Of a stretch of 64,000 nucleotides of DNA, positions 1 through 64,000 are shown one piece after another. Source of the stretch: Flavobacterium sp. Sd200 (GTDB lineage: Bacteria; Bacteroidota; Bacteroidia; Flavobacteriales; Flavobacteriaceae); the NCBI RefSeq assembly GCF_009826935.1, contig NZ_WUMN01000002.1:1-64000 (forward strand), given 5' to 3'. A program made the translations under genes and the position numbers. Each line of letters starts with the position of its first letter. Position 1 is the stretch's first letter. Under the pieces are notes generated by a model, which had not been told where the DNA came from, ran no database searches, and saw only the letters and a list, made by a program, of their open reading frames with translations.

Positions 1-1
1 A

Positions 2-3000
2 ACACTGAACTCTTGTGAGAGTACAAGAACGGCAGTTGCAGTTACAATCAATACTACCGCTTCTCCAACAGCATCGGCACAGACATTCTGTAGCGGCGCT
101 ACTGTAGTAAACTTAGTGGCTAACGGTACTTCACTAAAATGGTACTCTGTTGCTACAGGCGGAACGCAGCTTGCTTCAAATACTGCACTTGCAACGGGTA
201 CTTACTATGTATCGCAGACTTTAAATAGCTGTGAGAGTACAAGGACAACAGTTGCAGTAACTATCAATATTACCGCTGCTCCAACAGCATCGGCACAAAC
301 ATTCTGCGTGGGTGCAACGATAGCTGAGCTTATTGCTGAAGGTACTGACTTAGCTTGGTATTCAGATGCAACTTCAACAGTGGCACTTGCTTCTACCGAA
401 GTACTTGCAACAAGTACATATTATGTATCGCAAACATTGAACTCTTGTGAGAGTACAAGAACGGCAGTTGCAGTAACCATCAACACTACTGCTGAACCAA
501 CAGCCGATGCGCAGACGTTCTGTAATGGTGCTACCGTAGCGGAACTTACTGCTGAAGGTACTGACTTAGCTTGGTATGCTGATGAAACTTCAACAGTGGC
601 ACTTGCTTCTACCCAAGTACTTGCAACAAGTACATATTATGTATCGCAAACATTGAACTCTTGTGAGAGTACAAGAACGGCAGTTGCAGTAACTATCAAC
701 ACTACTGCTGAACCAACAGCCGATGCGCAGACGTTCTGCGTTGGTGCTACGGTAGCGGAGTTTATTGCTGAAGGTACTGACTTAGCTTGGTATGCTGATG
801 CGACTTCGGCTACAGCTTTAGCTTCTACAGAAGTGCTTGCAACAGGTACTTATTATGTATCGCAAACACTGAACGCTTGCGAAAGTACAAGGACAGCAGT
901 TAGCGTAACTATTAACACTACTGCTGCTCCAACGGCTGCTGCACAGACATTCTGTAATGGTGCTACCGTAGCGGAACTTACTGCTGAAGGTACTGACTTA
1001 GCTTGGTATGCTGATGAAACTTCAACTGTGGCACTTGCTTCTACAGAGGTTCTTGCAACAGGTACTTATTATGTATCTCAGACATTGAACGCTTGTGAAA
1101 GCGTAAGGACTGCGGTTGCTGTAACTATTAATACTACTGCTGTACCAACAGCCGATGCACAGACATTCTGTAATGGTGCTACGGTAGCGGAACTTACTGC
1201 TGAAGGTACTGACTTGGTTTGGTATGCTGACGCAACTTCAACTACAACCTTAACTTCTACAGAGATTCTTGCAACAGGAACTTACTATGTATCACAAACA
1301 CTAAACGCCTGCGAAAGCGTAAGGACAGCGGTTGCTGTAACTATTAATACTACAACTGCTCCAATAGCCGATGCACAGACATTCTGTAATGGTGCTACCG
1401 TAGCGGAACTTACTGCTGAAGGTACTGACTTAGCTTGGTATGCTGATGCGACTTCGGCTACAGCCTTGACTTCGACAGAGGTGCTTGTAACAGGTACTTA
1501 CTATGTATCACAAACACTGAACGCTTGCGAGAGTACAAGAACAGCGGTTGCTGTAACTATCAATACTACAACTGCTCCAATAGCCGATGCACAGACATTC
1601 TGTAATGGTGCTACCGTAGCGGAACTTACTGCTGAAGGTACTGACTTAGCTTGGTATGCTAGCGAGACTTCAACTACAGCCTTAACTTCGACAGAAGTGC
1701 TTGCAACGGGTACTTACTATGTATCGCAAACGCTTAACGCCTGCGAGAGTGTGAGGACTGCTGTTAGCGTAACTATTAATACTACTGCTGCACCAACGGC
1801 CGATGCACAGACATTCTGTACAGGTGCTACCGTAGCCGAGCTTGTGGCTGAAGGTACTGACTTGGCTTGGTATTCAGATGCAACTTCAACTACAGCCTTA
1901 ACTTCGACAGAAGTGCTTGCAACAGGTACTTATTATGTATCGCAAACACTAAACGCTTGCGAGAGTACAAGGACAGCAGTTAGCGTAACTATTAACACTA
2001 CTGCTGCACCAACAGCCGACACACAAACATTCTGTAACGGTGCAACGGTTGCACAACTGACAGCTGAAGGTACTGACTTAGCTTGGTATGATAATGAAAC
2101 TTCAACTACAGCTTTAGCTTCTACAGAGGTGCTTGCAACAGGTACATATTATGTATCACAGACAGTTAACGGATGTGATAGTACAAGAACGGCAGTTGCA
2201 GTAACTATTAACACTACTGCTGCTCCAACGGCTGCTGCACAGACATTCTGTAATGGTGCAACGGTGGCAGAGCTTACTGCGACTGGCGATAACTTAGTTT
2301 GGTATGCTAATGAAACTTCAACTACAGCCTTAACTTCGACAGAAGTGCTTGCAGCAGGTACTTACTATGTATCGCAAACACTAAACGCCTGCGAAAGTAC
2401 AAGGACAGCAGTTAGCGTAACTATTAATACTACAACTGCACCAACGGCATCTGCACAAACATTCTGTAATGGTGCAACGGTTGTAGAACTGACAGCTGAA
2501 GGTACTGACTTAGCTTGGTATGCTAGCGAGACTTCAACTACAGCCTTAACTTCTACAGAAGTGCTTGCAACGGGTACTTACTATGTATCGCAAACACTAA
2601 ACGCTTGCGAAAGTACAAGGACAGCAGTTAGCGTAACTATTAATACTACTGCTGCACCGGATGGTCTAACCCAACAGGCATTTAACAGTACGGATAACGC
2701 TACTATTGCAGATATCGAAGTTATTGGCGAAGGTGTACTTTGGTATGCATCAGAAGATGAAGCACTAAATGGTGGTACTCCGCTATCTTCGGATACTGTT
2801 TTAGAAAATGCAGTTACCTACTATGCTACCCAAACTGTTAACGGCTGTACAAGCCAGACCACTTTGGCAGTAACGATCTCTATAATTTTAGGTAATGACC
2901 ATTTTACTCAGGATACGTTTAAATACTATCCTAACCCGGTTGATACTGAACTTAACATAGAGTCGTCTCAAAACATCTCGAATGTGGCGGTTTACGACCT

Positions 3001-3139
3001 GCATGGCAAACTGGTATTTGAAGTGAAATGGAATGTCAATAAAGGCAAACTTAACATGAGTACACTTCAGGCAGCAAGCTATATTGTGAGGGTTACTACG
3101 GGTAACAAGGTTAAAAACCTTACGATTATCAAAAAATAA
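2..3139 (+). CDS. Repeat-rich secreted adhesin-like protein with type IX sorting domain (5' partial)
   Basis: The reading frame is open from base 2, so the gene starts left of the window; the first internal ATG (116) is not the true start. The visible protein is about 1045 residues. It has a first repeat cut by the window edge, eleven near-identical repeats of 72 residues (216 bp), one diverged repeat (about 2660-2880), and a C-terminal domain of about 75 residues beginning near YYPNPVD and ending in TIIKK, typical of type IX secretion sorting tails. Each repeat carries an AQTFC motif, a DLAWY motif and a second Cys in NACES, consistent with a small Ig-like beta domain with one disulfide. It is probably exported and attached at the cell surface, as an adhesin or structural protein; the partner is unknown. 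A strong terminator follows, so it is not co-transcribed with pta. Confidence 0.85.
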   Translation, partial: TLNSCESTRTAVAVTINTTASPTASAQTFCSGATVVNLVANGTSLKWYSVATGGTQLASNTALATGTYYVSQTLNSCESTRTTVAVTINITAAPTASAQTFCVGATIAELIAEGTDLAWYSDATSTVALASTEVLATSTYYVSQTLNSCESTRTAVAVTINTTAEPTADAQTFCNGATVAELTAEGTDLAWYADETSTVALASTQVLATSTYYVSQTLNSCESTRTAVAVTINTTAEPTADAQTFCVGATVAEFIAEGTDLAWYADATSATALASTEVLATGTYYVSQTLNACESTRTAVSVTINTTAAPTAAAQTFCNGATVAELTAEGTDLAWYADETSTVALASTEVLATGTYYVSQTLNACESVRTAVAVTINTTAVPTADAQTFCNGATVAELTAEGTDLVWYADATSTTTLTSTEILATGTYYVSQTLNACESVRTAVAVTINTTTAPIADAQTFCNGATVAELTAEGTDLAWYADATSATALTSTEVLVTGTYYVSQTLNACESTRTAVAVTINTTTAPIADAQTFCNGATVAELTAEGTDLAWYASETSTTALTSTEVLATGTYYVSQTLNACESVRTAVSVTINTTAAPTADAQTFCTGATVAELVAEGTDLAWYSDATSTTALTSTEVLATGTYYVSQTLNACESTRTAVSVTINTTAAPTADTQTFCNGATVAQLTAEGTDLAWYDNETSTTALASTEVLATGTYYVSQTVNGCDSTRTAVAVTINTTAAPTAAAQTFCNGATVAELTATGDNLVWYANETSTTALTSTEVLAAGTYYVSQTLNACESTRTAVSVTINTTTAPTASAQTFCNGATVVELTAEGTDLAWYASETSTTALTSTEVLATGTYYVSQTLNACESTRTAVSVTINTTAAPDGLTQQAFNSTDNATIADIEVIGEGVLWYASEDEALNGGTPLSSDTVLENAVTYYATQTVNGCTSQTTLAVTISIILGNDHFTQDTFKYYPNPVDTELNIESSQNISNVAVYDLHGKLVFEVKWNVNKGKLNMSTLQAASYIVRVTTGNKVKNLTIIKK

Positions 3140-3162
3140 TCCTTAACCAAATTATTATATTT

Positions 3163-3190
3163 AAAGACGGCCTAACGGCCGTCTTTTTTT
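3163..3190 (+). terminator. Rho-independent terminator
   Basis: A perfect 10-bp stem (AAAGACGGCC / GGCCGTCTTT) with a 4-nt TAAC loop runs directly into a T tract. It lies 24 bases after the stop of the repeat protein. Confidence 0.92.
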
Positions 3191-3246
3191 GTACCTTTAA
3201 TACATGGCAGAATTAGATTTTTATTTAGTTAAACTTCATATATTAA

Positions 3247-3277
3247 TTAGAACAATTCTAAATAATAATTAATTTTG
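3247..3277 (+). promoter_or_regulatory. Probable promoter of pta-ackA
   Basis: TAATTTTG at 3270-3277 is a perfect Bacteroidota -7 box (TAnnTTTG). A TTAG at 3247-3250, 19 bases upstream, resembles the -33 TTTG element. It lies 29 bases before the pta start and has no RCAGGAY operator, unlike the promoters of the sugar genes. Confidence 0.5.
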
Positions 3278-3306
3278 CATGACATCTACTGCATAAAACA
3301 ACACCA

Positions 3307-5400
3307 ATGATCAAAACAGTTTTTATTGCCGGAACCGAACCTTACAGTGGTAAATCTATTGTATCGATCGGGCTGGTAAACATGCTTTTGGGTAAAGCCC
3401 AAAAAATAGGTTACTACAAACCCATCATTACACAAAATCAACTGGAGGAAAAAGATAACCACATACACACCATATTGAATTATTTTGACCTCCCTATGAC
3501 ATTTGAAGACAGCTATGCCTTTACCTGGCAGCAGGCTATGCAACAAATGGAGACCGAAACCCAAGGTGAGGTTATTGATACGATTATACGTAAATTTAAA
3601 TACCTTGAGAATAAATATGATTTTACGGTAGTTGAAGGTACAGATTATACAGGAGACGGATCGGCTTTTGAATTTGATATCAATGTGCAGATTGCAAAAA
3701 ACTTACGTGCGCCGGTTATCGTGGTGGTATCGGGCGAAGGTAAATCTACTGCACAGGTGGTAAATGGTGCACTTACCGCCCTACACAATTTTGATGCCCG
3801 TGAAATACAGGTGCTCGCCATTGTTGCGAATAAAATAAAACCTGAAAATGTAAATGATATAGAAGAGTTGCTAAAACAACAACTTCCACCTGAAGTAGTT
3901 TTGGCAATTATTCCACAGGACAAGGGCTTACTAAGTCCCACCATGAAAGAGATCAACAAAAAACTAAAAGGTAAACTCCTTTTTGGTGAAGAATTGTTGA
4001 GCAATCAGGCGGACACCTTTGTAACCGGAGCCATGCAGGTCCCTAACTTTTTAAATTATATTAAAGAGAATGTGGTGATTGTTACCCCCGGCGACCGTGG
4101 CGATATAATTATAAGTGCATTACAGGCTAATCTTTCCACTACTTATCCAAAAGTATCAGGTATCATATTAACCGCAGGGCAGGAACCTGAAGAGCCTATC
4201 ATTAAGCTCTTAAATGGACTCCAAACTGTTATACCGATTATAGCTGTTGAAACAGGAACATTCCAGACCAGTATTGACGTTGGTGCTATACGTTCTAAAA
4301 TAACATCCGATAATACACGTAAGATTCAGCTTGCAATAAATACTTTTAATAAGTGTGTAAATACTGCTGAGCTTGATAAACGCATTGTTACCTCTACCCC
4401 ATCGGGCATTACGCCGCGCATGTTCCAGTATCAGCTTACGGAATGGGCAAAGAGTTCTAAAAAACATATAGTATTACCCGAAGGCAAAGACGAACGTATA
4501 CTTAAAGCCGCTGCCCGTCTTATCAGTCAGGATATTGTTAACCTTACCATACTGGGAGACGTAAACGAAATTAGCGAAAAAATAAACCGTCTTGGCATTC
4601 CTCTTGACCTGGGTAGTGTAAGGATCGTTAACCCTGCAGACGATAGTTATTATAACGACTATGTGGAAACACTTTATGAGCTTCGCAAGACCAAGAACGT
4701 AAACATGGAAATGGCCCGCGACATGATGACCGACGTATCTTACTTTGGCACCATGATGGTTTACAAAGGACATGCCGACGGTATGGTTAGCGGTGCTGTA
4801 CACACTACACAACATACCATTAGACCTGCATTGCAGTTTGTAAAAACAAAACCCGGAATATCTGTAGTATCTTCAATATTCTTTATGTGCCTTCCGGACA
4901 GGGTTTGCATTTTTGGCGACTGTGCCGTAAACCCTAACCCTACTGCCGAGCAACTTGCTGAAATAGCCATATCATCAGCAGAGAGCAGCATTCGTTTTGG
5001 TATAGAACCAAGAGTCGCCATGTTGTCTTACTCGTCGGGTACATCGGGCGAAGGTGCTGATGTAGAGAAAGTGCGACGTGCTACTGAAATCGTAAAAGAA
5101 CGCCGTCCTGATCTCAAAGTGGAAGGACCTATACAATATGATGCGGCAGTAGACCCTGTTGTGGGAAGCAGCAAATTGCCGGGCAGCGAAGTTGCCGGAC
5201 AGGCAAGCGTGCTTATATTTCCGGACCTCAACACCGGTAACAATACCTACAAAGCCGTGCAGCGCGAAACCGGAGCTCTTGCCATTGGCCCCATGCTACA
5301 GGGGCTCAACAAACCTGTAAACGACCTGAGCCGTGGCTGTACTGTAGACGATATTTTTAATACCGTTATTATTACTGCCATACAGTGTCAGGAAAATTAA
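3307..5400 (+). CDS. pta: Phosphate acetyltransferase (long, DRTGG-containing type)
   Basis: Interconverts acetyl-CoA plus phosphate with acetyl phosphate plus CoA in the cytoplasm. At 697 residues it is the long form: an N-terminal P-loop-like domain (GTEPYSGKS, residues about 1-210), a central DRTGG-type domain (about 215-330), and the catalytic PTA_PTB domain (about 375-697) with family motifs such as PEGKDERIL, VNPNPTAEQLAE, SYSSGTSGEG and FPDLNTGNN. It lies 25 bp upstream of ackA on the same strand and is almost certainly in an operon with it. With AckA it can excrete or assimilate acetate; next to a locus with four carbohydrate esterases, assimilation of freed acetate is plausible but is inference. 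Confidence 0.96.
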   Translation: MIKTVFIAGTEPYSGKSIVSIGLVNMLLGKAQKIGYYKPIITQNQLEEKDNHIHTILNYFDLPMTFEDSYAFTWQQAMQQMETETQGEVIDTIIRKFKYLENKYDFTVVEGTDYTGDGSAFEFDINVQIAKNLRAPVIVVVSGEGKSTAQVVNGALTALHNFDAREIQVLAIVANKIKPENVNDIEELLKQQLPPEVVLAIIPQDKGLLSPTMKEINKKLKGKLLFGEELLSNQADTFVTGAMQVPNFLNYIKENVVIVTPGDRGDIIISALQANLSTTYPKVSGIILTAGQEPEEPIIKLLNGLQTVIPIIAVETGTFQTSIDVGAIRSKITSDNTRKIQLAINTFNKCVNTAELDKRIVTSTPSGITPRMFQYQLTEWAKSSKKHIVLPEGKDERILKAAARLISQDIVNLTILGDVNEISEKINRLGIPLDLGSVRIVNPADDSYYNDYVETLYELRKTKNVNMEMARDMMTDVSYFGTMMVYKGHADGMVSGAVHTTQHTIRPALQFVKTKPGISVVSSIFFMCLPDRVCIFGDCAVNPNPTAEQLAEIAISSAESSIRFGIEPRVAMLSYSSGTSGEGADVEKVRRATEIVKERRPDLKVEGPIQYDAAVDPVVGSSKLPGSEVAGQASVLIFPDLNTGNNTYKAVQRETGALAIGPMLQGLNKPVNDLSRGCTVDDIFNTVIITAIQCQEN

Positions 5401-5425
5401 TAATTCATAATCCCTATTTATACAA

Positions 5426-6622
5426 GTGAACATTTTTGTAATAAATTCCGGCAGCAGTTCTATAAAATATCAATTGTTTACCATGCCGTCTGTCAGTCCC
5501 ATTTGTGTGGGGTTGGTAGAACGCATTGGTCTTGATGATGCCCTTATCATCCATAAAACGTATACCGATGGCGAAGAAACATCGCAAAGATTTGTACTCG
5601 ATATACCCGACCATGAGGCAGGACTTAACGAAGTAAACAGCCTGCTTACCCACCCTGAGTTTGGCGTTATTAAAAATACAGCCGATATTGCTGCTGTGGG
5701 TCATCGCATTGTTCATGGTGGCGAATTATTTTCTACAACAACAATTATCGATGCCGGAGTTAAGGAAGAGCTTAAAAAAACCTTTCAGCTTGCACCGCTG
5801 CACAACCCATCTGGTTACAGGGGGATAGAGGTTGCCGAAAAGATCTTTACCAATGCCACACAGGTTGCTGTTTTTGACACGGCCTTTCATCAAACAATGC
5901 CATCCGAGGCATATCGTTTTGCACTTCCTAACTCTTATTATACTGATTATAACATTCGTAGTTATGGCTTTCATGGCACTAGCCATAAATATGTATCGGA
6001 GCGCGCCAATGCACATTTAGGTAAAAACGACACAAAACTTATCTCTGTCCACCTTGGAAATGGTTGCAGCATTACCGCCATAAAAAATGGGCAAAGTATC
6101 GATACAAGCATGGGCTTTGGCCCATTAAGCGGCCTTATTATGGGCACCCGTACAGGCGATATAGACCCAACAGTAGTATTCTATCTTGTAAATTCATTAG
6201 GCTATGATATAGAACAGGTGAGCAACCTACTAAACAAGCGTAGCGGTATGCAGGGCTTAACAGGATACAGCGACATGCGCGATATTACCAAAGCTATTAA
6301 CGAAGGCGACGAAAATGCTAAACTCGCTTATGATATGTATGCCTACCGCATAAAAAAATACATTGGGTCTTATGTTGCTGCTCTTAACGGTATAGATGCC
6401 ATTATATTTACAGCGGGCGTTGGAGAAAATGATGCCATGGTTCGCCAACTGGTATGTTCTGATTTAGAATATTTGGGCATCGAAATTAATACAGAAGAGA
6501 ACAGCACCCGAAAACCCGGGTTGCGCGAAATAAACACAGTAGCCTCTAAAGTAAAGATATTGATCATACCTACCAACGAAGAACTCGAAATTGCAAACCA
6601 GTGTTATGAACTGCTGAAGTAG
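5426..6622 (+). CDS. ackA: Acetate kinase (GTG start)
   Basis: Phosphorylates acetate with ATP, reversibly, to acetyl phosphate. The 398-residue length is normal. Family signatures are present: NSGSSSIKY at the N terminus, the substrate-site region FDTAFHQTMP, YGFHGTSHKYV, the phosphate-binding HLGNGCSI, GTRTGDIDP, and a C-terminal NEE near residue 385. The start is a GTG: the family-typical N terminus begins exactly there and no in-frame ATG precedes it after the pta stop. Second gene of the pta-ackA operon, ended by a bidirectional hairpin shared with the convergent GH43 gene. Confidence 0.96.
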   Translation: MNIFVINSGSSSIKYQLFTMPSVSPICVGLVERIGLDDALIIHKTYTDGEETSQRFVLDIPDHEAGLNEVNSLLTHPEFGVIKNTADIAAVGHRIVHGGELFSTTTIIDAGVKEELKKTFQLAPLHNPSGYRGIEVAEKIFTNATQVAVFDTAFHQTMPSEAYRFALPNSYYTDYNIRSYGFHGTSHKYVSERANAHLGKNDTKLISVHLGNGCSITAIKNGQSIDTSMGFGPLSGLIMGTRTGDIDPTVVFYLVNSLGYDIEQVSNLLNKRSGMQGLTGYSDMRDITKAINEGDENAKLAYDMYAYRIKKYIGSYVAALNGIDAIIFTAGVGENDAMVRQLVCSDLEYLGIEINTEENSTRKPGLREINTVASKVKILIIPTNEELEIANQCYELLK

Positions 6623-6660
6623 GTTTATTTAGAACGAAATACAATAAAATCTAAAACAAA

Positions 6661-6692
6661 AAATGAGGTGCTGATTATTTAGCACCTCATTT
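6661..6692. terminator. Bidirectional terminator between ackA and GH43 gene
   Basis: A 12-bp perfect stem (AAATGAGGTGCT / AGCACCTCATTT) with an 8-nt AT-rich loop, flanked by A and T runs so that both strands end in U-rich RNA. It lies between the convergent ackA (+) and GH43 (-) genes. Confidence 0.88.
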
Positions 6693-6712
6693 TTGTATCT
6701 GTATCTATAGAA

Positions 6713-8641
6713 TTATTTTACAGGCTTAATCCCTTCTAAAGTTGGCTTAACGGTAATGATATTACCTTTGCTGTCAAACTCCAGTTTATCGATGCATACT
6801 TCGCGGTGAAAACCTGCAGCATCGCCCATTTTGTATCCGTTAGGATAACTAAACCTGTGGTAAACTATATACCATTCATCCTTGCCCGGCACCTGAACTA
6901 CTGAGTTATGCCCTGTTCCAAATAGTTTTTTATCAGCATCCTGTTTGATAACAATATTGTCTTTAGGAATGGTAAACTTGCCCAATGGCGATTTTGCAGT
7001 AGCATACCTTACTTTATAGTTAGGACTGCGGGTATCGTCTTCGCTCCACAGAAAATAGTAAGTACCGTTACGGTAAATTACATACGTGCCTTCACGATAT
7101 GTATTATCGGGTTTAAGAACTGTTAATGTTTTTTTGTTAATAGAAACCATATCATCATTAAGCTCTACTCCTGCCATGTAACCGTTACCCCAGTACAAAT
7201 AGCTTTTATTGGTTTTAGGATCGGTAAATACATCCGGATCTATTTCCTGACCGTCTTTAATACCATCCGGCCTGAAATCTATTAATGCTTTTCCGCTGTC
7301 TTTAAACGGTCCGGTAGGATTATCGGCAACAGCCACCCCTACTTTTTGCGCGGCAGTAAAATAATAGAAGTATTTATAAACACCATTTATCTTTTTCTCT
7401 ACAATACATGGTGCCCATGCGTTTCGGTTAGCCCAGGTAACATCTTTTTTAAGATCGAGCATAATACCTTCGTCTTTCCAGTCAACCAAATTATCCGAAG
7501 AGAATACTTTAAAGTAGTAGCCACTCCAACCATCAAAACCATCGCTGGTTGGATAAATATAATATTTGCCTGTTTTTTGCGAATATAAAACCTCCGGATC
7601 GGCATAAAAACCTTCCAAAGCGGGGTTGTTATTCACTTTAATCCCTTCAGGAGTACCCCATTTTGCCATAAGGCGTTTCAATTCTGTACGTGTAATAGGC
7701 ATAACGGTGCCATGGCGTGGTTTAAAATCCATGGTAACGTCCTTATTGATAACCTTGAAGTCCTCAAGATCAGAGCTCTTAGTAAACTCATAACGCCCGT
7801 TCTTATAAACGTCATACATAAGGATGTACTCATCAGAATTATTCAGTTTAAACACCCCTGCACCTTCCACACTTTGCGTGGTTTGCTGTAGATATTTATC
7901 ATGCTCCGTCCACTGGTTAGAAGTCAGGTTTTTAGTAGTAGCCACTTTAATACCGGCAGTATTATCTTCGGTTTTATAGAACAGATGATAAACACCGTCT
8001 TTCTCTACAATATCGCTATCTATACATGCACCTTTAGACTTTGGTATAAATAGTAACTTTGGTGCAGCTTCAAGGCCTGTAAAATCGGCATTGGCGTAGG
8101 CATAATAAATCTTATCAGGATCGTTATTATGCTGCATTGAGAAATAGATCATGTATTTACCCACAGAGGCATCATATACAGTTTGCGGTGCCCAAACACG
8201 CTTTAGGTTTTCGTTGCCCGGAAAGGTTTTCTGTATGTTCACGACCGCCGATGTCCAGTTAACAAGATCGGTTGATTTTAGCAAAACCATAGCCCTGTTA
8301 GAATCCCAACCTTTAGACGATGTCATATCGGTAACCACCATATAAAAAGTTTTGCCGTCATGTCCTCTCAAAATATGTGGATCTCTTACTCCCCCGGTAG
8401 AACTTATTTTTTTAGAATCGATAACCGGCTGGTTATTGTTTAGTGCTTTAAAGTTATAACCATCGGTGCTTACTCCAAATTTTATAGCTTCGTCTACCAC
8501 ATCGTTACCTGTAAAGTAAGTAAACAAATAAGCAACATAATCTTTATCAGGATATGTTGGCTGGTTTTGCGCAGTGGTTTTGAAACCAAAAATTAACGCA
8601 ATAAATAAAAGAAGAGAAGAGCCTGAGAACACTTTTTTCAT
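6713..8641 (-). CDS. Secreted protein with two GH43 five-bladed-propeller domains
   Basis: 642 residues with a signal peptide (residues 1-24, ending TTAQ). It holds two GH43-like modules. Domain 1 (about 30-320) has RDPHIL (candidate base Asp), WAPQTVYD, DSDIVEKDGVYHLFY and SVEGAGVFKL (candidate acid Glu). Domain 2 (about 340-640) has FYADPEVLY (base Asp), WAPCIVEKK, EIDPDVFTD, YREGTYVIY (acid Glu) and a GTGHNS His site. GH43 enzymes are alpha-L-arabinofuranosidases, arabinanases, beta-xylosidases or exo-galactanases; in this locus, removal of arabinose or galactose side chains is most likely, but the subfamily cannot be fixed by eye. It lies downstream of the lactate dehydrogenase gene but after that operon's terminator, so it has its own promoter region (8642-8850), which lacks the RCAGGAY operator. 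Confidence 0.85.
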   Translation of the reverse strand: MKKVFSGSSLLLFIALIFGFKTTAQNQPTYPDKDYVAYLFTYFTGNDVVDEAIKFGVSTDGYNFKALNNNQPVIDSKKISSTGGVRDPHILRGHDGKTFYMVVTDMTSSKGWDSNRAMVLLKSTDLVNWTSAVVNIQKTFPGNENLKRVWAPQTVYDASVGKYMIYFSMQHNNDPDKIYYAYANADFTGLEAAPKLLFIPKSKGACIDSDIVEKDGVYHLFYKTEDNTAGIKVATTKNLTSNQWTEHDKYLQQTTQSVEGAGVFKLNNSDEYILMYDVYKNGRYEFTKSSDLEDFKVINKDVTMDFKPRHGTVMPITRTELKRLMAKWGTPEGIKVNNNPALEGFYADPEVLYSQKTGKYYIYPTSDGFDGWSGYYFKVFSSDNLVDWKDEGIMLDLKKDVTWANRNAWAPCIVEKKINGVYKYFYYFTAAQKVGVAVADNPTGPFKDSGKALIDFRPDGIKDGQEIDPDVFTDPKTNKSYLYWGNGYMAGVELNDDMVSINKKTLTVLKPDNTYREGTYVIYRNGTYYFLWSEDDTRSPNYKVRYATAKSPLGKFTIPKDNIVIKQDADKKLFGTGHNSVVQVPGKDEWYIVYHRFSYPNGYKMGDAAGFHREVCIDKLEFDSKGNIITVKPTLEGIKPVK

Positions 8642-8683
8642 AAAAATAAATTATAGGTTTTAGAGGGATAGCACCCTGCGTTT

Positions 8684-8739
8684 AGCTATATCGTTTTAGT
8701 TTTAACAATCGCAAATTAAAGACTTTTAAACGATATATA
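8684..8739. promoter_or_regulatory. Candidate operator pair (inverted AAACGATATA boxes)
   Basis: TATATCGTTT (8687-8696) and AAACGATATA (8728-8737) form a 10-bp inverted repeat about four helical turns apart, upstream of the two-domain GH43 gene. The left box extends to the 14-mer AAAACGATATAGCT (minus strand, 8684-8697), which recurs exactly at 15357-15370 before rhaT. The rest of the 289-bp gap between the lactate dehydrogenase and GH43 genes is AT-rich and holds only this and the terminator at 8855. The binding protein is unknown; the nearby GntR-type regulator is the obvious candidate. Confidence 0.4.
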
Positions 8740-8854
8740 AAGGGGGGTAAATTGAAAATGAGGGATGGTAAAATGGAAATTTATTCTGAAAAAGCCATTT
8801 TAGAACGATTAATTTGCAGGCATATTATAGCAATTTCATACTATTGTTAAACAA

Positions 8855-8880
8855 CAAAAGCCTGCATTTTGCAATGCAGA
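8855..8880 (-). terminator. Terminator of the rhamnose catabolic operon
   Basis: On the minus strand CTGCATT and AATGCAG pair (8862-8879) around a 4-nt loop and are followed by GGCTTTTGTTGTTT. It lies about 50 bases after the stop of the lactate dehydrogenase gene. Confidence 0.7.
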
Positions 8881-8930
8881 CTCTTGCTAAATAAATATAA
8901 AAATTTAAAAACAACTTCTAATTTTACACC

Positions 8931-10079
8931 TTACTTTATTAGGTGATTAGGAAAATCTTCAACCCTTTCACAGCACACCTGCTCCATTACCTGTTGCAGT
9001 TGTACTTTAAGCATAGATATAGCATGATTGCCACCTTCGTTTCCTAAAGCGGCAACACTGTACATAAAGGTACGCCCCATAAAGGTAAAATCGGCGCCAC
9101 AGGCAAGGGTACGTGCAACATCTACACCGCTGCGAATGCCGCTGTCCATCATTACTTTTATCTGTCCTTTGTATTTTTCTACAATAGGGTGCATAGATGC
9201 TATGGCGCTCTGACCTGCATCAAGCTGCCTGCCACCGTGGTTTGAAACTATAACACCATCAAAGCCAAGTCGTATAGCCATTTCTACATCTTCTTCGCTG
9301 CCCACACCTTTAAGCACCAGCTTGCCTTTCCACTTATCGCGAATAGGGGCTATGCGCTCTTCATTCAGCCTTCCGCTAAAGGTGCGGTTCATAAACTGGC
9401 CAAGCTGTTTCATGTTCATACCCTTTTCCATATAAGGCTCCAAGGTTTTAAAGCTTGGTTGTCCATGAATAAGGGTTTTAATGGCCCACTCCGGCCTGCC
9501 TAATATTTGCAATATATTTCTTAAAGACATACTTGGCGGCATGGCAAGACCATTACGAATATCACGTGGGCGGAAACCAAACGTAGGCACATCGCTAAGT
9601 GCTACCAAAACAGGATATTCTGCTGCTGCTGCACGGTCTATAATACTGTCTCTAACAACCGGGTCGGCCGGATGGTATAACTGGTACCAGGCCTGACCGT
9701 GGGTGATCTCGGCAATACGTTCTATACTGGCTGTAGTAACAGTGCTTAGTATAAACGGAATATTGTGCTCATAGGCTGCCTTAGCTAAAATTTCAGGTGC
9801 ATTGGGCCACATAAGCCCCTGCAATCCTACCGGCGATATACCAAAAGGCGCATCATATGTATGCCCAAACAGTTCGGTCTTCATTTCCGACTTAATGTGT
9901 TTGGTCAGGTAGTAAGGCTTTAGCTCAATATCGCGAATATCGGCTGTATTCTTTATAAGGTTTACATCTTCGTTGCAGCCTCCGTCAAGATACTCAAAAG
10001 CGAAGCGCGGAATTTTGCGCTTTGCCTGTTTTATAAGATCTTCCACCGACGGGTAATTGCTGTTGTATTTAATTTGCAT
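8931..10079 (-). CDS. lldD: FMN-dependent L-lactate dehydrogenase / alpha-hydroxy-acid oxidase family
   Basis: 382 residues, normal for FMN-dependent alpha-hydroxy-acid dehydrogenases. Visible features are the N-terminal FEYLDGGCNEDVNL segment, the FMN-site PVGLQGL strand, WYQLYHP, the Lys of VLKGV, and the catalytic His in SNHGGRQLD (about residue 280), followed by DSGIRSG and the phosphate-binding FMGRTFMY. It is the last gene of the rhamnose operon, 61 bp after rhaB. RhaEW makes L-lactate from L-lactaldehyde, so oxidation of L-lactate to pyruvate is the job the context predicts. Family members also use glycolate, mandelate or other 2-hydroxy acids, so substrate is inference. No lactate permease is nearby, consistent with internally produced lactate. 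Confidence 0.8.
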   Translation of the reverse strand: MQIKYNSNYPSVEDLIKQAKRKIPRFAFEYLDGGCNEDVNLIKNTADIRDIELKPYYLTKHIKSEMKTELFGHTYDAPFGISPVGLQGLMWPNAPEILAKAAYEHNIPFILSTVTTASIERIAEITHGQAWYQLYHPADPVVRDSIIDRAAAAEYPVLVALSDVPTFGFRPRDIRNGLAMPPSMSLRNILQILGRPEWAIKTLIHGQPSFKTLEPYMEKGMNMKQLGQFMNRTFSGRLNEERIAPIRDKWKGKLVLKGVGSEEDVEMAIRLGFDGVIVSNHGGRQLDAGQSAIASMHPIVEKYKGQIKVMMDSGIRSGVDVARTLACGADFTFMGRTFMYSVAALGNEGGNHAISMLKVQLQQVMEQVCCERVEDFPNHLIK

Positions 10080-10140
10080 TGTAATTTAATTAGTTATCCT
10101 AAATCTACTGATTATAGAATATGAATAATCGACACCGTTG

Positions 10141-11517
10141 TTATACATCAAAAAACAACGGAACCAGCTTTTTCATCCTGTAATTTTCCTTCAGGAAATT
10201 TGAGGTGATCTTTTTATCTGATATTACCATGGCTGCGCCCAGTGCAGAACCTAACGGAGATTGTGTAGACAAGACTTTGAAACTACTGAAATGGTGCGAC
10301 ATGAGTTTCATAAATACATCATTGTCGGTAAATCCACCATCAATATAGATAGTTTTAATATCGCTGTTGCCTATAGCACTGTTAATAGTGTCTATTTGTA
10401 ACTCCATCAGCTCGATCATCAACTGATGATAAGCTTCCTCAAAAGTATCAAAAGGCTCGAGCTCGGTTTCCTGTGGAAGCCTTTGCAACGATATGCCTTC
10501 AAACTTGAAGTACATTGCTGGTTTTTGTATAAGCTTTAAGTATATATCCTGGTCAAACTGCACATTGCGGTGGTAGCCGTACTCCTTTTGGTAGTATGCC
10601 GATAGCTTTTCTACTTGTAGGCGATACTCATTACCCATAAAAAAACGAGATGCTTTTACACGCTTGCCATCTATTCGCAGGTAATTAAGACTGTTATTCT
10701 CTATATCCTGCTCCGTTAAGCTTTCAGAATTATAAGGGTTAAGCGCAATACTCCATGTTCCGGTAGATAGCAGCAGAAAAGGTTTTTTCTTGCTTAGGAT
10801 ATAAGGCAAAAGTGCCGATGAACTGTCGTGTATGCCTACACCTATTTTTATCTTCTTGTCTTTATAGGTAGTGTTTATGCTGGCCGATGTTGGAACAATT
10901 GGAGGAAGTATCTTATCGATGCCCTCGGCATGTACCCACGCATGATAGTCTTCTGCATCATAATCCCAAAGGCTTGTATGACAACCTATGCTTGTATATT
11001 CGCTAACCGGGATACCCGTAAACAAATAAGACAGGTATTGTGGCAGGTGCAGGCTATATTTTATCTGGCTGAAAACCTCGGGCTTTGTGGTCTTTATCCA
11101 ATATAGCTGTAAGCCCGAATTAAGCATTCCCGCCGGGGGAGATGCCGTTTTAGCCGCTATGGTAAGCTCGTTACCGTATTTTTCATAAAAACCGTCAGTA
11201 ACTGCCTGCGGCATATCTTTAGTATAATTGTACAGCGGTGTTAGTGCTTTACCTTTATAATCAAGATGTACAAGGCTTGCCCCATATGACGAAAAGTTTA
11301 ATGTTTTTATATCAAACTCAGGGTTTTCCAACACTGTATCAAACGTATCTTTCATCCACTGGCGCAGGGCTTCAAGGTTTTCAGTCTCATAGCCGTCTTC
11401 ATCAGTCGTTAGCGGAAGGTTTACATACTCGCGGTGTACCTCGTTGTAATCGTCATCAAAAAGAAAGAATTTTTTGTTGGTCTTGCCTATATCAAATACC
11501 GCATTAACTTTTACCAT
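10141..11517 (-). CDS. rhaB: L-rhamnulokinase (FGGY-family sugar kinase)
   Basis: Predicted to phosphorylate L-rhamnulose to L-rhamnulose 1-phosphate with ATP. 458 residues of the FGGY fold: N-terminal FDIGKTNKKFFLFD (phosphate-1-like loop), the central GVGIHDSSSALL, the adenosine-side LLSTGTWSIALNP, and YIDGGFTDN in the second ATPase domain, then SPLGSALGAAM near the end. It sits 12 bp after rhaI and before the lactate dehydrogenase gene, which fixes the substrate more firmly than the sequence does; by family alone a fuculokinase-like role is also possible. Confidence 0.82.
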   Translation of the reverse strand: MVKVNAVFDIGKTNKKFFLFDDDYNEVHREYVNLPLTTDEDGYETENLEALRQWMKDTFDTVLENPEFDIKTLNFSSYGASLVHLDYKGKALTPLYNYTKDMPQAVTDGFYEKYGNELTIAAKTASPPAGMLNSGLQLYWIKTTKPEVFSQIKYSLHLPQYLSYLFTGIPVSEYTSIGCHTSLWDYDAEDYHAWVHAEGIDKILPPIVPTSASINTTYKDKKIKIGVGIHDSSSALLPYILSKKKPFLLLSTGTWSIALNPYNSESLTEQDIENNSLNYLRIDGKRVKASRFFMGNEYRLQVEKLSAYYQKEYGYHRNVQFDQDIYLKLIQKPAMYFKFEGISLQRLPQETELEPFDTFEEAYHQLMIELMELQIDTINSAIGNSDIKTIYIDGGFTDNDVFMKLMSHHFSSFKVLSTQSPLGSALGAAMVISDKKITSNFLKENYRMKKLVPLFFDV

Positions 11518-11529
11518 CTGTACTGCTTT

Positions 11530-12810
11530 TTATAAACCTGTAGCTTTAACGTTCATACCTCTTTCTTTAATAAGTTCGCCACGCACTGCAAGAGAGCGGT
11601 AAGCTGCCAATGGGTCTATTGCACCACCTGCTTTTTGGCGTGCTGCCTTAAGAATTGGCCTAACATCGGTACGGTAAGCATCCTGAAGTATTTCCTGACA
11701 TTTAACCACATCGTTATCCTGCTGCGCTGCCCTAAGCTCGTCCTGATTTACCAGCAACGCCTGTGTATAAGCAATAAGTATGGCCTCAAGCGATTGTATA
11801 AGGTCTTCCAGAGGGTCTTTAGTATTGTGGCTGGCATCAATCATCCAGGCAAGATCAGGGTTTTGAGGATTGTTCTGCATACCGTAAACCAGCTCGTTGA
11901 AAATTAGGAATAACGGATAAGGCTTAATTGAACCTACAGTAACGTCGTCGTCACCATATTTGCTGTCGTTAAAGTGGAAACCACCCAGCTTGCCCCTCAT
12001 CATCAGTGTAGCAACAATTTGCTCAATGTTTGTATTAGGCAGGTGGTGACCAAGGTCTACAAGTGTGTAAGCCCTGTCTCCGCAGGCATTAGCCAGCATG
12101 AACGAAGTACCCCAGTCCTGTATTACAGTGCTGTAAAAAGCAGGCTCATATGGTTTGTATTCTATAAACAGGCTCCAGTCTGCCGGAAGACCTGCATAGA
12201 TTGTTTTAAGGCTATCCTCTGTATGTTTCAGTACGGTTTGAAAATTGCGCTGACCAGGGAAGTTAGACCCATCTGCCAACCATACGGTAAGCGATTTTGA
12301 GCCTAACTCCTGCCCTATTTTAACCACATCAAGGTTATGCTGTATAGCATACTCGCGCGATGCATCTATAGTGCTGCTCAATGAGCCATGTTTGTAGCTT
12401 TCCTTAGCACCCGGCTGATCCTGAAAGGTATTAGAGTTCATAGCGTCGAACACTATGCCGTGGCTTGCAGCCACTTCTTTTATTGCTTTTGCATCCTGAG
12501 GAATATCCCACGGAATGTGTAACGACACGGCACCAGCCGATTGTGTAAGGGCATGCAGTATACCTATATCGTCAAGTTTTTGCTCCAGTGAAGCAGGCTC
12601 GCCGCCATAAGAAAAACGGCCAAAACGTGTGCCTCCTGCGCCCAAAGCCCAGCTTGGTATTGCCACCTGAAAATCGGCAACTTTTTGTACAATTTCGTCA
12701 ACAGATACTCCTTTTTTAGCGAACCTTTCTGAAATAATGTTCAGTTCGGCATTAAAAACAGTATCCTGCATTTTATTTAAGTCAGCTATTTGCTGTGCAG
12801 TAATCTTCAT
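11530..12810 (-). CDS. rhaI: L-rhamnose isomerase, RhaI type
   Basis: Isomerises L-rhamnose to L-rhamnulose; a metal-dependent TIM-barrel enzyme. The sequence follows the shorter RhaI type known from Pseudomonas stutzeri rather than enterobacterial RhaA: IPSWALGAGGTRFGRF near residue 60, DLGHHLPNTN, GGFHFNDSKYGDDD and MIDASHNTKDPLE carry the metal and substrate residues. I place the start at the ATG ending at 12810 (MKITAQQIADL; 426 residues). The longer version from GTG 12834 would begin inside an inverted repeat and adds eight residues with no family support. Second gene of the operon, about 100 bp after rhaEW, 12 bp before rhaB. Confidence 0.92.
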   Translation of the reverse strand: MKITAQQIADLNKMQDTVFNAELNIISERFAKKGVSVDEIVQKVADFQVAIPSWALGAGGTRFGRFSYGGEPASLEQKLDDIGILHALTQSAGAVSLHIPWDIPQDAKAIKEVAASHGIVFDAMNSNTFQDQPGAKESYKHGSLSSTIDASREYAIQHNLDVVKIGQELGSKSLTVWLADGSNFPGQRNFQTVLKHTEDSLKTIYAGLPADWSLFIEYKPYEPAFYSTVIQDWGTSFMLANACGDRAYTLVDLGHHLPNTNIEQIVATLMMRGKLGGFHFNDSKYGDDDVTVGSIKPYPLFLIFNELVYGMQNNPQNPDLAWMIDASHNTKDPLEDLIQSLEAILIAYTQALLVNQDELRAAQQDNDVVKCQEILQDAYRTDVRPILKAARQKAGGAIDPLAAYRSLAVRGELIKERGMNVKATGL

Positions 12811-12829
12811 TTTTTGTATTTGTTTTTTT

Positions 12830-12899
12830 GCCACGAATTACACGAATTTTCTCAAATTGATTTAATTCAATAGTAATGATAATCCGTGAAATTCGTGGC
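12830..12899. repeat. Imperfect inverted repeat with GCCACGAATTACA core
   Basis: Arms 12830-12848 and 12881-12899 pair at 17 of 19 positions, with a loop of about 32 bases. It fills the rhaEW-rhaI gap. The same 13-base GCCACGAATTACA core begins the hairpin at 17780. It has no T tract, so it is more likely a dispersed repeat or mRNA processing/stability structure than a terminator. Confidence 0.75.
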
Positions 12900-12910
12900 T
12901 TTATAATTTA

Positions 12911-15007
12911 TTAGCGAACAAAAGCATTGGCCATACCGCCATCTACATTTATAATTCCGCCTGTACTCTTATCAAGTATGCCCACGCAGGCAAATACACC
13001 GTTTGCTATATCATCCGGAAGGATAATTTCGTTAAGCAGGCTGCGTTTAGCATAGTGTGCAGGCAGTTCTTCTACAGTAATGCCATAAGCTTTAGCACGG
13101 CCTTCGGCCCAAGCGCCTTCCCAAATTTTACTACCCACAATAACACCGTCAGGGTTTACTGTGTTTACACGTATTTTATCGGCAGCAAGTTCGGCAGCAA
13201 GCAGCCTTGTCATGTGTTGCTGTGCAGCCTTAGCAGTACCATAAGCCACATTGTTAGGACCTGCAACAAGGCCATTTTTACTGGCAATGTTTACAATATC
13301 GCCACCAAAGCCCTGTTTCCTCATGATTGCCGTTCCATGCTGCGCCATAAGGAACTGACCTTTTACAAGAACATCCTGAAGTATGTTCCAGTCTTTAAGT
13401 GTAGTTTCTTCAATTGGTTTAGAGATAGCAAGCCCTGCAGAGTGTACAATAATATCTACACCGCCAAAGGCAAGACACGCTTCTTTATATGCTTTTACTA
13501 CAGACTCTTCATCTGTCACATTACACACAGCACCATCTGCAAGGTCTCTTTTATAAGTAGCCAAAGCCACCTGAAGGTTCTCGGCATTAAGATCTGTAAG
13601 TACTACATTAGCACCTTCCTGCACTAACTTATCAGCAATAGCTTTACCAATACCACCTGCTGCACCGGTAACGATAGCAACCCTGCGGCTTAATGGTTTT
13701 TCGGCAGGCATACGGCTAAGTTTAGCCTCTTCAAGAAGCCAGTATTCTATATCAAAAGCCTCCTGCCTTGGCAAAGATGTATATTCGGTAATAGCCTCTG
13801 CGCCACGCATTACATTGATAGCATTAATGTAAAACTCGCTGGCTACACGTGTAGTTTGTTTATCTTTAGAGAAACTGAACATACCTACGCCAGGATAAAT
13901 AATGATAACCGGGTTAGGGTCTCTCATTGCCGGGCTGTTAGGGTGCTTGCAGGTTTCATAATATTCTGCATATTCTTTGCGGTACTGCTCAAAAGCAGGC
14001 TCGATCTTTTTAAGTATCTCCTCTGTATTGTACACATCTTCGCTTGTACTTAGCGGAAGCACTAACGGCTGGATTTTGGTACGTAGGAAGTGGTCAGGAC
14101 AGCTTGTCCCCAGTGGTGCAAGACGCTCAAGGTCGTTACTGTTAATAAACTCAAGAACCGTATCGCTATCGTTAAAATGGCCTATCATTTTCTTTTCAGA
14201 AGATGCCAGACCGCGAAGCAACGGCATTAGTGTAGCGGCTTTATCAAGACGCTCTTCTTTAGGAAGGCTCTGTATTTTTTGTCCGCCAAATACACTACCT
14301 TTTTCTTTTATTTTCTTCTCAATGTAAGCACTTGCAGCTTCAATAACTTCAAGGCTGTTGATGTAGCACTCATATGAAGTATCGCCCCATGTAAACAAAC
14401 CGTGGCTGCCCAATACAATTCCGCGGATGCCCGGGTTGTCGGCAAGGCATTTTTCAAGCTGAAGACCAAGGTCGAAGCCAGGACGCTGCCATGGCACCCA
14501 ACCCATAGTATCTCCCCAAATATCTTTGGTTACCTGCTCGCTGTCTTTAGCAGCAGCAACAGCAATAAGTGCATCAGGATGAAGGTGGTCTATATGTTTA
14601 AACGGAAGCAGTCCGTGTAATGGAGTATCTATAGATGGCGCTTTACTGTCAAGGTCAAAAATGCAGTGATTGAAAAGACCTACCATGCGGTCTTCATCTG
14701 CAAGGCCGCCGTACACATTTTTAAGGTCGCGAAGCCTTTTAGTATAAAGCCCTGCAATACCGCTGCGTGTAAGGGTACCAATATCGCCGCCGGAACCTTT
14801 TACCCACATAACCTCTACATCTTCATTGGTAAGCGGATCTTTTTCTATGGTTTTACATGATGTGTTGCCACCGCCATAGTTGGTTATCCTTAAATCGCTG
14901 CCCAGTATATTTGAGCGGTACAGGAACAAAGCAACCTGATCATCGCCAAGCGCAGCAGCCTTTTGCTCATCCCATAGATAATTTACATACTTAAATGTTT
15001 TTTCCAT
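12911..15007 (-). CDS. rhaEW: Bifunctional L-rhamnulose-1-phosphate aldolase / L-lactaldehyde dehydrogenase
   Basis: 698-residue fusion. The N-terminal class II aldolase domain (about 1-400) has NYGGGNTS, the metal-His region LPFKHIDHLHPDALIA and GSHGLFTWG. The C-terminal short-chain dehydrogenase domain (about 425-698) has the NAD-binding TGAAGGIGKA (about 440) and the catalytic YGTAK (about 587-591). The family is known as RhaEW: the aldolase splits L-rhamnulose 1-phosphate into DHAP and L-lactaldehyde and the dehydrogenase oxidises the aldehyde to L-lactate. First gene of the minus-strand rhamnose operon (rhaEW, rhaI, rhaB, lldD), divergent from rhaT. Its promoter carries the RCAGGAY direct repeat at fixed distance from a perfect TAnnTTTG box. 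Confidence 0.93.
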   Translation of the reverse strand: MEKTFKYVNYLWDEQKAAALGDDQVALFLYRSNILGSDLRITNYGGGNTSCKTIEKDPLTNEDVEVMWVKGSGGDIGTLTRSGIAGLYTKRLRDLKNVYGGLADEDRMVGLFNHCIFDLDSKAPSIDTPLHGLLPFKHIDHLHPDALIAVAAAKDSEQVTKDIWGDTMGWVPWQRPGFDLGLQLEKCLADNPGIRGIVLGSHGLFTWGDTSYECYINSLEVIEAASAYIEKKIKEKGSVFGGQKIQSLPKEERLDKAATLMPLLRGLASSEKKMIGHFNDSDTVLEFINSNDLERLAPLGTSCPDHFLRTKIQPLVLPLSTSEDVYNTEEILKKIEPAFEQYRKEYAEYYETCKHPNSPAMRDPNPVIIIYPGVGMFSFSKDKQTTRVASEFYINAINVMRGAEAITEYTSLPRQEAFDIEYWLLEEAKLSRMPAEKPLSRRVAIVTGAAGGIGKAIADKLVQEGANVVLTDLNAENLQVALATYKRDLADGAVCNVTDEESVVKAYKEACLAFGGVDIIVHSAGLAISKPIEETTLKDWNILQDVLVKGQFLMAQHGTAIMRKQGFGGDIVNIASKNGLVAGPNNVAYGTAKAAQQHMTRLLAAELAADKIRVNTVNPDGVIVGSKIWEGAWAEGRAKAYGITVEELPAHYAKRSLLNEIILPDDIANGVFACVGILDKSTGGIINVDGGMANAFVR

Positions 15008-15045
15008 TATTTATATTTTTGAATTCGGTTTATCATTTTGATTCT

Positions 15046-15091
15046 CAAAAATAGGATGAAACAACGACGTCAGTATCCTGTGCTGTACTGC
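15046..15091 (-). promoter_or_regulatory. rhaEW promoter with RCAGGAY direct-repeat operator
   Basis: Read on the minus strand: GCAGTAC (15085-15091), 3 bases, ACAGGAT (15075-15081), 21 bases, then TATTTTTG (15046-15053), a perfect TAnnTTTG -7 box 39 bases before the start codon. No -33 TTTG is visible; the proximal half-site takes its place, as for an activator that contacts polymerase. Confidence 0.78.
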
Positions 15092-15185
15092 TTAACACCG
15101 TAATTATTATGTTTAGTATGGCACAAAATTTTGCAACACCTCTACATTATATGTAAAATACCCCTACTGCAACATTTTTACAATT

Positions 15186-15231
15186 ACAGGATACTACAGG
15201 ATGCCCGTTATACTTAAGATTTTTAATATTG
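15186..15231 (+). promoter_or_regulatory. rhaT promoter with RCAGGAY direct-repeat operator
   Basis: ACAGGAT (15186-15192), ACT, ACAGGAT (15196-15202), 21 bases, TAATATTG (15224-15231; 7 of 8 to TAnnTTTG). It implies a 5' leader of about 170 bases before rhaT. With the rhaEW site it occupies the 400-bp divergent gap 15008-15407. The rest of that gap is AT-rich, with a short CAAAATTTTG palindrome near 15126 and no other gene. Confidence 0.78.
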
Positions 15232-15356
15232 ATAAAAATTTACAATTATAATTATTGGCTGTATTTTTAAATCAGGTTTTTAAAAGATTTAATATAAAAA
15301 CAACAACAGCTATTTTTTTGGTTTGGAAATATAGGAATAAATTTGCCTCAAAGCCG

Positions 15357-15370
15357 AAAACGATATAGCT
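15357..15370. promoter_or_regulatory. AAAACGATATAGCT box upstream of rhaT
   Basis: A 14-mer identical to 8684-8697 (opposite strand) upstream of the two-domain GH43 gene, and close to AAACGTTATAG (minus strand, about 23625-23635) before the DUF4861 gene. Here it lies in the predicted rhaT leader, 37 bases before the start, a position suited to a repressor. Binding protein unknown. Confidence 0.4.
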
Positions 15371-15407
15371 TTTTTATTTACAGGCACTATAAATTTATTA
15401 TATTATT

Positions 15408-16463
15408 ATGCACGCATTACTTGGGGTTATTTTTCACTTAATAGGATCTACAGCAGCAGGCAGTTTTTACATGCCCTATAAAAAAGTAACCGGGTGGCGT
15501 TGGGAAATATACTGGATCGTTGGCGGATTTTTTTCGTGGCTTATCGCTCCTTTTATTGCATTATGGCTTACGTTTCCTGAATTTGCATCATTACTGTTCA
15601 GTAACCCAAGCGTAATGTTCTACACCATACTTTTTGGTGTATTATGGGGCATTGGCGGTTTGACCTACGGTTTAGGAATGCGCTACTTAGGAATGTCTTT
15701 AGGCAACTCTGTTATATTAGGTTTCAGCTCTGCGTTTGGGGCGTTATTACCTGCCATATATTATGATTTTAACCGCGAAGTGGGAAAAGTAAGCTTTACC
15801 GACATGTTGGGCTCAAGCGGTGGCCAGGTTATATTGTTTGGTATCGCACTGTGCCTTACAGGTATTGCACTATCAGGCAAATCGGGTATAATGAAAGAGA
15901 AAGAACGTGCCTTATCCGGGGAAGTTCCTGCAAAAGACAGCGAGTATAACTTTAAAAAAGGTATTGTAGTAGCGATACTTTCGGGCATATTAAGTTCTTG
16001 TTTTAATTACGGAATAGAAGCAGGGAAACCTCTTGCCGAAGCCGCTGTAGAAGCTGGTGTTAACCCTCTTTTCCAGAACAATATTACGTTCGTATTGGTG
16101 CTTTGGGGTGGCTTTACAACCAATTTTTTATGGTGTATATATCTTATTATTAAAAACAAAAGCGTTAGCGACCTTAACAACAAGAGTATGCCGCTTACCA
16201 AAAACTATATTTTTTGTGCCATTGCGGGTACTACATGGTTCTTACAGTTCTTTTTTTACGGTATGGGCGAAAGCAGATTGGGCAACGGTGCCAGCAGCTG
16301 GATACTGCACATGAGTGCTATTATACTTGTAGGCAACCTGTGGGGTATTTATTTAAAAGAGTGGAAAGGCGTTAGCAATAAAACAAAATATACTATGCTT
16401 ACCGGGGTGGCTGTATTGCTGATATCGGTAATAATAGTAGGGTACGGAAATTCGATAGATTAA
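15408..16463 (+). CDS. rhaT: L-rhamnose-proton symporter
   Basis: Imports L-rhamnose with protons across the inner membrane. 351 residues with about ten hydrophobic segments and close agreement with RhaT: HLIGSTAAGSFYMPYKKVTGW at the N terminus, WLIAPFIALWLTFPEF, LWGIGGLTYGLGMRYLGMSLG, ISSxxNYG-like ILSSCFNYGIEAG, and WFLQFFFYGMGESRLG near the C terminus. It is transcribed away from rhaEW and preceded by its own operator-promoter, so uptake and catabolism are probably induced together. A terminator follows before the regulator gene. Confidence 0.95.
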   Translation: MHALLGVIFHLIGSTAAGSFYMPYKKVTGWRWEIYWIVGGFFSWLIAPFIALWLTFPEFASLLFSNPSVMFYTILFGVLWGIGGLTYGLGMRYLGMSLGNSVILGFSSAFGALLPAIYYDFNREVGKVSFTDMLGSSGGQVILFGIALCLTGIALSGKSGIMKEKERALSGEVPAKDSEYNFKKGIVVAILSGILSSCFNYGIEAGKPLAEAAVEAGVNPLFQNNITFVLVLWGGFTTNFLWCIYLIIKNKSVSDLNNKSMPLTKNYIFCAIAGTTWFLQFFFYGMGESRLGNGASSWILHMSAIILVGNLWGIYLKEWKGVSNKTKYTMLTGVAVLLISVIIVGYGNSID

Positions 16464-16554
16464 ATATAAATTTCATTCAATATACTCGTTTGAGTTAGTT
16501 AATTTTTTGGTTAGATTAGGTTAGTTACAATGTTATGTTAGGCACTGTAATGAT

Positions 16555-16586
16555 AAAGCGGCTGGGTGGTTCCTGCCGCTTTTTTT
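16555..16586 (+). terminator. Terminator after rhaT
   Basis: AAAGCGGC (16555-16562) pairs with GCCGCTTT (16575-16582) around a 12-nt loop, and a T run follows. The remainder of the 260-bp gap between rhaT and the regulator is AT-rich without a clear gene; a possible weak -7 box lies near 16704-16712. Confidence 0.85.
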
Positions 16587-16723
16587 ATTACCCCAAAAAA
16601 CACTTATTACTTCCAAAAGAAGCTATTAAATATGCGCTATACAGCTAAAAAAAACGTTTGAATACTATACTGGCTAATAATAATTACCTACATTTAGCCT
16701 ATTATTACTTTAGGTTCAAAATC

Positions 16724-17770
16724 ATGTCACAATTGTTTGAAATACAGATAAACGAAAGTTCAAGGGTACCAAAATACAAACAAATTGTAGACTCCATTAT
16801 AGGAGACCTTTCTACCGGAAAGATAAAAGTAGGCGAAAAAGTACCTTCTATAAATGAACTAAGCGAAAACTGCTATCTATCCAGAGACACTGTCGAAAAA
16901 GCCTACAAATACCTGAAAGAGCGCAATATAATCGTGGCTGTTAGGGGCAAAGGATACTACACCAGTAAAGCAGACCATGCGCTAAAATCGAACATTTTCT
17001 TTTTGGTAAACAAGCCAAGCACCTACAAAATGATGATATATAACTCTTTTGTAGATGCCATAGGGATACAGGCTAATATTGACATGTATATTTATCATTG
17101 CGATGAAACGCTATTTATAAATGCATTAGAAAAGGCCATGGGAATGTATGACTACTATGTTATCATGCCACACTTTAGGGATGAAAACTACAACCACGTA
17201 AGCTTTACGCCTGATGTGCTTAACATTTTAGAACAGATACCAAAAGACAAACTGGTAATGCTCGACAATACCAAACCGGGCATATCGGGCGATTATGGAA
17301 CAATATACCAGGATTTTAAAACCGATATTTACAATGCTTTAAAGGAAGGTTTAGATAAAATAAAAAAATACGACAAGATAATTTTAGTCTACCCCAACAA
17401 ATCGGCTAATCCATACCCAAGGCGTATTATGCATGGCTTTCAGCAATTTTGCCGTGAGTTTAACCTTGACCACGAGGTGCTTGACGAAATTTATGAAGAC
17501 ATGGAGCTTTCCAGCAAAGACGTTTATGTTACCATACAGGAACGCGACCTTGTAAATTTGGTACGACAGTTAAGGGCAAAAAACCTAACCTTGGGTGAAG
17601 ACATTGGCATAATTTCCTACAACGAAACTCCACTAAAAGAACTTTTAGGCATTACCGTTATCAGCACTGATTTTAAAGCAATGGGCGAATCAGCAGCATA
17701 TATGGTTTTAAAGAACAAAAAAGAAAAGGTTAAAAACGTATTTAAGTATATAGAACGCAACTCGCTTTAA
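16724..17770 (+). CDS. GntR-type regulator with periplasmic-binding-protein-like sensor (candidate RhaR)
   Basis: Start chosen at ATG 16724 (MSQLFEIQI; 348 residues) because the family begins just before the winged-helix domain; an upstream ATG at 16658 adds 22 atypical residues. Residues 1-75 are a GntR winged helix (VPKYKQIVDSIIGDLSTGKI, KVPSINELSENCYLSRDTVEKAYKYL in segments). Residues about 90-345 resemble a LacI-type sugar-sensing domain rather than the FadR/HutC effector domains. Position behind rhaT suggests a rhamnose-responsive regulator of the rha genes. GntR proteins usually bind short palindromes, so the AAACGATATA boxes fit it better than the RCAGGAY direct repeats; both links are inference. 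Confidence 0.85.
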   Translation: MSQLFEIQINESSRVPKYKQIVDSIIGDLSTGKIKVGEKVPSINELSENCYLSRDTVEKAYKYLKERNIIVAVRGKGYYTSKADHALKSNIFFLVNKPSTYKMMIYNSFVDAIGIQANIDMYIYHCDETLFINALEKAMGMYDYYVIMPHFRDENYNHVSFTPDVLNILEQIPKDKLVMLDNTKPGISGDYGTIYQDFKTDIYNALKEGLDKIKKYDKIILVYPNKSANPYPRRIMHGFQQFCREFNLDHEVLDEIYEDMELSSKDVYVTIQERDLVNLVRQLRAKNLTLGEDIGIISYNETPLKELLGITVISTDFKAMGESAAYMVLKNKKEKVKNVFKYIERNSL

Positions 17771-17777
17771 AATATAT

Positions 17778-17825
17778 AAGCCACGAATTACATTAATTTT
17801 TACAAATTGATGTAATTCGTGGCTT
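17778..17825. repeat. Long hairpin with GCCACGAATTACA core between convergent genes
   Basis: Perfect 16-bp arms (17778-17793 and 17810-17825) that extend inward to about 22 bp with one G-T pair, leaving a 4-nt loop. It lies 7 bases after the regulator stop and shares the GCCACGAATTACA core with the repeat at 12830. It may act as a bidirectional terminator for the regulator and the GH78 operon. Confidence 0.85.
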
Positions 17826-17833
17826 TTCCATTT

Positions 17834-17870
17834 TTTAAACCTGCAAGGTTAAAAACCTTGCAGGTTTAAA
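17834..17870. repeat. Perfect 17-bp hairpin with CCTGCAAGGTT core
   Basis: Arms 17834-17850 and 17854-17870 are exact inverted copies with an AAA loop. It lies 3 bases after the GH78 stop and 8 bases from the previous hairpin, giving two unrelated hairpins back to back between convergent genes. Confidence 0.88.
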
Positions 17871-17873
17871 AGA

Positions 17874-20588
17874 TTACTCCCTCACAAAAGTATGTATACC
17901 TGAGCCCACATTTTCCACTACAAGGTAATTACCTTTTACAGTGGCAGTAACTTCTTTGCCGTCTACTTTTAATTTTGCAGATGCCGATGTGCCTTTTGGT
18001 ATATAAACCTCAGCGGTTACATTTACAGGAGATGTCAGCGTAAGCTCATACTTTTTAGCATCCTGTTTCCAGGCAAGGTCTATTACACCTTTATCGGTAT
18101 TTACTTTACCCGAAGCGTGTGTAAGCTTACCTTTAAAATCAAGCGGCTTAACCTCTATAAGGTCATACTGCGGCTGCACTGCCTTAATCCCTAAAACATA
18201 GCGTTGAATACCGCTAAGTCCCGCAGTACCCCACGGGTGGCACATACTCTGGTTGGTCTCCAATGCATCCCAGGCCTCCCAGGTAGCAGTCCCGCCTTTG
18301 GAGATGGTTTGCGCCCAGCCGTCCCACTGAGGGTTGGTGTACAGCTCTAACAAGTGGGCAGCCTCGGCATTTTCGCCCAGAGCTTCAGTAAGGAAACGCA
18401 CCGTAACCATACCTGCACTCATTTTACGTTCCTTTACTGCATTCACCGCTGCTTTTATGTTAGCCTGCGGCACCAGTCCCACCGCAAGCGGAAACATATT
18501 GGCATGCTGCGACACGTGCGTACTTAAACTGCCATCAGCCAGAAGCCCGTCGGCATACACACCCTGCGCATTAATAAAATATTTGTTGAATGCCGTTTTA
18601 ATGGCATCGGCTTTGCCTTTAAACAGGGCAACATCGGCAGTATTGCCGATAACTTCAGCTATTTTAGAAATGATGATAAAATCAGTATAGGCGTAGGCGT
18701 TTATTACCGTACGTGCTTCGGCAGTCATATCATAACCGTAACGCATGGTAGCAGGCCAGTCTATAATGCCATACTCATAAGGACCTTTGCCACCTGCAAG
18801 GTTATGGATAAGCCCGGTTTTAACATTCGTATAAGCATCCACATAGGTCGCCACCTTTTTAATCTTGGCATAATTGTCTTTAAGAAATTGCAGGTTACCC
18901 GTTTGAATATAATAGTCCCATGCCCACATTAAATATTGCTGTGTAAAATCAGGTATATCGCGCTTGCCGTCGTTATTAGGGTACACGGCATTCATGCGCC
19001 CGTCAGGCCAATATTGGTCTTGTGAATCTATAAACTCAAGCAGCATCCTGTGGTTAAGCGAACGCTCGCCCATACTTAGCATAGAGGCCACACCTTGGCT
19101 GAACGCATCACCAAGGAACTCGCCTTTTTCGCGCGTGGGTGTATCTACAAAACCTTCCTGTGCGCCAAGCGTTAAAGAATGTATCATCATATCCCACACC
19201 TGGTTCAGCATTTTATCAGACGATGTAAAGTTTGCCTTTTCGGGTTGTAATTCAAAGTATCTTGTAACAAATGCTGTATTAGCCTTTGTAAGCGATACAG
19301 GCGAATTATTAACCTGCAAATAGCGGTAGCCCAAATACAGCTCCGGCCTGAAGGTTGCTTTCTTACCGTTCAGTACAAAAAAGTAAGACATATTAGTGCT
19401 CTGGTTTATTTTAGGGTTTACTGTACCGTCATCTTTCAGTACAAAACCACCCTGCATACTTACGGTATCTCCGGCTTTGCCACCTTCAAAAACAATCTCG
19501 GGCATACCGGCATACACTTTACCAAGGTCTATTAAGTAAGAGTTTTTACCCAGGCTTTTTATAGAAGCCACCTGTATCTTTGTTTCTTTAGAACGTGTAA
19601 GGTCAGGCTGCAATTCTCCTGTAAAAGGCTCTGTCGGATGCGCCCCAAGCACGGTGGCAGGCTGCCAGTCTTTATCATTAAATTTCGGGCTGTTCCAGTC
19701 GGTTATAATTTTGCGGCTATCTATTACATCTATGTAACCAATTCCCTCGCCCGGGTTACGGCCTTTACTGTTCGGGTCATAAGCCTCAACAGCTTTATGC
19801 TTCCATGTATTATCTGTACCAAAAACAGCCTTTGTACCGTCTTTATATTCTACAATAAGCTTAAGCAAAAAACCGCGGTCGCCCTTAGCCCTGCCCTGCC
19901 CGCCGCCATACCAGTGTGTCATAGCAGCAAAAGTGCTTTGCGCTTTTACGGCAGAAGTAACATCATAAGCGTTATAGTAGGCATATTGCGGGTAATGATA
20001 GCCGGGGCCTTTGCCTATCAGCTTACCGTCTATAAACAGCTCATAGTTATGAAATGCCGTAAGGTAAACCGTTGCCCTTTTTACGGGCTTGGCACCTGCT
20101 TTTATGGTTTTGCGATAATAGGTATAATCGTTAGCGTCTTTAGTGTCGCGCTTTATCCACACGGCCCCGTTCCAGTCTTTTGCGGTAAAAAGCCCGGTAT
20201 CAAAATATGATGCTGCCGACCACGGGCTTACATTGCCGTCTTTATCCCACGTGCGCACTTTCCAGTAATATCGAGTGGCAGGAGCCAATGCCTTGCCTCC
20301 AAAATACACATAGTTTTGCTGGCGCGAATTTACCTTTTTGCTGTCCCAAAGGTCGGCTTTTTCGGGAGTAAGTAAATTTTCAGACGATGCCACTACAACT
20401 TGGTAGGCCGATTGGATTTCGTTAGCATCAACATCCTGTACGTACCACCCAAAAAAAGGTTTATCATCAGTACCCACGGGCTGTACTTTATCGCTTGCCC
20501 TTAAATTATTTGGGGCTGTGGGGTTTGCAGCACGCAGGTGCACCGATTGCAAAAACAGTATGCTGAACAGTAATATTGGTAATCTCAT
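17874..20588 (-). CDS. GH78 alpha-L-rhamnosidase, secreted
   Basis: 904 residues with a signal peptide (1-20). Releases terminal alpha-L-rhamnose from rhamnosides; (alpha/alpha)6 catalytic barrel. Domain order: N-terminal fibronectin/Ig-like domain (about 25-130, with TRYYWKVRTWDKDG), beta-sandwich modules (about 140-430), catalytic barrel (about 440-790) with TPTREKGEFLGDAF (candidate acid Glu region) and ATWEAWDAL (second Glu), then a C-terminal beta domain (about 800-904). It closes the GH43-GH28-GH78 operon, 52 bp after the GH28 gene. With GH28 it can take alternate Rha and GalA units off RG-I oligosaccharides. Specificity (RG-I versus RG-II or flavonoid rhamnose) is not visible. Confidence 0.92.
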   Translation of the reverse strand: MRLPILLFSILFLQSVHLRAANPTAPNNLRASDKVQPVGTDDKPFFGWYVQDVDANEIQSAYQVVVASSENLLTPEKADLWDSKKVNSRQQNYVYFGGKALAPATRYYWKVRTWDKDGNVSPWSAASYFDTGLFTAKDWNGAVWIKRDTKDANDYTYYRKTIKAGAKPVKRATVYLTAFHNYELFIDGKLIGKGPGYHYPQYAYYNAYDVTSAVKAQSTFAAMTHWYGGGQGRAKGDRGFLLKLIVEYKDGTKAVFGTDNTWKHKAVEAYDPNSKGRNPGEGIGYIDVIDSRKIITDWNSPKFNDKDWQPATVLGAHPTEPFTGELQPDLTRSKETKIQVASIKSLGKNSYLIDLGKVYAGMPEIVFEGGKAGDTVSMQGGFVLKDDGTVNPKINQSTNMSYFFVLNGKKATFRPELYLGYRYLQVNNSPVSLTKANTAFVTRYFELQPEKANFTSSDKMLNQVWDMMIHSLTLGAQEGFVDTPTREKGEFLGDAFSQGVASMLSMGERSLNHRMLLEFIDSQDQYWPDGRMNAVYPNNDGKRDIPDFTQQYLMWAWDYYIQTGNLQFLKDNYAKIKKVATYVDAYTNVKTGLIHNLAGGKGPYEYGIIDWPATMRYGYDMTAEARTVINAYAYTDFIIISKIAEVIGNTADVALFKGKADAIKTAFNKYFINAQGVYADGLLADGSLSTHVSQHANMFPLAVGLVPQANIKAAVNAVKERKMSAGMVTVRFLTEALGENAEAAHLLELYTNPQWDGWAQTISKGGTATWEAWDALETNQSMCHPWGTAGLSGIQRYVLGIKAVQPQYDLIEVKPLDFKGKLTHASGKVNTDKGVIDLAWKQDAKKYELTLTSPVNVTAEVYIPKGTSASAKLKVDGKEVTATVKGNYLVVENVGSGIHTFVRE

Positions 20589-20640
20589 TTTAATTTGATT
20601 ATGTGCTAACCTAATGCAGCACTATTAGTATAAGGCTGAT

Positions 20641-21996
20641 TTATTTTGAGGTAAAGTTTACCACATTTTCGTGTATATCTTTTTTCTCGGCAATGGTAGT
20701 GGCGTTTACATTTTTAAGGCTGATGTTTTTTACAGGAAGTTCTTTTTGCCCCAGTATGCGCGACACAAACTTAACATCAGTGGCGGTTACATTCTCAAGA
20801 TATACACTCTCTATAGGGGTAAGTTTTTTAATCACGGTAGGCACCAGGTTTTTCCATTGGTAAAGCACATCGGTTTCTATGCCCAGTATGCCCAGGTCTA
20901 TCTTGCCCGATTTCACATTGCTCATATAAATGTTCTTTACATAGCCGCCCATGCGCTCGTTGGTTTTTATAAACAACAGGTGGAATAGCTTTGCACCATC
21001 CAGCACCTGACAGTTGTCTATAAATACATTTTCTATCCCGCCCGAAAGCTCACTCCCTATCGCCACAAGTTGGTGGCCGTTTTTAACCGTACAGTTACGC
21101 ATTACTATATTTTTAGACGGAGTTTTTAAACGCCAGCCCTCAGGGTTGCGCCCTGATTTTATGGCAATAGCATCATCGCCCTGATCAAAAACACAGTTTT
21201 CTATAAGCACGTTCTGGCTCATTTCGGGGTCTACCCCATCGTTATTATGCCCGTGTGCATATACTTTTAAATCACGAAGCACCACATTTTTACACAGGTA
21301 GGGGTGTATGGTCCAGAACGGGCTGTTGGTAACCTTAACGCCCTGCATCAAAACATTCTCGCAACGGTTAAACTGTATAAATTGCGGGCGCAGGTGGGCT
21401 GTATCGTTTACCATTTGGCGCTGCTCCACCGGAACGTAATTAAACGCATCAGTGTACAGTTTCTTTATGCTTTCCATGTGTGGCTTGGGGCGCGAGAACC
21501 ATTCTTTCCACACCTCCATTTTTGCCTTAAGCTCGCCTTCGCCGGTTATGGCAACATTCTCGCATTTGTAGGCATACACCAGTGGCGAATAGTTATAACA
21601 CTCCATGCCCTCCCAGGTGCTGTGTACGGCAGGCAGGTAATCGTTAGGGTCTTCGCTAAACAGCAGCACCGCATCTTTATCAAGCTGCAGGTTTACATTG
21701 CTTTTAAGGTGCACCTTACCGGTTAGCCATTCGCCTTTAGGTACTACTACAATGCCCCCACCCTGCTCATTGGCTTTGGCAATGGCCTGCGCAATGGCCT
21801 GCGAGTTTTTTTGCTTATCGCCTGGTACAGCACCAAAATCAGTTATAACAAACTTTTTGGCCTTTTTAAAATCCGGGCTGGTAACCGTCACCGTACCAAA
21901 CGGAGCCTTAACCTTTGTGGTTACAGAAGCTATCTTTTGTGCAAAAGCGCCGGTTAGCGAAGCAAAGACTAAAACCGAACATAAAATTTTCTTCAT
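20641..21996 (-). CDS. GH28 polygalacturonase / rhamnogalacturonan galacturonohydrolase family, secreted
   Basis: 451 residues with a signal peptide ending in GAFAQ. Right-handed parallel beta-helix. The GH28 catalytic set is visible: NNDGVD, GDDAIAIKSG, the His in NGHQLVAIGSE and a basic IKTNE stretch, at about residues 245-345. It hydrolyses galacturonic-acid linkages in homogalacturonan or RG-I; next to GH78 an exo-acting RG-I galacturonidase is likely. Middle gene of the operon that starts at 23466 and ends with GH78; 27 bp after the GH43 gene. Confidence 0.92.
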   Translation of the reverse strand: MKKILCSVLVFASLTGAFAQKIASVTTKVKAPFGTVTVTSPDFKKAKKFVITDFGAVPGDKQKNSQAIAQAIAKANEQGGGIVVVPKGEWLTGKVHLKSNVNLQLDKDAVLLFSEDPNDYLPAVHSTWEGMECYNYSPLVYAYKCENVAITGEGELKAKMEVWKEWFSRPKPHMESIKKLYTDAFNYVPVEQRQMVNDTAHLRPQFIQFNRCENVLMQGVKVTNSPFWTIHPYLCKNVVLRDLKVYAHGHNNDGVDPEMSQNVLIENCVFDQGDDAIAIKSGRNPEGWRLKTPSKNIVMRNCTVKNGHQLVAIGSELSGGIENVFIDNCQVLDGAKLFHLLFIKTNERMGGYVKNIYMSNVKSGKIDLGILGIETDVLYQWKNLVPTVIKKLTPIESVYLENVTATDVKFVSRILGQKELPVKNISLKNVNATTIAEKKDIHENVVNFTSK

Positions 21997-22023
21997 ATGT
22001 ATATATCTTAAGGCATAAAGCCC

Positions 22024-23466
22024 TTATTCTTTAATAATTATGCTGTGCAGCGATATGAAATCGTCGGTACTGCCGTAATTTGATTTTCGCTTGTCGCTCC
22101 ATTTGCTGTGGTGGCCGCGCACAGTAACCGTTAGGATGTAGTTGCCTTTTTTAAGCAGAGGTGTTAAAAACAACAGCGACTTCACTTCGTATTTACTGTA
22201 GGCATCTACAATGGCAGAGGCTACTGCTTTGCCTTTGCTATCTGTCACCACCACATCGGCATAGCCGCCCACAGGGTTTGCTATACCATAAAACCCAATC
22301 TGCGTGCCAGTAAATTTCACAGAGAAGTTATCGCCCTTAGAGTTGGATCGTGCCGATGCAAATTCTCCATCAGTAGTTTTCCATTCTCCTTTGTAAGCAA
22401 TGCTTTTATCTTCGTTATTTAATGTTTTACCTGTAATTTTTAATTCAGTCGCTATACCCGTTTTAGTATCAAGCTGCCAAGCCTCCTGATATTCAGGTAT
22501 TGAAAGCACTGTGTTATTTACATGCAACGGCTGCCACACATAGGTTGCCGCCGATGCCTGATACGGGAATGACCATCGGTCTCCCATATACATATAAGTA
22601 GTTTGCTGTGTTCCGGTTACGGGCAACACAAAGCTGCATTGCGAGTTCCAGGTAAGCGTGCCTTTCGGGGCAACGTTGCCGCCATACGTCCACGGCCCTT
22701 TAAGCGATGCTGCGGTATAATAAAAATTATCGTTACGCTCCCAACTCGTTAGGTCAGATGCCAGCCAGAAGTAAACCCCTTCCTTTTTAAAAATCGTAGG
22801 CGATTCGCTGCCGTGCCATTTATTATCCACTACCTCTTCGGCTATACTTTTATAATCGTCGCTCAGTTTATACAGCAGCCCACTGTGTATTATAAGATAA
22901 GCCGAACCGTCATCATCCTGAAAGGTTCCCATATCCCATTTGCGAATGGGTTTGCCGTTAAATAATATCGGGCCTTTAAACTCATAAGGTCCCGTAATTT
23001 TCTTAGCCGTGGCATAGCCCGTAAACTGGTCTTTATAGGTAAGGGTATCGGCATGCATAAGCATAATGTACTCTCCGGTTTTAGGGCATTTTAAAACCTT
23101 TGGGCGTTCGCCAATGCGGTTAGGGCCAAGCTTGCCGCTTTTTTGTACAGGCAGGGCTGTGCTTTCAAACTTCCAGTTATAAAGATCATCCGACGAATAG
23201 CAGTTAAAACCTGCAAATGCAGGATTATCATCATAATGCTTTTCGCCAAAAAGATAGTATTTCCCGTTATCTTTTATAATATTGGCTCCGTGCGCGCTTA
23301 CAGGATCGCCATTTTGATCGAACCACGAAACACCCGAAACTATACCGCGAACCGTTACAACTTTTTGTGCTGATGTAATGAAAACATTAGTCGAGAGAAA
23401 AATAATTGCAATAATTATTTTTAAGGATTTTATATTTTTTCTGACCGCTAATTTTGTATCGGGCAT
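22024..23466 (-). CDS. GH43 glycosidase with C-terminal beta-sandwich (exo-galactanase-like)
   Basis: 480 residues with an N-terminal signal segment (about 1-34, ending TSAQ). The GH43 propeller (about 35-330) has SAHGANIIKDNGKYYLFGE, ERPKVLKCPKTGEYIMLMH, DMGTFQDDDGSAYLI and HGSESPTIFKKEGVYFWLAS, a pattern I associate with the exo-beta-1,3-galactanase-like GH43 group; that subfamily call is tentative. A C-terminal module (about 345-480) looks carbohydrate-binding (GDNFSVKFTGTQIGFYG). First gene of the GH43-GH28-GH78 operon, with an RCAGGAY operator-promoter 33-78 bases upstream. If the subfamily is right it attacks arabinogalactan decorations. Confidence 0.8.
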   Translation of the reverse strand: MPDTKLAVRKNIKSLKIIIAIIFLSTNVFITSAQKVVTVRGIVSGVSWFDQNGDPVSAHGANIIKDNGKYYLFGEKHYDDNPAFAGFNCYSSDDLYNWKFESTALPVQKSGKLGPNRIGERPKVLKCPKTGEYIMLMHADTLTYKDQFTGYATAKKITGPYEFKGPILFNGKPIRKWDMGTFQDDDGSAYLIIHSGLLYKLSDDYKSIAEEVVDNKWHGSESPTIFKKEGVYFWLASDLTSWERNDNFYYTAASLKGPWTYGGNVAPKGTLTWNSQCSFVLPVTGTQQTTYMYMGDRWSFPYQASAATYVWQPLHVNNTVLSIPEYQEAWQLDTKTGIATELKITGKTLNNEDKSIAYKGEWKTTDGEFASARSNSKGDNFSVKFTGTQIGFYGIANPVGGYADVVVTDSKGKAVASAIVDAYSKYEVKSLLFLTPLLKKGNYILTVTVRGHHSKWSDKRKSNYGSTDDFISLHSIIIKE

Positions 23467-23498
23467 TTTTATTAGAGATTATGAAGTAAGGTATCAAA

Positions 23499-23544
23499 CA
23501 AATATAACTATTACGTTTTAGGTAACCGTCATGGTCTATCCTGC
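23499..23544 (-). promoter_or_regulatory. Operator-promoter of the GH43-GH28-GH78 operon
   Basis: Minus strand: GCAGGAT (23538-23544), AGA, CCATGAC (23528-23534; 5 of 7 to RCAGGAY), 21 bases, then TATATTTG (23499-23506), a perfect TAnnTTTG box. It ends 8 bases from the oppositely oriented operator at 23552. Confidence 0.7.
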
Positions 23545-23551
23545 ATTTATT

Positions 23552-23597
23552 ACAGGACAGCACAGGACACAATGCCCATGGCTAACTTTTATTTTTG
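23552..23597 (+). promoter_or_regulatory. Operator-promoter of the DUF4861 gene
   Basis: ACAGGAC (23552-23558), AGC, ACAGGAC (23562-23568), 21 bases, TATTTTTG (23590-23597). Both half-sites and the -7 box match fully. Just downstream (about 23625-23635) is AAACGTTATAG on the minus strand, a near match to the second box type. Confidence 0.8.
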
Positions 23598-23675
23598 AAA
23601 ATAACATCAATACTTCTTCAAATACTATAACGTTTGCTATATTTACGTTTATAATAAATCAATTGCATTTAATTT

Positions 23676-24863
23676 ATGAAACAATTAAAAACAAATTGGG
23701 CTGCCATTTTTACGGTAGCATCTTTTGGATTAACAACTCTTTCGGCTCAGGAGAGCATATCTGTTACTGTTAAAAACAATGTTGGTTTCGACCGTAACGA
23801 AGTAGTTGCCTTAAACAGCAAAAGCCTTAGCGGTTTTATGAAAGGTAAAAAGGAAGCCGACATACACATAAAAAATGCCATTACAGGCCAAAACGAGCCT
23901 TTGCAATGGATAGATTATGACGGAGATAAAAAGAGTGACGAACTTTTATTTATGGCCAATGTAAAAGCAAAAGGCTCTGCAAAATATATACTTGTAAACA
24001 TACCAGGTGCACCCGCAGCAGAAAGTAAGCTTACTACCTACTCACGTTTTGTTCCTGAGCGTACCGACGACTATACATGGGAGAACGACAAAGTTGCCTT
24101 TAGAACCTATGGCCCTGATGCACAACAACGCACCGAACAAAAGCGCGAAAACGGTACTTTGAGCAGTGGTATAGACATTTGGTTGAAACGCACCTCTAAG
24201 TCTGTAATCAATGAATGGTATAAAGGTTATTTAACAGACCCAATGTTCTACCACAAAGACCGTGGCGAAGGCTATGACCCTTATCACGTAGGTGCAAGTC
24301 GCGGAACCGGCGGTACAGGAGTTTGGGAAAATGACAGCCTGTTGGTTTCTAAAAATTTTATTAGCTATAAAACTATTGCAACAGGTCCGTTGCGCACGGT
24401 TTTCGAGCTTGATTATGCCCCGTATAGTAACTATGGCGTTAAAGAAACCAAACGTATATCGTTAGATCTAAACACTAATTTCTCTAAATTTGAAATTACT
24501 TACAGTTCTAAAAAACAACTACCCAACTTTGCAACCGGAATTACACTGCACAATAACGAAGGTAAAGCCGAACTGTTTACAGAAAAAGGTATTGTGGCCC
24601 ACCACGAAAAAATAGACGGTGTTTATATTGGAGAGGGTATTGTAGCTGTACCAGGCACTATACAAAAAGCCTTTATAAACAAAAGCAAGACCAAAGACCA
24701 AAGCAATGTAATTGCACTTTTAAAGCCAACTGGTAAAGCAGTTTATTATGCAGGTTTTGCATGGGCAAAGGCAGGACAGGCAACCAACGAAACCGAATGG
24801 AACGCCCTGCTTAAAAAACAAGCAGAAATTGTAGCAAGCCCATTGGTAATTACAGTAAAATAA
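23676..24863 (+). CDS. Secreted DUF4861-family protein
   Basis: 395 residues with a signal peptide (1-24, ending LSAQ). I recognise it as a DUF4861 protein, common in polysaccharide utilisation loci; I do not know a proven activity for it. Visible features are an N-terminal strand-rich part (ISVTVKNNVGFDRNEVVAL), a charged central stretch with WLKRTSKSVINEWY, MFYHKDRGEGYDPYHVGASRGTGGTG (read as short motifs YHKDRGEGYDPY and GASRGTGG), and beta-rich C-terminal half. The His, Asp and Tyr of that central stretch are candidate active-site residues. It is the only plus-strand carbohydrate gene in this part, is transcribed alone, has its own RCAGGAY operator and is bounded by a terminator. An RG-I-active enzyme is a reasonable guess, nothing more. 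Confidence 0.8.
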   Translation: MKQLKTNWAAIFTVASFGLTTLSAQESISVTVKNNVGFDRNEVVALNSKSLSGFMKGKKEADIHIKNAITGQNEPLQWIDYDGDKKSDELLFMANVKAKGSAKYILVNIPGAPAAESKLTTYSRFVPERTDDYTWENDKVAFRTYGPDAQQRTEQKRENGTLSSGIDIWLKRTSKSVINEWYKGYLTDPMFYHKDRGEGYDPYHVGASRGTGGTGVWENDSLLVSKNFISYKTIATGPLRTVFELDYAPYSNYGVKETKRISLDLNTNFSKFEITYSSKKQLPNFATGITLHNNEGKAELFTEKGIVAHHEKIDGVYIGEGIVAVPGTIQKAFINKSKTKDQSNVIALLKPTGKAVYYAGFAWAKAGQATNETEWNALLKKQAEIVASPLVITVK

Positions 24864-24882
24864 GATTTTCTGAACTCAGCAA

Positions 24883-24924
24883 AAAAAAGGGATGATTGCA
24901 TTAGTGCAGTCATCCCTTTTTTGT
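24883..24924. terminator. Bidirectional terminator
   Basis: GATGATTGCA and TGCAGTCATC pair (one G-T) around a TTAG loop, extended by A and T runs on both sides. It separates the convergent DUF4861 (+) and SRPBCC-like (-) genes. Confidence 0.9.
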
Positions 24925-24951
24925 TTGTCCGTAAATAACACTGATTAACAT

Positions 24952-25509
24952 TTAAAAAGGCTGATTGTATTTTTTGGTTAACGCTTTATTCTCTATACTT
25001 TTTGCAAAATTAGGAGTTTCCTCATGGTTGTGCGCATCAGAAGCATCCTGTCTTGCTTTGGCGGCCTGCTCTAAAGTTATGTTGTTGGCTTTTATAAATT
25101 CTAAAAACTCCGGTGTGGCAGTTGCATGAATACTATTGGTATACAACGTAGTATTATCATCAATTTTATCAGCTTTCAGTTCCCAAAGCACCTGAACTTT
25201 AGAGCGCCCTGCTGCGGTAATAGTATCTGAAACTGATAACATACGGCAATAATCTGCCCGGGATTCTGTAGCCACATAATGCTGGATGACCAATGCCGAG
25301 CCTACATATTCAACATTAATAGACATAAGCTGTCCGTCAAAATTTGATGTAATTCCGGCAGCGATGTGATTTACAGAGCAACGTTGATATTCTTCATCAG
25401 GTAAATTAAAAAGCCAGTCTGCAATATTTACTTTTTCAATTGGAGCATTGATAACAGCAGAAACAACAGATGCAGACAATGCATTTTGAGGTGTTTGTAA
25501 AATTTCCAT
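24952..25509 (-). CDS. SRPBCC-like small protein divergent from LysR regulator
   Basis: 185 residues from ATG 25509 (MEILQTPQ); an upstream ATG at 25548 adds 13 residues and lies close to the probable promoter. It has no signal peptide. The segment ASVVSAVINAPIEKVNIADWLFNLP resembles the start of an SRPBCC/START-like ligand-binding fold (key residues INAP, W, F), and the middle is beta-rich, with a polar C-terminal tail (ARQDASDAHNHEETPN). It is divergent from a LysR gene, the usual layout for a LysR target. No link to pectin breakdown is visible. Function unknown. Confidence 0.6.
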   Translation of the reverse strand: MEILQTPQNALSASVVSAVINAPIEKVNIADWLFNLPDEEYQRCSVNHIAAGITSNFDGQLMSINVEYVGSALVIQHYVATESRADYCRMLSVSDTITAAGRSKVQVLWELKADKIDDNTTLYTNSIHATATPEFLEFIKANNITLEQAAKARQDASDAHNHEETPNFAKSIENKALTKKYNQPF

Positions 25510-25587
25510 GATTTTTGTTTTTAAAATTAACAATGTAAAGTTCTGCACTATTTATTAATTGTAAAAATGATATATTTAGATAAAAAT

Positions 25588-25604
25588 AATCGATAATTTC
25601 GATT
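25588..25604. promoter_or_regulatory. Candidate LysR operator (T-N11-A palindrome)
   Basis: AATCGA-TAATT-TCGATT is a perfect 6-5-6 palindrome in the 126-bp divergent gap. It contains TCGA-N5-TCGA, which satisfies the T-N11-A LysR rule. It lies 32 bases before the LysR start and 79 before the SRPBCC-like gene. Confidence 0.6.
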
Positions 25605-25635
25605 TAGGCTTATCTTTACATTAAACAAACATTCC

Positions 25636-26535
25636 ATGGAACTACGTCAGTTAAAATATTTTGTGCGCGCAGCAGAGCTTTTAAACTTTACAAAAGCAGC
25701 CGATGAATTGTTTATTACCCAAAGCACACTTTCACACCAAATAAAAGAGTTAGAAACCAAATTAAAGTCACAACTATTTGACCGTATTGGAAAAAGGGTA
25801 AAACTCACCGAAGCGGGCAAGCTGTTTCTTGATCATGCAAGAAAAACAATCCGTACCTCAGAGGAAGGCCTACTGGTTTTAAGGGATCTCGACAACCAGA
25901 AAACCGGGAGCGTTTGCATTGGGGCTACTTATGGAATGACCGAATTATTGATCAGCACACTGGCTGAATTTGGTAAGGAGTTTCCGGATATACAAATCCA
26001 AATCGTATTTGGCTCTACTGATGACCTGTTGCAAAAGATCAGCCTTTACCAAATTGACTGCATGCTGTCGTTCCTTCCGGTATCATCCAAAAACGAACTA
26101 TTGGAAATCACAGCACTTTTCAGTTCCAGGCTTTCCCTTATTGTTCATCGTTCGCATTCTTGGTCTAACCTAAACAAAATATCATTACAAAAAATAACAA
26201 CCCTGCCTTTAGCACTTCCATCGTCAGGTTATAGCATTCGGATCTCATTAGATAACATACTTTGTAAAAACGCACTGAAACTAAATATAAAAATAGAGAC
26301 CAACGATATACATAGCCTTTTAGAGCTTACCAATACCCAACAGTGGAGCACTATTTTAATGAACAGTTCTTTATTTGGTTATCCTGAACTAAAAGCCATT
26401 CCCCTCGAAGGAAAGACCATGATGCGGGAAGCCACCATTGCCTTTCCTAAAGAAGTTTACCGCAAAAAAGCCCTAATATCGTTCTACGAATGTGTTCAGC
26501 AACAATGCAAAATGTTTCGTGAGCGGTTCGATTAG
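25636..26535 (+). CDS. LysR-family transcriptional regulator
   Basis: 299 residues. The N-terminal winged helix-turn-helix (about 1-60) begins MELRQLKYFVRAAELLNFTKAADEL, with the recognition region LFITQSTLSHQIKELE; a linker helix and a periplasmic-binding-like effector domain (about 90-295) follow. It likely controls itself and the divergent SRPBCC-like gene through the palindrome at 25588. The inducer is unknown, and no pectin-locus gene carries an obvious copy of that palindrome. Confidence 0.92.
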   Translation: MELRQLKYFVRAAELLNFTKAADELFITQSTLSHQIKELETKLKSQLFDRIGKRVKLTEAGKLFLDHARKTIRTSEEGLLVLRDLDNQKTGSVCIGATYGMTELLISTLAEFGKEFPDIQIQIVFGSTDDLLQKISLYQIDCMLSFLPVSSKNELLEITALFSSRLSLIVHRSHSWSNLNKISLQKITTLPLALPSSGYSIRISLDNILCKNALKLNIKIETNDIHSLLELTNTQQWSTILMNSSLFGYPELKAIPLEGKTMMREATIAFPKEVYRKKALISFYECVQQQCKMFRERFD

Positions 26536-26562
26536 CCGCTTATATATCGATTTGCTATAAAA

Positions 26563-26605
26563 ATTCCAAAGCCGGATTCAATTAAATTGAATCCGGCTTT
26601 GGAAT
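26563..26605 (-). terminator. 21-bp perfect hairpin ending the minus-strand operon after rhaM
   Basis: Arms 26563-26583 and 26585-26605 are exact inverted copies around a single central base. On the minus strand T5 follows immediately, fitting a terminator after rhaM; on the plus strand (after LysR) there is no T run. The stem is about twice the usual length for a terminator. Confidence 0.8.
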
Positions 26606-26625
26606 AGAAGTCAAATATTAAAATA

Positions 26626-26940
26626 TTATGGAAGGAAAAATACCTCTTTAAGTGGTATGCTTACAGGAGAATTATCTGGGTTACTCTCCATAATATCTTT
26701 CATATAGGCCCACCATTTTTGCATTACAGGATGCGATGGCAGGTCATCCAGTTTCTCTTCATCACTTACAACCAATGTAGCAAAAAGGCTATTAGTGGTT
26801 TCATCAAGAAAAATATAATAATCGCTAACCCCGGTTTCGGCTAAAAGCTGTGCCAGCTCAGGCCAAATTTCATTATGCCGTTTTTTATATTCGGCTTCGA
26901 AGCCCTTATGCAGTTGCATTTTAGATGCTATTCTTTTCAT
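26626..26940 (-). CDS. rhaM: L-rhamnose mutarotase
   Basis: Interconverts alpha and beta anomers of L-rhamnose, feeding the isomerase. 104 residues, the usual RhaM length, small ferredoxin-like fold. Typical features: MQLHKGFEAEYKKRHNEIWPEL with the conserved His, DYYIFLDETTNSLFA, and HPVMQKWWAYMKDIM near the C terminus. It lies 16 bp downstream of the GH95 gene at the end of a long polysaccharide operon, about 12 kb from the other rhamnose catabolic genes, which ties rhamnose release to rhamnose use. Confidence 0.95.
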   Translation of the reverse strand: MKRIASKMQLHKGFEAEYKKRHNEIWPELAQLLAETGVSDYYIFLDETTNSLFATLVVSDEEKLDDLPSHPVMQKWWAYMKDIMESNPDNSPVSIPLKEVFFLP

Positions 26941-26956
26941 AATTTATTGGTTTATT

Positions 26957-29416
26957 TTATTTAGCAGGCAAAACTTTATAGGTTTTTCCCTTCATAGTTT
27001 CAAAAGTAATGGTATAGCCTATAGCTGTTTTTTTGCTTTTCGCTTTTACTCCTTTTACACTGAAAGGTTGTGCATTGCGAACAGTACATGTTCCACCTAT
27101 GTTAGAAGTAATAACAGCTTGTGTTAGTTTATTGCCATTCCACTCAATATCAACAGTAAAGTTGCCTTTGGCTACTATACCTTTAATTGCGCCCTCTTTC
27201 CACGCATCGGGCAAGGCAGGCAACAAATGTATTTCGTTATTCTGGCTTTGCATAAGCATTTCTATAACACCTGCCGTGCCTGCAAAATTGCCATCTATCT
27301 GAAAAGGAGGGTGTGCATCGAAAAGGTTTGGATAAGCACCCCCGTGTCCTTTAAAGGCGGGATCATTGTCTTTAGTCAAACGCAACTGGTTCCTGAATAA
27401 TGTATAGGCATGGTTGCCATCTAACAATCTTGCCCACATGTTTACCTTCCAGGCAAGGCTCCAGCCTGTGCCGTCATCTCCGCGCAATTCTAAAGTTTTT
27501 CTTGCGGCGTTGGCAAGCTCCGGAGTTTTTAAAGGCGATATAATGTTTGCAGGATGCAATGCGTATAAGTGGGAAGTATGCCTGTGATGTGGGTCTACAT
27601 CTTCAAAATCTTTGTACCATTCCTGCAATTGTCCCTTGCTGCCTATTTGGAACGGAAACAGTTTTTCATTAGCCTTTTGCAGTGTTTGCCTAAAATCTGC
27701 ATCGGTATTTAAAATTTCTGATGCCTGTATAGTATTAGCAAAAAGGTCTTTTATAATACCCATATCCATAGTTGTTGCTACAGACACTATACCTTTTTGT
27801 TTATCTCCATAATAGAAATCATTCTCCGGAGAGGTCGATGGCATAGTAACCAATCTCCCTTCTTTATCTTGTTGCAACCAGTCTAAGCTAAACTCAACCG
27901 CCCCTTTAAGTATAGGATAAATTTCTTTAAGATATTCTTTATCTCCGGTATATTGATAGTGTTCCCATAAATGCCTGCTAAGCCAGTTGGCTCCCATATA
28001 CCAGTTAGCCCATTTGGGGTCGCCTTTGCCAAGTTCTCCAACGGGATTGCTTGTAGCCCATATATCTGAGTTATGATGCACCACCCATCCCTTGGCATGA
28101 TAAAAACTTTTGGCTGTCTCTGCTCCGGTAACCGCAAGGTTTTTTATTAGCCCATCCAGCGGAAAGAACAGTTCCGACAGGTTAGCTGTTTCTACCGGCC
28201 AGTAGTTCATCTGCACATTGATGTTTGTAGTATAGTTGCTGCTCCAGGGTGCACGGAGTTTATTATTCCAAATGCCCTGCAGGTTCGCCGGTGCATCTTT
28301 AGTACGCGAAGATGATATTAATAAATAACGTCCATACTGAAAAAACAATGCTTCAAGCTGTGGGTCTTTTTGTCCGGCAGTATATTCTTCCAGTCTTTTA
28401 TCGGTAGTTATCGAAGATTTATCGATATCACCTTTGTTAAGGCTTAAAGATACCCTGTTAAAAAAATGCTGAAAATCTTTTGTGTGTTCTTTTAAAAGAT
28501 CGTCAAAGTTTTTACCATCGTTTTTTTGAATACCTACAAGTGCCAGTTGATGCTCATCTTTTCCTTCGCTATCGGGGCATTTATCAAAGCCATTAAAGCT
28601 CGTGGCAGCAGAGATTATCAACACAACATCTGTTGCATCTTTAATAACGATTCCTTTTTCCGTAGTAGTAACTGTACCGTCTTTAACTATAGGTTTTACA
28701 ATGAGTTCAAAGCGCATGCCACGACAGCCCGCAGCATCTTCATAAATAATAGGCTCCGGATTGTACTTTACATAGTTAGGATCGGCATGAGATGGAGCCT
28801 TACCTTTTAAAACCAGCATATTTTGCTGTACCGAATTTTTAAACGGCAATTGGCTGTTAGTGCCTACAGCTAATGAAAGTGCTTTGGGCTTATCAGCACT
28901 AAGCCTTACAACAATGGCTTCTCCCGGTGCCGATGCAAATATTTCGCGCTTATATTTTATACCATTAACAACAAAAGATGTAGTGGCAACCCCGTTGGCA
29001 ATATTCAGGTCACGATAGTATTGTGTTGGTGTGCTGTTACCAAACTCCTGTTTCAGGCTAAGGTCGCCCAACGGCAAATAGCTCTCGCTATACAGCCCCT
29101 GCATATTTTTAGTTAGCTCATATGCTTTTTTATAATCTCCAGCTTCAAGAGCAGCCCTGGTGAGTGCCAAAGATTCAAAAGCCGAAGGGTTGATATTTTT
29201 GGAAACAGGGCCGCCACTCCATAGTGTTGCCTCGTTTAACTGTATCAGTTCTTCGCCCGCACGACCAAAAACCATAGCCCCAAGCCTTCCGTTACCTACA
29301 GGAAGTGCTTCTGTCCATTCTACTGCAGGTTTATCATAATGAAGTTTGAGTTCCTGCTGGGAGTAAACAACAGAAAAACAAAAAAATAAAAAGAACGAGC
29401 TGTATATCTTCAGCAT
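26957..29416 (-). CDS. GH95 alpha-L-fucosidase / alpha-L-galactosidase, secreted
   Basis: 819 residues with a signal peptide (1-19). Inverting enzymes that remove terminal alpha-L-fucose or alpha-L-galactose. Architecture: N-terminal beta-sandwich (about 25-280, with EALPVGNGRLGAMVFG and NEATLWSGGP), (alpha/alpha)6 barrel (about 340-690) with TTNINVQMNYWPVETAN (the Asn pair), MPSTSPENDF (Glu) and QIDGNFAGTAG (Asp), and a C-terminal beta domain. All expected catalytic positions are present. In a pectin locus, fucose or L-galactose on RG-I/RG-II or xyloglucan chains are likely targets; the sequence alone does not separate them. 16 bp before rhaM. Confidence 0.92.
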   Translation of the reverse strand: MLKIYSSFFLFFCFSVVYSQQELKLHYDKPAVEWTEALPVGNGRLGAMVFGRAGEELIQLNEATLWSGGPVSKNINPSAFESLALTRAALEAGDYKKAYELTKNMQGLYSESYLPLGDLSLKQEFGNSTPTQYYRDLNIANGVATTSFVVNGIKYKREIFASAPGEAIVVRLSADKPKALSLAVGTNSQLPFKNSVQQNMLVLKGKAPSHADPNYVKYNPEPIIYEDAAGCRGMRFELIVKPIVKDGTVTTTEKGIVIKDATDVVLIISAATSFNGFDKCPDSEGKDEHQLALVGIQKNDGKNFDDLLKEHTKDFQHFFNRVSLSLNKGDIDKSSITTDKRLEEYTAGQKDPQLEALFFQYGRYLLISSSRTKDAPANLQGIWNNKLRAPWSSNYTTNINVQMNYWPVETANLSELFFPLDGLIKNLAVTGAETAKSFYHAKGWVVHHNSDIWATSNPVGELGKGDPKWANWYMGANWLSRHLWEHYQYTGDKEYLKEIYPILKGAVEFSLDWLQQDKEGRLVTMPSTSPENDFYYGDKQKGIVSVATTMDMGIIKDLFANTIQASEILNTDADFRQTLQKANEKLFPFQIGSKGQLQEWYKDFEDVDPHHRHTSHLYALHPANIISPLKTPELANAARKTLELRGDDGTGWSLAWKVNMWARLLDGNHAYTLFRNQLRLTKDNDPAFKGHGGAYPNLFDAHPPFQIDGNFAGTAGVIEMLMQSQNNEIHLLPALPDAWKEGAIKGIVAKGNFTVDIEWNGNKLTQAVITSNIGGTCTVRNAQPFSVKGVKAKSKKTAIGYTITFETMKGKTYKVLPAK

Positions 29417-29441
29417 AATAAGGTGATTTACAATTAAAAAA

Positions 29442-29477
29442 ATATTGGTAACTAAAAATTAATTCAATTACCAATAT
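29442..29477. promoter_or_regulatory. Inverted repeat upstream of GH95 gene
   Basis: ATATTGGTAA (29442-29451) and TTACCAATAT (29468-29477) form perfect 10-bp arms with a 16-nt spacer, 25 bases upstream of GH95. TTACCAAT also occurs upstream of the GH2 gene (49451-49458) and of the GH105 start at 53884. It may be an operator or an mRNA hairpin; no T tract follows. Confidence 0.35.
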
Positions 29478-29514
29478 ACTGCATTCTTAAAAATAAATAA
29501 CGAAATTTAAATTC

Positions 29515-30675
29515 CTATTTCAGTTTGTAAACCTCGCTTCCTGCCAGCAAAAAGCAACCAAGGCCATAATCTTCAAAATCAGGTTCTTTAGAAACTGATA
29601 GCGGCTGACCGTCTTTTGGCTCTTTACCTGTGCCCTGCACCCAGCCAAGGAAACCGTTTGGCTGTACACAGTCTTTTATCATGGCATCCCATGCCTTTAA
29701 AAGTACCGGAAGATAAGTATCCCTGTCTATAAGGTTGTTGTTTATACCATAGGCCATGCCATAAACGAACAGCGCAGTGCCTGTCATTTCTTTACCACCA
29801 AAATGTGTTGGATCATGAAGGCTTACATTCCATAAACCGTCTTCACGCTGAAGCGGAGGCAATGCCGAAAGCAGGTCTTTATAATCCTGTAAATATTCTT
29901 TATAATGTGGATCCGATTTTGGAGTAATATCCATAGTGCGCACAAGGGCAGCCACTACCCAACCGTCTCCACGGCTCCAGTAGCAATCCTGTCCATTAGG
30001 TTCTTTGTAAGGCGGATCAAAATCACCATCCCTCCACCAAAGTTTATCTTCCGGATTGTAAAGCCCATTAGCACCATGTTTATATTTTGTGTAGGCATAC
30101 ATTTGATAGTTGCGTTCAAAATATTTCGGATCATTATAGAGTACTCCCAACTTAGCATAGACAGGCATACACATTTGCAATGCATCGATCCAATCCCAAT
30201 CATCAATTTTGTCCGTAGCCATCATTCTGTCTATCGACTCTTTAATATCCTTAACTCTTTCCGGATTTTTCTTCCCGTCCATTACATACAGATCAATGTA
30301 CGTTTGCCCTGCACAATGGTTATCTGCATGGCGTGTTTGCACACCGCTGCGCAACCCCCATTTATGGCGCTCGCCCCACAGCACGGCATAATCATAATAT
30401 TCTTTCTTAGGGTCTACAGCATACATGGCCATAAGCCCTTCATAATATACAGCCCTTGTCCATAAATTACTGGTCCTTTCCTTGCCACCGCCAAAGGTAG
30501 GTGCTCCCGGGTCGGGCCATTTTTGCATAAAGTAAGCATTGGTTTTGCGCATTGCATCTAACACATCGGCCTTCGCCGGAATTTTCTTGTCAGACGCCAC
30601 CGCGCCCTTTTGAGAACCGCAGGCCGTTAAAAAAACACCTGCAATAAATAAACTTAATAGTGATTTGTATTTCAT
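29515..30675 (-). CDS. GH105-type unsaturated rhamnogalacturonyl/glucuronyl hydrolase, lipoprotein
   Basis: Start at ATG 30675 (MKYKSLLSLF; 386 residues) because it places a lipoprotein signal with lipobox LTAC at the N terminus; an ATG at 30729 would lie in the predicted 5' leader. The (alpha/alpha)6 barrel has GVQTRHADNHCAGQTYID, WDWIDALQMCMPVY (Asp at the family's catalytic position), WWRDGDFDPPYKEP, WSRGDGWVVAAL and EDYGLGCFLLAG. It hydrates and releases the unsaturated uronate left at the end of lyase products. Directed by an RCAGGAY operator-promoter 91-135 bases upstream; GH95 and rhaM follow. Confidence 0.88.
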   Translation of the reverse strand: MKYKSLLSLFIAGVFLTACGSQKGAVASDKKIPAKADVLDAMRKTNAYFMQKWPDPGAPTFGGGKERTSNLWTRAVYYEGLMAMYAVDPKKEYYDYAVLWGERHKWGLRSGVQTRHADNHCAGQTYIDLYVMDGKKNPERVKDIKESIDRMMATDKIDDWDWIDALQMCMPVYAKLGVLYNDPKYFERNYQMYAYTKYKHGANGLYNPEDKLWWRDGDFDPPYKEPNGQDCYWSRGDGWVVAALVRTMDITPKSDPHYKEYLQDYKDLLSALPPLQREDGLWNVSLHDPTHFGGKEMTGTALFVYGMAYGINNNLIDRDTYLPVLLKAWDAMIKDCVQPNGFLGWVQGTGKEPKDGQPLSVSKEPDFEDYGLGCFLLAGSEVYKLK

Positions 30676-30765
30676 ATTTAATTTGTGTTCAACATTAACC
30701 GTTAGTTCGCAAAAAATAAATGCCCTCAAACGGTAAAATTTTCAGCATTGATTTAAAAAGAATCC

Positions 30766-30810
30766 GAAAATTAGTAAATCTGTAATAAAAATTATCCTGC
30801 TGTGTCCTGC
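30766..30810 (-). promoter_or_regulatory. Operator-promoter of the GH105 lipoprotein gene
   Basis: Minus strand: GCAGGAC (30804-30810), ACA, GCAGGAT (30794-30800), 20 bases, then TAATTTTC (30766-30773; 7 of 8 to TAnnTTTG). Both half-sites fit RCAGGAY fully. It starts 6 bases after the upstream GH42 stop. Confidence 0.72.
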
Positions 30811-30816
30811 TATACC

Positions 30817-32889
30817 TTATTCTTCGGTAATAACAACACCCCAGGCAGGTATTTCCAAATTGTCGTTTTTATTGATGCTGCGCCCATCCAGCAGCGATTT
30901 AGCCTTACCGTAAGGGTAAGCAACCTGTTTAGGTTCGGCACTGTAATTAAACAGGTAATGTATTTTTTTACCTTTATCATTAGTGCCCTCCCTCAATATT
31001 ACAGGAAATGTGTATTGCCCGTTTAGCGGCAGCACCCCGGCCCTTTGTGCCGATTTTTTTACGATTTTGTAAAGCAACTCGTCCGACGGTACTGTGCCTA
31101 TATAAACCAGGTTACCTTTGCCATAGGCATTCTCGGTTACGGTAGCCCATTTGCCAAAGAACGGATGGTTTACAGTAGCCAATACCTTTGCCGTTTCGGG
31201 CACCAGGAATTCAAACCATGAATTAGCGGCAGCTTTGGTAACGCCAAATTCATTGTCCTTAAAGTCCAGTTTGTCTATGGTAGAGTATTCCTGATAGTAA
31301 AAGCCGCAGGCTTTGCGCAACGGCCCGGGTGCTTTCATGGCACGCACGGCATTATACTCATTGCAGTAGCCGCTTTTAAACAGCATTACCACCTCGCCCC
31401 CATCCTTTACAAACGCATCTATTTTTTGCAGCAGTGCATCTGTTGCCACATAAAGCGGCGGTATGATAAGCAGTTTGTACTGGCTGAAATCAGACATCAG
31501 GTCGCACGGAATAACATCTGCCTCAATGTTTTGGTCATACAGCGACTGATACAGTTTTTTTATAAACTCATAATGGTCGTCGTTAGAAAAAGGCATGAAA
31601 CCAATGCCATAGTAAGAATCGTGGCTAAACAGCAACGCGGCCTTATTTTGCTTTTTAAGGTTTACCAGTTTATCGCCTATTTTATTCAGTTCCTTTGAAG
31701 ATTTGGCAAATTCGTTATACACACGGTTAGGCTCCTGGTCGTGACCCAAAAGCCCGCTCCAGTAGGTTTCCTGCCCGTAATGAAGCGTTGCCCAATGCCA
31801 GTACTCTACCATATTAGCACCACTGGCCAAGTGACTGTACAGGTTTTGGCGCAATTGCCCATCATAAGGCGGGTAGTAACTTTTTAAATCCCAGCCTATA
31901 CCGTTGGCGTTGGTTTCAGTAATAAGGTAATTGCCTTTAGCAACGGTACGCATGTAATCGCCCGCATAGGCTATGTAGCGCCCATCCTGCTTATCCTGCA
32001 CTTTATTGTAAACATTTATGGCAGGATAGTCCATCTGTCTGAACGATTCCACATGGTCTATATCATAAAAGCGGGGCATAAAACAGTGCGTCATAAACTG
32101 GTCTTTGCGCTTGTATTCCTTAACAATATCTGCCTGCCAGTTTAAAAAATCGGCAAGTGCCTTACGGTTCCAGCGTTCCCATTCCAGTTTATAACTTGGG
32201 TTGGTTACGCCGTCGCGCTCATAAAACTCATCCCAGGTATTAATATTCATACCCCAATAGTTTAAGCCCCATTCTTTGTTAAGCAGTTTCAGGTCGCCCT
32301 TAAATTTATCTTTCACATAAGCTTTGTAGCCCTCAAAATAGTCTTTATTATTTACCCCGCGCGCTATAAGCTCATTATCTAACTGAAAGCCTATAACATT
32401 AGGATTTTTGGCATATCGCTCCATTAGTTTGCGAATTATGCGCTCGCAGAAAAAGCGGTACTTTGCGTTGTAAAAGTCCATATTCTGGCGTATACCGTAG
32501 TAGCTCTTCTCTCCTTCGACCTTTACCGAAAGCACTTCCGGGTAGGCCTTTGCCATCCATGCCGGGATACTGTAAGTGGGCGTGCCGAAAATTACTTTTA
32601 TGCCCGCCTTTTCAAACTTGTTTACAATACGGTCCATCCATTCAAATTGGAAGTTCCCCTCACTGGATTCAAAAATCCCCCATGATGATTCGCCAATGCG
32701 CACCACGCTTACACCGCTTTCTTTCATCATCTCCACATCTTTGTCAAGGCGGTCTGTGGGAGTGTATTCGCTGTAGTATGCCGCACCATATAGCGGTTTG
32801 TCAAACTTATATTGTGCGTTAGAGGGTAACGCCCAAAGCAAGGAAATCAAAACGGCTACTACCTTATACCTTTTAATAATGCTTTTCAT
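30817..32889 (-). CDS. GH42 beta-galactosidase, secreted
   Basis: Start at ATG 32889 (MKSIIKRYKVV; 690 residues), which begins a clean signal peptide ending in NAQ; the longer frame from 32982 overlaps the upstream gene. TIM-barrel domain (about 25-400) with YGAAYYSEYTP, VRIGESSWGIFE, PTYSIPAWM, IGFQLDNELIARG (acid/base Glu) and a candidate nucleophile region ITETNANGIGWD; then the GH42 trimerisation-like domain and a C-terminal beta domain. Releases beta-galactose, probably from galactan side chains. It lies 10 bp after a GH43 gene. Confidence 0.88.
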   Translation of the reverse strand: MKSIIKRYKVVAVLISLLWALPSNAQYKFDKPLYGAAYYSEYTPTDRLDKDVEMMKESGVSVVRIGESSWGIFESSEGNFQFEWMDRIVNKFEKAGIKVIFGTPTYSIPAWMAKAYPEVLSVKVEGEKSYYGIRQNMDFYNAKYRFFCERIIRKLMERYAKNPNVIGFQLDNELIARGVNNKDYFEGYKAYVKDKFKGDLKLLNKEWGLNYWGMNINTWDEFYERDGVTNPSYKLEWERWNRKALADFLNWQADIVKEYKRKDQFMTHCFMPRFYDIDHVESFRQMDYPAINVYNKVQDKQDGRYIAYAGDYMRTVAKGNYLITETNANGIGWDLKSYYPPYDGQLRQNLYSHLASGANMVEYWHWATLHYGQETYWSGLLGHDQEPNRVYNEFAKSSKELNKIGDKLVNLKKQNKAALLFSHDSYYGIGFMPFSNDDHYEFIKKLYQSLYDQNIEADVIPCDLMSDFSQYKLLIIPPLYVATDALLQKIDAFVKDGGEVVMLFKSGYCNEYNAVRAMKAPGPLRKACGFYYQEYSTIDKLDFKDNEFGVTKAAANSWFEFLVPETAKVLATVNHPFFGKWATVTENAYGKGNLVYIGTVPSDELLYKIVKKSAQRAGVLPLNGQYTFPVILREGTNDKGKKIHYLFNYSAEPKQVAYPYGKAKSLLDGRSINKNDNLEIPAWGVVITEE

Positions 32890-32899
32890 AAAATTGCAT

Positions 32900-34534
32900 T
32901 TATAATGTTTTATACTCAAACCAGTCGAAAGCAGCACCGTTGCTGCTCTTAGCACTGTTAGCCGTGGCATACATGCCCACACCTGTGCCGTTAAATTTAT
33001 TTACAGGGCTATCAGAGAGCACGTTTATATCCTGCACACCCCCAACAGGCTGCATCGAATTTTCTGAACTCCCCGCACTGAAACTCAGTTTTAAACCATC
33101 GGCAACAACACCTAAATAAACATCTGAACCCGTATGTGGCATTTTTGCCACAATTTCTTTCTTGCCGTTATCTTTCTTAATCAGCACAATACCTGCTTTT
33201 TCTTTGAGCAACATATAGTAGCTTTCAGAATTGCGGTAAAGGATTATGCCTGCCTGCTCATTACCCTTTTTTGTACTAAAATTTAGTTTAGTTATCGCAC
33301 TAAAATTATGATGTTTAATTTTTTGGATGATGAGAGAAGGACTGACTAAACTGTCGGCAGTTTCAGGCTTAAGCTTAAGCATTAAACTACCTTTAGAAAA
33401 CTCATAGTTATTTTCTTTAGGTGTGCGTATAAAATACCATTTTAAACCAAGTACTTTACCCTCAAAATCATCCCTGCCAAGTACTGGTTTTACCGGTGTC
33501 CAAGACAGGTTTGGGCGTTCCTGTTCGTTCAATACCCGGCCATATCCGGGATTAAAAACGGGCGTACCCTCTTCAAAAGCTACTTTACACAAAAAGGTTT
33601 CCCGCGAAAGCGGTGTTTCTTTCCCGACCAGCCTCTTGCCCAGTGCAACACCCCACCAGTCTCCGTTTTGCGTCTGCACAATATCGGCATGCCCTACGGC
33701 CTGTATAGGATATTCTTTGCCCAGTTGCCTGTGCGACAACACCGGGTTTATTTTATCGGATGTATAGGTGCCCATTACTGTTTCAGAATGGTGCGCCGTT
33801 ACCGAATGGTAGGTATCTGTACCTCCTTCGGCAGTAAGCAACAGGTATTTGTCTTTTATTTTATACAGATGCGGAGACTCTGTATAGCTGGCATTATTGG
33901 CATGCCCATAGGTAAGGATTTTTCTTTCGCCCACCAATTTCTTTTGAGACAGGTCGAGTTCCTGTCCCCATATGGCACACTGACCGGGCCACGACTTTTT
34001 AAAGTCCCAGGTATTACCTGTATAGTAGCATTTACCATCAGTATCCCAAAACAATGAGGGGTCTATGCCCGGTGCATCTTTAAGCCACACAGGGTCAGAC
34101 CATGGGCCGGCAGGGTCTTTAGCCGTAATATAAAAATTGCCCCCGCAACCGGAACAGGTTGTTATAAGGTAAAAAAGTCCGTCGTGGTGCCTTATGGTAA
34201 CCGCCCAAATGCCGTCTTTATCTTTAAGACCTGTGAAATCTGCCTGGCTGCTGCGGGTAATCCCATGGCCTATAAGCTCCCAGTTTACAAGGTCTTTGCT
34301 ATGATAAACCGGTATGCCCGGAAACCACACAAAAGACGATGTTACCAAATAATAATCATCTCCCACCCTGCATACGGAAGGGTCAGGATTAAAACCGGGA
34401 AGCACGGGATTTTGAAAATTCTTAGGGGGTTCCTGCGCTGTTGCGCAAAAAAATACAAACAAGGCAAACACAAAAACACATATGTGTTTATTGCACTTTA
34501 AGCTGTTAGCAGACCTGTTTGTATTGTTGCGCAT
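32900..34534 (-). CDS. GH43 beta-xylosidase / alpha-L-arabinofuranosidase-like enzyme, secreted
   Basis: 544 residues with a signal peptide (about 1-33, ending ATAQ). The propeller domain (about 38-330) starts NPVLPGFNPDPSVCRV (base Asp) and has SSFVWFPGIPVYHSKDL, GIDPSLFWDTDGKCYYTG and YTESPHLYKIKDKYLL (acid Glu). A C-terminal concanavalin-like module (about 345-540) follows, as in the larger GH43 beta-xylosidase and arabinofuranosidase group. Arabinose removal from RG-I side chains is the likely role. Spaced 16 bp after the esterase and 10 bp before GH42, so it is in the PL11-led operon. Confidence 0.9.
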   Translation of the reverse strand: MRNNTNRSANSLKCNKHICVFVFALFVFFCATAQEPPKNFQNPVLPGFNPDPSVCRVGDDYYLVTSSFVWFPGIPVYHSKDLVNWELIGHGITRSSQADFTGLKDKDGIWAVTIRHHDGLFYLITTCSGCGGNFYITAKDPAGPWSDPVWLKDAPGIDPSLFWDTDGKCYYTGNTWDFKKSWPGQCAIWGQELDLSQKKLVGERKILTYGHANNASYTESPHLYKIKDKYLLLTAEGGTDTYHSVTAHHSETVMGTYTSDKINPVLSHRQLGKEYPIQAVGHADIVQTQNGDWWGVALGKRLVGKETPLSRETFLCKVAFEEGTPVFNPGYGRVLNEQERPNLSWTPVKPVLGRDDFEGKVLGLKWYFIRTPKENNYEFSKGSLMLKLKPETADSLVSPSLIIQKIKHHNFSAITKLNFSTKKGNEQAGIILYRNSESYYMLLKEKAGIVLIKKDNGKKEIVAKMPHTGSDVYLGVVADGLKLSFSAGSSENSMQPVGGVQDINVLSDSPVNKFNGTGVGMYATANSAKSSNGAAFDWFEYKTL

Positions 34535-34550
34535 TCTTTAATAACCCCAA

Positions 34551-35336
34551 TTATTTTTTAAGATACTTATCCAATCCCGCAACCTTATCTTTTTTAATGG
34601 CACCGGCAATTATCTTAGCATTAAGCAATGCGCCCGGGCCATTAGTATGCGTATGGTCTTTAGGGAAATATTTTTTTGTGGCTGCCTCGCCTATTTTTTC
34701 ATATTCGGCTATCACAAGGTCGTTTAACGGAATGAAAGATGCTCCCGTTTTTGTAGCTACCTCTTTAGCCCAGACGGCATACTTATCTTTTTTCATCTTA
34801 CCCTTATCATCAAAATCAGAGCGCGGTATAGGCGAACAGATAACAACCGTGGCACCTTTTGCTTTGGCCTCTTTTACATACTTCGTCATGTACCAGCCAT
34901 AAGTGTGCACCACCTCTTTTACTTTGCGTATGGGATTGTATATCTCTGTGCTATCGGTACCCGTACCCTGAATGGTTCCGCGTGCGCGGGCTTCATCATC
35001 CAGTGGGCCGCCATCATTATGGCCAAACTGTATCATTACATAATCGCCTTTTTTAAGCGTTTGCAATACCTTTTCCCAACGCCCTTCCGTTAAAAAAGTG
35101 CGGCTGCTGCGCCCACCCATGGCATGGTTTTGAATGTCTATCTTTAAGGTATCTAAAAAACTGCCCATATGGCTGCCCCAACCCCAAAGCGAATCAGAGC
35201 CTTTGCCCGAACCATTCTTTACTGTAGAGTCGCCAATGATGTATAATGTGGGTTTGGTTTTCTGCGCCACAAATGACATTCCTGTTATCGCGACAAATGT
35301 TAATGCTATTATGGCAAAGATGTTTTTTAATCTCAT
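34551..35336 (-). CDS. Rhamnogalacturonan acetylesterase, SGNH/CE12 type
   Basis: 261 residues with a signal peptide. SGNH hydrolase blocks are complete: IIGDSTVKNGSG (nucleophile Ser), MGGRSSRTF (Gly), IQFGHNDGG (Asn), and DHTHTN near the C terminus (catalytic Asp and His). It removes acetyl groups from galacturonate in RG-I so that the lyase can act. It lies 49 bp downstream of the PL11 gene, an apt pairing. First of three CE12-like esterases in the window. Confidence 0.93.
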   Translation of the reverse strand: MRLKNIFAIIALTFVAITGMSFVAQKTKPTLYIIGDSTVKNGSGKGSDSLWGWGSHMGSFLDTLKIDIQNHAMGGRSSRTFLTEGRWEKVLQTLKKGDYVMIQFGHNDGGPLDDEARARGTIQGTGTDSTEIYNPIRKVKEVVHTYGWYMTKYVKEAKAKGATVVICSPIPRSDFDDKGKMKKDKYAVWAKEVATKTGASFIPLNDLVIAEYEKIGEAATKKYFPKDHTHTNGPGALLNAKIIAGAIKKDKVAGLDKYLKK

Positions 35337-35385
35337 ATTTATTGCTATTAATCCTTTTTCTCTTTACGACTTTTAAACTTTCTGC

Positions 35386-37293
35386 TTACTTACCTTTTAC
35401 AATAGTAATATTTGGTTTAGGCACTTCAGGCATTTTTTCGTCCATATAGAAACTGGCATGAGGTGGCTGATTGTATGCCACATTTTGCCACGCAATGCTA
35501 AGCCTGTATTGTGGATTGTGCATTAGTGTGTACAGTCTGTGGTCTGTAGGTATAGATGTACTGAAAATACGTAGTTCGTTGTTATCTTTTGTCCTGTAAA
35601 TTACTTCTTCACGCCAGTCACCAAAAAGATCTACCGATAATACTGGTGTCGATTTTGTTCCGTTGTTACTAACACAGTCGTAATTAGCGGCATCAAAAAT
35701 AGTGTTGCTTTTACCGTTTATATAATCCCATTTGTCTATTACAGTACTGTTAAGTATTTCGCTAAGCATGTCTCCATCCCAGTAAATACCAAAATTGCAG
35801 GCGGGTGCCGTTTCAGATATCCTGTTACCTTTACAGTCGAACATACCGCTCATACCTGCACTGGTAGCCCAACATTCTGAACCCGGATAACGCGGATCTA
35901 TATTTAACGCAAGGCCGCGTCCTGGCCCCTGGCCTTTATCTGCCTTAGAAAGAGAAGGTTTTTTCCAAAGCACCTCGCCTGTAGCACCATCTCTAAAGTG
36001 CATACCGGCATCGTCAAAACGTTCCTGGATGTCAAATATCTCTATCCCCGGATGTGTCGGGTCCAAATCACCCACATGCAAAGCATCGCCATGGCCAAAA
36101 CCTGTACTGTTCAATCCTTTGCCATTGTCGTCTAACGTCATGGCACCATACACAATTTCATCTTTACCATCGTTATCTACATCGGTAACAGATAGGTTAT
36201 GATTTCCCTGCCCTCTGTATTTTCTATTTTCTTCAGAACTGTCGCTATCAAACAACCAGCGCAGGCTTAGTTTCTTATCTTTAAAATCGTAAGCAGCAAT
36301 CGCAGTACGGGTGTAGTAGCCCCTTGCCATTACAAGGCTCGGTTTTTTTCCGTCTAAATAGGCAACTGCAGCTAAAAAGCGGTCGCTGCGGTTACCATTA
36401 CCATCTCCCCATATTTCTTTAAGTTGTTCCTGTGTAGGGTTTTCAGTATCCGGATGACGTGGCACCTCATATTTTACCGTGTGTATTTCGGCACCTGTAA
36501 GTCCGTCAAAAACGGTTAAATATTCAGGCCCCAAAAGTATATGCCCTTTTTCGTTTCGCCAGTCTTTAGAAGCGTCGCCTATTACTTTACCTTTTCCGTC
36601 TTTAGTACCGTCGGCAGTCTTCATAGCAATTTCTGCCTTACCATCACCATCAAGGTCATATACCATAAACTGAGTATAGTGTGCGCCTTCGCGAATATTT
36701 TTCCCTAAATTAATTGTCCACAATAATGTACCATCTAATTTATAAGCCTGAAATATCGGGTCGTCTGTTGGACCATCATGGCTGTTATCATGAGCTTTAC
36801 CCGTTTGGTGCAATATAATTTCATATTCGCCATCGCCATCAAGATCTCCAACCGATGCATCTCCCGGTGCATAACCTTCCGGTGTTTTTAAGGGTATTGA
36901 CAAATAAGGCACATCCCCGGGTTTAAGTGTAAATGAATCTTTAGATGGTAATTCTTTTTTACCTTCTAAAGCTTTTACCACATAGGTATTAGGCTTATTT
37001 TTATCGGCTTTAGCATCTAAGAAATTAGTACCTTTTGTTAACGGCTTCGAGTTTAGTTTCACTTCTTTACCATTGGTAACTTTATAAACATTAAAAGCTG
37101 TTTTGGCATCGTCAGTACCCAGCAATCTCCAACTTACGAAAACTCCGTTACTACTGTGGGTTGCCGAGACACCTCTGTTTAAATATTCCATTTGCTGCTG
37201 TGCCATAAGGCTTCCTGTGGCGCCAAAGAACAGCATCGCTGCACATGACACATCTCGAAATCGATTTAGTAAACAAGGTAAACTTTTTGCCAT
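35386..37293 (-). CDS. Rhamnogalacturonan lyase, PL11 family, secreted
   Basis: 635 residues with an N-terminal signal (ending LMAQ). Cleaves the Rha-GalA backbone of RG-I by beta-elimination, leaving unsaturated galacturonyl ends. The sequence shows an N-terminal fibronectin-like strand set (MEYLNRGVSATHS, FVSWRLLGTDD) and an eight-bladed-propeller pattern with calcium-binding DxDGDG repeats (GDLDGDGEYEI, YDLDGDGKAEI, TDVDNDGKDEI), plus HQTGKAHDNSHDGP, all typical of PL11 (YesW/YesX relatives). It likely heads the operon PL11-CE12-GH43-GH42. It has no complete RCAGGAY operator, only the irregular element at 37327-37355. Confidence 0.94.
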   Translation of the reverse strand: MAKSLPCLLNRFRDVSCAAMLFFGATGSLMAQQQMEYLNRGVSATHSSNGVFVSWRLLGTDDAKTAFNVYKVTNGKEVKLNSKPLTKGTNFLDAKADKNKPNTYVVKALEGKKELPSKDSFTLKPGDVPYLSIPLKTPEGYAPGDASVGDLDGDGEYEIILHQTGKAHDNSHDGPTDDPIFQAYKLDGTLLWTINLGKNIREGAHYTQFMVYDLDGDGKAEIAMKTADGTKDGKGKVIGDASKDWRNEKGHILLGPEYLTVFDGLTGAEIHTVKYEVPRHPDTENPTQEQLKEIWGDGNGNRSDRFLAAVAYLDGKKPSLVMARGYYTRTAIAAYDFKDKKLSLRWLFDSDSSEENRKYRGQGNHNLSVTDVDNDGKDEIVYGAMTLDDNGKGLNSTGFGHGDALHVGDLDPTHPGIEIFDIQERFDDAGMHFRDGATGEVLWKKPSLSKADKGQGPGRGLALNIDPRYPGSECWATSAGMSGMFDCKGNRISETAPACNFGIYWDGDMLSEILNSTVIDKWDYINGKSNTIFDAANYDCVSNNGTKSTPVLSVDLFGDWREEVIYRTKDNNELRIFSTSIPTDHRLYTLMHNPQYRLSIAWQNVAYNQPPHASFYMDEKMPEVPKPNITIVKGK

Positions 37294-37326
37294 TTTAATG
37301 TTGTTTAAGTTATTGTTTTTAGATTG

Positions 37327-37355
37327 ACGGTACAGGATGAATTATTCCTGACCGT
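37327..37355. promoter_or_regulatory. Irregular RCAGGAY-like inverted element upstream of PL11
   Basis: ACAGGAT on the plus strand (37332-37338) faces TCAGGAA on the minus strand (37345-37351), inside a near-palindrome (ACGGT-A-CAGGA / TCCTG-ACCGT). The direct-repeat layout of the other operators is absent; a weak TAACTTAA lies at about the right distance. It could be a variant operator or just a hairpin. Confidence 0.3.
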
Positions 37356-37365
37356 TAAATGTAAA

Positions 37366-37395
37366 CCTGTGGGGTTTGACGCCCACAGGCTTTTT
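37366..37395. terminator. Hairpin after uxaA
   Basis: CCTGTGGG (37366-37373) pairs with CCCACAGG (37382-37389) around an 8-nt loop. On the minus strand TTTACATTT follows, so it may end the uxaB-uxaA transcript before PL11. The T tract is better on the plus strand (CTTTTTAAA), where no gene ends. Confidence 0.5.
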
Positions 37396-37431
37396 AAATC
37401 CCATTCTTAACCCAAAAGTATGGTATTGTTT

Positions 37432-39069
37432 TTATAAAGATACCCCGCGCTTCCACGGAATAAAATCGTCCTGATTGAGCTGAACCGCTTTAGGTAACAC
37501 CTCTCCGCTTGCTGCTTTAATACAGTACTCCAATATTTCCTCGCCCATTTGCTGAATAGTCCTTTCGCCTTCAATAACCGGTCCGCAGTCTATATCTATA
37601 ATATCGCCCATGCGCTTAGTAAGGCTGCTGTTTGTAGACACTTTAATTACAGGGCAAACAGGATTTCCGGTTGGTGTGCCCAAACCTGTAGTAAATAATA
37701 TTAAAGTGGCGCCACTTGCGGCTTTGCCTGTTGTAGCTTCTACATCGTTGCCCGGTGTGCACACAAGGTTTAACCCGGGTTTTGTTGCAGGCTCTGTATA
37801 ATCAAGCACATCTACCACAGGCGATGTACCTCCTTTTTTTGCTGCACCGGCACTCTTAATGGCATCGGTAATCAGGCCGTCTTTAATATTACCCGGCGAT
37901 GGGTTCATTGAAAAGCTCGATCCGGCATTCGTAACGATCCTGTCGTAGCTTTTCATTAAATGAATGAATTTCTCTGCCACCGGCTGACTCACTGAACGGT
38001 CTACAAGCTCCTGCTCAACCCCACACAGTTCCGGAAACTCGGCTAATAATACCTGACCACCCAATCCAACAAGCAAATCGGCACAATAGCCCACAGACGG
38101 ATTAGCCGATATACCGCTAAAGCCGTCACTTCCACCGCATTTTACGCCAAGGCACAATTTGCTTAACGGTGCAGGCTTGCGCTCCAGTTTATTTACTTCC
38201 ACAAGTCCTTCAAATGTCTTGCGAATGGCATCGGCGATAAGCTGTTCTTCGCTTTGCGATTGCTGCTGCTCAAAAATAAACAACGGCTTATCAAAATTAG
38301 GGTTGTGTGCTTTTAGATCGTTATTAAAATCCTGTACCTGTAAGTTTTGACAACCAAGACTAAGTACCGTTACACCCGCCACGTTAGGATGATCGGCATA
38401 GGCCGCAAGCAGTTTGCTAAGCACTGCCGCATCCTGCCTGATACCGCCACAACCACCCTGGTGGTTTAGGAATTTTATGCCATCTACATTTTTAAACGGC
38501 CTGTTTTGATTGTGTAACGATGGGCTAAGGTCTACCTCCTCTACCGATTCGCCTTTAGCATATGCGTCAAGCAACTGGTGTGTAAACTGTTTATATTTAT
38601 GTGTTACGGCATAACCAAGTTCATTATGCATAGCCTCACGAATAACATCGAGATTACGGTTCTCGCAAAAAACGGTAGGTATGAACAGCCAATAATTTGC
38701 TGTACCCACTCTTCCGTCAGTACGATGATACCCATTAAACGTTCTGCCTTCAAACCTTGAGACATCCGGCGCATGCCATTCATAATCAACATCCCTGTAA
38801 GCATAAGGCTCAGCGGCATGTTTAAGGTTTTCGGTACTCATTCGGCTACCTGCCTTTACCGGAAGCTGAATTTTTCCAACAAGCACACCATACATGGTTA
38901 CCTCATCACCAGGCTGCATATCCTGCATGTAAAACTTATGTTTTGCCGGAATGTTTTCCTGCAAAACATAATCACCGCCTTCAAAAGAAATAGTTTCTCC
39001 TTTTGAAAGATTGGTAAGGGCAACTATTACATTATCCTTACTGTTTACTTTTAAAACCTTATGATTCAT
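37432..39069 (-). CDS. uxaA: Altronate dehydratase
   Basis: Dehydrates D-altronate to 2-keto-3-deoxygluconate in the galacturonate pathway. 545 residues: an N-terminal SAF domain (about 1-100, ENIPAKHKFYMQDMQPGDEV) fused to the UxaA catalytic domain (GRVGTANYWLFIPTVFCENRN, GGCGGIRQD, LGVKCGGSDGFSGISANP and the Cys-rich region CTPGNDVEATTGKAASGA). The length is that of single-chain UxaA. Its ATG overlaps the uxaB stop by one base (TAATG), so the two are translationally coupled. Cytoplasmic, no signal peptide. Confidence 0.95.
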   Translation of the reverse strand: MNHKVLKVNSKDNVIVALTNLSKGETISFEGGDYVLQENIPAKHKFYMQDMQPGDEVTMYGVLVGKIQLPVKAGSRMSTENLKHAAEPYAYRDVDYEWHAPDVSRFEGRTFNGYHRTDGRVGTANYWLFIPTVFCENRNLDVIREAMHNELGYAVTHKYKQFTHQLLDAYAKGESVEEVDLSPSLHNQNRPFKNVDGIKFLNHQGGCGGIRQDAAVLSKLLAAYADHPNVAGVTVLSLGCQNLQVQDFNNDLKAHNPNFDKPLFIFEQQQSQSEEQLIADAIRKTFEGLVEVNKLERKPAPLSKLCLGVKCGGSDGFSGISANPSVGYCADLLVGLGGQVLLAEFPELCGVEQELVDRSVSQPVAEKFIHLMKSYDRIVTNAGSSFSMNPSPGNIKDGLITDAIKSAGAAKKGGTSPVVDVLDYTEPATKPGLNLVCTPGNDVEATTGKAASGATLILFTTGLGTPTGNPVCPVIKVSTNSSLTKRMGDIIDIDCGPVIEGERTIQQMGEEILEYCIKAASGEVLPKAVQLNQDDFIPWKRGVSL

Positions 39070-40580
39070 TACTGTTGTTTTGCTTCCTGTAGCCCGGCTA
39101 CGGTTTGCAGGGCGCCATTATTAATTATGCCTGATAACTGTGCTTTAACCGCCTCTAAAAAGCCCGGAAGTTGAGTAAGATCTGTATCCCAAAGCGATAC
39201 ATCTTCTAAAACAGCCTGTGCAACATTATTAGCTTCATTGTTTTGCCACGCCTCATAAAAATAGGCTGCTGAATCATCTTTTATTTCATACAACTCGCCG
39301 TTACGCTCGCCATAATATACATCGCCATCTTTTTTTACTGCTTTCATAAACAGTAAATAAGCAGCAAACCCTGTAGCCATATATTGCGGAGCTTCACTGT
39401 TTAGTTCATAATGACGCTGCAACAATGGTATATTGCGCATTTTCATTTTAGAGGTGTACTGCACAGTAATGCTGATCCATTGATGGTTAATAAAAGGATT
39501 GCAAAAACGTTCAAAAGTGTTTTTAGCAAAATCTGCCTTTATAGTTTCATCAATTTCATAAGGTATAGCATTGCTAATCTGTTTCATAAGCTCTTTGGCA
39601 AATATGCTGTATTCGGCATCGCCAACGGCCTCTCTTGTAAGGCTAAAACCGCTTAAATAAGCCAGTCCGCAATTAAAGCTATGTGTACCATTAAGCAGGC
39701 GAAGCTTCAGTTCTTTATATAAAGTAATATCCGGAACGATCTTTACAGCATCGTCTATAGCGTGGAACGAAAGAACTTCTTTTACTTTTTCGTCACCTTC
39801 TATAGCCCATAGCCTGAAGGGCTCGCTCATAGTAAGAAGCGCATCAGTATATCCTAATTTAGCTTCTATTTCCTGTAGGTCTGCACCTGAAGGCTTCCCG
39901 GGAACGATCCTGTCTACAAGGGAATTGCAAAATGTATTGCTGTTTTTTAACCAGGCAATAAAATCCGGATCAAAATTATTGAAACGCGCCAGTTGCAATA
40001 CTATATTTTTAAGCTTATCGCCATTATCGGTAATAAGTTCTGTAGGCACAATAATGATTCCGCTCTCCTCCGACCCGTTGAAAGCCTTAAAGCGTTCGTG
40101 TAAAAACGCCAGCAATTTACCTGGGAATGACGATGGAACACCATTCAAAACATTTTCCTCTACAAGCTGTATGCCCACCTCAGTAGTGTTAGAGAACACT
40201 ATCTTCATGTCTTTATTATGTGCACATTCTAAAATAGCAGCCCAGTCAGACTTTGCCGCAAGTACCCTGCTAACCGATGCATTTATAATATCTTCCGATA
40301 CATTTTCTCCGTTTGCCACACCACGAACGCAAATAGTATAAAGCCCATCCTGCTGTGCAAACTCATCATTGCTTCCATCAGTAGATTTTACAATAACTAT
40401 TCTGCCGTTAAAAATACCTTGTTTGTTGGCTTTATCAACAAAATGATCTGGAAGGCCACGCAGCAGTACACCTGTACCAAATTGTAATATCTTTTCGGGT
40501 AAAGCAAAAAGTTTTTCATCCGGAATTTCTAACCCCGGTTGTGCAATAATATTTTGTAAGTTGTTTTTAGTAAGTTGCAT
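39069..40580 (-). CDS. uxaB: Tagaturonate reductase
   Basis: Reduces D-tagaturonate to D-altronate with NADH. 503 residues of the mannitol-dehydrogenase-like family: N-terminal nucleotide-binding part (KILQFGTGVLLRGLPDHFVDKA, GRIVIVKSTDGS) and C-terminal helical domain with NSLVDRIVPGKP, RLLNGTHSFNCGLAYLSG (Lys/His active region resembling K..N..H) and NPFINHQWISI. It starts 2 bp after the DUF4350-like gene and overlaps uxaA. The isomerase UxaC, which makes tagaturonate from galacturonate, is not in the window. Confidence 0.94.
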   Translation of the reverse strand: MQLTKNNLQNIIAQPGLEIPDEKLFALPEKILQFGTGVLLRGLPDHFVDKANKQGIFNGRIVIVKSTDGSNDEFAQQDGLYTICVRGVANGENVSEDIINASVSRVLAAKSDWAAILECAHNKDMKIVFSNTTEVGIQLVEENVLNGVPSSFPGKLLAFLHERFKAFNGSEESGIIIVPTELITDNGDKLKNIVLQLARFNNFDPDFIAWLKNSNTFCNSLVDRIVPGKPSGADLQEIEAKLGYTDALLTMSEPFRLWAIEGDEKVKEVLSFHAIDDAVKIVPDITLYKELKLRLLNGTHSFNCGLAYLSGFSLTREAVGDAEYSIFAKELMKQISNAIPYEIDETIKADFAKNTFERFCNPFINHQWISITVQYTSKMKMRNIPLLQRHYELNSEAPQYMATGFAAYLLFMKAVKKDGDVYYGERNGELYEIKDDSAAYFYEAWQNNEANNVAQAVLEDVSLWDTDLTQLPGFLEAVKAQLSGIINNGALQTVAGLQEAKQQ

Positions 40581-40582
40581 AT

Positions 40583-41407
40583 TTATTTAGCTTGTTTCAA
40601 TAACCATTTTGCAAATTCTTCGGCCGCCTGATAGTTAACAAAATCAGCAGGCATTTTTTTCCCACCCACATATTCGTTATAGATCCATGGGTCGCCAAGT
40701 GCAAACACGGTTCCTTTTCCATATTTTGCAACTGCCATTAGGTCGTTCTCTCCGCTTTTAAGCACCGTTTTGGCAGGACTGCTCACTTTTAAAGAGCTGT
40801 ATTCTTTTACATACAGCTTTTTAGCAGAGCCAAATATTTCATGCCCTTCCGGTGTCATTACTGCTCCCTGTTCAAAAATGTCGTTCTTAACGCGGTTATG
40901 GCTGTCTTCGTTAAAATGAATGCCGAATTTTTCTGAAAGTATATTGAATTTTTCAAGCTCGCAGTTTCCTGTATCGTTGGTAAGCATTACCAATACACCG
41001 CCTTTTTTAACCCAGTCTGCAATAGCTTTAGCTGCTTCTGCATCCATATAATTAGGATTAGCGGTTTCTTTTGCCGTATCAGGATCTACAATAATATAAA
41101 CCGATGCGTTTTTTAAATTGGCAGCAGTAGGCTTTTGGTCTAAAGAAGCAATTTTTGCCCCCTCTTTTTTAAATATATTACCAAGCTCTGAATAGCCTCC
41201 AAAAGTGGTGTCTTCCCAAGTGTAATGCCAACGATAGTCTTTACCTTCTTTGTCTTTTTTCCACTCGTTGTTGTAATAGTAGTCCAGCACCACTGTCTTT
41301 TCTTTTGCAGAAGCCTGATTTACCACAACAGGATTGTTGCTAACGGGTTGCGGCAATACGAGCATTCCTAATGCTGAAGCCAGAACCCTGATAGGATAGT
41401 TAAACAT
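40583..41407 (-). CDS. Exported DUF4350/amidotransferase-like protein of unknown function
   Basis: 274 residues with a short hydrophobic N terminus (about 1-20). The body (about 35-274) looks like the class I glutamine-amidotransferase-like fold found in DUF4350 and ThuA-type domains: VVLDYYYNNEW, ASVYIIVDPDT, AIADWVKKGGVLVMLTNDTGNCELEKFN, FGIHFNED and KGTVFALGDPWIYNEYVG. Similar domains occur attached to or next to GH105/GH88 hydrolases, and here GH105 and an esterase lie just upstream. It sits between an exported esterase and the cytoplasmic uxaB, 2 bp from uxaB. No catalytic Cys-His-Glu triad is evident to me. Function unknown. Confidence 0.7.
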   Translation of the reverse strand: MFNYPIRVLASALGMLVLPQPVSNNPVVVNQASAKEKTVVLDYYYNNEWKKDKEGKDYRWHYTWEDTTFGGYSELGNIFKKEGAKIASLDQKPTAANLKNASVYIIVDPDTAKETANPNYMDAEAAKAIADWVKKGGVLVMLTNDTGNCELEKFNILSEKFGIHFNEDSHNRVKNDIFEQGAVMTPEGHEIFGSAKKLYVKEYSSLKVSSPAKTVLKSGENDLMAVAKYGKGTVFALGDPWIYNEYVGGKKMPADFVNYQAAEEFAKWLLKQAK

Positions 41408-41463
41408 AATCTTTTAGTTTTTGTATTACTGTTCTGTTTTTTAGCTATTCAAACCACATGCCA

Positions 41464-42795
41464 TTAATTACCGTCCGGTTTTGTAATACCAGCCTTACTT
41501 GCAGGCCAGTAAAAACTTTTAAAAGGTGTTGGTTTTTCCGGACTGTAATCGATTACACCAGTTTGGATAAACTTTGACAAAGATAAGTTTTGTTTACGAA
41601 TACTGCTAACAACGCACTTAGATAATTCATAGGCACCATACATATTAAAATGCGTATTGTCTTCGAGGGCTTTGGTTTGGTTAGGGTATGTATTGGCAGG
41701 ATAGTGCACCAATGCATTTTTAGACCCTTCTTCTCCAAGTGTTTCATACAATGTTTTGCTCATTGCACTAAGGTCTATCAGTGCAACATTTTCTTCTTTT
41801 GCAGTTTGCCTCAATGCTTCAGGATATTCCAGCAGCGTGTTTTCTATTTTGCCATCTGCACCAAACTTCCTGCGTTGGGTAGAGGTAACCAATACCGGTA
41901 TCATGCCTCTTTTTTTAGCTTCGGCAATTTGCTGTTTAACCGTTTCTTTATAGGTAGTAAACGGGTCCAGATGATTACCCCCGGGTTTTTGGTCGTTGTG
42001 TGTAAACTCAATAAACAAATAATCGCCGGGTTTGGCCATGCTCCAAATTTTCGCAAACCTGTTCTCGCGCTCAAAAGCTTTTAACGTTTCACCGCTCTCT
42101 GCATAATTTGCAACAGCCACTTTGCCGGGAACAAGAAAAACAGGGAACATTTGCCCCCACGATGCCCATGGGTCCTCAGGCTGATCTGTAACTGTAGAAT
42201 CGCCCGCAAGAAAAATAGTAGTAGCTGTTTTGTTAGGAATAATTTCTACCGCACAAATTTTGGGCAACGAGTCGTTAAACTCAATGGTAAGTAAATCATC
42301 CCAATGCTTATTTTGCCTTTCCCTGGGTTTTATTTTGGTTTTACTAACAACATTCCCATTGTTATCTCTTATTATACTGTCTCGAATGTGAACCGTAAAT
42401 AATTTTTCTGCTGTTTCGCCTTTCTTAGTTTTTATGTTTTCCAGCATAAGTCTTCTGCTTTCAACACGAACGGTTGTTGCAGATGTTCCTTTTGTATCTC
42501 CTAACAGCAACTTTACATCATAATTACCTTCCGGCAGTTTTACCGAAAAGAAGAATGGTTCTTTAGCAGTAATATAATCGGCTGCAGCTCCTTTACCACC
42601 ACTGTTAAAAGATTGTACTTTTGAGCCTGCTTCAAAACCATAACCCGTTTTATCGCTGTAGGCACTTTCAGGGGTAATTTTAATATAGCCTTTGGCGGCT
42701 TTACCCTGACCAAAATCAAATTTATAAGAAGACTGCTGTGCGGTTCCTGCAAGTGAAGTCAATGAAAGGACAACTAACAAGATGATTTTTTTCAT
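41464..42795 (-). CDS. Rhamnogalacturonan acetylesterase with N-terminal beta domain (CE12 type)
   Basis: 443 residues with a signal peptide (ending GTAQ). An N-terminal beta-sandwich (about 20-190; SYKFDFGQGKAAKGYIKITP and FSVKLPEGNYDVKLLLGD) precedes an SGNH domain (about 195-420) with LAGDSTVTDQ (Ser), NYAESGETL (Gly), IEFTHNDQK (Asn; Thr replaces the usual Gly before His-Asn-Asp) and DNTHFNMYGA (Asp-His). The two-domain layout matches longer bacterial RG acetylesterases. It follows GH105 by 144 bp and precedes the DUF4350-like gene by 56 bp. The 144-bp gap holds degenerate GACTTT repeats but no gene. Confidence 0.9.
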   Translation of the reverse strand: MKKIILLVVLSLTSLAGTAQQSSYKFDFGQGKAAKGYIKITPESAYSDKTGYGFEAGSKVQSFNSGGKGAAADYITAKEPFFFSVKLPEGNYDVKLLLGDTKGTSATTVRVESRRLMLENIKTKKGETAEKLFTVHIRDSIIRDNNGNVVSKTKIKPRERQNKHWDDLLTIEFNDSLPKICAVEIIPNKTATTIFLAGDSTVTDQPEDPWASWGQMFPVFLVPGKVAVANYAESGETLKAFERENRFAKIWSMAKPGDYLFIEFTHNDQKPGGNHLDPFTTYKETVKQQIAEAKKRGMIPVLVTSTQRRKFGADGKIENTLLEYPEALRQTAKEENVALIDLSAMSKTLYETLGEEGSKNALVHYPANTYPNQTKALEDNTHFNMYGAYELSKCVVSSIRKQNLSLSKFIQTGVIDYSPEKPTPFKSFYWPASKAGITKPDGN

Positions 42796-42939
42796 ATTGA
42801 GACTTTTAAGTAATTCATAATAAATAGTGTCGCACTTTAAAATCGGGAATATAACTCTATGGCTTTGAGATTGAAATATTTTTAATTGCCGTAGCTACTT
42901 TTGACTTTACGACTTTAGATTTTATAACTTTCGACTCAC

Positions 42940-44310
42940 TTATTTTTTATAATACTGCAATGCGCTATCGTTAAGTTTAATATCAGAATTTTTAACAAGC
43001 CTGATGATCTCTCCGCCCGCCATAAGTACAGGGCCATAGCCATGGGCAGCGTAATTGTTTACCGGACGGTAGTAGTAAAAAGCAGGATCAAAGCCCATTC
43101 CTGTACCCACACAGGTACCTTCTACTTCGCCTTTGGCGTTTACTTTTGTAGCCACAGCGTTCCATGCAATCAGTACCATTGGGCTGTATGCCTGAGCATC
43201 AAGCCAGCCATTATTTATTCCGCGCGCAATACAATAGGTATATATGGCTGTCGCCGAAGTTTCAAGATACGAATCAGGCTTATCTAAAAGCTGATGCCAA
43301 AACCCTAAAGCTGACTGGTATGACGCAAGCCCTTTTGCATGAGCCTGAAACTGCGCCAATACGAACGGTCTGTCTGGATGATTTGCAGGCAACACGTCAA
43401 GCAGCTCTACAGCCGTAAGGAAAGCCCAACCGTTTGCCCTTGCCCAATGAAATTGAGGATGCGGATCCATACCCTCTATCCAACCGTGCATATACACGTT
43501 TTTTTCTTTATTAAACATGCGGGGCACGAACTGTTTAAACTGCTTTAGTGCATCGTCTAAATATTTTTTATCACCCGTAAGGCGGTTAAGCTGCGCCAAT
43601 GCAGGCACACCCATATAAAGATCGTCTAACCAAAGTGCATTTTTTAAAGGGCGAAGGCGTGCCAATGTACCATCTGCTAAACGGTGTTCTTTATTAGTTA
43701 TAAAATCAGAATAAATATCAATAGTCGGTTTTAATAAAGACTCATTGGCATTTCCTGTTTTAATGGCTTTTATCATCGCCGCACAAATGGCACCGCAATC
43801 GTCAAGCGCATGCGGTTCTATAGAACCACGCAACGGATAACCTTTTTCTTTAATGCGCCCGTCAGCTATTGCCTTTTTAACGGCAGGTATCCATGTTCCC
43901 ATAAAATTAAAACGATTGCGAACATAGTCCGAATAACGCTTGTCACCGGTGATCTCGGCAACAGTTAGCATGGCACCATAAGTAACACCCCACTCATAGC
44001 TGTTAAGACGGTAGCTGCCAGCCTTAAGGGCTACATTGTCGTCTATTTTTTTGGTATCGGTAAAAGGCTTACCGTCTTTTTTAGACACCATTTCATAAGG
44101 AGTTTCTGCATCAAGATAGGTAAACACGCGGTCTAACACGCCTTTAACCTCGTCCGTTTTAGGAACCGAATAAGGTGTATCATAATCAGGTTTTAAAAGG
44201 TGCAATGGCGATGTAACATCATTGCCTTTTTTCTCTGTGTATTGTGCCGATGCGGTAAAACCCGCTATCGATAATATTGTAAAAAAAAAGTATTTTTTTT
44301 TCATTGTCAT
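42940..44310 (-). CDS. GH105 unsaturated rhamnogalacturonyl hydrolase, secreted
   Basis: 456 residues with a signal peptide (ending TASAQ); MTMKKK allows a start at 44310 or 44304. The (alpha/alpha)6 barrel carries NSYEWGVTYGAML, GSIEPHALDDCGAICAAM, LWLDDLYMGVPAL (catalytic Asp position), MHGWIEGMDPHPQFHWARANGW and NYAAHGYGPVLMAGGE. It cleaves unsaturated galacturonate from lyase-generated RG-I oligosaccharides. It begins a transcription unit: a terminator and an RCAGGAY operator-promoter lie directly upstream, and an acetylesterase, DUF4350-like gene, uxaB and uxaA follow. Confidence 0.93.
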   Translation of the reverse strand: MTMKKKYFFFTILSIAGFTASAQYTEKKGNDVTSPLHLLKPDYDTPYSVPKTDEVKGVLDRVFTYLDAETPYEMVSKKDGKPFTDTKKIDDNVALKAGSYRLNSYEWGVTYGAMLTVAEITGDKRYSDYVRNRFNFMGTWIPAVKKAIADGRIKEKGYPLRGSIEPHALDDCGAICAAMIKAIKTGNANESLLKPTIDIYSDFITNKEHRLADGTLARLRPLKNALWLDDLYMGVPALAQLNRLTGDKKYLDDALKQFKQFVPRMFNKEKNVYMHGWIEGMDPHPQFHWARANGWAFLTAVELLDVLPANHPDRPFVLAQFQAHAKGLASYQSALGFWHQLLDKPDSYLETSATAIYTYCIARGINNGWLDAQAYSPMVLIAWNAVATKVNAKGEVEGTCVGTGMGFDPAFYYYRPVNNYAAHGYGPVLMAGGEIIRLVKNSDIKLNDSALQYYKK

Positions 44311-44366
44311 TAATTAAAAAAGGGTTGTTTTAAAAACTACATTAAATTATTATGCATTCTAAATCG

Positions 44367-44412
44367 CTAATCTAATAATTTCTTAAAAAAGCACTGTCCT
44401 GAACTATCCTGT
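44367..44412 (-). promoter_or_regulatory. Operator-promoter of the GH105-CE12-uxaBA unit
   Basis: Minus strand: ACAGGAT (44406-44412), AGT, TCAGGAC (44396-44402), 21 bases, TAGATTAG (44367-44374; 7 of 8 to TAnnTTTG). It lies 57 bases before the start codon and abuts the terminator of the upstream unit. Confidence 0.75.
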
Positions 44413-44449
44413 ATAAAAAAGGTAAAGCGGACCTAAAAGTCCGCTTTAC
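44413..44449 (-). terminator. Terminator of the GH42-ending operon
   Basis: On the minus strand GTAAAGCGGAC and GTCCGCTTTAC pair (44422-44449, 11 bp) around a 6-nt loop, followed by CTTTTTT. It ends the long unit that runs down to GH42; the next operator begins within the same few bases. Confidence 0.9.
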
Positions 44450-44475
44450 TAAACTGTTATTATAAAAAATAACAC

Positions 44476-46551
44476 TTACTTAATTTTCCACACCAATACG
44501 TCGGCAGTATTAAGAGTTGGTTTGCCCACAAGAATCTCAGTTCCCGCCGGAAGTTTCATCTCATATGGTTTATCACTATAGTTCATAGCAATACCAAAAC
44601 CATCACGATATTCTACCGTTACCCCTGCCGGATAATTCTCTACAGGAATGTTAAGCTGTTTGTACAGTTTGGTAAGCACTGCCTGCTCTAAATCGCCTGT
44701 ATTGCTATCAGGCCCCACATAGGTTACGGTGCCTTTGCCCAGGTTTGTAAAAGTAACCGCAGGCTTGCCCTCATAAAAATCGCCTGCATAAGTAGCCCAG
44801 GTTTTAGTGCTGCCTGTAGGCTTCAGCACATCGCCCCAGCTTGTCCAGGCATAACTTTGGCCTTCCATTTTTACATTGTCGGGGGCATGGGGTTTTAGCA
44901 GGTCGTAAAATTCTATCTCTGCACCAATAAGCGGATATATAGGCTCGGCATGGCGCGCTTCCCACAAATGACCCTGCTCGTCCTGATGCCCTGTTCTTGC
45001 AGAAAGCACCAAATGACCGCCTGCTTTGGCATAAGTCGTTAACTTGGCAATAAGCGCTTTGCTCATTTGCTGGTAGGCAGGCACTACTATTACCGGATAT
45101 TGTTTAAAGTCTGTACTGTCGCGAATGAAATCTACTGGTGCGCCAAGCCCTTTAAGGGTTTTGTAATATTTAAGCACATGTGCCTCAGTGTTCCACACAG
45201 TAGTTTGCTTGTTTTGCCTTATCGCTACGGTATTATCCGGATCGTATAACACAGCGGTTTTACGTTTTAGGTAATCGGCCGGTACTTTGCCCGGAGACTG
45301 TTTTTTGCGCAGCAGGTTTATATCTTTGATATACTGTTCAAACTCAAGGCCGCCGCTTGTTGGTGTAACGCCGTCGGTACCAATTATACCGGCATGGTAT
45401 TGCTCATAGCCATATATTGGCGCACGGAAACGGTAGGTACACATTAGCTTGCTGCCCCCCGCAAACACGTGCCATAGCCACAGGCGCACCGCACCTGGCA
45501 ACGGCTGCGAGTTAATACTGCCCCAGTTTACCTGCCCCGGCTGCAGTTCCATAACCCCATAGTAAGGCGACAGCGGGCGGAAATAATCGTTAGACATTGC
45601 AATGCGCGAAAAATCGCCCACACGATAACCTTTAGTTCCTATACCATTATGCTCTCCATATACCATATAACGGGTGTAGGTAATATAGTCGAGTTCTTTA
45701 CTGTTTCCTATATAACGCGACTCATAATTTGGAATGTAATTAGAAGTTATCCATTGCTTAGGAGTAGAATACTGACGGATAACCTTTGCCTGCATATCTA
45801 AAAAATCAGCAGTCTCATTATCGCAAAAACGACTATGGTCTAATTGGTGGTACAGGTTCATGCCCCACTGTGCATGCTGCGGAAGGTTTATCTGGTCGAA
45901 ACTGCTGTAGGTAACGCTCCAAAAGTTAGTACCCCAGGCTTTATTAAGAGCATCAATATTTTTATACTTGTCTTTCAGCCAAACACGAAAGCGGTTTTGG
46001 GCATCAGTACCATAATCTACATTGCTTGCAGGCTCGTTATCAAGCTGCCAACCCATAATACGGTTGTCTTTGCCGTAATGTTTTGCCAACTCTGCAATCA
46101 TTTTTACCGAATATTTACGATAAACCTCACTGGAAAATGATGCATGCTGACGTGAACCGTGATCATCACTGGTACCGTCTTCGTGCTTTTTTAATATTTC
46201 CGGATATTTACGTGTAAGCCAAACAGGTGGCGTGGCGGTAGAGGTACACATAATTACCTTAAGCTTATATTTTGCTGCAAGTGCTACTGCCCTATCCAGC
46301 CATGCAAAATCATATTTGCCTTCTTCTGGTTCAAGTTGTGCCCATGCAAATTCGGCAAAGTGAGTAAACTCAAAGCCCATTGCAGCCATCTTTTTAAAGT
46401 CGCGCTCCCATTGCGATTCGTCCCAATGCTCCGGATAATAATAAGCCCCTGTAGTGGTTAGCTGACTATCAGGAAAATAATTTTCTTTTTTTTGGGCAAA
46501 GCCATTGAGAGTAAGGCTAAGCATGAGTGCCGAACAAAGTATTTTTTTCAT
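44476..46551 (-). CDS. GH42 beta-galactosidase, secreted
   Basis: 691 residues with a signal peptide (ending NGFAQ). TIM barrel (about 30-400): GAYYYPEHWDESQWERDF, FTHFAEFAWAQLEPEEG, STATPPVWLTRKYPE, GWQLDNEPASNVDYG (acid/base Glu) and a nucleophile candidate in YYGVMELQPGQVNWG. A GH42 middle domain and a small C-terminal beta domain follow. It differs clearly from the second GH42 at 30817, so they are paralogues with probably distinct linkages. Last gene of its operon, 11 bp after GH2. Confidence 0.92.
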   Translation of the reverse strand: MKKILCSALMLSLTLNGFAQKKENYFPDSQLTTTGAYYYPEHWDESQWERDFKKMAAMGFEFTHFAEFAWAQLEPEEGKYDFAWLDRAVALAAKYKLKVIMCTSTATPPVWLTRKYPEILKKHEDGTSDDHGSRQHASFSSEVYRKYSVKMIAELAKHYGKDNRIMGWQLDNEPASNVDYGTDAQNRFRVWLKDKYKNIDALNKAWGTNFWSVTYSSFDQINLPQHAQWGMNLYHQLDHSRFCDNETADFLDMQAKVIRQYSTPKQWITSNYIPNYESRYIGNSKELDYITYTRYMVYGEHNGIGTKGYRVGDFSRIAMSNDYFRPLSPYYGVMELQPGQVNWGSINSQPLPGAVRLWLWHVFAGGSKLMCTYRFRAPIYGYEQYHAGIIGTDGVTPTSGGLEFEQYIKDINLLRKKQSPGKVPADYLKRKTAVLYDPDNTVAIRQNKQTTVWNTEAHVLKYYKTLKGLGAPVDFIRDSTDFKQYPVIVVPAYQQMSKALIAKLTTYAKAGGHLVLSARTGHQDEQGHLWEARHAEPIYPLIGAEIEFYDLLKPHAPDNVKMEGQSYAWTSWGDVLKPTGSTKTWATYAGDFYEGKPAVTFTNLGKGTVTYVGPDSNTGDLEQAVLTKLYKQLNIPVENYPAGVTVEYRDGFGIAMNYSDKPYEMKLPAGTEILVGKPTLNTADVLVWKIK

Positions 46552-46562
46552 TTATTGTTTGT

Positions 46563-49388
46563 TTATTCTTTTACATCGGGTGATCCAAAGTAAAAATACA
46601 ACGTTTTCTTTATAGTTGAAGTAATAAAATTAAGATCGCTTTCCGGCCCAAACCCTTTTACCTGATTTTGGCTGATTCCCATTTTAGAACCCACAGCTGG
46701 AATGGCATTAAGGAATGATATGTCGCCTACCGGAAGTTCCGGGTGTGGCTTGCTGCCGTTTATGGCATAAAAGTCAAACAGGCGAACAAACAGCCCTTCA
46801 TCTGCCGAAGCTATGGTAAACTTACCTTCCATAGTACTGAGCTCCATCCACACAATATCTGAATAATAGCCTTTAAATTCAGGGTACACCCATGGTGCCC
46901 TGCCCGTTTGGGTATTGTTGTACATGCTTTCATACACCTCAAAAGTAACGCCTTTCATACGGTTTTTCCATACGCGATACGGGCCTTTGCCAAGCCATTT
47001 TGCACCAATCATCATCCCCTCAGGGTAGCTGAAACTGATGCCCGCAAAAGGATATTTGCCATTTAACACATATTGGTAATCCATTTGCAGCCAGCCGTTG
47101 GGCTGCATTGTCCATTTAACTGAATTAAGGTTGCCCGTGTAAGAACTCTCCACCACATAACTGCTCCCCTCTTTGTAATGTTTTAAAGCACCAAACTGCG
47201 CATTGCCGCTAACCATTACAGGGCCATTTTTAAAAGAAAGTCCGGTACTTTTATCATTGGCAAGTTTAACCAGCAGGCCTGTTTTTTTACTGAAACTAAC
47301 CGATATTCCGTTTGCCTTGAGGGTAACAATGCTGTCGCTCTCCGTCATAACCACTTCAGATGTGGCTTTGTCATTAAGCAAATCCAACAGCAGTGTTTTA
47401 TTAGGTTTAACTTTCCATACCCAGCGGTACAGCTCTTTTTTAGTATGGTCAAAAGCACGCAGGGCAAGGCCGTCATAATTTTTCCAGTCGGCAGGCAGGT
47501 TCAGTTTTAAAACGCCTTTGCCAAATGGCGCAACCGCAGGCCCTGCAAAATCTCCCTGCTTAGCCACCGCATGCCCTGCAACGCCATTTTTATCATTAAA
47601 ATTGATAAGCTCCCATTTAAAAGAACACTGGTTTAAGTTGGTAAAATTAAAGCGGTTTTCTACCTCAATATCGCCTTTAAAATTTTCGGGCAATTCCTTA
47701 AGAGCAATTCTTACCGGAGAATATATTTCGCGTATGGAGTTAATGCTGCCCTCTTTTTCACGGTGCGGCCCCACAATACCATCGGCGGCATTAAGGCCGT
47801 TAACATCTATAATGTTGTTACGGTCGGTGCGCACAATGCCTTCATCGGCTAAATCCCAAATAAATCCACCGGCACCTTTTTTAGAGTTCCAGTGCAAATC
47901 CCACATATCATTCAGTCCTGCCGCTCCGCCGCCATCGTGCATGGCATGCAAAAACTCGGTAGGCATGTACAGGTTGGTGTCTGCCATAATTTTTTCGGCA
48001 CTGTAGTAGTCTTCATAGTGGTTGCAGTCTATACCGTTTATGGCATTGCCCGGTTTATGGTGTGCATGGATAACAGTGCGGTTAGACAGGTCGTATTTTG
48101 CAAAATCGTCTACAAAGTCTTTATTATGCCCACCCTCGTTACCGTTGCTCCAAAACAGTACCGATGGTCGGTTGGCATCGCGCATAACCATTTCTTTAAG
48201 CAAAGGCGTTCCGGCAGCGGTGCTGTATGCTTTTTGCCAGCCTGCCAGTTCATCAATTACATAAAGACCAAGGGAATCGCACACCCGCAAAAAGTTTTCA
48301 TCGGGCGGATAGTGCGAGCAGCGCACGGCATTCATGTTCATATCTTTAATAAGGTTCACATCTATCAAATCGGCATCAGGGTAGGTGGCACGACCATACT
48401 CCGGCCAAAAAACGTGTCGGTTAACACCTTTTACTTTTATCTTGTTCCCGTTTACATAAATACCGTCCTGCTTCCTGACCTCGATGGTGCGGAACCCGAA
48501 TTTATCCTGCGTTTCATAAACCACACTGCCACAGCTCTTTACCCGAAATGTAACCGTGTACAGGTTAGGGGTTTCCGCCGTCCATAGCTTTGGATTTTTA
48601 ACCTTAGTGTTTAGCTTAACCACCGTATCTTTTGCAGTAATTTTTGTAGATGCTTCGGCAACTTTTTTGCCGGTCGCGTCTGTAATTTGGGCAGTAACTT
48701 CATGCCCCGAAACAGGGTTATTTATGTACACATTAGCATTAAATGCACCGCTGGCTTTTGCATCTATAGCCGTCCAGGCAATGTGTTCTTTAGGCACTGC
48801 CTCCAGATATACCGGACGGTAAATCCCGCCAAATATCCAGTAATCAGCAAGGCGTTCTGCATTGTTAACCGATTTATCTGCCGACATTTTGCTTACCGTT
48901 ACCTCAAGCAGGTTCTTCTGCCCTACTTTTAGCTTACTGCCAATATTATATTTAAAACGGTAAAATGACCCCTGGTGAATTGCGCCTGCAAACTGCCCGT
49001 TTACCTTTACTTCGGTATCGGTCATGGAACCTTCAAAAACTATAAATATTTCTTTGTCTTTCCAATGGGCAGGCACATTAAATTCGAGTTTATAGAACCC
49101 TTTTTCGTCATGAAAGCGAAAATTCTTTCCGTTGGTAACATCATCGCGCCCGTAATCATAATCGCCAAAGCCCTGCTGTTCCCAGTGCGACGGCACCTGT
49201 ATGGTAGTCCACTTAGCGCTGTTGCGGCCTGCGCTTACCATAAAATCCCAGGTCTTGGTGTGCAACACATCGGTACCGGAAAGGTATTGTATTTCTTTCT
49301 TTGAGAGGTTTTGCTGTGCCCAAGCAGCCTCGCTAAAAGATATAGCGAGTAAGAACAGGACAAATTTAAAAATGTAATTTTTTATCAT
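46563..49388 (-). CDS. GH2 beta-galactosidase, secreted
   Basis: Start at ATG 49388 (MIKNYIFKF; 941 residues), giving a normal signal peptide ending AWAQ; an ATG at 49415 adds nine residues ahead of it. Domains: sugar-binding beta-sandwich (about 30-215), Ig-like (about 215-310), TIM barrel (about 310-600) with GVNRHVFWPEYGR, WSNGNEGG (acid/base Glu near 418; Asn replaces the common Leu) and TEFLHAMHDGG (nucleophile Glu near 478), then further beta domains. It removes beta-galactose (possibly glucuronate or arabinopyranose) from pectic side chains. Pairs with the GH42 gene downstream. Confidence 0.9.
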   Translation of the reverse strand: MIKNYIFKFVLFLLAISFSEAAWAQQNLSKKEIQYLSGTDVLHTKTWDFMVSAGRNSAKWTTIQVPSHWEQQGFGDYDYGRDDVTNGKNFRFHDEKGFYKLEFNVPAHWKDKEIFIVFEGSMTDTEVKVNGQFAGAIHQGSFYRFKYNIGSKLKVGQKNLLEVTVSKMSADKSVNNAERLADYWIFGGIYRPVYLEAVPKEHIAWTAIDAKASGAFNANVYINNPVSGHEVTAQITDATGKKVAEASTKITAKDTVVKLNTKVKNPKLWTAETPNLYTVTFRVKSCGSVVYETQDKFGFRTIEVRKQDGIYVNGNKIKVKGVNRHVFWPEYGRATYPDADLIDVNLIKDMNMNAVRCSHYPPDENFLRVCDSLGLYVIDELAGWQKAYSTAAGTPLLKEMVMRDANRPSVLFWSNGNEGGHNKDFVDDFAKYDLSNRTVIHAHHKPGNAINGIDCNHYEDYYSAEKIMADTNLYMPTEFLHAMHDGGGAAGLNDMWDLHWNSKKGAGGFIWDLADEGIVRTDRNNIIDVNGLNAADGIVGPHREKEGSINSIREIYSPVRIALKELPENFKGDIEVENRFNFTNLNQCSFKWELINFNDKNGVAGHAVAKQGDFAGPAVAPFGKGVLKLNLPADWKNYDGLALRAFDHTKKELYRWVWKVKPNKTLLLDLLNDKATSEVVMTESDSIVTLKANGISVSFSKKTGLLVKLANDKSTGLSFKNGPVMVSGNAQFGALKHYKEGSSYVVESSYTGNLNSVKWTMQPNGWLQMDYQYVLNGKYPFAGISFSYPEGMMIGAKWLGKGPYRVWKNRMKGVTFEVYESMYNNTQTGRAPWVYPEFKGYYSDIVWMELSTMEGKFTIASADEGLFVRLFDFYAINGSKPHPELPVGDISFLNAIPAVGSKMGISQNQVKGFGPESDLNFITSTIKKTLYFYFGSPDVKE

Positions 49389-49492
49389 GAATGTATAAGT
49401 TTGGTATAACCTCAAAAATATTATTCAGCTATCGTAAATACCTAAAGTAATTACCAATTCAACTAAAACGTTTTCGAAAGCATCTGTAAAAA

Positions 49493-51040
49493 CTACAACT
49501 TCAAAATTTTCACTTCTTTAAGATTTTTATCTTTTAAATCATTTACCCTGTGCGTACTGAAGCTGCTTACATCTTTCAGTTTAAACGCCTCAACACCGGG
49601 CATGGTTTGTACTTTAATATCAGAGAAATCTGCCCCTTTAACATCTTCCAGTATAAAGGCTGGGCGGTAATCGGGCGTATCAAATTCGAGGGTAATGTTA
49701 TGCATTCTTATGTTTCTTGCATGACGAATGTAAAATCCATAAGCCGGAATGTCTCCAAACTCCTGGGGGTCTGGGTAAGAAGTTTCCTTTTCAGGAACTA
49801 TTACCGCTGACTGTTCTTTAGGCGCACCGCCCTTTACCCTTATGTAAATGTTTGAAAGTACAACATCTTCAACATCATGCCCCGGTATGCCCATAAGCAT
49901 GGAGCCATATTGCGGGTTAGATGCTGTAATGGTTACATTGTCTATAAGTACGCGCTTAAAGCTGCCCACTTTCATTTCGGCAGGGCCACGCATGCGTTTT
50001 CCCAACCTGAAAAAAAACGGTGCATTAAGCACGTCGTCCATTACAATATTAGATACGGTTATGTTTTCAAGGTGTGAGCCGTCTACCGTTTCCAGTGCCA
50101 AACCGCGACAGTGCTGAAACGTACAGTTTGATATGGTTATGTTCCTGAAATCTCCGTTACTTTCCGTTCCCAGTTTTATCCTGCCTGTAACCACACCTTT
50201 ATCGGGTGCGGCTTTTTGGGTGGTTTTATAAGTGCCATCCAAAAAAGTACCTTCGTCAAAACCGTAAACAGCGCAGTTGGTTATGGTAATATTTTCGGTA
50301 GGTGCGGCATAGCCTAAAGCGTACGATGCCTTTAGTACCAATGCATCGTCGTTAGGCGAATTAAGCGAGCAGTCGCTCACCCGCACATGGCGGCAACAGT
50401 CTATATCTATAGCATCGCGGTTGGTGTCTATTTTTAAATTATTAATGGTAAGGTTATCAACCCCTGTGGTAATAATGGCAAAATGCCCACCGTGCAGTAT
50501 TGAAAAATCACGCAATATTACATTACGGCATTTTTTTAAGGCGATAGATTTGTTGCCCAAACCCGGAGTGGCCCTGCCCCATTTTTGCAGGCCTTTGCCG
50601 TGAATTAATCCCGAGCCAAGAATGGAAACATTATCAAGCTCTTCGCCCCAAATAAGACTGTTGCGGAAATGGCTGTGGCCAAAGTCCTGATATTTTAAGG
50701 AATCGCCCCATACGTTGGGTTCGGGGTCGTCGTACTTGCCGGGATGTTCGTCCATATTGGCAGCCGTAATGGTACTGCCCGCACTCAGGTAAAGCGAGAT
50801 ATTGCTTTTTAGCCTGATGGAAAAACTAAGGTAATTACCCGCCGGAAAAACCACCGTGCCGCCACCGTCTTTAAAGGCGGCATCTATGGTTTTATTTATG
50901 GCATCGGTATCTAAAGTGGTGCCGTTGCCGGTTGCCCCATAATCTTTTACATTATAAAAAGGCTTGCCGTTGCCCGGCTGTTGTGCCAAGGTTGGTAAAC
51001 CAAAAACTGTAAGCAGAAACAACAGGGCAATATACTTCAT
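49493..51040 (-). CDS. GH28-family beta-helix glycosidase, secreted
   Basis: 515 residues with a signal peptide (ending TLAQ). Parallel beta-helix beginning NVKDYGATGNGTTLDTDAI. Active-site region: NRDAIDIDCC, SPNDDALVLKASYAL and a YGFDEGTF segment; the usual GHG histidine motif is not obvious, and the C-terminal part is longer than in typical polygalacturonases. It is therefore a divergent GH28, possibly an exo-acting RG-I galacturonidase with unusual specificity. Its stop is 105 bp from the GH2 start and its own start is 4 bp after the next GH28. Confidence 0.85.
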   Translation of the reverse strand: MKYIALLFLLTVFGLPTLAQQPGNGKPFYNVKDYGATGNGTTLDTDAINKTIDAAFKDGGGTVVFPAGNYLSFSIRLKSNISLYLSAGSTITAANMDEHPGKYDDPEPNVWGDSLKYQDFGHSHFRNSLIWGEELDNVSILGSGLIHGKGLQKWGRATPGLGNKSIALKKCRNVILRDFSILHGGHFAIITTGVDNLTINNLKIDTNRDAIDIDCCRHVRVSDCSLNSPNDDALVLKASYALGYAAPTENITITNCAVYGFDEGTFLDGTYKTTQKAAPDKGVVTGRIKLGTESNGDFRNITISNCTFQHCRGLALETVDGSHLENITVSNIVMDDVLNAPFFFRLGKRMRGPAEMKVGSFKRVLIDNVTITASNPQYGSMLMGIPGHDVEDVVLSNIYIRVKGGAPKEQSAVIVPEKETSYPDPQEFGDIPAYGFYIRHARNIRMHNITLEFDTPDYRPAFILEDVKGADFSDIKVQTMPGVEAFKLKDVSSFSTHRVNDLKDKNLKEVKILKL

Positions 51041-51044
51041 ACCC

Positions 51045-52718
51045 TTATTTTTTAGAGAGTTTTAAAACAGATTTGCCTACCTCTTTTGCCGTAGTAACCT
51101 TTTCTTTACCGTAAGCCGATTTTATGGCTACGTTTTTGGTTTTGCTGCCCTGTACTTCTATAACCGTTCCCACGCTTTCTGCGGTAGTAAAACCGTCTAT
51201 AGCTACGTTCTTTACATTTCTAAGCACTAATGGGGCACCTTTCTCTGCAATGATTTTTACATTCTTAAGGTTGATGTTTTCCGACTCTACTATCTCACCG
51301 CCATTCTCAGAGTTTACTGTAATGTTCTCAACGTTTATATTGTCGATATTTTTTTCAGGAAGCCCATTAAAAAACATGGCCCTTTTGGCACCGCTGCATA
51401 TTACATTTTTAATGTAGATGTTTTTAAACACCGGGGTGGTTTCGTCAACTTTAGGCAGTACTTCAGTTTTTGGAGTTTTTACGCCTTCGTCTAATGTTTC
51501 CACTGCCGATTTACCCCCATAATACAGGTCAAAAAGCAACGGGTCGGTCGAAATATCAAACATGCTGATGTTATTGATGTAGATGTTTTCTACAACTCCG
51601 CCCCTGCCCCTGCGGCTTTTGAAGCGAAGGCCCACATCGGTACCCAGAAACTGACAGTTAGAAACCGAAACGTTTTTAACCCCGCCCGACATTTCGCTGC
51701 CTACCACAAAACCACCATGGCCTCTAAACACTGTACAGTTATATACAATAAGGTTTTCACACGGGAAAGCGCGTTTCCTGCCGTCTTCATCCTTACCTGA
51801 TTTGATACAGATACCATCATCGCCCGCATCAAAAGTGCTGTTTACAATGATGGAGTTCTTGCACGACTCAAGGTCGAGTGCATCGCCGTTTTGCGAATAC
51901 GAAGGGTTTTTGGCCAAGATGCCGTCTATAATTACATTTTCGCACATCAGCGGGTGCAGGTTCCACGCAGGTGAGTTTTGGAAAATCACACCCTGCAGCA
52001 ATACGTTTTTACACTCCTGTATGCTTACCATTACAGGACGTAAAAAATCGTGTATAGATTCCCATTCCGCCTGTGTTTTTAAGTTGGTAGGCACATTCAT
52101 GTTACTTATCGTGTCGCCCTTTAAAAATTGTGCCGATGGCACCCAATAATCTTTACGCTTAAACACACCTCCTTTAGAGGTCATTTCTTTCCACTGCCTG
52201 TCAGTCACCTTGTCTTTTTTAAGGGCGCGCCAATATTGACCGTTACCGTCTATAGCACCTTTACCTGTAATAGCCACATTGGTTTGACCCTTAGCCCATA
52301 TGGGCGACTGGCAACGTTTTGTATCCAAACCTTCAAACGAAGTGTCGATTATTGGATATAATTTTTTATCAGGCGAAAACAATATAATCGCATTGTCTTC
52401 CAGGTGCAGGTCGATGTTACTTTTCAGCACAATAGGGCCTGTAAACCAAACCCCGGCAGGCACCCTTAAATGCCCACCACCTTTAGCCACAAGGGCATCT
52501 ATAGCCTTGGCAAAGGCTTGGGTGTTTAGTGTAACGCCATCGCCCACACCGCCAAAATCGGTTATTAGCACCCTGTTTTCAGGAAAAACGGGAGCAGACA
52601 ATACCGGCATGCTGAATGGCAGGTCTTTATAAAGATATTCGTAGGTGCTTTTTTGCGCAAATGCTGTAAGGCTGCAAAAGGCAGCCACAACGGTTAACAG
52701 TATAATTGATCTTTTCAT
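51045..52718 (-). CDS. GH28 polygalacturonase / RG galacturonohydrolase family, secreted
   Basis: Start at ATG 52718 (MKRSIILLTVV; 557 residues), just after the GH105 stop; the frame from 52748 would overlap that gene. Signal peptide ends TAFAQ. Beta-helix with QNGDALDLES, AGDDGICIKSGKDEDGR, RGHGGFVVGSEMSGG (catalytic His) and RFKSRRGRGG (the R-x-K site), so the whole GH28 set is present. A C-terminal extension of further helix rungs follows (about 430-540). It probably frees galacturonate from RG-I or homogalacturonan oligosaccharides. Co-transcribed, 8 bp after GH105. Confidence 0.93.
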   Translation of the reverse strand: MKRSIILLTVVAAFCSLTAFAQKSTYEYLYKDLPFSMPVLSAPVFPENRVLITDFGGVGDGVTLNTQAFAKAIDALVAKGGGHLRVPAGVWFTGPIVLKSNIDLHLEDNAIILFSPDKKLYPIIDTSFEGLDTKRCQSPIWAKGQTNVAITGKGAIDGNGQYWRALKKDKVTDRQWKEMTSKGGVFKRKDYWVPSAQFLKGDTISNMNVPTNLKTQAEWESIHDFLRPVMVSIQECKNVLLQGVIFQNSPAWNLHPLMCENVIIDGILAKNPSYSQNGDALDLESCKNSIIVNSTFDAGDDGICIKSGKDEDGRKRAFPCENLIVYNCTVFRGHGGFVVGSEMSGGVKNVSVSNCQFLGTDVGLRFKSRRGRGGVVENIYINNISMFDISTDPLLFDLYYGGKSAVETLDEGVKTPKTEVLPKVDETTPVFKNIYIKNVICSGAKRAMFFNGLPEKNIDNINVENITVNSENGGEIVESENINLKNVKIIAEKGAPLVLRNVKNVAIDGFTTAESVGTVIEVQGSKTKNVAIKSAYGKEKVTTAKEVGKSVLKLSKK

Positions 52719-52726
52719 TGTATATT

Positions 52727-53884
52727 TTATTTTCCTAATTCTAAACATCCCATAATAAAAGGTCCGGTAGCTTTGGCATCGTTATCCCTTATGCGCTCGT
52801 TAACATAGTATTCAAAACTGCCGTCTCGGTATGGCGTTCCACCCAGTCCGGCCACGGCACAGCATTTTGTAAGGGTCAGCGTTCCGTCGGCATTTTTAAC
52901 AATAAGATTTTTCATCAGACCATCATATGCCTTTTCGGCTACCTTTCTATACTTGGCATCTATGTAACCTTTGTTAACGGCCTTGGCATAGCTATACATA
53001 AACATAGACGATACCGATGCTTCAAGGTAATTGCCCTGCTGTGTACCTTTGTCTACCACCTGATACCACAACCCGGTTTTGTCCTGATATTTAAGCAGCG
53101 TTTCGGCAAGCCCTTTAATAATATTGATAAGCTCTGCACGTTTAGGGTGGTTTTGCGGTACATAATCCAGTACATCTACCAATGCCATGTACCACCAGCC
53201 TATGCTCCTGCCCCAAAAATTCGGCGAATGCCCCGTGGTTTTATCGGCCCATTTTTGGTTTTTGCTTTCGTCCCACGCGTGGTAGTACAAACCTGTTTTG
53301 GCATCATACGTGCGGTTGGCACAAACTAAAAACTGGTTAATTACATCGTCTATCATTTCAGGTTTGTTGAACGTTGCGCCATACTGCGCCAAAAAAGGCG
53401 ACCCCATATACAAACCGTCCAGCCATATCTGGTGCGGATACACCAGCTTGTGCCAGTACACCCCCTCGTGCGTGCGCGGGTGATGTTTCATTTGGTCCAC
53501 AAGCCTGTCCATGGCCAGTTTGTATTTGTTGTTGCCGGTTTGCTTATATACGTCAAACAGTATTTTCCCCGAGTTTACATAATCTATATTGTAAGTATGC
53601 AGTTCATACAGATGAATTTCGCCTTTATCATTAATAATGGTGTCTGCCCATTTAACAACGTAGTCCAGGTATTTTTTGTCATTGGTTTTTTCCCAAACCT
53701 TAAGCATGGCAAGGCAACCAAGCCCCTGCGAATAGCCAAAGTATAAACGCTTGCCATGGTCCAGCTGCCACGCTTCGGGAAAGCGCTTCATCTCCGAATC
53801 AGCAAATAGCTTAGCCGTTTTTTGCGCTTGTACCATAGGGGCAAGTAAAAGCAATATTATTAGTATTAAAAAGTGTTTTCTCAT
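52727..53884 (-). CDS. GH105 unsaturated rhamnogalacturonyl hydrolase, secreted
   Basis: Start at ATG 53884 (MRKHFLILI; 385 residues), giving a signal peptide ending MVQAQ; six extra residues in the frame from 53902 are unlikely. GH105 barrel: WQLDHGKRLYFGYSQGLGCLAML, YNIDYVNSGKILFDVY, HHPRTHEGVYWHKLVYPHQ (read as HPRTHEGVYWHK), IWLDGLYMGSPFLAQYG (catalytic Asp), FWGRSIGWWYMALVDVLDY and KCCAVAGLGGTPYRDGS. Third GH105 of the window and closest to the compact YteR-like form. A complex inverted repeat lies upstream (53930-54084). Confidence 0.93.
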   Translation of the reverse strand: MRKHFLILIILLLLAPMVQAQKTAKLFADSEMKRFPEAWQLDHGKRLYFGYSQGLGCLAMLKVWEKTNDKKYLDYVVKWADTIINDKGEIHLYELHTYNIDYVNSGKILFDVYKQTGNNKYKLAMDRLVDQMKHHPRTHEGVYWHKLVYPHQIWLDGLYMGSPFLAQYGATFNKPEMIDDVINQFLVCANRTYDAKTGLYYHAWDESKNQKWADKTTGHSPNFWGRSIGWWYMALVDVLDYVPQNHPKRAELINIIKGLAETLLKYQDKTGLWYQVVDKGTQQGNYLEASVSSMFMYSYAKAVNKGYIDAKYRKVAEKAYDGLMKNLIVKNADGTLTLTKCCAVAGLGGTPYRDGSFEYYVNERIRDNDAKATGPFIMGCLELGK

Positions 53885-53929
53885 ATTGGTAATTTTCACC
53901 ATTAATTAGTATAAATAGCCCTTTGCATT

Positions 53930-54084
53930 TATTGTCTCGCAAAGGCGCGAAGGCGCAAAGCGTGACGAAATATTTTTCAGCATAAAGCGGCTGATAAGCC
54001 GCTAAGCTTAGCGGCTTATCAGCCGCTTTATGAATTAGATTTTAAGGTTATCGCTCTGCGCCTTCGCGCCTTTGCGAGACAATA
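53930..54084. repeat. 33-bp inverted repeat enclosing a 52-nt perfect palindrome
   Basis: Outer arms 53930-53962 and 54052-54084 match at 32 of 33 positions (core CTCGCAAAGGCGCGAAGG). Between them 53981-54032 is a perfect 52-nt palindrome centred on AAGCTT, whose halves themselves can fold (AGCGGC / GCCGCT). It fills the 218-bp gap between the six-hairpin glycosidase-like gene and GH105. GC content is far above the other intergenic regions. Confidence 0.93.
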
Positions 54085-54102
54085 AACCGTAGATATAAAC
54101 TC

Positions 54103-56241
54103 TTAAGGCATTGGTTTCAGTCCTTCCCAAACAATATCCCATTTGCCGTTTTTAGGGAAACCCGGTGTTGTGGTGGTTGCACCGTCCCACCCGGCACACA
54201 TCATGGCTACGGCAGCAAGCATACCGCCATTGCCCGGCAGGTACACGCGCAGCCTTTCGTCCTGATAGTTGTGCCCATTCAACAAATAGGTGTTGGTACG
54301 CTTATCCATAAGCAGTGCACCCACGGCTTTTTCGGGCTCACCCAGGCGGGCAGCACTCATGGCTACCATAGGGTAATCCCAGCCCCAGGTTTCGTCCCAG
54401 TTCCAGTTGTCCCAAATCCAGTTCAGGGTGGTTTTCATGGTTTCGGGCTTAAGCAGTTTGGTTTGCGGCAGTATGCCCACAGCACCTAAAACGGCAGGGT
54501 GGTCTGACGTAAAGCGTACATCGGTATAGGTATTCAGTGCATCTTCAGAGGCAAGGTATAAACCGTCTTTTTCTTTAAGCGATGATAGTTTTGCTATAAT
54601 TTTGTCCCACTCAGGGTTGCGTTTTTCGCCCATGCGCTCCCTCCACTTTTGCGCTGTGGAAAGTGCGAAATGCCAGTATGAAAGTTCAAAAGGCGGGTTT
54701 ACAGTTTCAGATGCCCTAAGGGTTTCCTGCGCAGCAATAACCCCCTGAAGAATGTAGCGGTCTTTAGCCTTATCATAATCGGCAAACGATGCCATGAACT
54801 CAGCAGTTTGCTGTACCAGGAAGTTATATTTTTCAACCACTTTTTTATCAGGGTTGTTCCTGTAAATAAGCTCTGCCATATAAATAAAGTGTGGCTGCTG
54901 CCAAATAAGGAACGAGCCTACACCCGATGGTGCTTCTTCTGCCGAAGGGTCGGTCATTTTCATCCAGCGGATGCCTTTAAAACCCTGTCTTTCGGCAATT
55001 TGTTTAGCTATAGGATAGGCTTTTGCATACCAGTCCATGCTTCTTTCAAGCAGGTCGGCACGGTTCCAAAGTGCAAAATGGGCTGCGTGCCACCAATGCA
55101 TCTCTAAGTGAAATTTGCCGAACCAGCTATTATATGTAAGCCCTGTTTCCTGCGGAGGATACATCCCTGCCGACTGTATAGCCATTAAATATTGCGACAG
55201 CATAATGCGGCGTTCCAGTTCTTTTGCCCTGGCATCGGTAGCTTTAGAGAAATCTATGGCACCTCCTTTTTTCCAAAAATCGTTCCAGTAGGTTTGTGAA
55301 CTGTTGTAGGTTTCCTGCGCTGTGCCTAAAGATTTGGCAGGTGCCTTATCTGTAAATTCGCAGACAAAAGAAAATTCCCTACCCGATGGCGTTAGCACAA
55401 AATAATGCGGCTCTTTTTCTTTTAAAGTGGCTTTGCCTGTATATTTAACAGATACGTAATACACCGTGGTATCCAGCGTTCTTTTTAACGTAAACGATTG
55501 CGAGTCCTGCGAAAAAATTTCGGTTTTATGTTTACCGGGAGAAGTCCAGTCTGAAGCATCGTCGGTATGTTTCCCTGTAGGGTAAGGAAAACGGAAGTTG
55601 ATGCCCAATTGTTTTTTGCTTATCAGTGCCGATTTAACAGATACCGCTATCTGGTCTTTTTGTGCACTGGCCGCTGTTTTTACGGTTACGGGGGTGCCTT
55701 CAACCATATAGGAACTGTTTATAAAACCGTTCCACAACTCCAGCTTTTGGTGTATGTTAGTAATATCTTCAGGCTTTATTGCACTACCATTTTTGTTTGT
55801 AAGTTCGAGCCCAACGTAGCCCAAGTGCAGCCTATGCGCATTGGCCCTAAAATAATTTGATGCATCCTGCTGCCTTCCCGGTTCTTTTATCTGTACAGAA
55901 TAGGGTTCTTCTTTACCCCTAAAGTTGTAATTTTTTAAGGCCTCTTCATGTTTATAATTTTCTACATTAGGATAGCTGTGCCATCCCCATTGCGACTGTG
56001 TTCCCAGCGGTACACCTGTGTTGTACACCTCCGGAAAGGTTTGCAGCCCGGTAGCATCTACCGTATAAGCAAAGTTGCCGTTACCGACTGACAACGATGC
56101 ATGTCTGTCAAACTTGGTTACCTGAGGGTTGTTGCGGTCAGCAAGCGCCTTCCGGTCTATTTTGTTTTGGGCGTTTACTATCCCGAAGGATAAGGCAAGC
56201 GCGCCAACTAACAGTTTCTTTTTTAATGTGTTGTAGGTCAT
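54103..56241 (-). CDS. Unassigned secreted glycosidase-like protein (beta-sandwich plus six-hairpin barrel)
   Basis: 712 residues with a signal peptide (about 1-24, ending VNAQ). I cannot place it in a named GH family. An N-terminal beta-rich part (about 30-310: FDRHASLSVGNGNFAYTVDATGLQTFP read as short strands, HLGYVGLEL, VSVKYTGKATL) precedes an all-helical part (about 320-700) with NSWFGKFHLEMHWWHAAHFALW, WMKMTDPSAEEAPSG, IWQQPHFIYMAEL, ELSYWHFAL and NWNWDETWGWDYPMVAM. This matches the overall plan of clan GH-L and GH95-like enzymes; the Glu in FHLEMHWWH is a candidate catalytic residue. It is co-transcribed with GH28 (44 bp gap) in the SusCD-proximal operon. Acting on RG-I oligosaccharides is inference. 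Confidence 0.75.
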   Translation of the reverse strand: MTYNTLKKKLLVGALALSFGIVNAQNKIDRKALADRNNPQVTKFDRHASLSVGNGNFAYTVDATGLQTFPEVYNTGVPLGTQSQWGWHSYPNVENYKHEEALKNYNFRGKEEPYSVQIKEPGRQQDASNYFRANAHRLHLGYVGLELTNKNGSAIKPEDITNIHQKLELWNGFINSSYMVEGTPVTVKTAASAQKDQIAVSVKSALISKKQLGINFRFPYPTGKHTDDASDWTSPGKHKTEIFSQDSQSFTLKRTLDTTVYYVSVKYTGKATLKEKEPHYFVLTPSGREFSFVCEFTDKAPAKSLGTAQETYNSSQTYWNDFWKKGGAIDFSKATDARAKELERRIMLSQYLMAIQSAGMYPPQETGLTYNSWFGKFHLEMHWWHAAHFALWNRADLLERSMDWYAKAYPIAKQIAERQGFKGIRWMKMTDPSAEEAPSGVGSFLIWQQPHFIYMAELIYRNNPDKKVVEKYNFLVQQTAEFMASFADYDKAKDRYILQGVIAAQETLRASETVNPPFELSYWHFALSTAQKWRERMGEKRNPEWDKIIAKLSSLKEKDGLYLASEDALNTYTDVRFTSDHPAVLGAVGILPQTKLLKPETMKTTLNWIWDNWNWDETWGWDYPMVAMSAARLGEPEKAVGALLMDKRTNTYLLNGHNYQDERLRVYLPGNGGMLAAVAMMCAGWDGATTTTPGFPKNGKWDIVWEGLKPMP

Positions 56242-56285
56242 TATAGTTTTATTGTAGGGTTTAGTTTTTAAGCAGAAGTTAATAG

Positions 56286-57605
56286 TTAGGGTTTAACATC
56301 TACTTTTTTAAGGACTACATTTTTAATAGCCTTGGTATTATCTATTAAACCTTTGTTGGTTTTAAGACTAATGTTCTGGAATGTAAAATCTTTAAGCTGG
56401 TATTTGTCTGAATCAGAAATATCGAAGCCCATTCCAACCTCCAACTTAATGTTTTTCATAACAATTTTTTGCGCGTAAGACATTAATGGTTCCGTACGGC
56501 CTTTAAGGTCAAAAAACTGGGTCCATGGCTTAATGCTTATTAGGCTGCCGGCACTGCCTGTAAGGTCTTCTACCGTAATGTATTCGTAGTTTTGAGGGGT
56601 GTCGGGACGCATTTTAAGGTGTAGTGTTTTTTGTGCACCATTCAGTTTGCAACGCCTGAAGATAATGTTATAATTGTGTATCGACTCACTGCCACAAGTA
56701 AGGGCACTGTGGGTAAAACCATACTCATTATCTTCAATTATAATGTTGCGGTTTTCGCCATTGGCTTCGTCTTTGTCTGAATATGGGCCTTTGCCGCCTT
56801 TCAGCGCAATGGCATCATCGTTGACCGACATGTAGCAGTTTTTAACCAATACGTTTTTGCAAACATCAAGGTCTATGGCATCAGTGCTTGGTGCTTTTAC
56901 CGGATCTTTAGGCGATGTAATGCGCAGGTTAAGCAGTTTTACATTCTCGCATTTGTAGTAATGAGTAGTCCAGAACGGGGCATCTTTTAAGTTAAGACCC
57001 GACACCTGAATATTTTTACTGTTAGAAACATAAATAAGGCGCGGCCTCATTTCGTCTTTGTTGGTACATTTAGGATTCCACGAGCGGCGCAGCCAAAAGG
57101 CTTTCCAGTACCTTAGCCCGTTACCGTTTATGGTTCCGCTGCCGCTGATAGTAAAACCGTCTACACCATCGGCATTAACCAACGCTGGGAAGTATTTACA
57201 GGTTTCGCCCTCTATGCGAGTGGTTACCACCGGGAAATCGCTAATATCATCGCTGCCCTTAAGTACACCGCCCTGCTCTACATACAGGTGCGTGCCCTGT
57301 TTAAAAAACAATGCACCGCTAAGGTAGATGCCTTTAGGTACTACTATAACCCCACCGCCCGATTGTGCAGCCTTGTCTATTACCGCCTGTAATTTTTCGG
57401 TTTGCACCACTGTACTGTCTCCCGAAACTCCAAAATCAGTTATTTTATACTGTTTGCCCAGTTTAGCAATATTTGTTGGCTCACTTTTTTTGAACCAGTC
57501 CGGTATTACTGTGCCATCAGGAAATTTGTCCTGAGCAGTCACCAATACAGGGACTGCCAATAGCAGTAACAGAAGTCTTAAAAACGGTAAGGTTACGTTT
57601 TTCAT
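56286..57605 (-). CDS. GH28-family glycosidase, secreted
   Basis: 439 residues with a signal peptide (ending VTAQ). Beta-helix with GGGVIVVPKGIYLSGALFF, PSTDAIDLDVC, VNDDAIALKGGKGP, FTHSALTCGSES (His) and HLKMRPDTP (Lys-Arg site). It has the GH28 acid pair and one His but a shorter loop after the DD motif than the others. Probable oligogalacturonide or RG-I exo-hydrolase. Fourth GH28 in the window; 6 bp after the CE7-type esterase. Confidence 0.9.
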   Translation of the reverse strand: MKNVTLPFLRLLLLLLAVPVLVTAQDKFPDGTVIPDWFKKSEPTNIAKLGKQYKITDFGVSGDSTVVQTEKLQAVIDKAAQSGGGVIVVPKGIYLSGALFFKQGTHLYVEQGGVLKGSDDISDFPVVTTRIEGETCKYFPALVNADGVDGFTISGSGTINGNGLRYWKAFWLRRSWNPKCTNKDEMRPRLIYVSNSKNIQVSGLNLKDAPFWTTHYYKCENVKLLNLRITSPKDPVKAPSTDAIDLDVCKNVLVKNCYMSVNDDAIALKGGKGPYSDKDEANGENRNIIIEDNEYGFTHSALTCGSESIHNYNIIFRRCKLNGAQKTLHLKMRPDTPQNYEYITVEDLTGSAGSLISIKPWTQFFDLKGRTEPLMSYAQKIVMKNIKLEVGMGFDISDSDKYQLKDFTFQNISLKTNKGLIDNTKAIKNVVLKKVDVKP

Positions 57606-57611
57606 GATAAG

Positions 57612-58907
57612 TTATTTAAGCTGTGTTTTTATCCAGTTAAGGATCTTTATTTTTGTATTATCTGATGACCAATGTTCATTTACAGGAGTAATAAGAGCGG
57701 TTTTACTTGCCTTAATTACATTATATGCGGCATAACTTGTAGTAGGTGGGCACGTATTGTCATTAAAACCCCAAGTCATGAAAACAGGTACTTTTATTTG
57801 TTTTGCAAAGTTCACTACATCATAATATTCCAGCGTTTTTATGATCTCGGGCTTGTCCATGCCTTTTAGTTCTTTAAACATGTGAGGGTATCCTCCTGCC
57901 CTATCGTGCAGGTATCCTACCATATCGCTAAGGGCAGGATAGCTTGCTGCACAAACCGTAACCCTTGGATCTAAACCAGCAGTAACTAATGCCAATGCAC
58001 CACCCTGACTGCCGCCCTGGGCTATAACATTTTTACCGTCCCATTCAGGAAGCGACGTAATGTAATCGATTGCGCGAACACACGAAAGATAAACTTTTTT
58101 CATATAATATTTATCCCTGTCTTCAATGCCGTTTACAAGGTAGCCATTGTCTCCCCCACTAAAAGCTCTTGCTATTTCTTTATAAGTCTTGGCATCAAGA
58201 TCGGGCCTTATGCCATGTATCTCGGTCTCAAAACGTATCAATCCATTTTCGGCATAGGCCATACTTGTAGGGTTAGACGGATCTACCACATGTATCCCGG
58301 CACCCGGAGGTGTAAATACCACAGGATATTTACCCGGCTTTTTAGGTATGGTTAAGTATCCATATATATTCACGTCTTCTTTATAGGCCTGTACCTTTAC
58401 AAGGTAACAATCTACTTTATCTGTAGAAAATTCGGGTTTAAAAACCTTTTCGACTTTCATGGGGCATAAAGCGGCCTCTTCTTTAGCTTTGCTCCAAAAT
58501 TCATTAAAATCGTTAGGATATTTTGTGTAAGGCTCTATTTTTTCCGGATCAAAGCCCACTTTAACGTGGTGTTTATATTGCTGTCCTTCTATCTCGGCAG
58601 TAAGCCTGCAATCTACAAAACCAGGCTTGTTTAGAGTACCTAAACTAAGCTCAGCCTTTCCCTTTACGAGCTTTATTTTTCCTTCTTTAGTAGCCTTTAA
58701 CAGTTCCGGACCTATGCTGTATTTAATTTCTATGTCCTGAGGTATACCATAGCGGTAAAACTGTATGGTTACTTTAGCTTCTTCGTTTACTTTATACACC
58801 CAGTTAGTACTGCCAGGGGTTGTAACCCAAAGCACGTCACTGTTAGTTTGTGCTATTGCTATGCAATTGGTAAGTAATAAAATTAAAAACAGTAGTATCT
58901 TTTTCAT
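57612..58907 (-). CDS. Acetyl esterase, CE7 (acetylxylan esterase/cephalosporin deacetylase) type
   Basis: 431 residues with a signal peptide (ending IAIAQ). An N-terminal beta domain (about 25-125) is followed by an alpha/beta-hydrolase (about 130-431) with YGYLTIPKKPGKYPVVFTPPG, the nucleophile elbow GGSQGG, an Asp region in TWGFNDNTCPPT and a C-terminal NEHW His. CE7 enzymes deacetylate short oligosaccharides broadly. Here it would finish deacetylation of imported RG-I or side-chain oligosaccharides. 2 bp after the CE12-like gene; co-transcribed with GH28. Confidence 0.88.
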   Translation of the reverse strand: MKKILLFLILLLTNCIAIAQTNSDVLWVTTPGSTNWVYKVNEEAKVTIQFYRYGIPQDIEIKYSIGPELLKATKEGKIKLVKGKAELSLGTLNKPGFVDCRLTAEIEGQQYKHHVKVGFDPEKIEPYTKYPNDFNEFWSKAKEEAALCPMKVEKVFKPEFSTDKVDCYLVKVQAYKEDVNIYGYLTIPKKPGKYPVVFTPPGAGIHVVDPSNPTSMAYAENGLIRFETEIHGIRPDLDAKTYKEIARAFSGGDNGYLVNGIEDRDKYYMKKVYLSCVRAIDYITSLPEWDGKNVIAQGGSQGGALALVTAGLDPRVTVCAASYPALSDMVGYLHDRAGGYPHMFKELKGMDKPEIIKTLEYYDVVNFAKQIKVPVFMTWGFNDNTCPPTTSYAAYNVIKASKTALITPVNEHWSSDNTKIKILNWIKTQLK

Positions 58908-58909
58908 GT

Positions 58910-59623
58910 TTATTTAAACAATTTAGCAATTGGTGCTTTTACTTTTTTACAATCGTCAACAAACAATTTTGCTACCCTTTCTGCTCCCTGAACATTTAAA
59001 TGAGTGGAATCCTGTTTTTTATCGGTAAACAAAAACAACGATTTTGATTCTTTTGGCCCCATACCACCAACCAAATTTCGGGTAAGGCTTTCCATATCCA
59101 CATACATGGTCTTTGTTTCTGTAGCAACCTCTTTGGCAGCTTTTATATAATCGCCATGACTGTCTATAAGGTTTCCTTTTCCATCAAAATGCCTGCGTAC
59201 TATAGATGAACACAATATAGGTGTTCCTTTATGTTCGCGGGTTTCGGTAATAAATTTTTTAAGGTTGTCTTTATAAGAAGTAAAAGGCTCCGTATGACGA
59301 TCAGGATTTGGTTTTTGGTCGTTATGCCCAAACTGTATAATAACATAATCACCGGGTTTAATGCTGTCGCACACAGCTTTCCATCGGTTCTCGTTTATAA
59401 AACTCAGCGTACTGCGTCCGTTTACGGCATGGTTGTGTACTGTAGCTTTATCATTTACAAGTTTACGTAAACCTTCTCCCCATCCCAATTCCGGAAAAGC
59501 ATTTTTGCTTTTAGGCGCCATAGTAGAGTCGCCAATCATCCAAATACCTGTAGTCGCAGGTTTCTCCGGTGCTAAAATAGCTGTAGTAAAAATCAGGAGA
59601 GCAAATACTTTTATAAAATTCAT
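58910..59623 (-). CDS. Rhamnogalacturonan acetylesterase, SGNH/CE12 type
   Basis: Start at ATG 59623 (MNFIKVFALL; 237 residues), which puts a signal-like hydrophobic stretch at the N terminus; the frame from 59668 runs into the promoter side. SGNH motifs: MIGDSTMAPK (Ser), AVNGRSTLSF (Gly), IQFGHNDQK (Asn) and QDSTHLNVQGA (Asp-His). Removes acetyl groups from RG-I galacturonate. It heads a run of exported enzymes after susD, 162 bp downstream, with its own likely -7 box in that gap. Confidence 0.92.
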   Translation of the reverse strand: MNFIKVFALLIFTTAILAPEKPATTGIWMIGDSTMAPKSKNAFPELGWGEGLRKLVNDKATVHNHAVNGRSTLSFINENRWKAVCDSIKPGDYVIIQFGHNDQKPNPDRHTEPFTSYKDNLKKFITETREHKGTPILCSSIVRRHFDGKGNLIDSHGDYIKAAKEVATETKTMYVDMESLTRNLVGGMGPKESKSLFLFTDKKQDSTHLNVQGAERVAKLFVDDCKKVKAPIAKLFK

Positions 59624-59702
59624 AATACCTAAGGTTAATGTGTTATAAACTATTTTAAAAATCAGCAATTAAATATAAAAAAAGTAAATCAACACACAAT
59701 AA

Positions 59703-59710
59703 CAAAATTA
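59703..59710 (-). promoter_or_regulatory. Possible promoter between susD and the esterase operon
   Basis: TAATTTTG on the minus strand matches TAnnTTTG fully, 80 bases before the esterase start. The expected upstream half-sites are not convincing (GCGGACA and TATAATT), so this may be an unregulated or differently regulated promoter. Confidence 0.4.
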
Positions 59711-59785
59711 CTGTGCATTGATTTACAGGATAATTATATAATGTCCGCTACTATATAATAGTTAAGCATTTACATTTTTATAACA

Positions 59786-61777
59786 TTAATAACCAGGGTT
59801 TTGCATAGCCTGCTTTTGAGCTGGCGAAAGTGGCACACCTCCCGAAGTAACAAGGTCAAGGAAGGTTTGCGGTATTGGCCTTAACAGGTGTTTGTCCTGA
59901 ACGTTTGCAGATGCAGTAGGATTATATGCCTGAACTCGTTTTACAAGCGTTTTAGTTCTTGAAAGGTCTTCCCAACGGTGGAACTCTCCACAAAGTTCTC
60001 TTGAACGCTCATTCAATAAGAAACACATCATACGGTCGTAATCAGAACTATAGCCAAGCCTTGCAATAACGCGCTCGTCTTCTGTCGGTAAAGCATTGAT
60101 GTTTGTAACAGCAAGGCTGGTAGCAGCTGTTGTAGTGGCAATGTGAGTAGACTCATAGTATGAATTCTCTGTCATGTATGAGTTGTCATTAGGAACCGAT
60201 GCAGTTGAAGAAGCAAAGGCTGCACCACCATCTACGTAAGCGGCACGGTTTTCACCTGCTTTAAACGAAGCACGGTCGCGAACTGCATTTATGTAAGTTA
60301 AAGCATCGTTGTAAGAACCTGAACCCATTGCAGCTAACTTAATTTTTGCCTCAGCAGCAATCAGATAAGTTTCTGCAGAACGTGCAAGTATCTCGTCACG
60401 GAAACCATTAGTTTCATTAATCCCAAGCCTCGAAGCATCAAAGTGTTTAGACAGCGATGGGAAACGTGGCTCTAATGTTAGCAACTGATTTGAGGCATTG
60501 TGTGCCACATAAACACTTGGAATGGTTTTGGTAGTTGTAACCGGATTTCCATTTTCCGTAAACGTACGGGTGTAAAGAATGCCCGGGTCGTTATTATACT
60601 TCCTTTGTGCAAAGGTATTGTCATTTATATCATTAATCACGTACATAATACCTAGATCACCTTTAACATAGTAGCTTCCTGACGCGTTGTTAAGACGGTG
60701 TTTAGTACGGAAACTTTTCCATAAACGCGAATCGTTAACAAGGTCATAATTTTCATACGTATAATATGAAGGAGCCAGCCTGCTGTATGGGCGCATACCT
60801 GTAAGGTCCCTTTTCATCATAGGAAGGTCATCATATTTTGAAGCAAACACCACGTGCATAAAGTTTTTGGCAGTAGCACCCGGGTCACTTGTAAACTGAG
60901 CTGATAAGATTAGTTCCGGCAGCGATTCGTTGGCACTGTTAGGTGCTGTAAAATTCCAAAGGGCACTGTAATTAGCCGCCAAAGCATGGCGTGATATTAC
61001 TTCGTCGCAAAGGGTTACCGTCTGATTAAGATCCGCCTGTTTGGTTGAACTGTTCCAGGTGTCGTTAATCTCACTTGCGCGGCTAAGCAATGCTTTAGCA
61101 AGATAATGTGCTGCTGCATCTTTAGTAATTTTAGCAGGTGCTCCTGTATTAGCCAACAGGTTGTAAGCCTGTGTAAAATCGGCTACAATCAGGTCATATA
61201 TTTCCTGAGGTGTAGCACGAGTAAACTCAGTCTCTACCGTAGTTGTAACGTTTGTTTTTAAAGGCACGCCTCCAAATTGCCTAACTAAGCGCAGGTAGCT
61301 GTATGCCCTGAAAAAATAGCCTTCTCCTAAAGCAGTTTGTTTAATAGCTGTACTGGTAGAAGAGCTTTCTGTTGCATATTTAATGATCTGGTTCGCAATA
61401 TGGATACCCAGATAAGTATCATCCCATTGGCGCTCCATGCTTATGGTATTACTGTTAATAGCATTTATCCTCGACTGAAATGCTACAGTATAATTGTTCC
61501 ATACACCGTTAGAGTCATCCCCCCCTATTACAAATTCATCTGTCCCGGAGTTCATAGAGGTCATCATTACCTCTCCGGCAAAGGGAACAGCAAACATACG
61601 GTAATATCCTCCTATTACTAATGATTGTATACCTTCATCTGTTTTATAATAATCTGTATTTCGTTGCGTAGTAAGCTCTTCGTCAAGAAAGTCGTCATGG
61701 CACGATTGCGTAAGACCCATAGCAGCTACAAGCAGTGCTATGTTGATACCCTTAATTAATATTTTACGTGTTTTCAT
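59786..61777 (-). CDS. SusD-family outer-membrane glycan-binding lipoprotein
   Basis: 663 residues. Lipoprotein signal (LTQSCHDD) puts it on the outer membrane, exposed at the surface. It follows the SusD/RagB pattern: N-terminal FLDEELTTQRNTDYYKTDEGI, helical TPR-like segments (FFRAYSYLRLVRQFGGVPL, AAHYLAKALLSRA), ETYLIAAEAKIKLAAMG and C-terminal RSRELCGEFHRWEDLSRTKTLV with LLRPIPQTFLDL. It caps the SusC transporter and binds oligosaccharide, here predicted RG-I fragments. Only 17 bp after susC. Confidence 0.96.
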   Translation of the reverse strand: MKTRKILIKGINIALLVAAMGLTQSCHDDFLDEELTTQRNTDYYKTDEGIQSLVIGGYYRMFAVPFAGEVMMTSMNSGTDEFVIGGDDSNGVWNNYTVAFQSRINAINSNTISMERQWDDTYLGIHIANQIIKYATESSSTSTAIKQTALGEGYFFRAYSYLRLVRQFGGVPLKTNVTTTVETEFTRATPQEIYDLIVADFTQAYNLLANTGAPAKITKDAAAHYLAKALLSRASEINDTWNSSTKQADLNQTVTLCDEVISRHALAANYSALWNFTAPNSANESLPELILSAQFTSDPGATAKNFMHVVFASKYDDLPMMKRDLTGMRPYSRLAPSYYTYENYDLVNDSRLWKSFRTKHRLNNASGSYYVKGDLGIMYVINDINDNTFAQRKYNNDPGILYTRTFTENGNPVTTTKTIPSVYVAHNASNQLLTLEPRFPSLSKHFDASRLGINETNGFRDEILARSAETYLIAAEAKIKLAAMGSGSYNDALTYINAVRDRASFKAGENRAAYVDGGAAFASSTASVPNDNSYMTENSYYESTHIATTTAATSLAVTNINALPTEDERVIARLGYSSDYDRMMCFLLNERSRELCGEFHRWEDLSRTKTLVKRVQAYNPTASANVQDKHLLRPIPQTFLDLVTSGGVPLSPAQKQAMQNPGY

Positions 61778-61794
61778 ACTGTTTTTTTTAAATC

Positions 61795-64000
61795 TTAGAA
61801 TTCAAAGTTAAGCCCAGAAACAAAGCCTCTGTTAAAAATAGCATTGTTTACATCCATGTCCCTAAAGTCTATTGCAGAATAGATCATTCCCGGGTTAAGC
61901 GCCTGCACGTACAGCCTTAAACTACTGATTTTTAATTTATCTGTTATCGATTTAGGGAAATTATACCCTAAAGATATGTTTCTTATTTTAATAAACGTAG
62001 CATCCTCATAACCTAAACTTGTAGCATAAGGGTCTCCTGTTCCTGAAGTATAGATTGGCTTTTGGTAATCAGAATTCTGATTTATCTCTGTATAATAGTT
62101 TAATTGTCTTTGGTTGTAGCGTCCTGTTAGAGCCTCCCCACCTGCATTATACATATATTTCAGCCTACCATAAAGGAATATTGAAAGCTCTATACCTTTA
62201 TATTTAAAGGTATTGGTCATACCCACAACATATTTTGGCATGGTGTTACCTACAATTGTACGGTCGTTGTTTTCATCTATTTTATAGTCGCCATTTAAAT
62301 CTGCCGGCCTTGCGTTACCTGCTGAGAATGTGTGACCATTAGCATTAAACCTTGCCATTTCGGCAGCATCTTCAGGTTTCCATATACCATTAGACTTATA
62401 ACCGTAAATTACACCTAACTGCTCACCGATAAACCAGTTGTTCTGAATATCATCAAACTTACCTGTAGAAAGCGTTACAATTTCATTATCCTGTGTAGAG
62501 GCACTTAATGTAGTATCCCAAGAAAAGTTTCCTGTATCTATATTAACAGTATTAAGTGTAAGCTCTAAACCATTACTTTTTGTTTCACCAACGTTTGCAA
62601 TGGTAGTTGTATAACCCGTTACAGAAGGGATGTTTTTAGTTAAAAGCAAATCAGTAGTATGTGCAGTAAAATAGTCTAACTGACCTGATATCCTGTTACC
62701 AAAGAATGAGAAGTCAACACCAACGTTATAGGCAGTGGTTTTCTCCCATGTAAGATCCTGATTGGCAAGAGCTGTATTTGTTACCGTACCGGCATTAAGT
62801 CCAGGCCCTGTTGGATAAAATAATGGAGAAAGCGGGCCTTTTGTAGAGTAGGCATCAATAGCAGAGTTACCTGTAGAACCCACCTCTAAACGCAGTTTTA
62901 AATTATCAAGCCAGTTTACATCCTGAAGGAAGCTCTCTTTTTTAATAGTCCAGCCTAAAGCCGCACTTGGGAAGAAGCCCCATTTGTCTCCGTCAGCTAG
63001 CTGAGACACACCATCATAACGACCAGATGCTGTAAAATCATAGCGATCATTAAAAGAGTAGTTTATACGCCCCATGTAAGAATATATCTGTCTTTCTGTT
63101 AAACCAGAACCCCATGATAAAAGAGCAACGTTTGAATTAGTTAAAGCATCCCACTTTTGATCTGAATAAGGTATGTTGTTTGCAGCAGAGCTGTTATACT
63201 CATATTTAAATTTGGTTTCACTTTGCAGTAACGTAAGGTCAAATTTATGTCTTCCAATCTGCTTGTCATAAAAGATAAGGTGATCTAAAGTATAAGACAG
63301 GTTGTTGTTAGCGTTAAGCGACGCATAGCTTGTTCCTGAACGTACTACTGAAAGCTTATCAAGGTAAAGACCATTTCGGTTGAATGACATATCCGGACCG
63401 AAGTTAACCCTATATTTTAAACCTGCCAACGGCGACCAAATTTTACCAAAATCTAACTGTCCGTAAAAACTGGCAAATATCCTGGTATTTACACGCTCGT
63501 CAAAAGAGTAATTTACCTCATCAATCACAGTCCTTACACCATCATCTCCACCAGGGAATATAATACGGTTTCCGGCATCATCATAAGGTAGTGCATAGCT
63601 AAATACAGCACGTGCAGTATCATACAAACTACCCGCAGTACTCACACTACGACCCGCCTCAGACTGTCCGTAGTTTTGCACACCATAGCTTCCGTTCATA
63701 GTACCTCCAAAAGAGAACCAATCCACCGGGTTAATATCAACACTTACTTTTCCTGTATAGCGCTCGTATGCCTGCCCTATAACTGTACCTTTACTGTCAA
63801 GGTAACCAAAAGATCCAAATGCTTTTACCTTATCAGAACCTCCGCTCACGTTAAGTGTGTACTGATTGGTTACACCAGTTTGTGTAACATAGTCTGTCCA
63901 GTCTTTAGACTGCACTCTTGATCCGTCCCATGTTCCTGTTTCCCAACCTCTGGCAATATTTGCAAATGCTGTTGGATCAGCAGTGGCATTAAATATAGCC
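61795..64000 (-). CDS. SusC-family TonB-dependent outer-membrane transporter (5' partial)
   Basis: The minus-strand frame is open to the right edge (last complete codon ends at 63999), so the start and the TonB box, plug and carboxypeptidase-like domain lie outside; the GTG at 63915 is internal. About 735 C-terminal residues are visible, the beta-barrel part: QYTLNVSGGSDKVKAFGSFGYLDSKG, RINYSFNDRYDFTASGRYDG, GWTIKKESFL, LRLEVGSTGNSAI and the terminal NRGFVSGLNFEF with a C-terminal Phe, as usual for SusC. It forms the import complex with SusD and starts the utilisation operon. Confidence 0.96.
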   Translation of the reverse strand, partial: AIFNATADPTAFANIARGWETGTWDGSRVQSKDWTDYVTQTGVTNQYTLNVSGGSDKVKAFGSFGYLDSKGTVIGQAYERYTGKVSVDINPVDWFSFGGTMNGSYGVQNYGQSEAGRSVSTAGSLYDTARAVFSYALPYDDAGNRIIFPGGDDGVRTVIDEVNYSFDERVNTRIFASFYGQLDFGKIWSPLAGLKYRVNFGPDMSFNRNGLYLDKLSVVRSGTSYASLNANNNLSYTLDHLIFYDKQIGRHKFDLTLLQSETKFKYEYNSSAANNIPYSDQKWDALTNSNVALLSWGSGLTERQIYSYMGRINYSFNDRYDFTASGRYDGVSQLADGDKWGFFPSAALGWTIKKESFLQDVNWLDNLKLRLEVGSTGNSAIDAYSTKGPLSPLFYPTGPGLNAGTVTNTALANQDLTWEKTTAYNVGVDFSFFGNRISGQLDYFTAHTTDLLLTKNIPSVTGYTTTIANVGETKSNGLELTLNTVNIDTGNFSWDTTLSASTQDNEIVTLSTGKFDDIQNNWFIGEQLGVIYGYKSNGIWKPEDAAEMARFNANGHTFSAGNARPADLNGDYKIDENNDRTIVGNTMPKYVVGMTNTFKYKGIELSIFLYGRLKYMYNAGGEALTGRYNQRQLNYYTEINQNSDYQKPIYTSGTGDPYATSLGYEDATFIKIRNISLGYNFPKSITDKLKISSLRLYVQALNPGMIYSAIDFRDMDVNNAIFNRGFVSGLNFEF

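Follow-up and report, generated by a model that had tools for sequence, protein, structure and literature searches.

A protein family of pectin utilisation loci related to GH65 and GH95, with a putative exo-glycosidase role

Closest described systems

The closest described relatives of the protein considered here (the target) are the GH65 hydrolases FjGH65A (7fe3) and human PGGHG (9sd4-9sd8), which share with it a beta-rich domain and a barrel (Z 30-32) and have the general acid in a matching loop. In FjGH65A the general acid is E472, whose Gln mutant lost activity; the GH65 acid sits between helices 5 and 6, and the hydrolase base, E616, between helices 11 and 12, according to the portion of PMC8626586 relied on here. 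Unlike these enzymes, with which it shares 14-16% identity, the target seems to belong to a separate lineage, lacks an invariant acid where the base would stand and reads Lys-Met where the hydrolases have the Trp-Glu of the +1 subsite. The GH65 kojibiose phosphorylase 3wiq has the same fold (Z 29.6), but the target seems to differ from phosphorylases of this type in having Trp and Gly at the phosphate-serine place, as located by counting, and in looking exported. Enzymes of GH95 (7kmq, 4ufc) and GH139 (9hyq, 9hmb) have the domain order of the target as well (Z 23.8-27.4). In the GH95 enzyme AfcA, the relevant part of PMC12282258 describes an Asn-x-Asn motif (N421, N423) with an activating Asp, D766. 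The target lacks this motif at the matching helix and has a weak sequence link to GH95; with GH139 the comparison was one of fold.

For rhamnogalacturonan I (RG-I), the Bacteroides thetaiotaomicron route includes lyases, GH105-type galacturonidases, GH106, GH28, galactosidases, a GH2 glucuronidase, GH27 and an esterase, and it looks complete in the part of PMC8002723 used here, so the steps on the RG-I backbone already have enzymes. Although this route looks complete, many pectin clusters carry the family described below together with DUF4450. The reading preferred here, with a probability of about 0.6, is that the target is an exported inverting exo-glycosidase of the GH65/GH95 superfamily, trimming one sugar off the ends of pectic oligosaccharides.

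The locus and its product

The window, i.e. the whole stretch of 64,000 nucleotides from Flavobacterium sp. Sd200 that was analysed, is an RG-I/pectin utilisation region. The target is gene 6 of a minus-strand run starting with SusC and SusD, in the order SusC - SusD - SGNH - AXE1 - GH28 - target - GH105 - GH28 - GH28 - GH2 - GH42 - GH88/105 (Table 1; GH105 is what we take to be the usual name for GH88-type proteins of this kind). The first-pass annotation had put the gene between GH28 and GH105 in a SusC/SusD operon with a pectin setting, and the gene order bears this out, RG-I lyases being among the genes of the region. Elsewhere the window encodes PL11, GH95, GH43, GH42, GH78, another GH28, more GH88/105 and GDSL proteins, uronate catabolism genes, a rhamnose-type kinase and an aldolase/dehydrogenase. 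Among the best 80 GTDB relatives, the closest is found in Flavobacterium rivuli (L002); it is 80% identical and lies in a near-identical gene order, with GH42 and GH2 swapped.

The predicted open reading frame of 712 residues was recovered at the same position and is read from 56241 to 54103, the strand being an addition of the present analysis. In all 76 homologues 51 of the 712 columns are identical, so the frame is not a chance one. A scan of positions 53700-56500 for promoters and terminators gave no clear excess over shuffled sequences. The signal peptide proposed earlier agrees with an N terminus that resembles one by eye, and 36 of the 76 homologues have a lipobox-like Cys according to a crude pattern; judging by these features, the protein looks exported. 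The AlphaFold model built from 48 input sequences (pLDDT 87.0, pTM 0.88) is uncertain at residues 1-24 and 651-665. It reproduces the glycosidase-like two-domain plan that had been anticipated, the N-terminal half being rich in beta structure and the C-terminal part forming a helical barrel, and both motifs pointed out earlier, FHLEMHWWHAAH and WDETWGWDYP, were located in the barrel half.

Table 1. Coordinates in the window of the target, its features and selected genes
Feature	Position	Strand	Remarks
SusC, runs off the window	61795..63915	minus	
SusD	59786..61777	minus	
SGNH/GDSL esterase	58910..59668	minus	
AXE1-type acetyl esterase	57612..58907	minus	
GH28, upstream of the target in the operon	56286..57605	minus	
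Target, family founder	54103..56241	minus	712 aa, ATG start
Signal-peptide-like N terminus, residues 1-24	56170..56241	minus	inspection by eye; pLDDT <50 in the model
N-terminal beta-rich domain, residues 34-300	55342..56142	minus	secondary structure of the AlphaFold model
Helical barrel, residues 308-690	54172..55320	minus	model and fold comparison
E365 in PPQETGL, invariant loop acid	55147..55149	minus	76/76
Motif FHLEMHWWHAAH, residues 377-388	55078..55113	minus	sequence
E380 in FHLEMHWWH	55102..55104	minus	invariant, 76/76
R425-W426-M427-K428, at the GH65 +1 subsite place	54958..54969	minus	K428 76/76, R425 74/76; putative role
E506, proposed general acid	54724..54726	minus	invariant, 76/76; aligned with the GH65 general acid
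Motif WDETWGWDYP, residues 615-624; W619-G620-W621-D622 invariant	54370..54399	minus	homologue alignment
D622, candidate general base in WGWD	54376..54378	minus	76/76; putative role
Loop corresponding to the one with the GH65 hydrolase base, residues 650-666; lacks an invariant acid	54244..54294	minus	low model confidence
GH105 (Pfam GH88), downstream of the target	52727..53902	minus	
GH28; of those in the window, the one matched most often beside the family at other loci	51045..52748	minus	
GH28	49493..51040	minus	
PL11 rhamnogalacturonan lyase, same gene run as the target	35386..37293	minus	
GH95, carries a Glyco_hyd_65N_2 domain	26957-29416		window scan

Distribution and annotation of the family

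A scan of GTDB contigs gave at least 590 pattern matches, at least 577 of which encode relatives; further work used the 80 best. Of 395 Bacteroidota genomes sampled, 28 carry the family, as do 21 of the 170 genera, one genome (G203) holding only a 64-residue fragment with a stop. Homologues with 37-41% identity are also present in nine records of a plasmid collection, from Asticcacaulis, Arthrobacter, Paenarthrobacter, Streptomyces and Nonomuraea; seven of these label the gene 'hypothetical protein', and of the other two, one record is not annotated and one gives no label under the match. The 76 homologues referred to above, 72 of which come from alignments A1 and A2 and four from plasmids, cover three phyla.

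The family is unnamed and has no Pfam or NCBIfam model, the target having no match at the cut-off in either collection. Against Pfam, the target scored 13.4 bits with Glyco_hyd_65N_2 (cut-off 27.7), below the curated cut-off, and nothing was listed for Glyco_hydro_65m up to E 10; a hit to DUF4689 (13.8 bits, cut-off 27) was dismissed as noise. Among 33 diverse members searched at E up to 1, Glyco_hydro_65m appeared in 8 and Glyco_hyd_65N_2 in 12, though the latter does not discriminate GH65 from GH95, because the GH95 of the window carries it too. One of 20 relatives scanned singly, L096, passed the GH65 cut-off (31.7 bits against 27). Titles and abstract openings in the literature, most subscription papers lying outside this scope, yielded no description of such a family.

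Pectin genes near the family

Neighbourhoods were compared at 104 loci, left after one of 105 (B. ihuae) was removed as a duplicate; 67 of them have 8 kb on both sides. Neighbouring proteins, from crude ORF calling with a floor of 120 aa, were clustered with an 80-bit link and labelled by a Pfam scan of one representative per cluster or by matches to window proteins; in cluster 4, PL1-like and GH43-like proteins are joined by such links. Within 8 kb, the 67 loci contained GH28 (33), DUF4450 (31), SusC (29), GH105 (25 and 6, in two clusters), PL1/GH43-like proteins (15), PL11 (9) and GH106 (9). At least one of GH28, GH105, PL1-like and PL11 was found in 48 of these loci and none in 19, in a set that is biased because its GTDB loci are the closest homologues. 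In the 28 evenly drawn genomes that carry the family, the counts within 20 kb were GH105 in 15, GH28 in 14, PL11 in 12 and GH106 in 7, with at least one of the four in 20 genomes and none in 8. With random placement, and an estimated copy number, about 4% of genomes would be expected to have a GH28 that close. PL11 was detected in 21 of the 395 genomes, 17 of which also have the family. The genus-level hypergeometric probability is about 1e-9 for both PL11 and DUF4450, with kinship and lifestyle otherwise uncorrected; part of the pectin association may reflect large, sugar-degrading genomes.

The plasmid neighbourhoods examined (H3, H4, H5 and H7, four of the nine records) are of two kinds. 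On two Asticcacaulis plasmids the family adjoins a pectate lyase (Pec_lyase, tested in one of them), DUF4450 lies within about 8 kb, and one of the two also has GH28, GH88, an oligogalacturonate lyase and kduI nearby. On the Paenarthrobacter and Streptomyces plasmids no pectin genes adjoin the family, GH3 or GH97 being found instead. Strict specificity for RG-I was considered and dropped because lyases of the homogalacturonan type are neighbours too, namely a PL1-like one, presumably the right name for a Pectate_lyase_4 hit below the cut-off, and the Asticcacaulis Pec_lyase, taken here to be PL10.

The DUF4450 partner and the question of rhamnosidase activity

A frequent companion of the family is DUF4450 (PF14614), which Pfam lists just as a domain of unknown function and for which the literature search found no paper. 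All 14 of the 395 genomes that encode DUF4450 also carry the family, 13 of them within 20 kb, and at 35 of the 87 loci whose downstream flank is 4 kb or longer, DUF4450 directly follows the family gene on its strand. In the source genome it lies on a contig other than that of the target, and its neighbours there are SusC/SusD, GH28 and a GH105 resembling the one next to the target. The model of the Phocaeicola vulgatus protein (pLDDT 80.3) comprises a beta-rich domain, a helical barrel and further beta domains. The leading VIA matches were alpha-L-rhamnosidases (Z 23.7 for Aspergillus niger Rha-2, 20.2 for 2okx, the entry named GH78), with GH94-type phosphorylases at Z 20-21, while Foldseek put GH94-type phosphorylases first. 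The GH78 barrel profile matches the DUF4450 reading frame of the source genome (29.7 bits, cut-off 24.5) and, by position, DUF4450 in eight other genomes (G308, G012, G331, G118, G324, G007, and, below the cut-off, G021 and G343); no match at E 0.001 was seen in the other five of the 14. DUF4450 can thus be regarded as a putative GH78-like glycosidase of a lineage different from that of the target family, and these profile and fold matches make it the likelier rhamnosidase-like member of the pair. Both partners are uncharacterised proteins with a barrel in their models.

These data bear on the possibility that the family itself acts on the RG-I backbone as an alpha-L-rhamnosidase, in alternation with GH105 and GH28. 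Compact clusters such as L006, with GH105, GH28, an esterase, the family and DUF4450 but no GH106 or GH78 recognised within 8 kb, are what such an activity would lead one to expect, and R425 and K428 of the target could bind galacturonate at +1. On the other hand, GH106, known as a family of RG-I rhamnosidases, was detected in 59 of the 395 genomes and in 25 of the 28 with the family, and lies within 20 kb in the seven counted above. The family is therefore no stand-in for GH106, and DUF4450 resembles GH78 more than the family does. Assignment by elimination, for which GH106 should have been missing, was dropped as the main reading; a rhamnosidase role is unlikely.

Relationship to GH65 and GH95

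Matches of the single target sequence to GH65 are weak. The profile of 33 family members, searched against the PDB up to E 10, gave seven matches, all of them to GH65: kojibiose phosphorylase was the best (E 4.7e-5), followed by two glucosylglycerol phosphorylase and four PGGHG sequences. In hhalign comparisons the family profile aligned with seven GH65 sequences at E 7.8e-11, with three GH65 hydrolase-like sequences at E 2e-5 and with twelve GH95 sequences at E 0.0056 (probability 6.5%). With all 76 homologues the values were 8.2e-11 to 2.3e-6 for full GH65, depending on the setting, 1.4e-4 for the hydrolase-like sequences and 0.048 for GH95; two runs with the global option, which aligned 2 columns, were left aside. 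The earlier statement that the protein fits no named GH family stands at the Pfam and NCBIfam cut-offs and in the single-sequence PDB search, but has to be amended at the profile level, where the family is a distant relative of GH65 and then of GH95.

The predicted model, Foldseek and VIA agree that the target has the GH65 fold of a beta-sandwich, a linker and an (alpha/alpha)6 barrel. Foldseek listed FjGH65A first (E 2.7e-24) and then a GH95 (3.5e-22). In VIA the best superpositions were with PGGHG (9sd8, Z 32.0, 551 residues, rmsd 3.2 A) and FjGH65A (7fe3, Z 31.1, 584 residues, rmsd 3.0 A), ahead of 3wiq; GH95 reached Z 23-27 (best 27.4) and GH139 24.9-26.0. Glucoamylases, presumably GH15, had Z 21.2-22.0, about ten below GH65, and 3eqa aligned over 316 residues. 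Of the families that the first-pass annotation proposed for comparison, GH65 scored highest, with GH95 next and glucoamylases lower; no GH125 or GH154 entry is named among the 50 VIA rows listed.

A maximum-likelihood tree was built from 36 rows, several of which deviate in composition: 17 taken from the 76 of the family, 7 of GH65 and 12 of GH95. In it the family is a single group with support 100/99. Its stem measures 3.25 changes per column and that of GH95 3.21; with the root placed at the midpoint, the family is drawn beside GH95. From the profile comparison, the AlphaFold model and the tree taken together, the family looks like a lineage of family rank beside GH65 and GH95 and a member of neither.

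Candidate active site

Eight of 77 acids are invariant across the 76 homologues: D330, E341, E343, E365, E380, E506, E519 and D622. The model supports their location in or adjoining the loops that connect the helices of the barrel. Each of the five GH65 hhalign runs that gave an alignment matches E506 to E462 of L163 (a GH65 hydrolase-like protein of 668 aa), and by motif and offset E462 would correspond to E472 of FjGH65A; in the model E506 lies between helices 466-486 and 517-536. Its alignment with the GH65 general acid thus goes together with complete conservation. In the comparison with GH95 it pairs with an Asp two residues past a conserved Glu.

The other motif acids are less easily assigned. 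E380 pairs with the Asp of the GH65 -1 subsite in all three full-profile runs, is unpaired in both hydrolase-only runs that aligned and, against GH95, matches a Gln lying two positions beyond the last Asn of Asn-x-Asn. Its pairings are therefore ambiguous, and as it aligns with a sugar-binding Asp in the full GH65 profile, it is unlikely to be the general acid; it was rejected in that role. D622 stands at the start of model helix 622-632, two residues past the presumed phosphate-serine place (counting back from the pair R632/R577), and hhalign pairs it with a nearby Asp, D562. This location and pairing make D622 a plausible water-holding residue and the best candidate for the base. The idea that the acidic residues of the two motifs form the active site survives in part: E380 is invariant and D622 a reasonable base, but E380 is probably not the acid, whose place E506 holds. 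In the loop of residues ~644-668, the counterpart of the GH65 base loop by profile alignment and a part of low model confidence, no acid is invariant among the 76 homologues, so that an equivalent of FjGH65A E616 seems to be missing there. K428 pairs with a Trp presumed to be the GH65 +1 Trp (W391 of FjGH65A). R425 is replaced by Trp in two Asticcacaulis proteins. The stretch R425-W426-M427-K428 is a possible carboxylate site, judging by its alignment and conservation.

These residues weigh on the two assignments suggested by kinship. If the family were a GH65-type alpha-glucosidase or phosphorylase found in pectin clusters by chance, its nearest known family would be explained, as would the NCBIfam kojibiose hydrolase model matching 8 of the 33 members at E up to 0.01 (best 1.3e-9). 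Yet the hydrolase base is not conserved; W619-G620 would occupy the place of the serine pair in the phosphorylase phosphate site (two Ser, Lys, His), by counting back from R632/R577, hhalign having left 619-620 unpaired; and the -1 subsite Lys-Gln would read Ser-Asp when extrapolated from the full-profile runs. Phosphorolysis is also unlikely for a protein that looks exported, and the well-supported separate lineage adds to the case against this explanation, which is quite improbable. A GH95-like alpha-L-fucosidase or alpha-L-galactosidase would suit the fold scores with GH95 and GH139 (25-26 for the latter), the midpoint-rooted tree and the weak Glyco_hyd_65N_2 matches, which fit GH95 too. 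Here the objections are the weak E values given above, a true GH95 already present in the window and the stretch matching Asn-x-Asn, which reads GKFHLEM, P669 pairing with the GH95 Asp presumed to be D766 (equivalences by alignment); such an activity is scarcely probable. That the protein merely binds glycans, with a barrel that has degenerated and lost catalysis, would fit the missing GH65 hydrolase base but is very improbable indeed, since eight acids, the acid position included, are invariant in 76 homologues of three phyla and a binding protein would need no retained E506.

Proposed function

As an exo-glycosidase acting on pectic oligosaccharides, the target would work in the periplasm or at the surface on fragments of rhamnogalacturonan I and adjoining galacturonan, which lyases and GH28 enzymes would supply. 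E506 would protonate the leaving group and D622 would most likely hold the water that attacks the anomeric carbon, probably with inversion; R425 and K428 at +1 may hold the carboxylate of galacturonic acid. An alpha-linked sugar on galacturonic acid is the leading guess for the substrate, though no single linkage is given odds better than about one in four. The task of the family may be to take off a decoration or to deal with one particular oligosaccharide. The first-pass idea of a missing linkage activity in RG-I is at most tentative, as homogalacturonan-type lyases belong to the setting too and most genomes with the family have GH106. That it constitutes a new GH family with a non-canonical base and a pectin activity that no named family covers, paired with DUF4450, is put forward tentatively.

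An activity found for the family or for DUF4450 would lead to the reannotation of hundreds of GTDB records and may reveal a pectin linkage outside the current enzyme sets; the missing GH65-type base poses a clear mechanistic question. A fusion adds to the picture: in L079 the family is joined to a GDSL domain, and one A2 member, taken to be L079, matches the pectin acetylesterase PaeY (1.8e-18).

Genes associated with the target family

Neighbour-gene clustering found DUF4450 proteins (PF14614), mostly 1030–1250 aa long, at 45 further loci besides L189, and the target family, comprising homologues of the 712-aa protein of the window, is present in all 14 DUF4450-bearing genomes among the 395 Bacteroidota genomes. 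DUF4450 is another putative glycosidase family linked with the target family; it is GH78-like and likewise uncharacterised. At L027 (12087–15742), the DUF4450 gene appears as two overlapping ORFs of 598 and 624 aa, owing to either a frameshift or an assembly error.

Coordinates of proteins and genes discussed in this section
Feature	Locus	Positions	Strand
DUF4450 protein	L189 (G000 contig 28)	9400–13134	
Divergent target-family paralogue, 36% identity	L109 (G347 contig 74)	1438–3549	
788-aa protein directly upstream of target-family gene	L011	7606–9972	
Fusion protein, GDSL esterase domain with target family behind	L079	9197–12076	
1166-aa target homologue, long C-terminal extension	L076	10004–13504	
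434-aa ORF between FGGY kinase and aldolase/dehydrogenase genes	Window	11530–12834	minus
DUF4350 protein, flanked by mannitol-type dehydrogenase and GDSL genes	Window	40583–41407	minus

The tree placed the divergent paralogue with a Streptomyces plasmid protein; the same genome also encodes a second target-family copy (47% identity). The fusion protein of L079 is probably the member of alignment A2 that matches the pectin acetylesterase PaeY, and the extended homologue of L076 demonstrated a weak match to TSP3 repeats and nothing else. The N terminus of the 788-aa protein is similar, by eye, to the PL1-type lyases of neighbour-gene cluster 4, and its C-terminal part partially matches GH43.

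Other genes of the window

The 434-aa ORF, which had no Pfam match at 1e-5, is perhaps a sugar isomerase. The DUF4350 gene sits within a uronate/pectin gene run.
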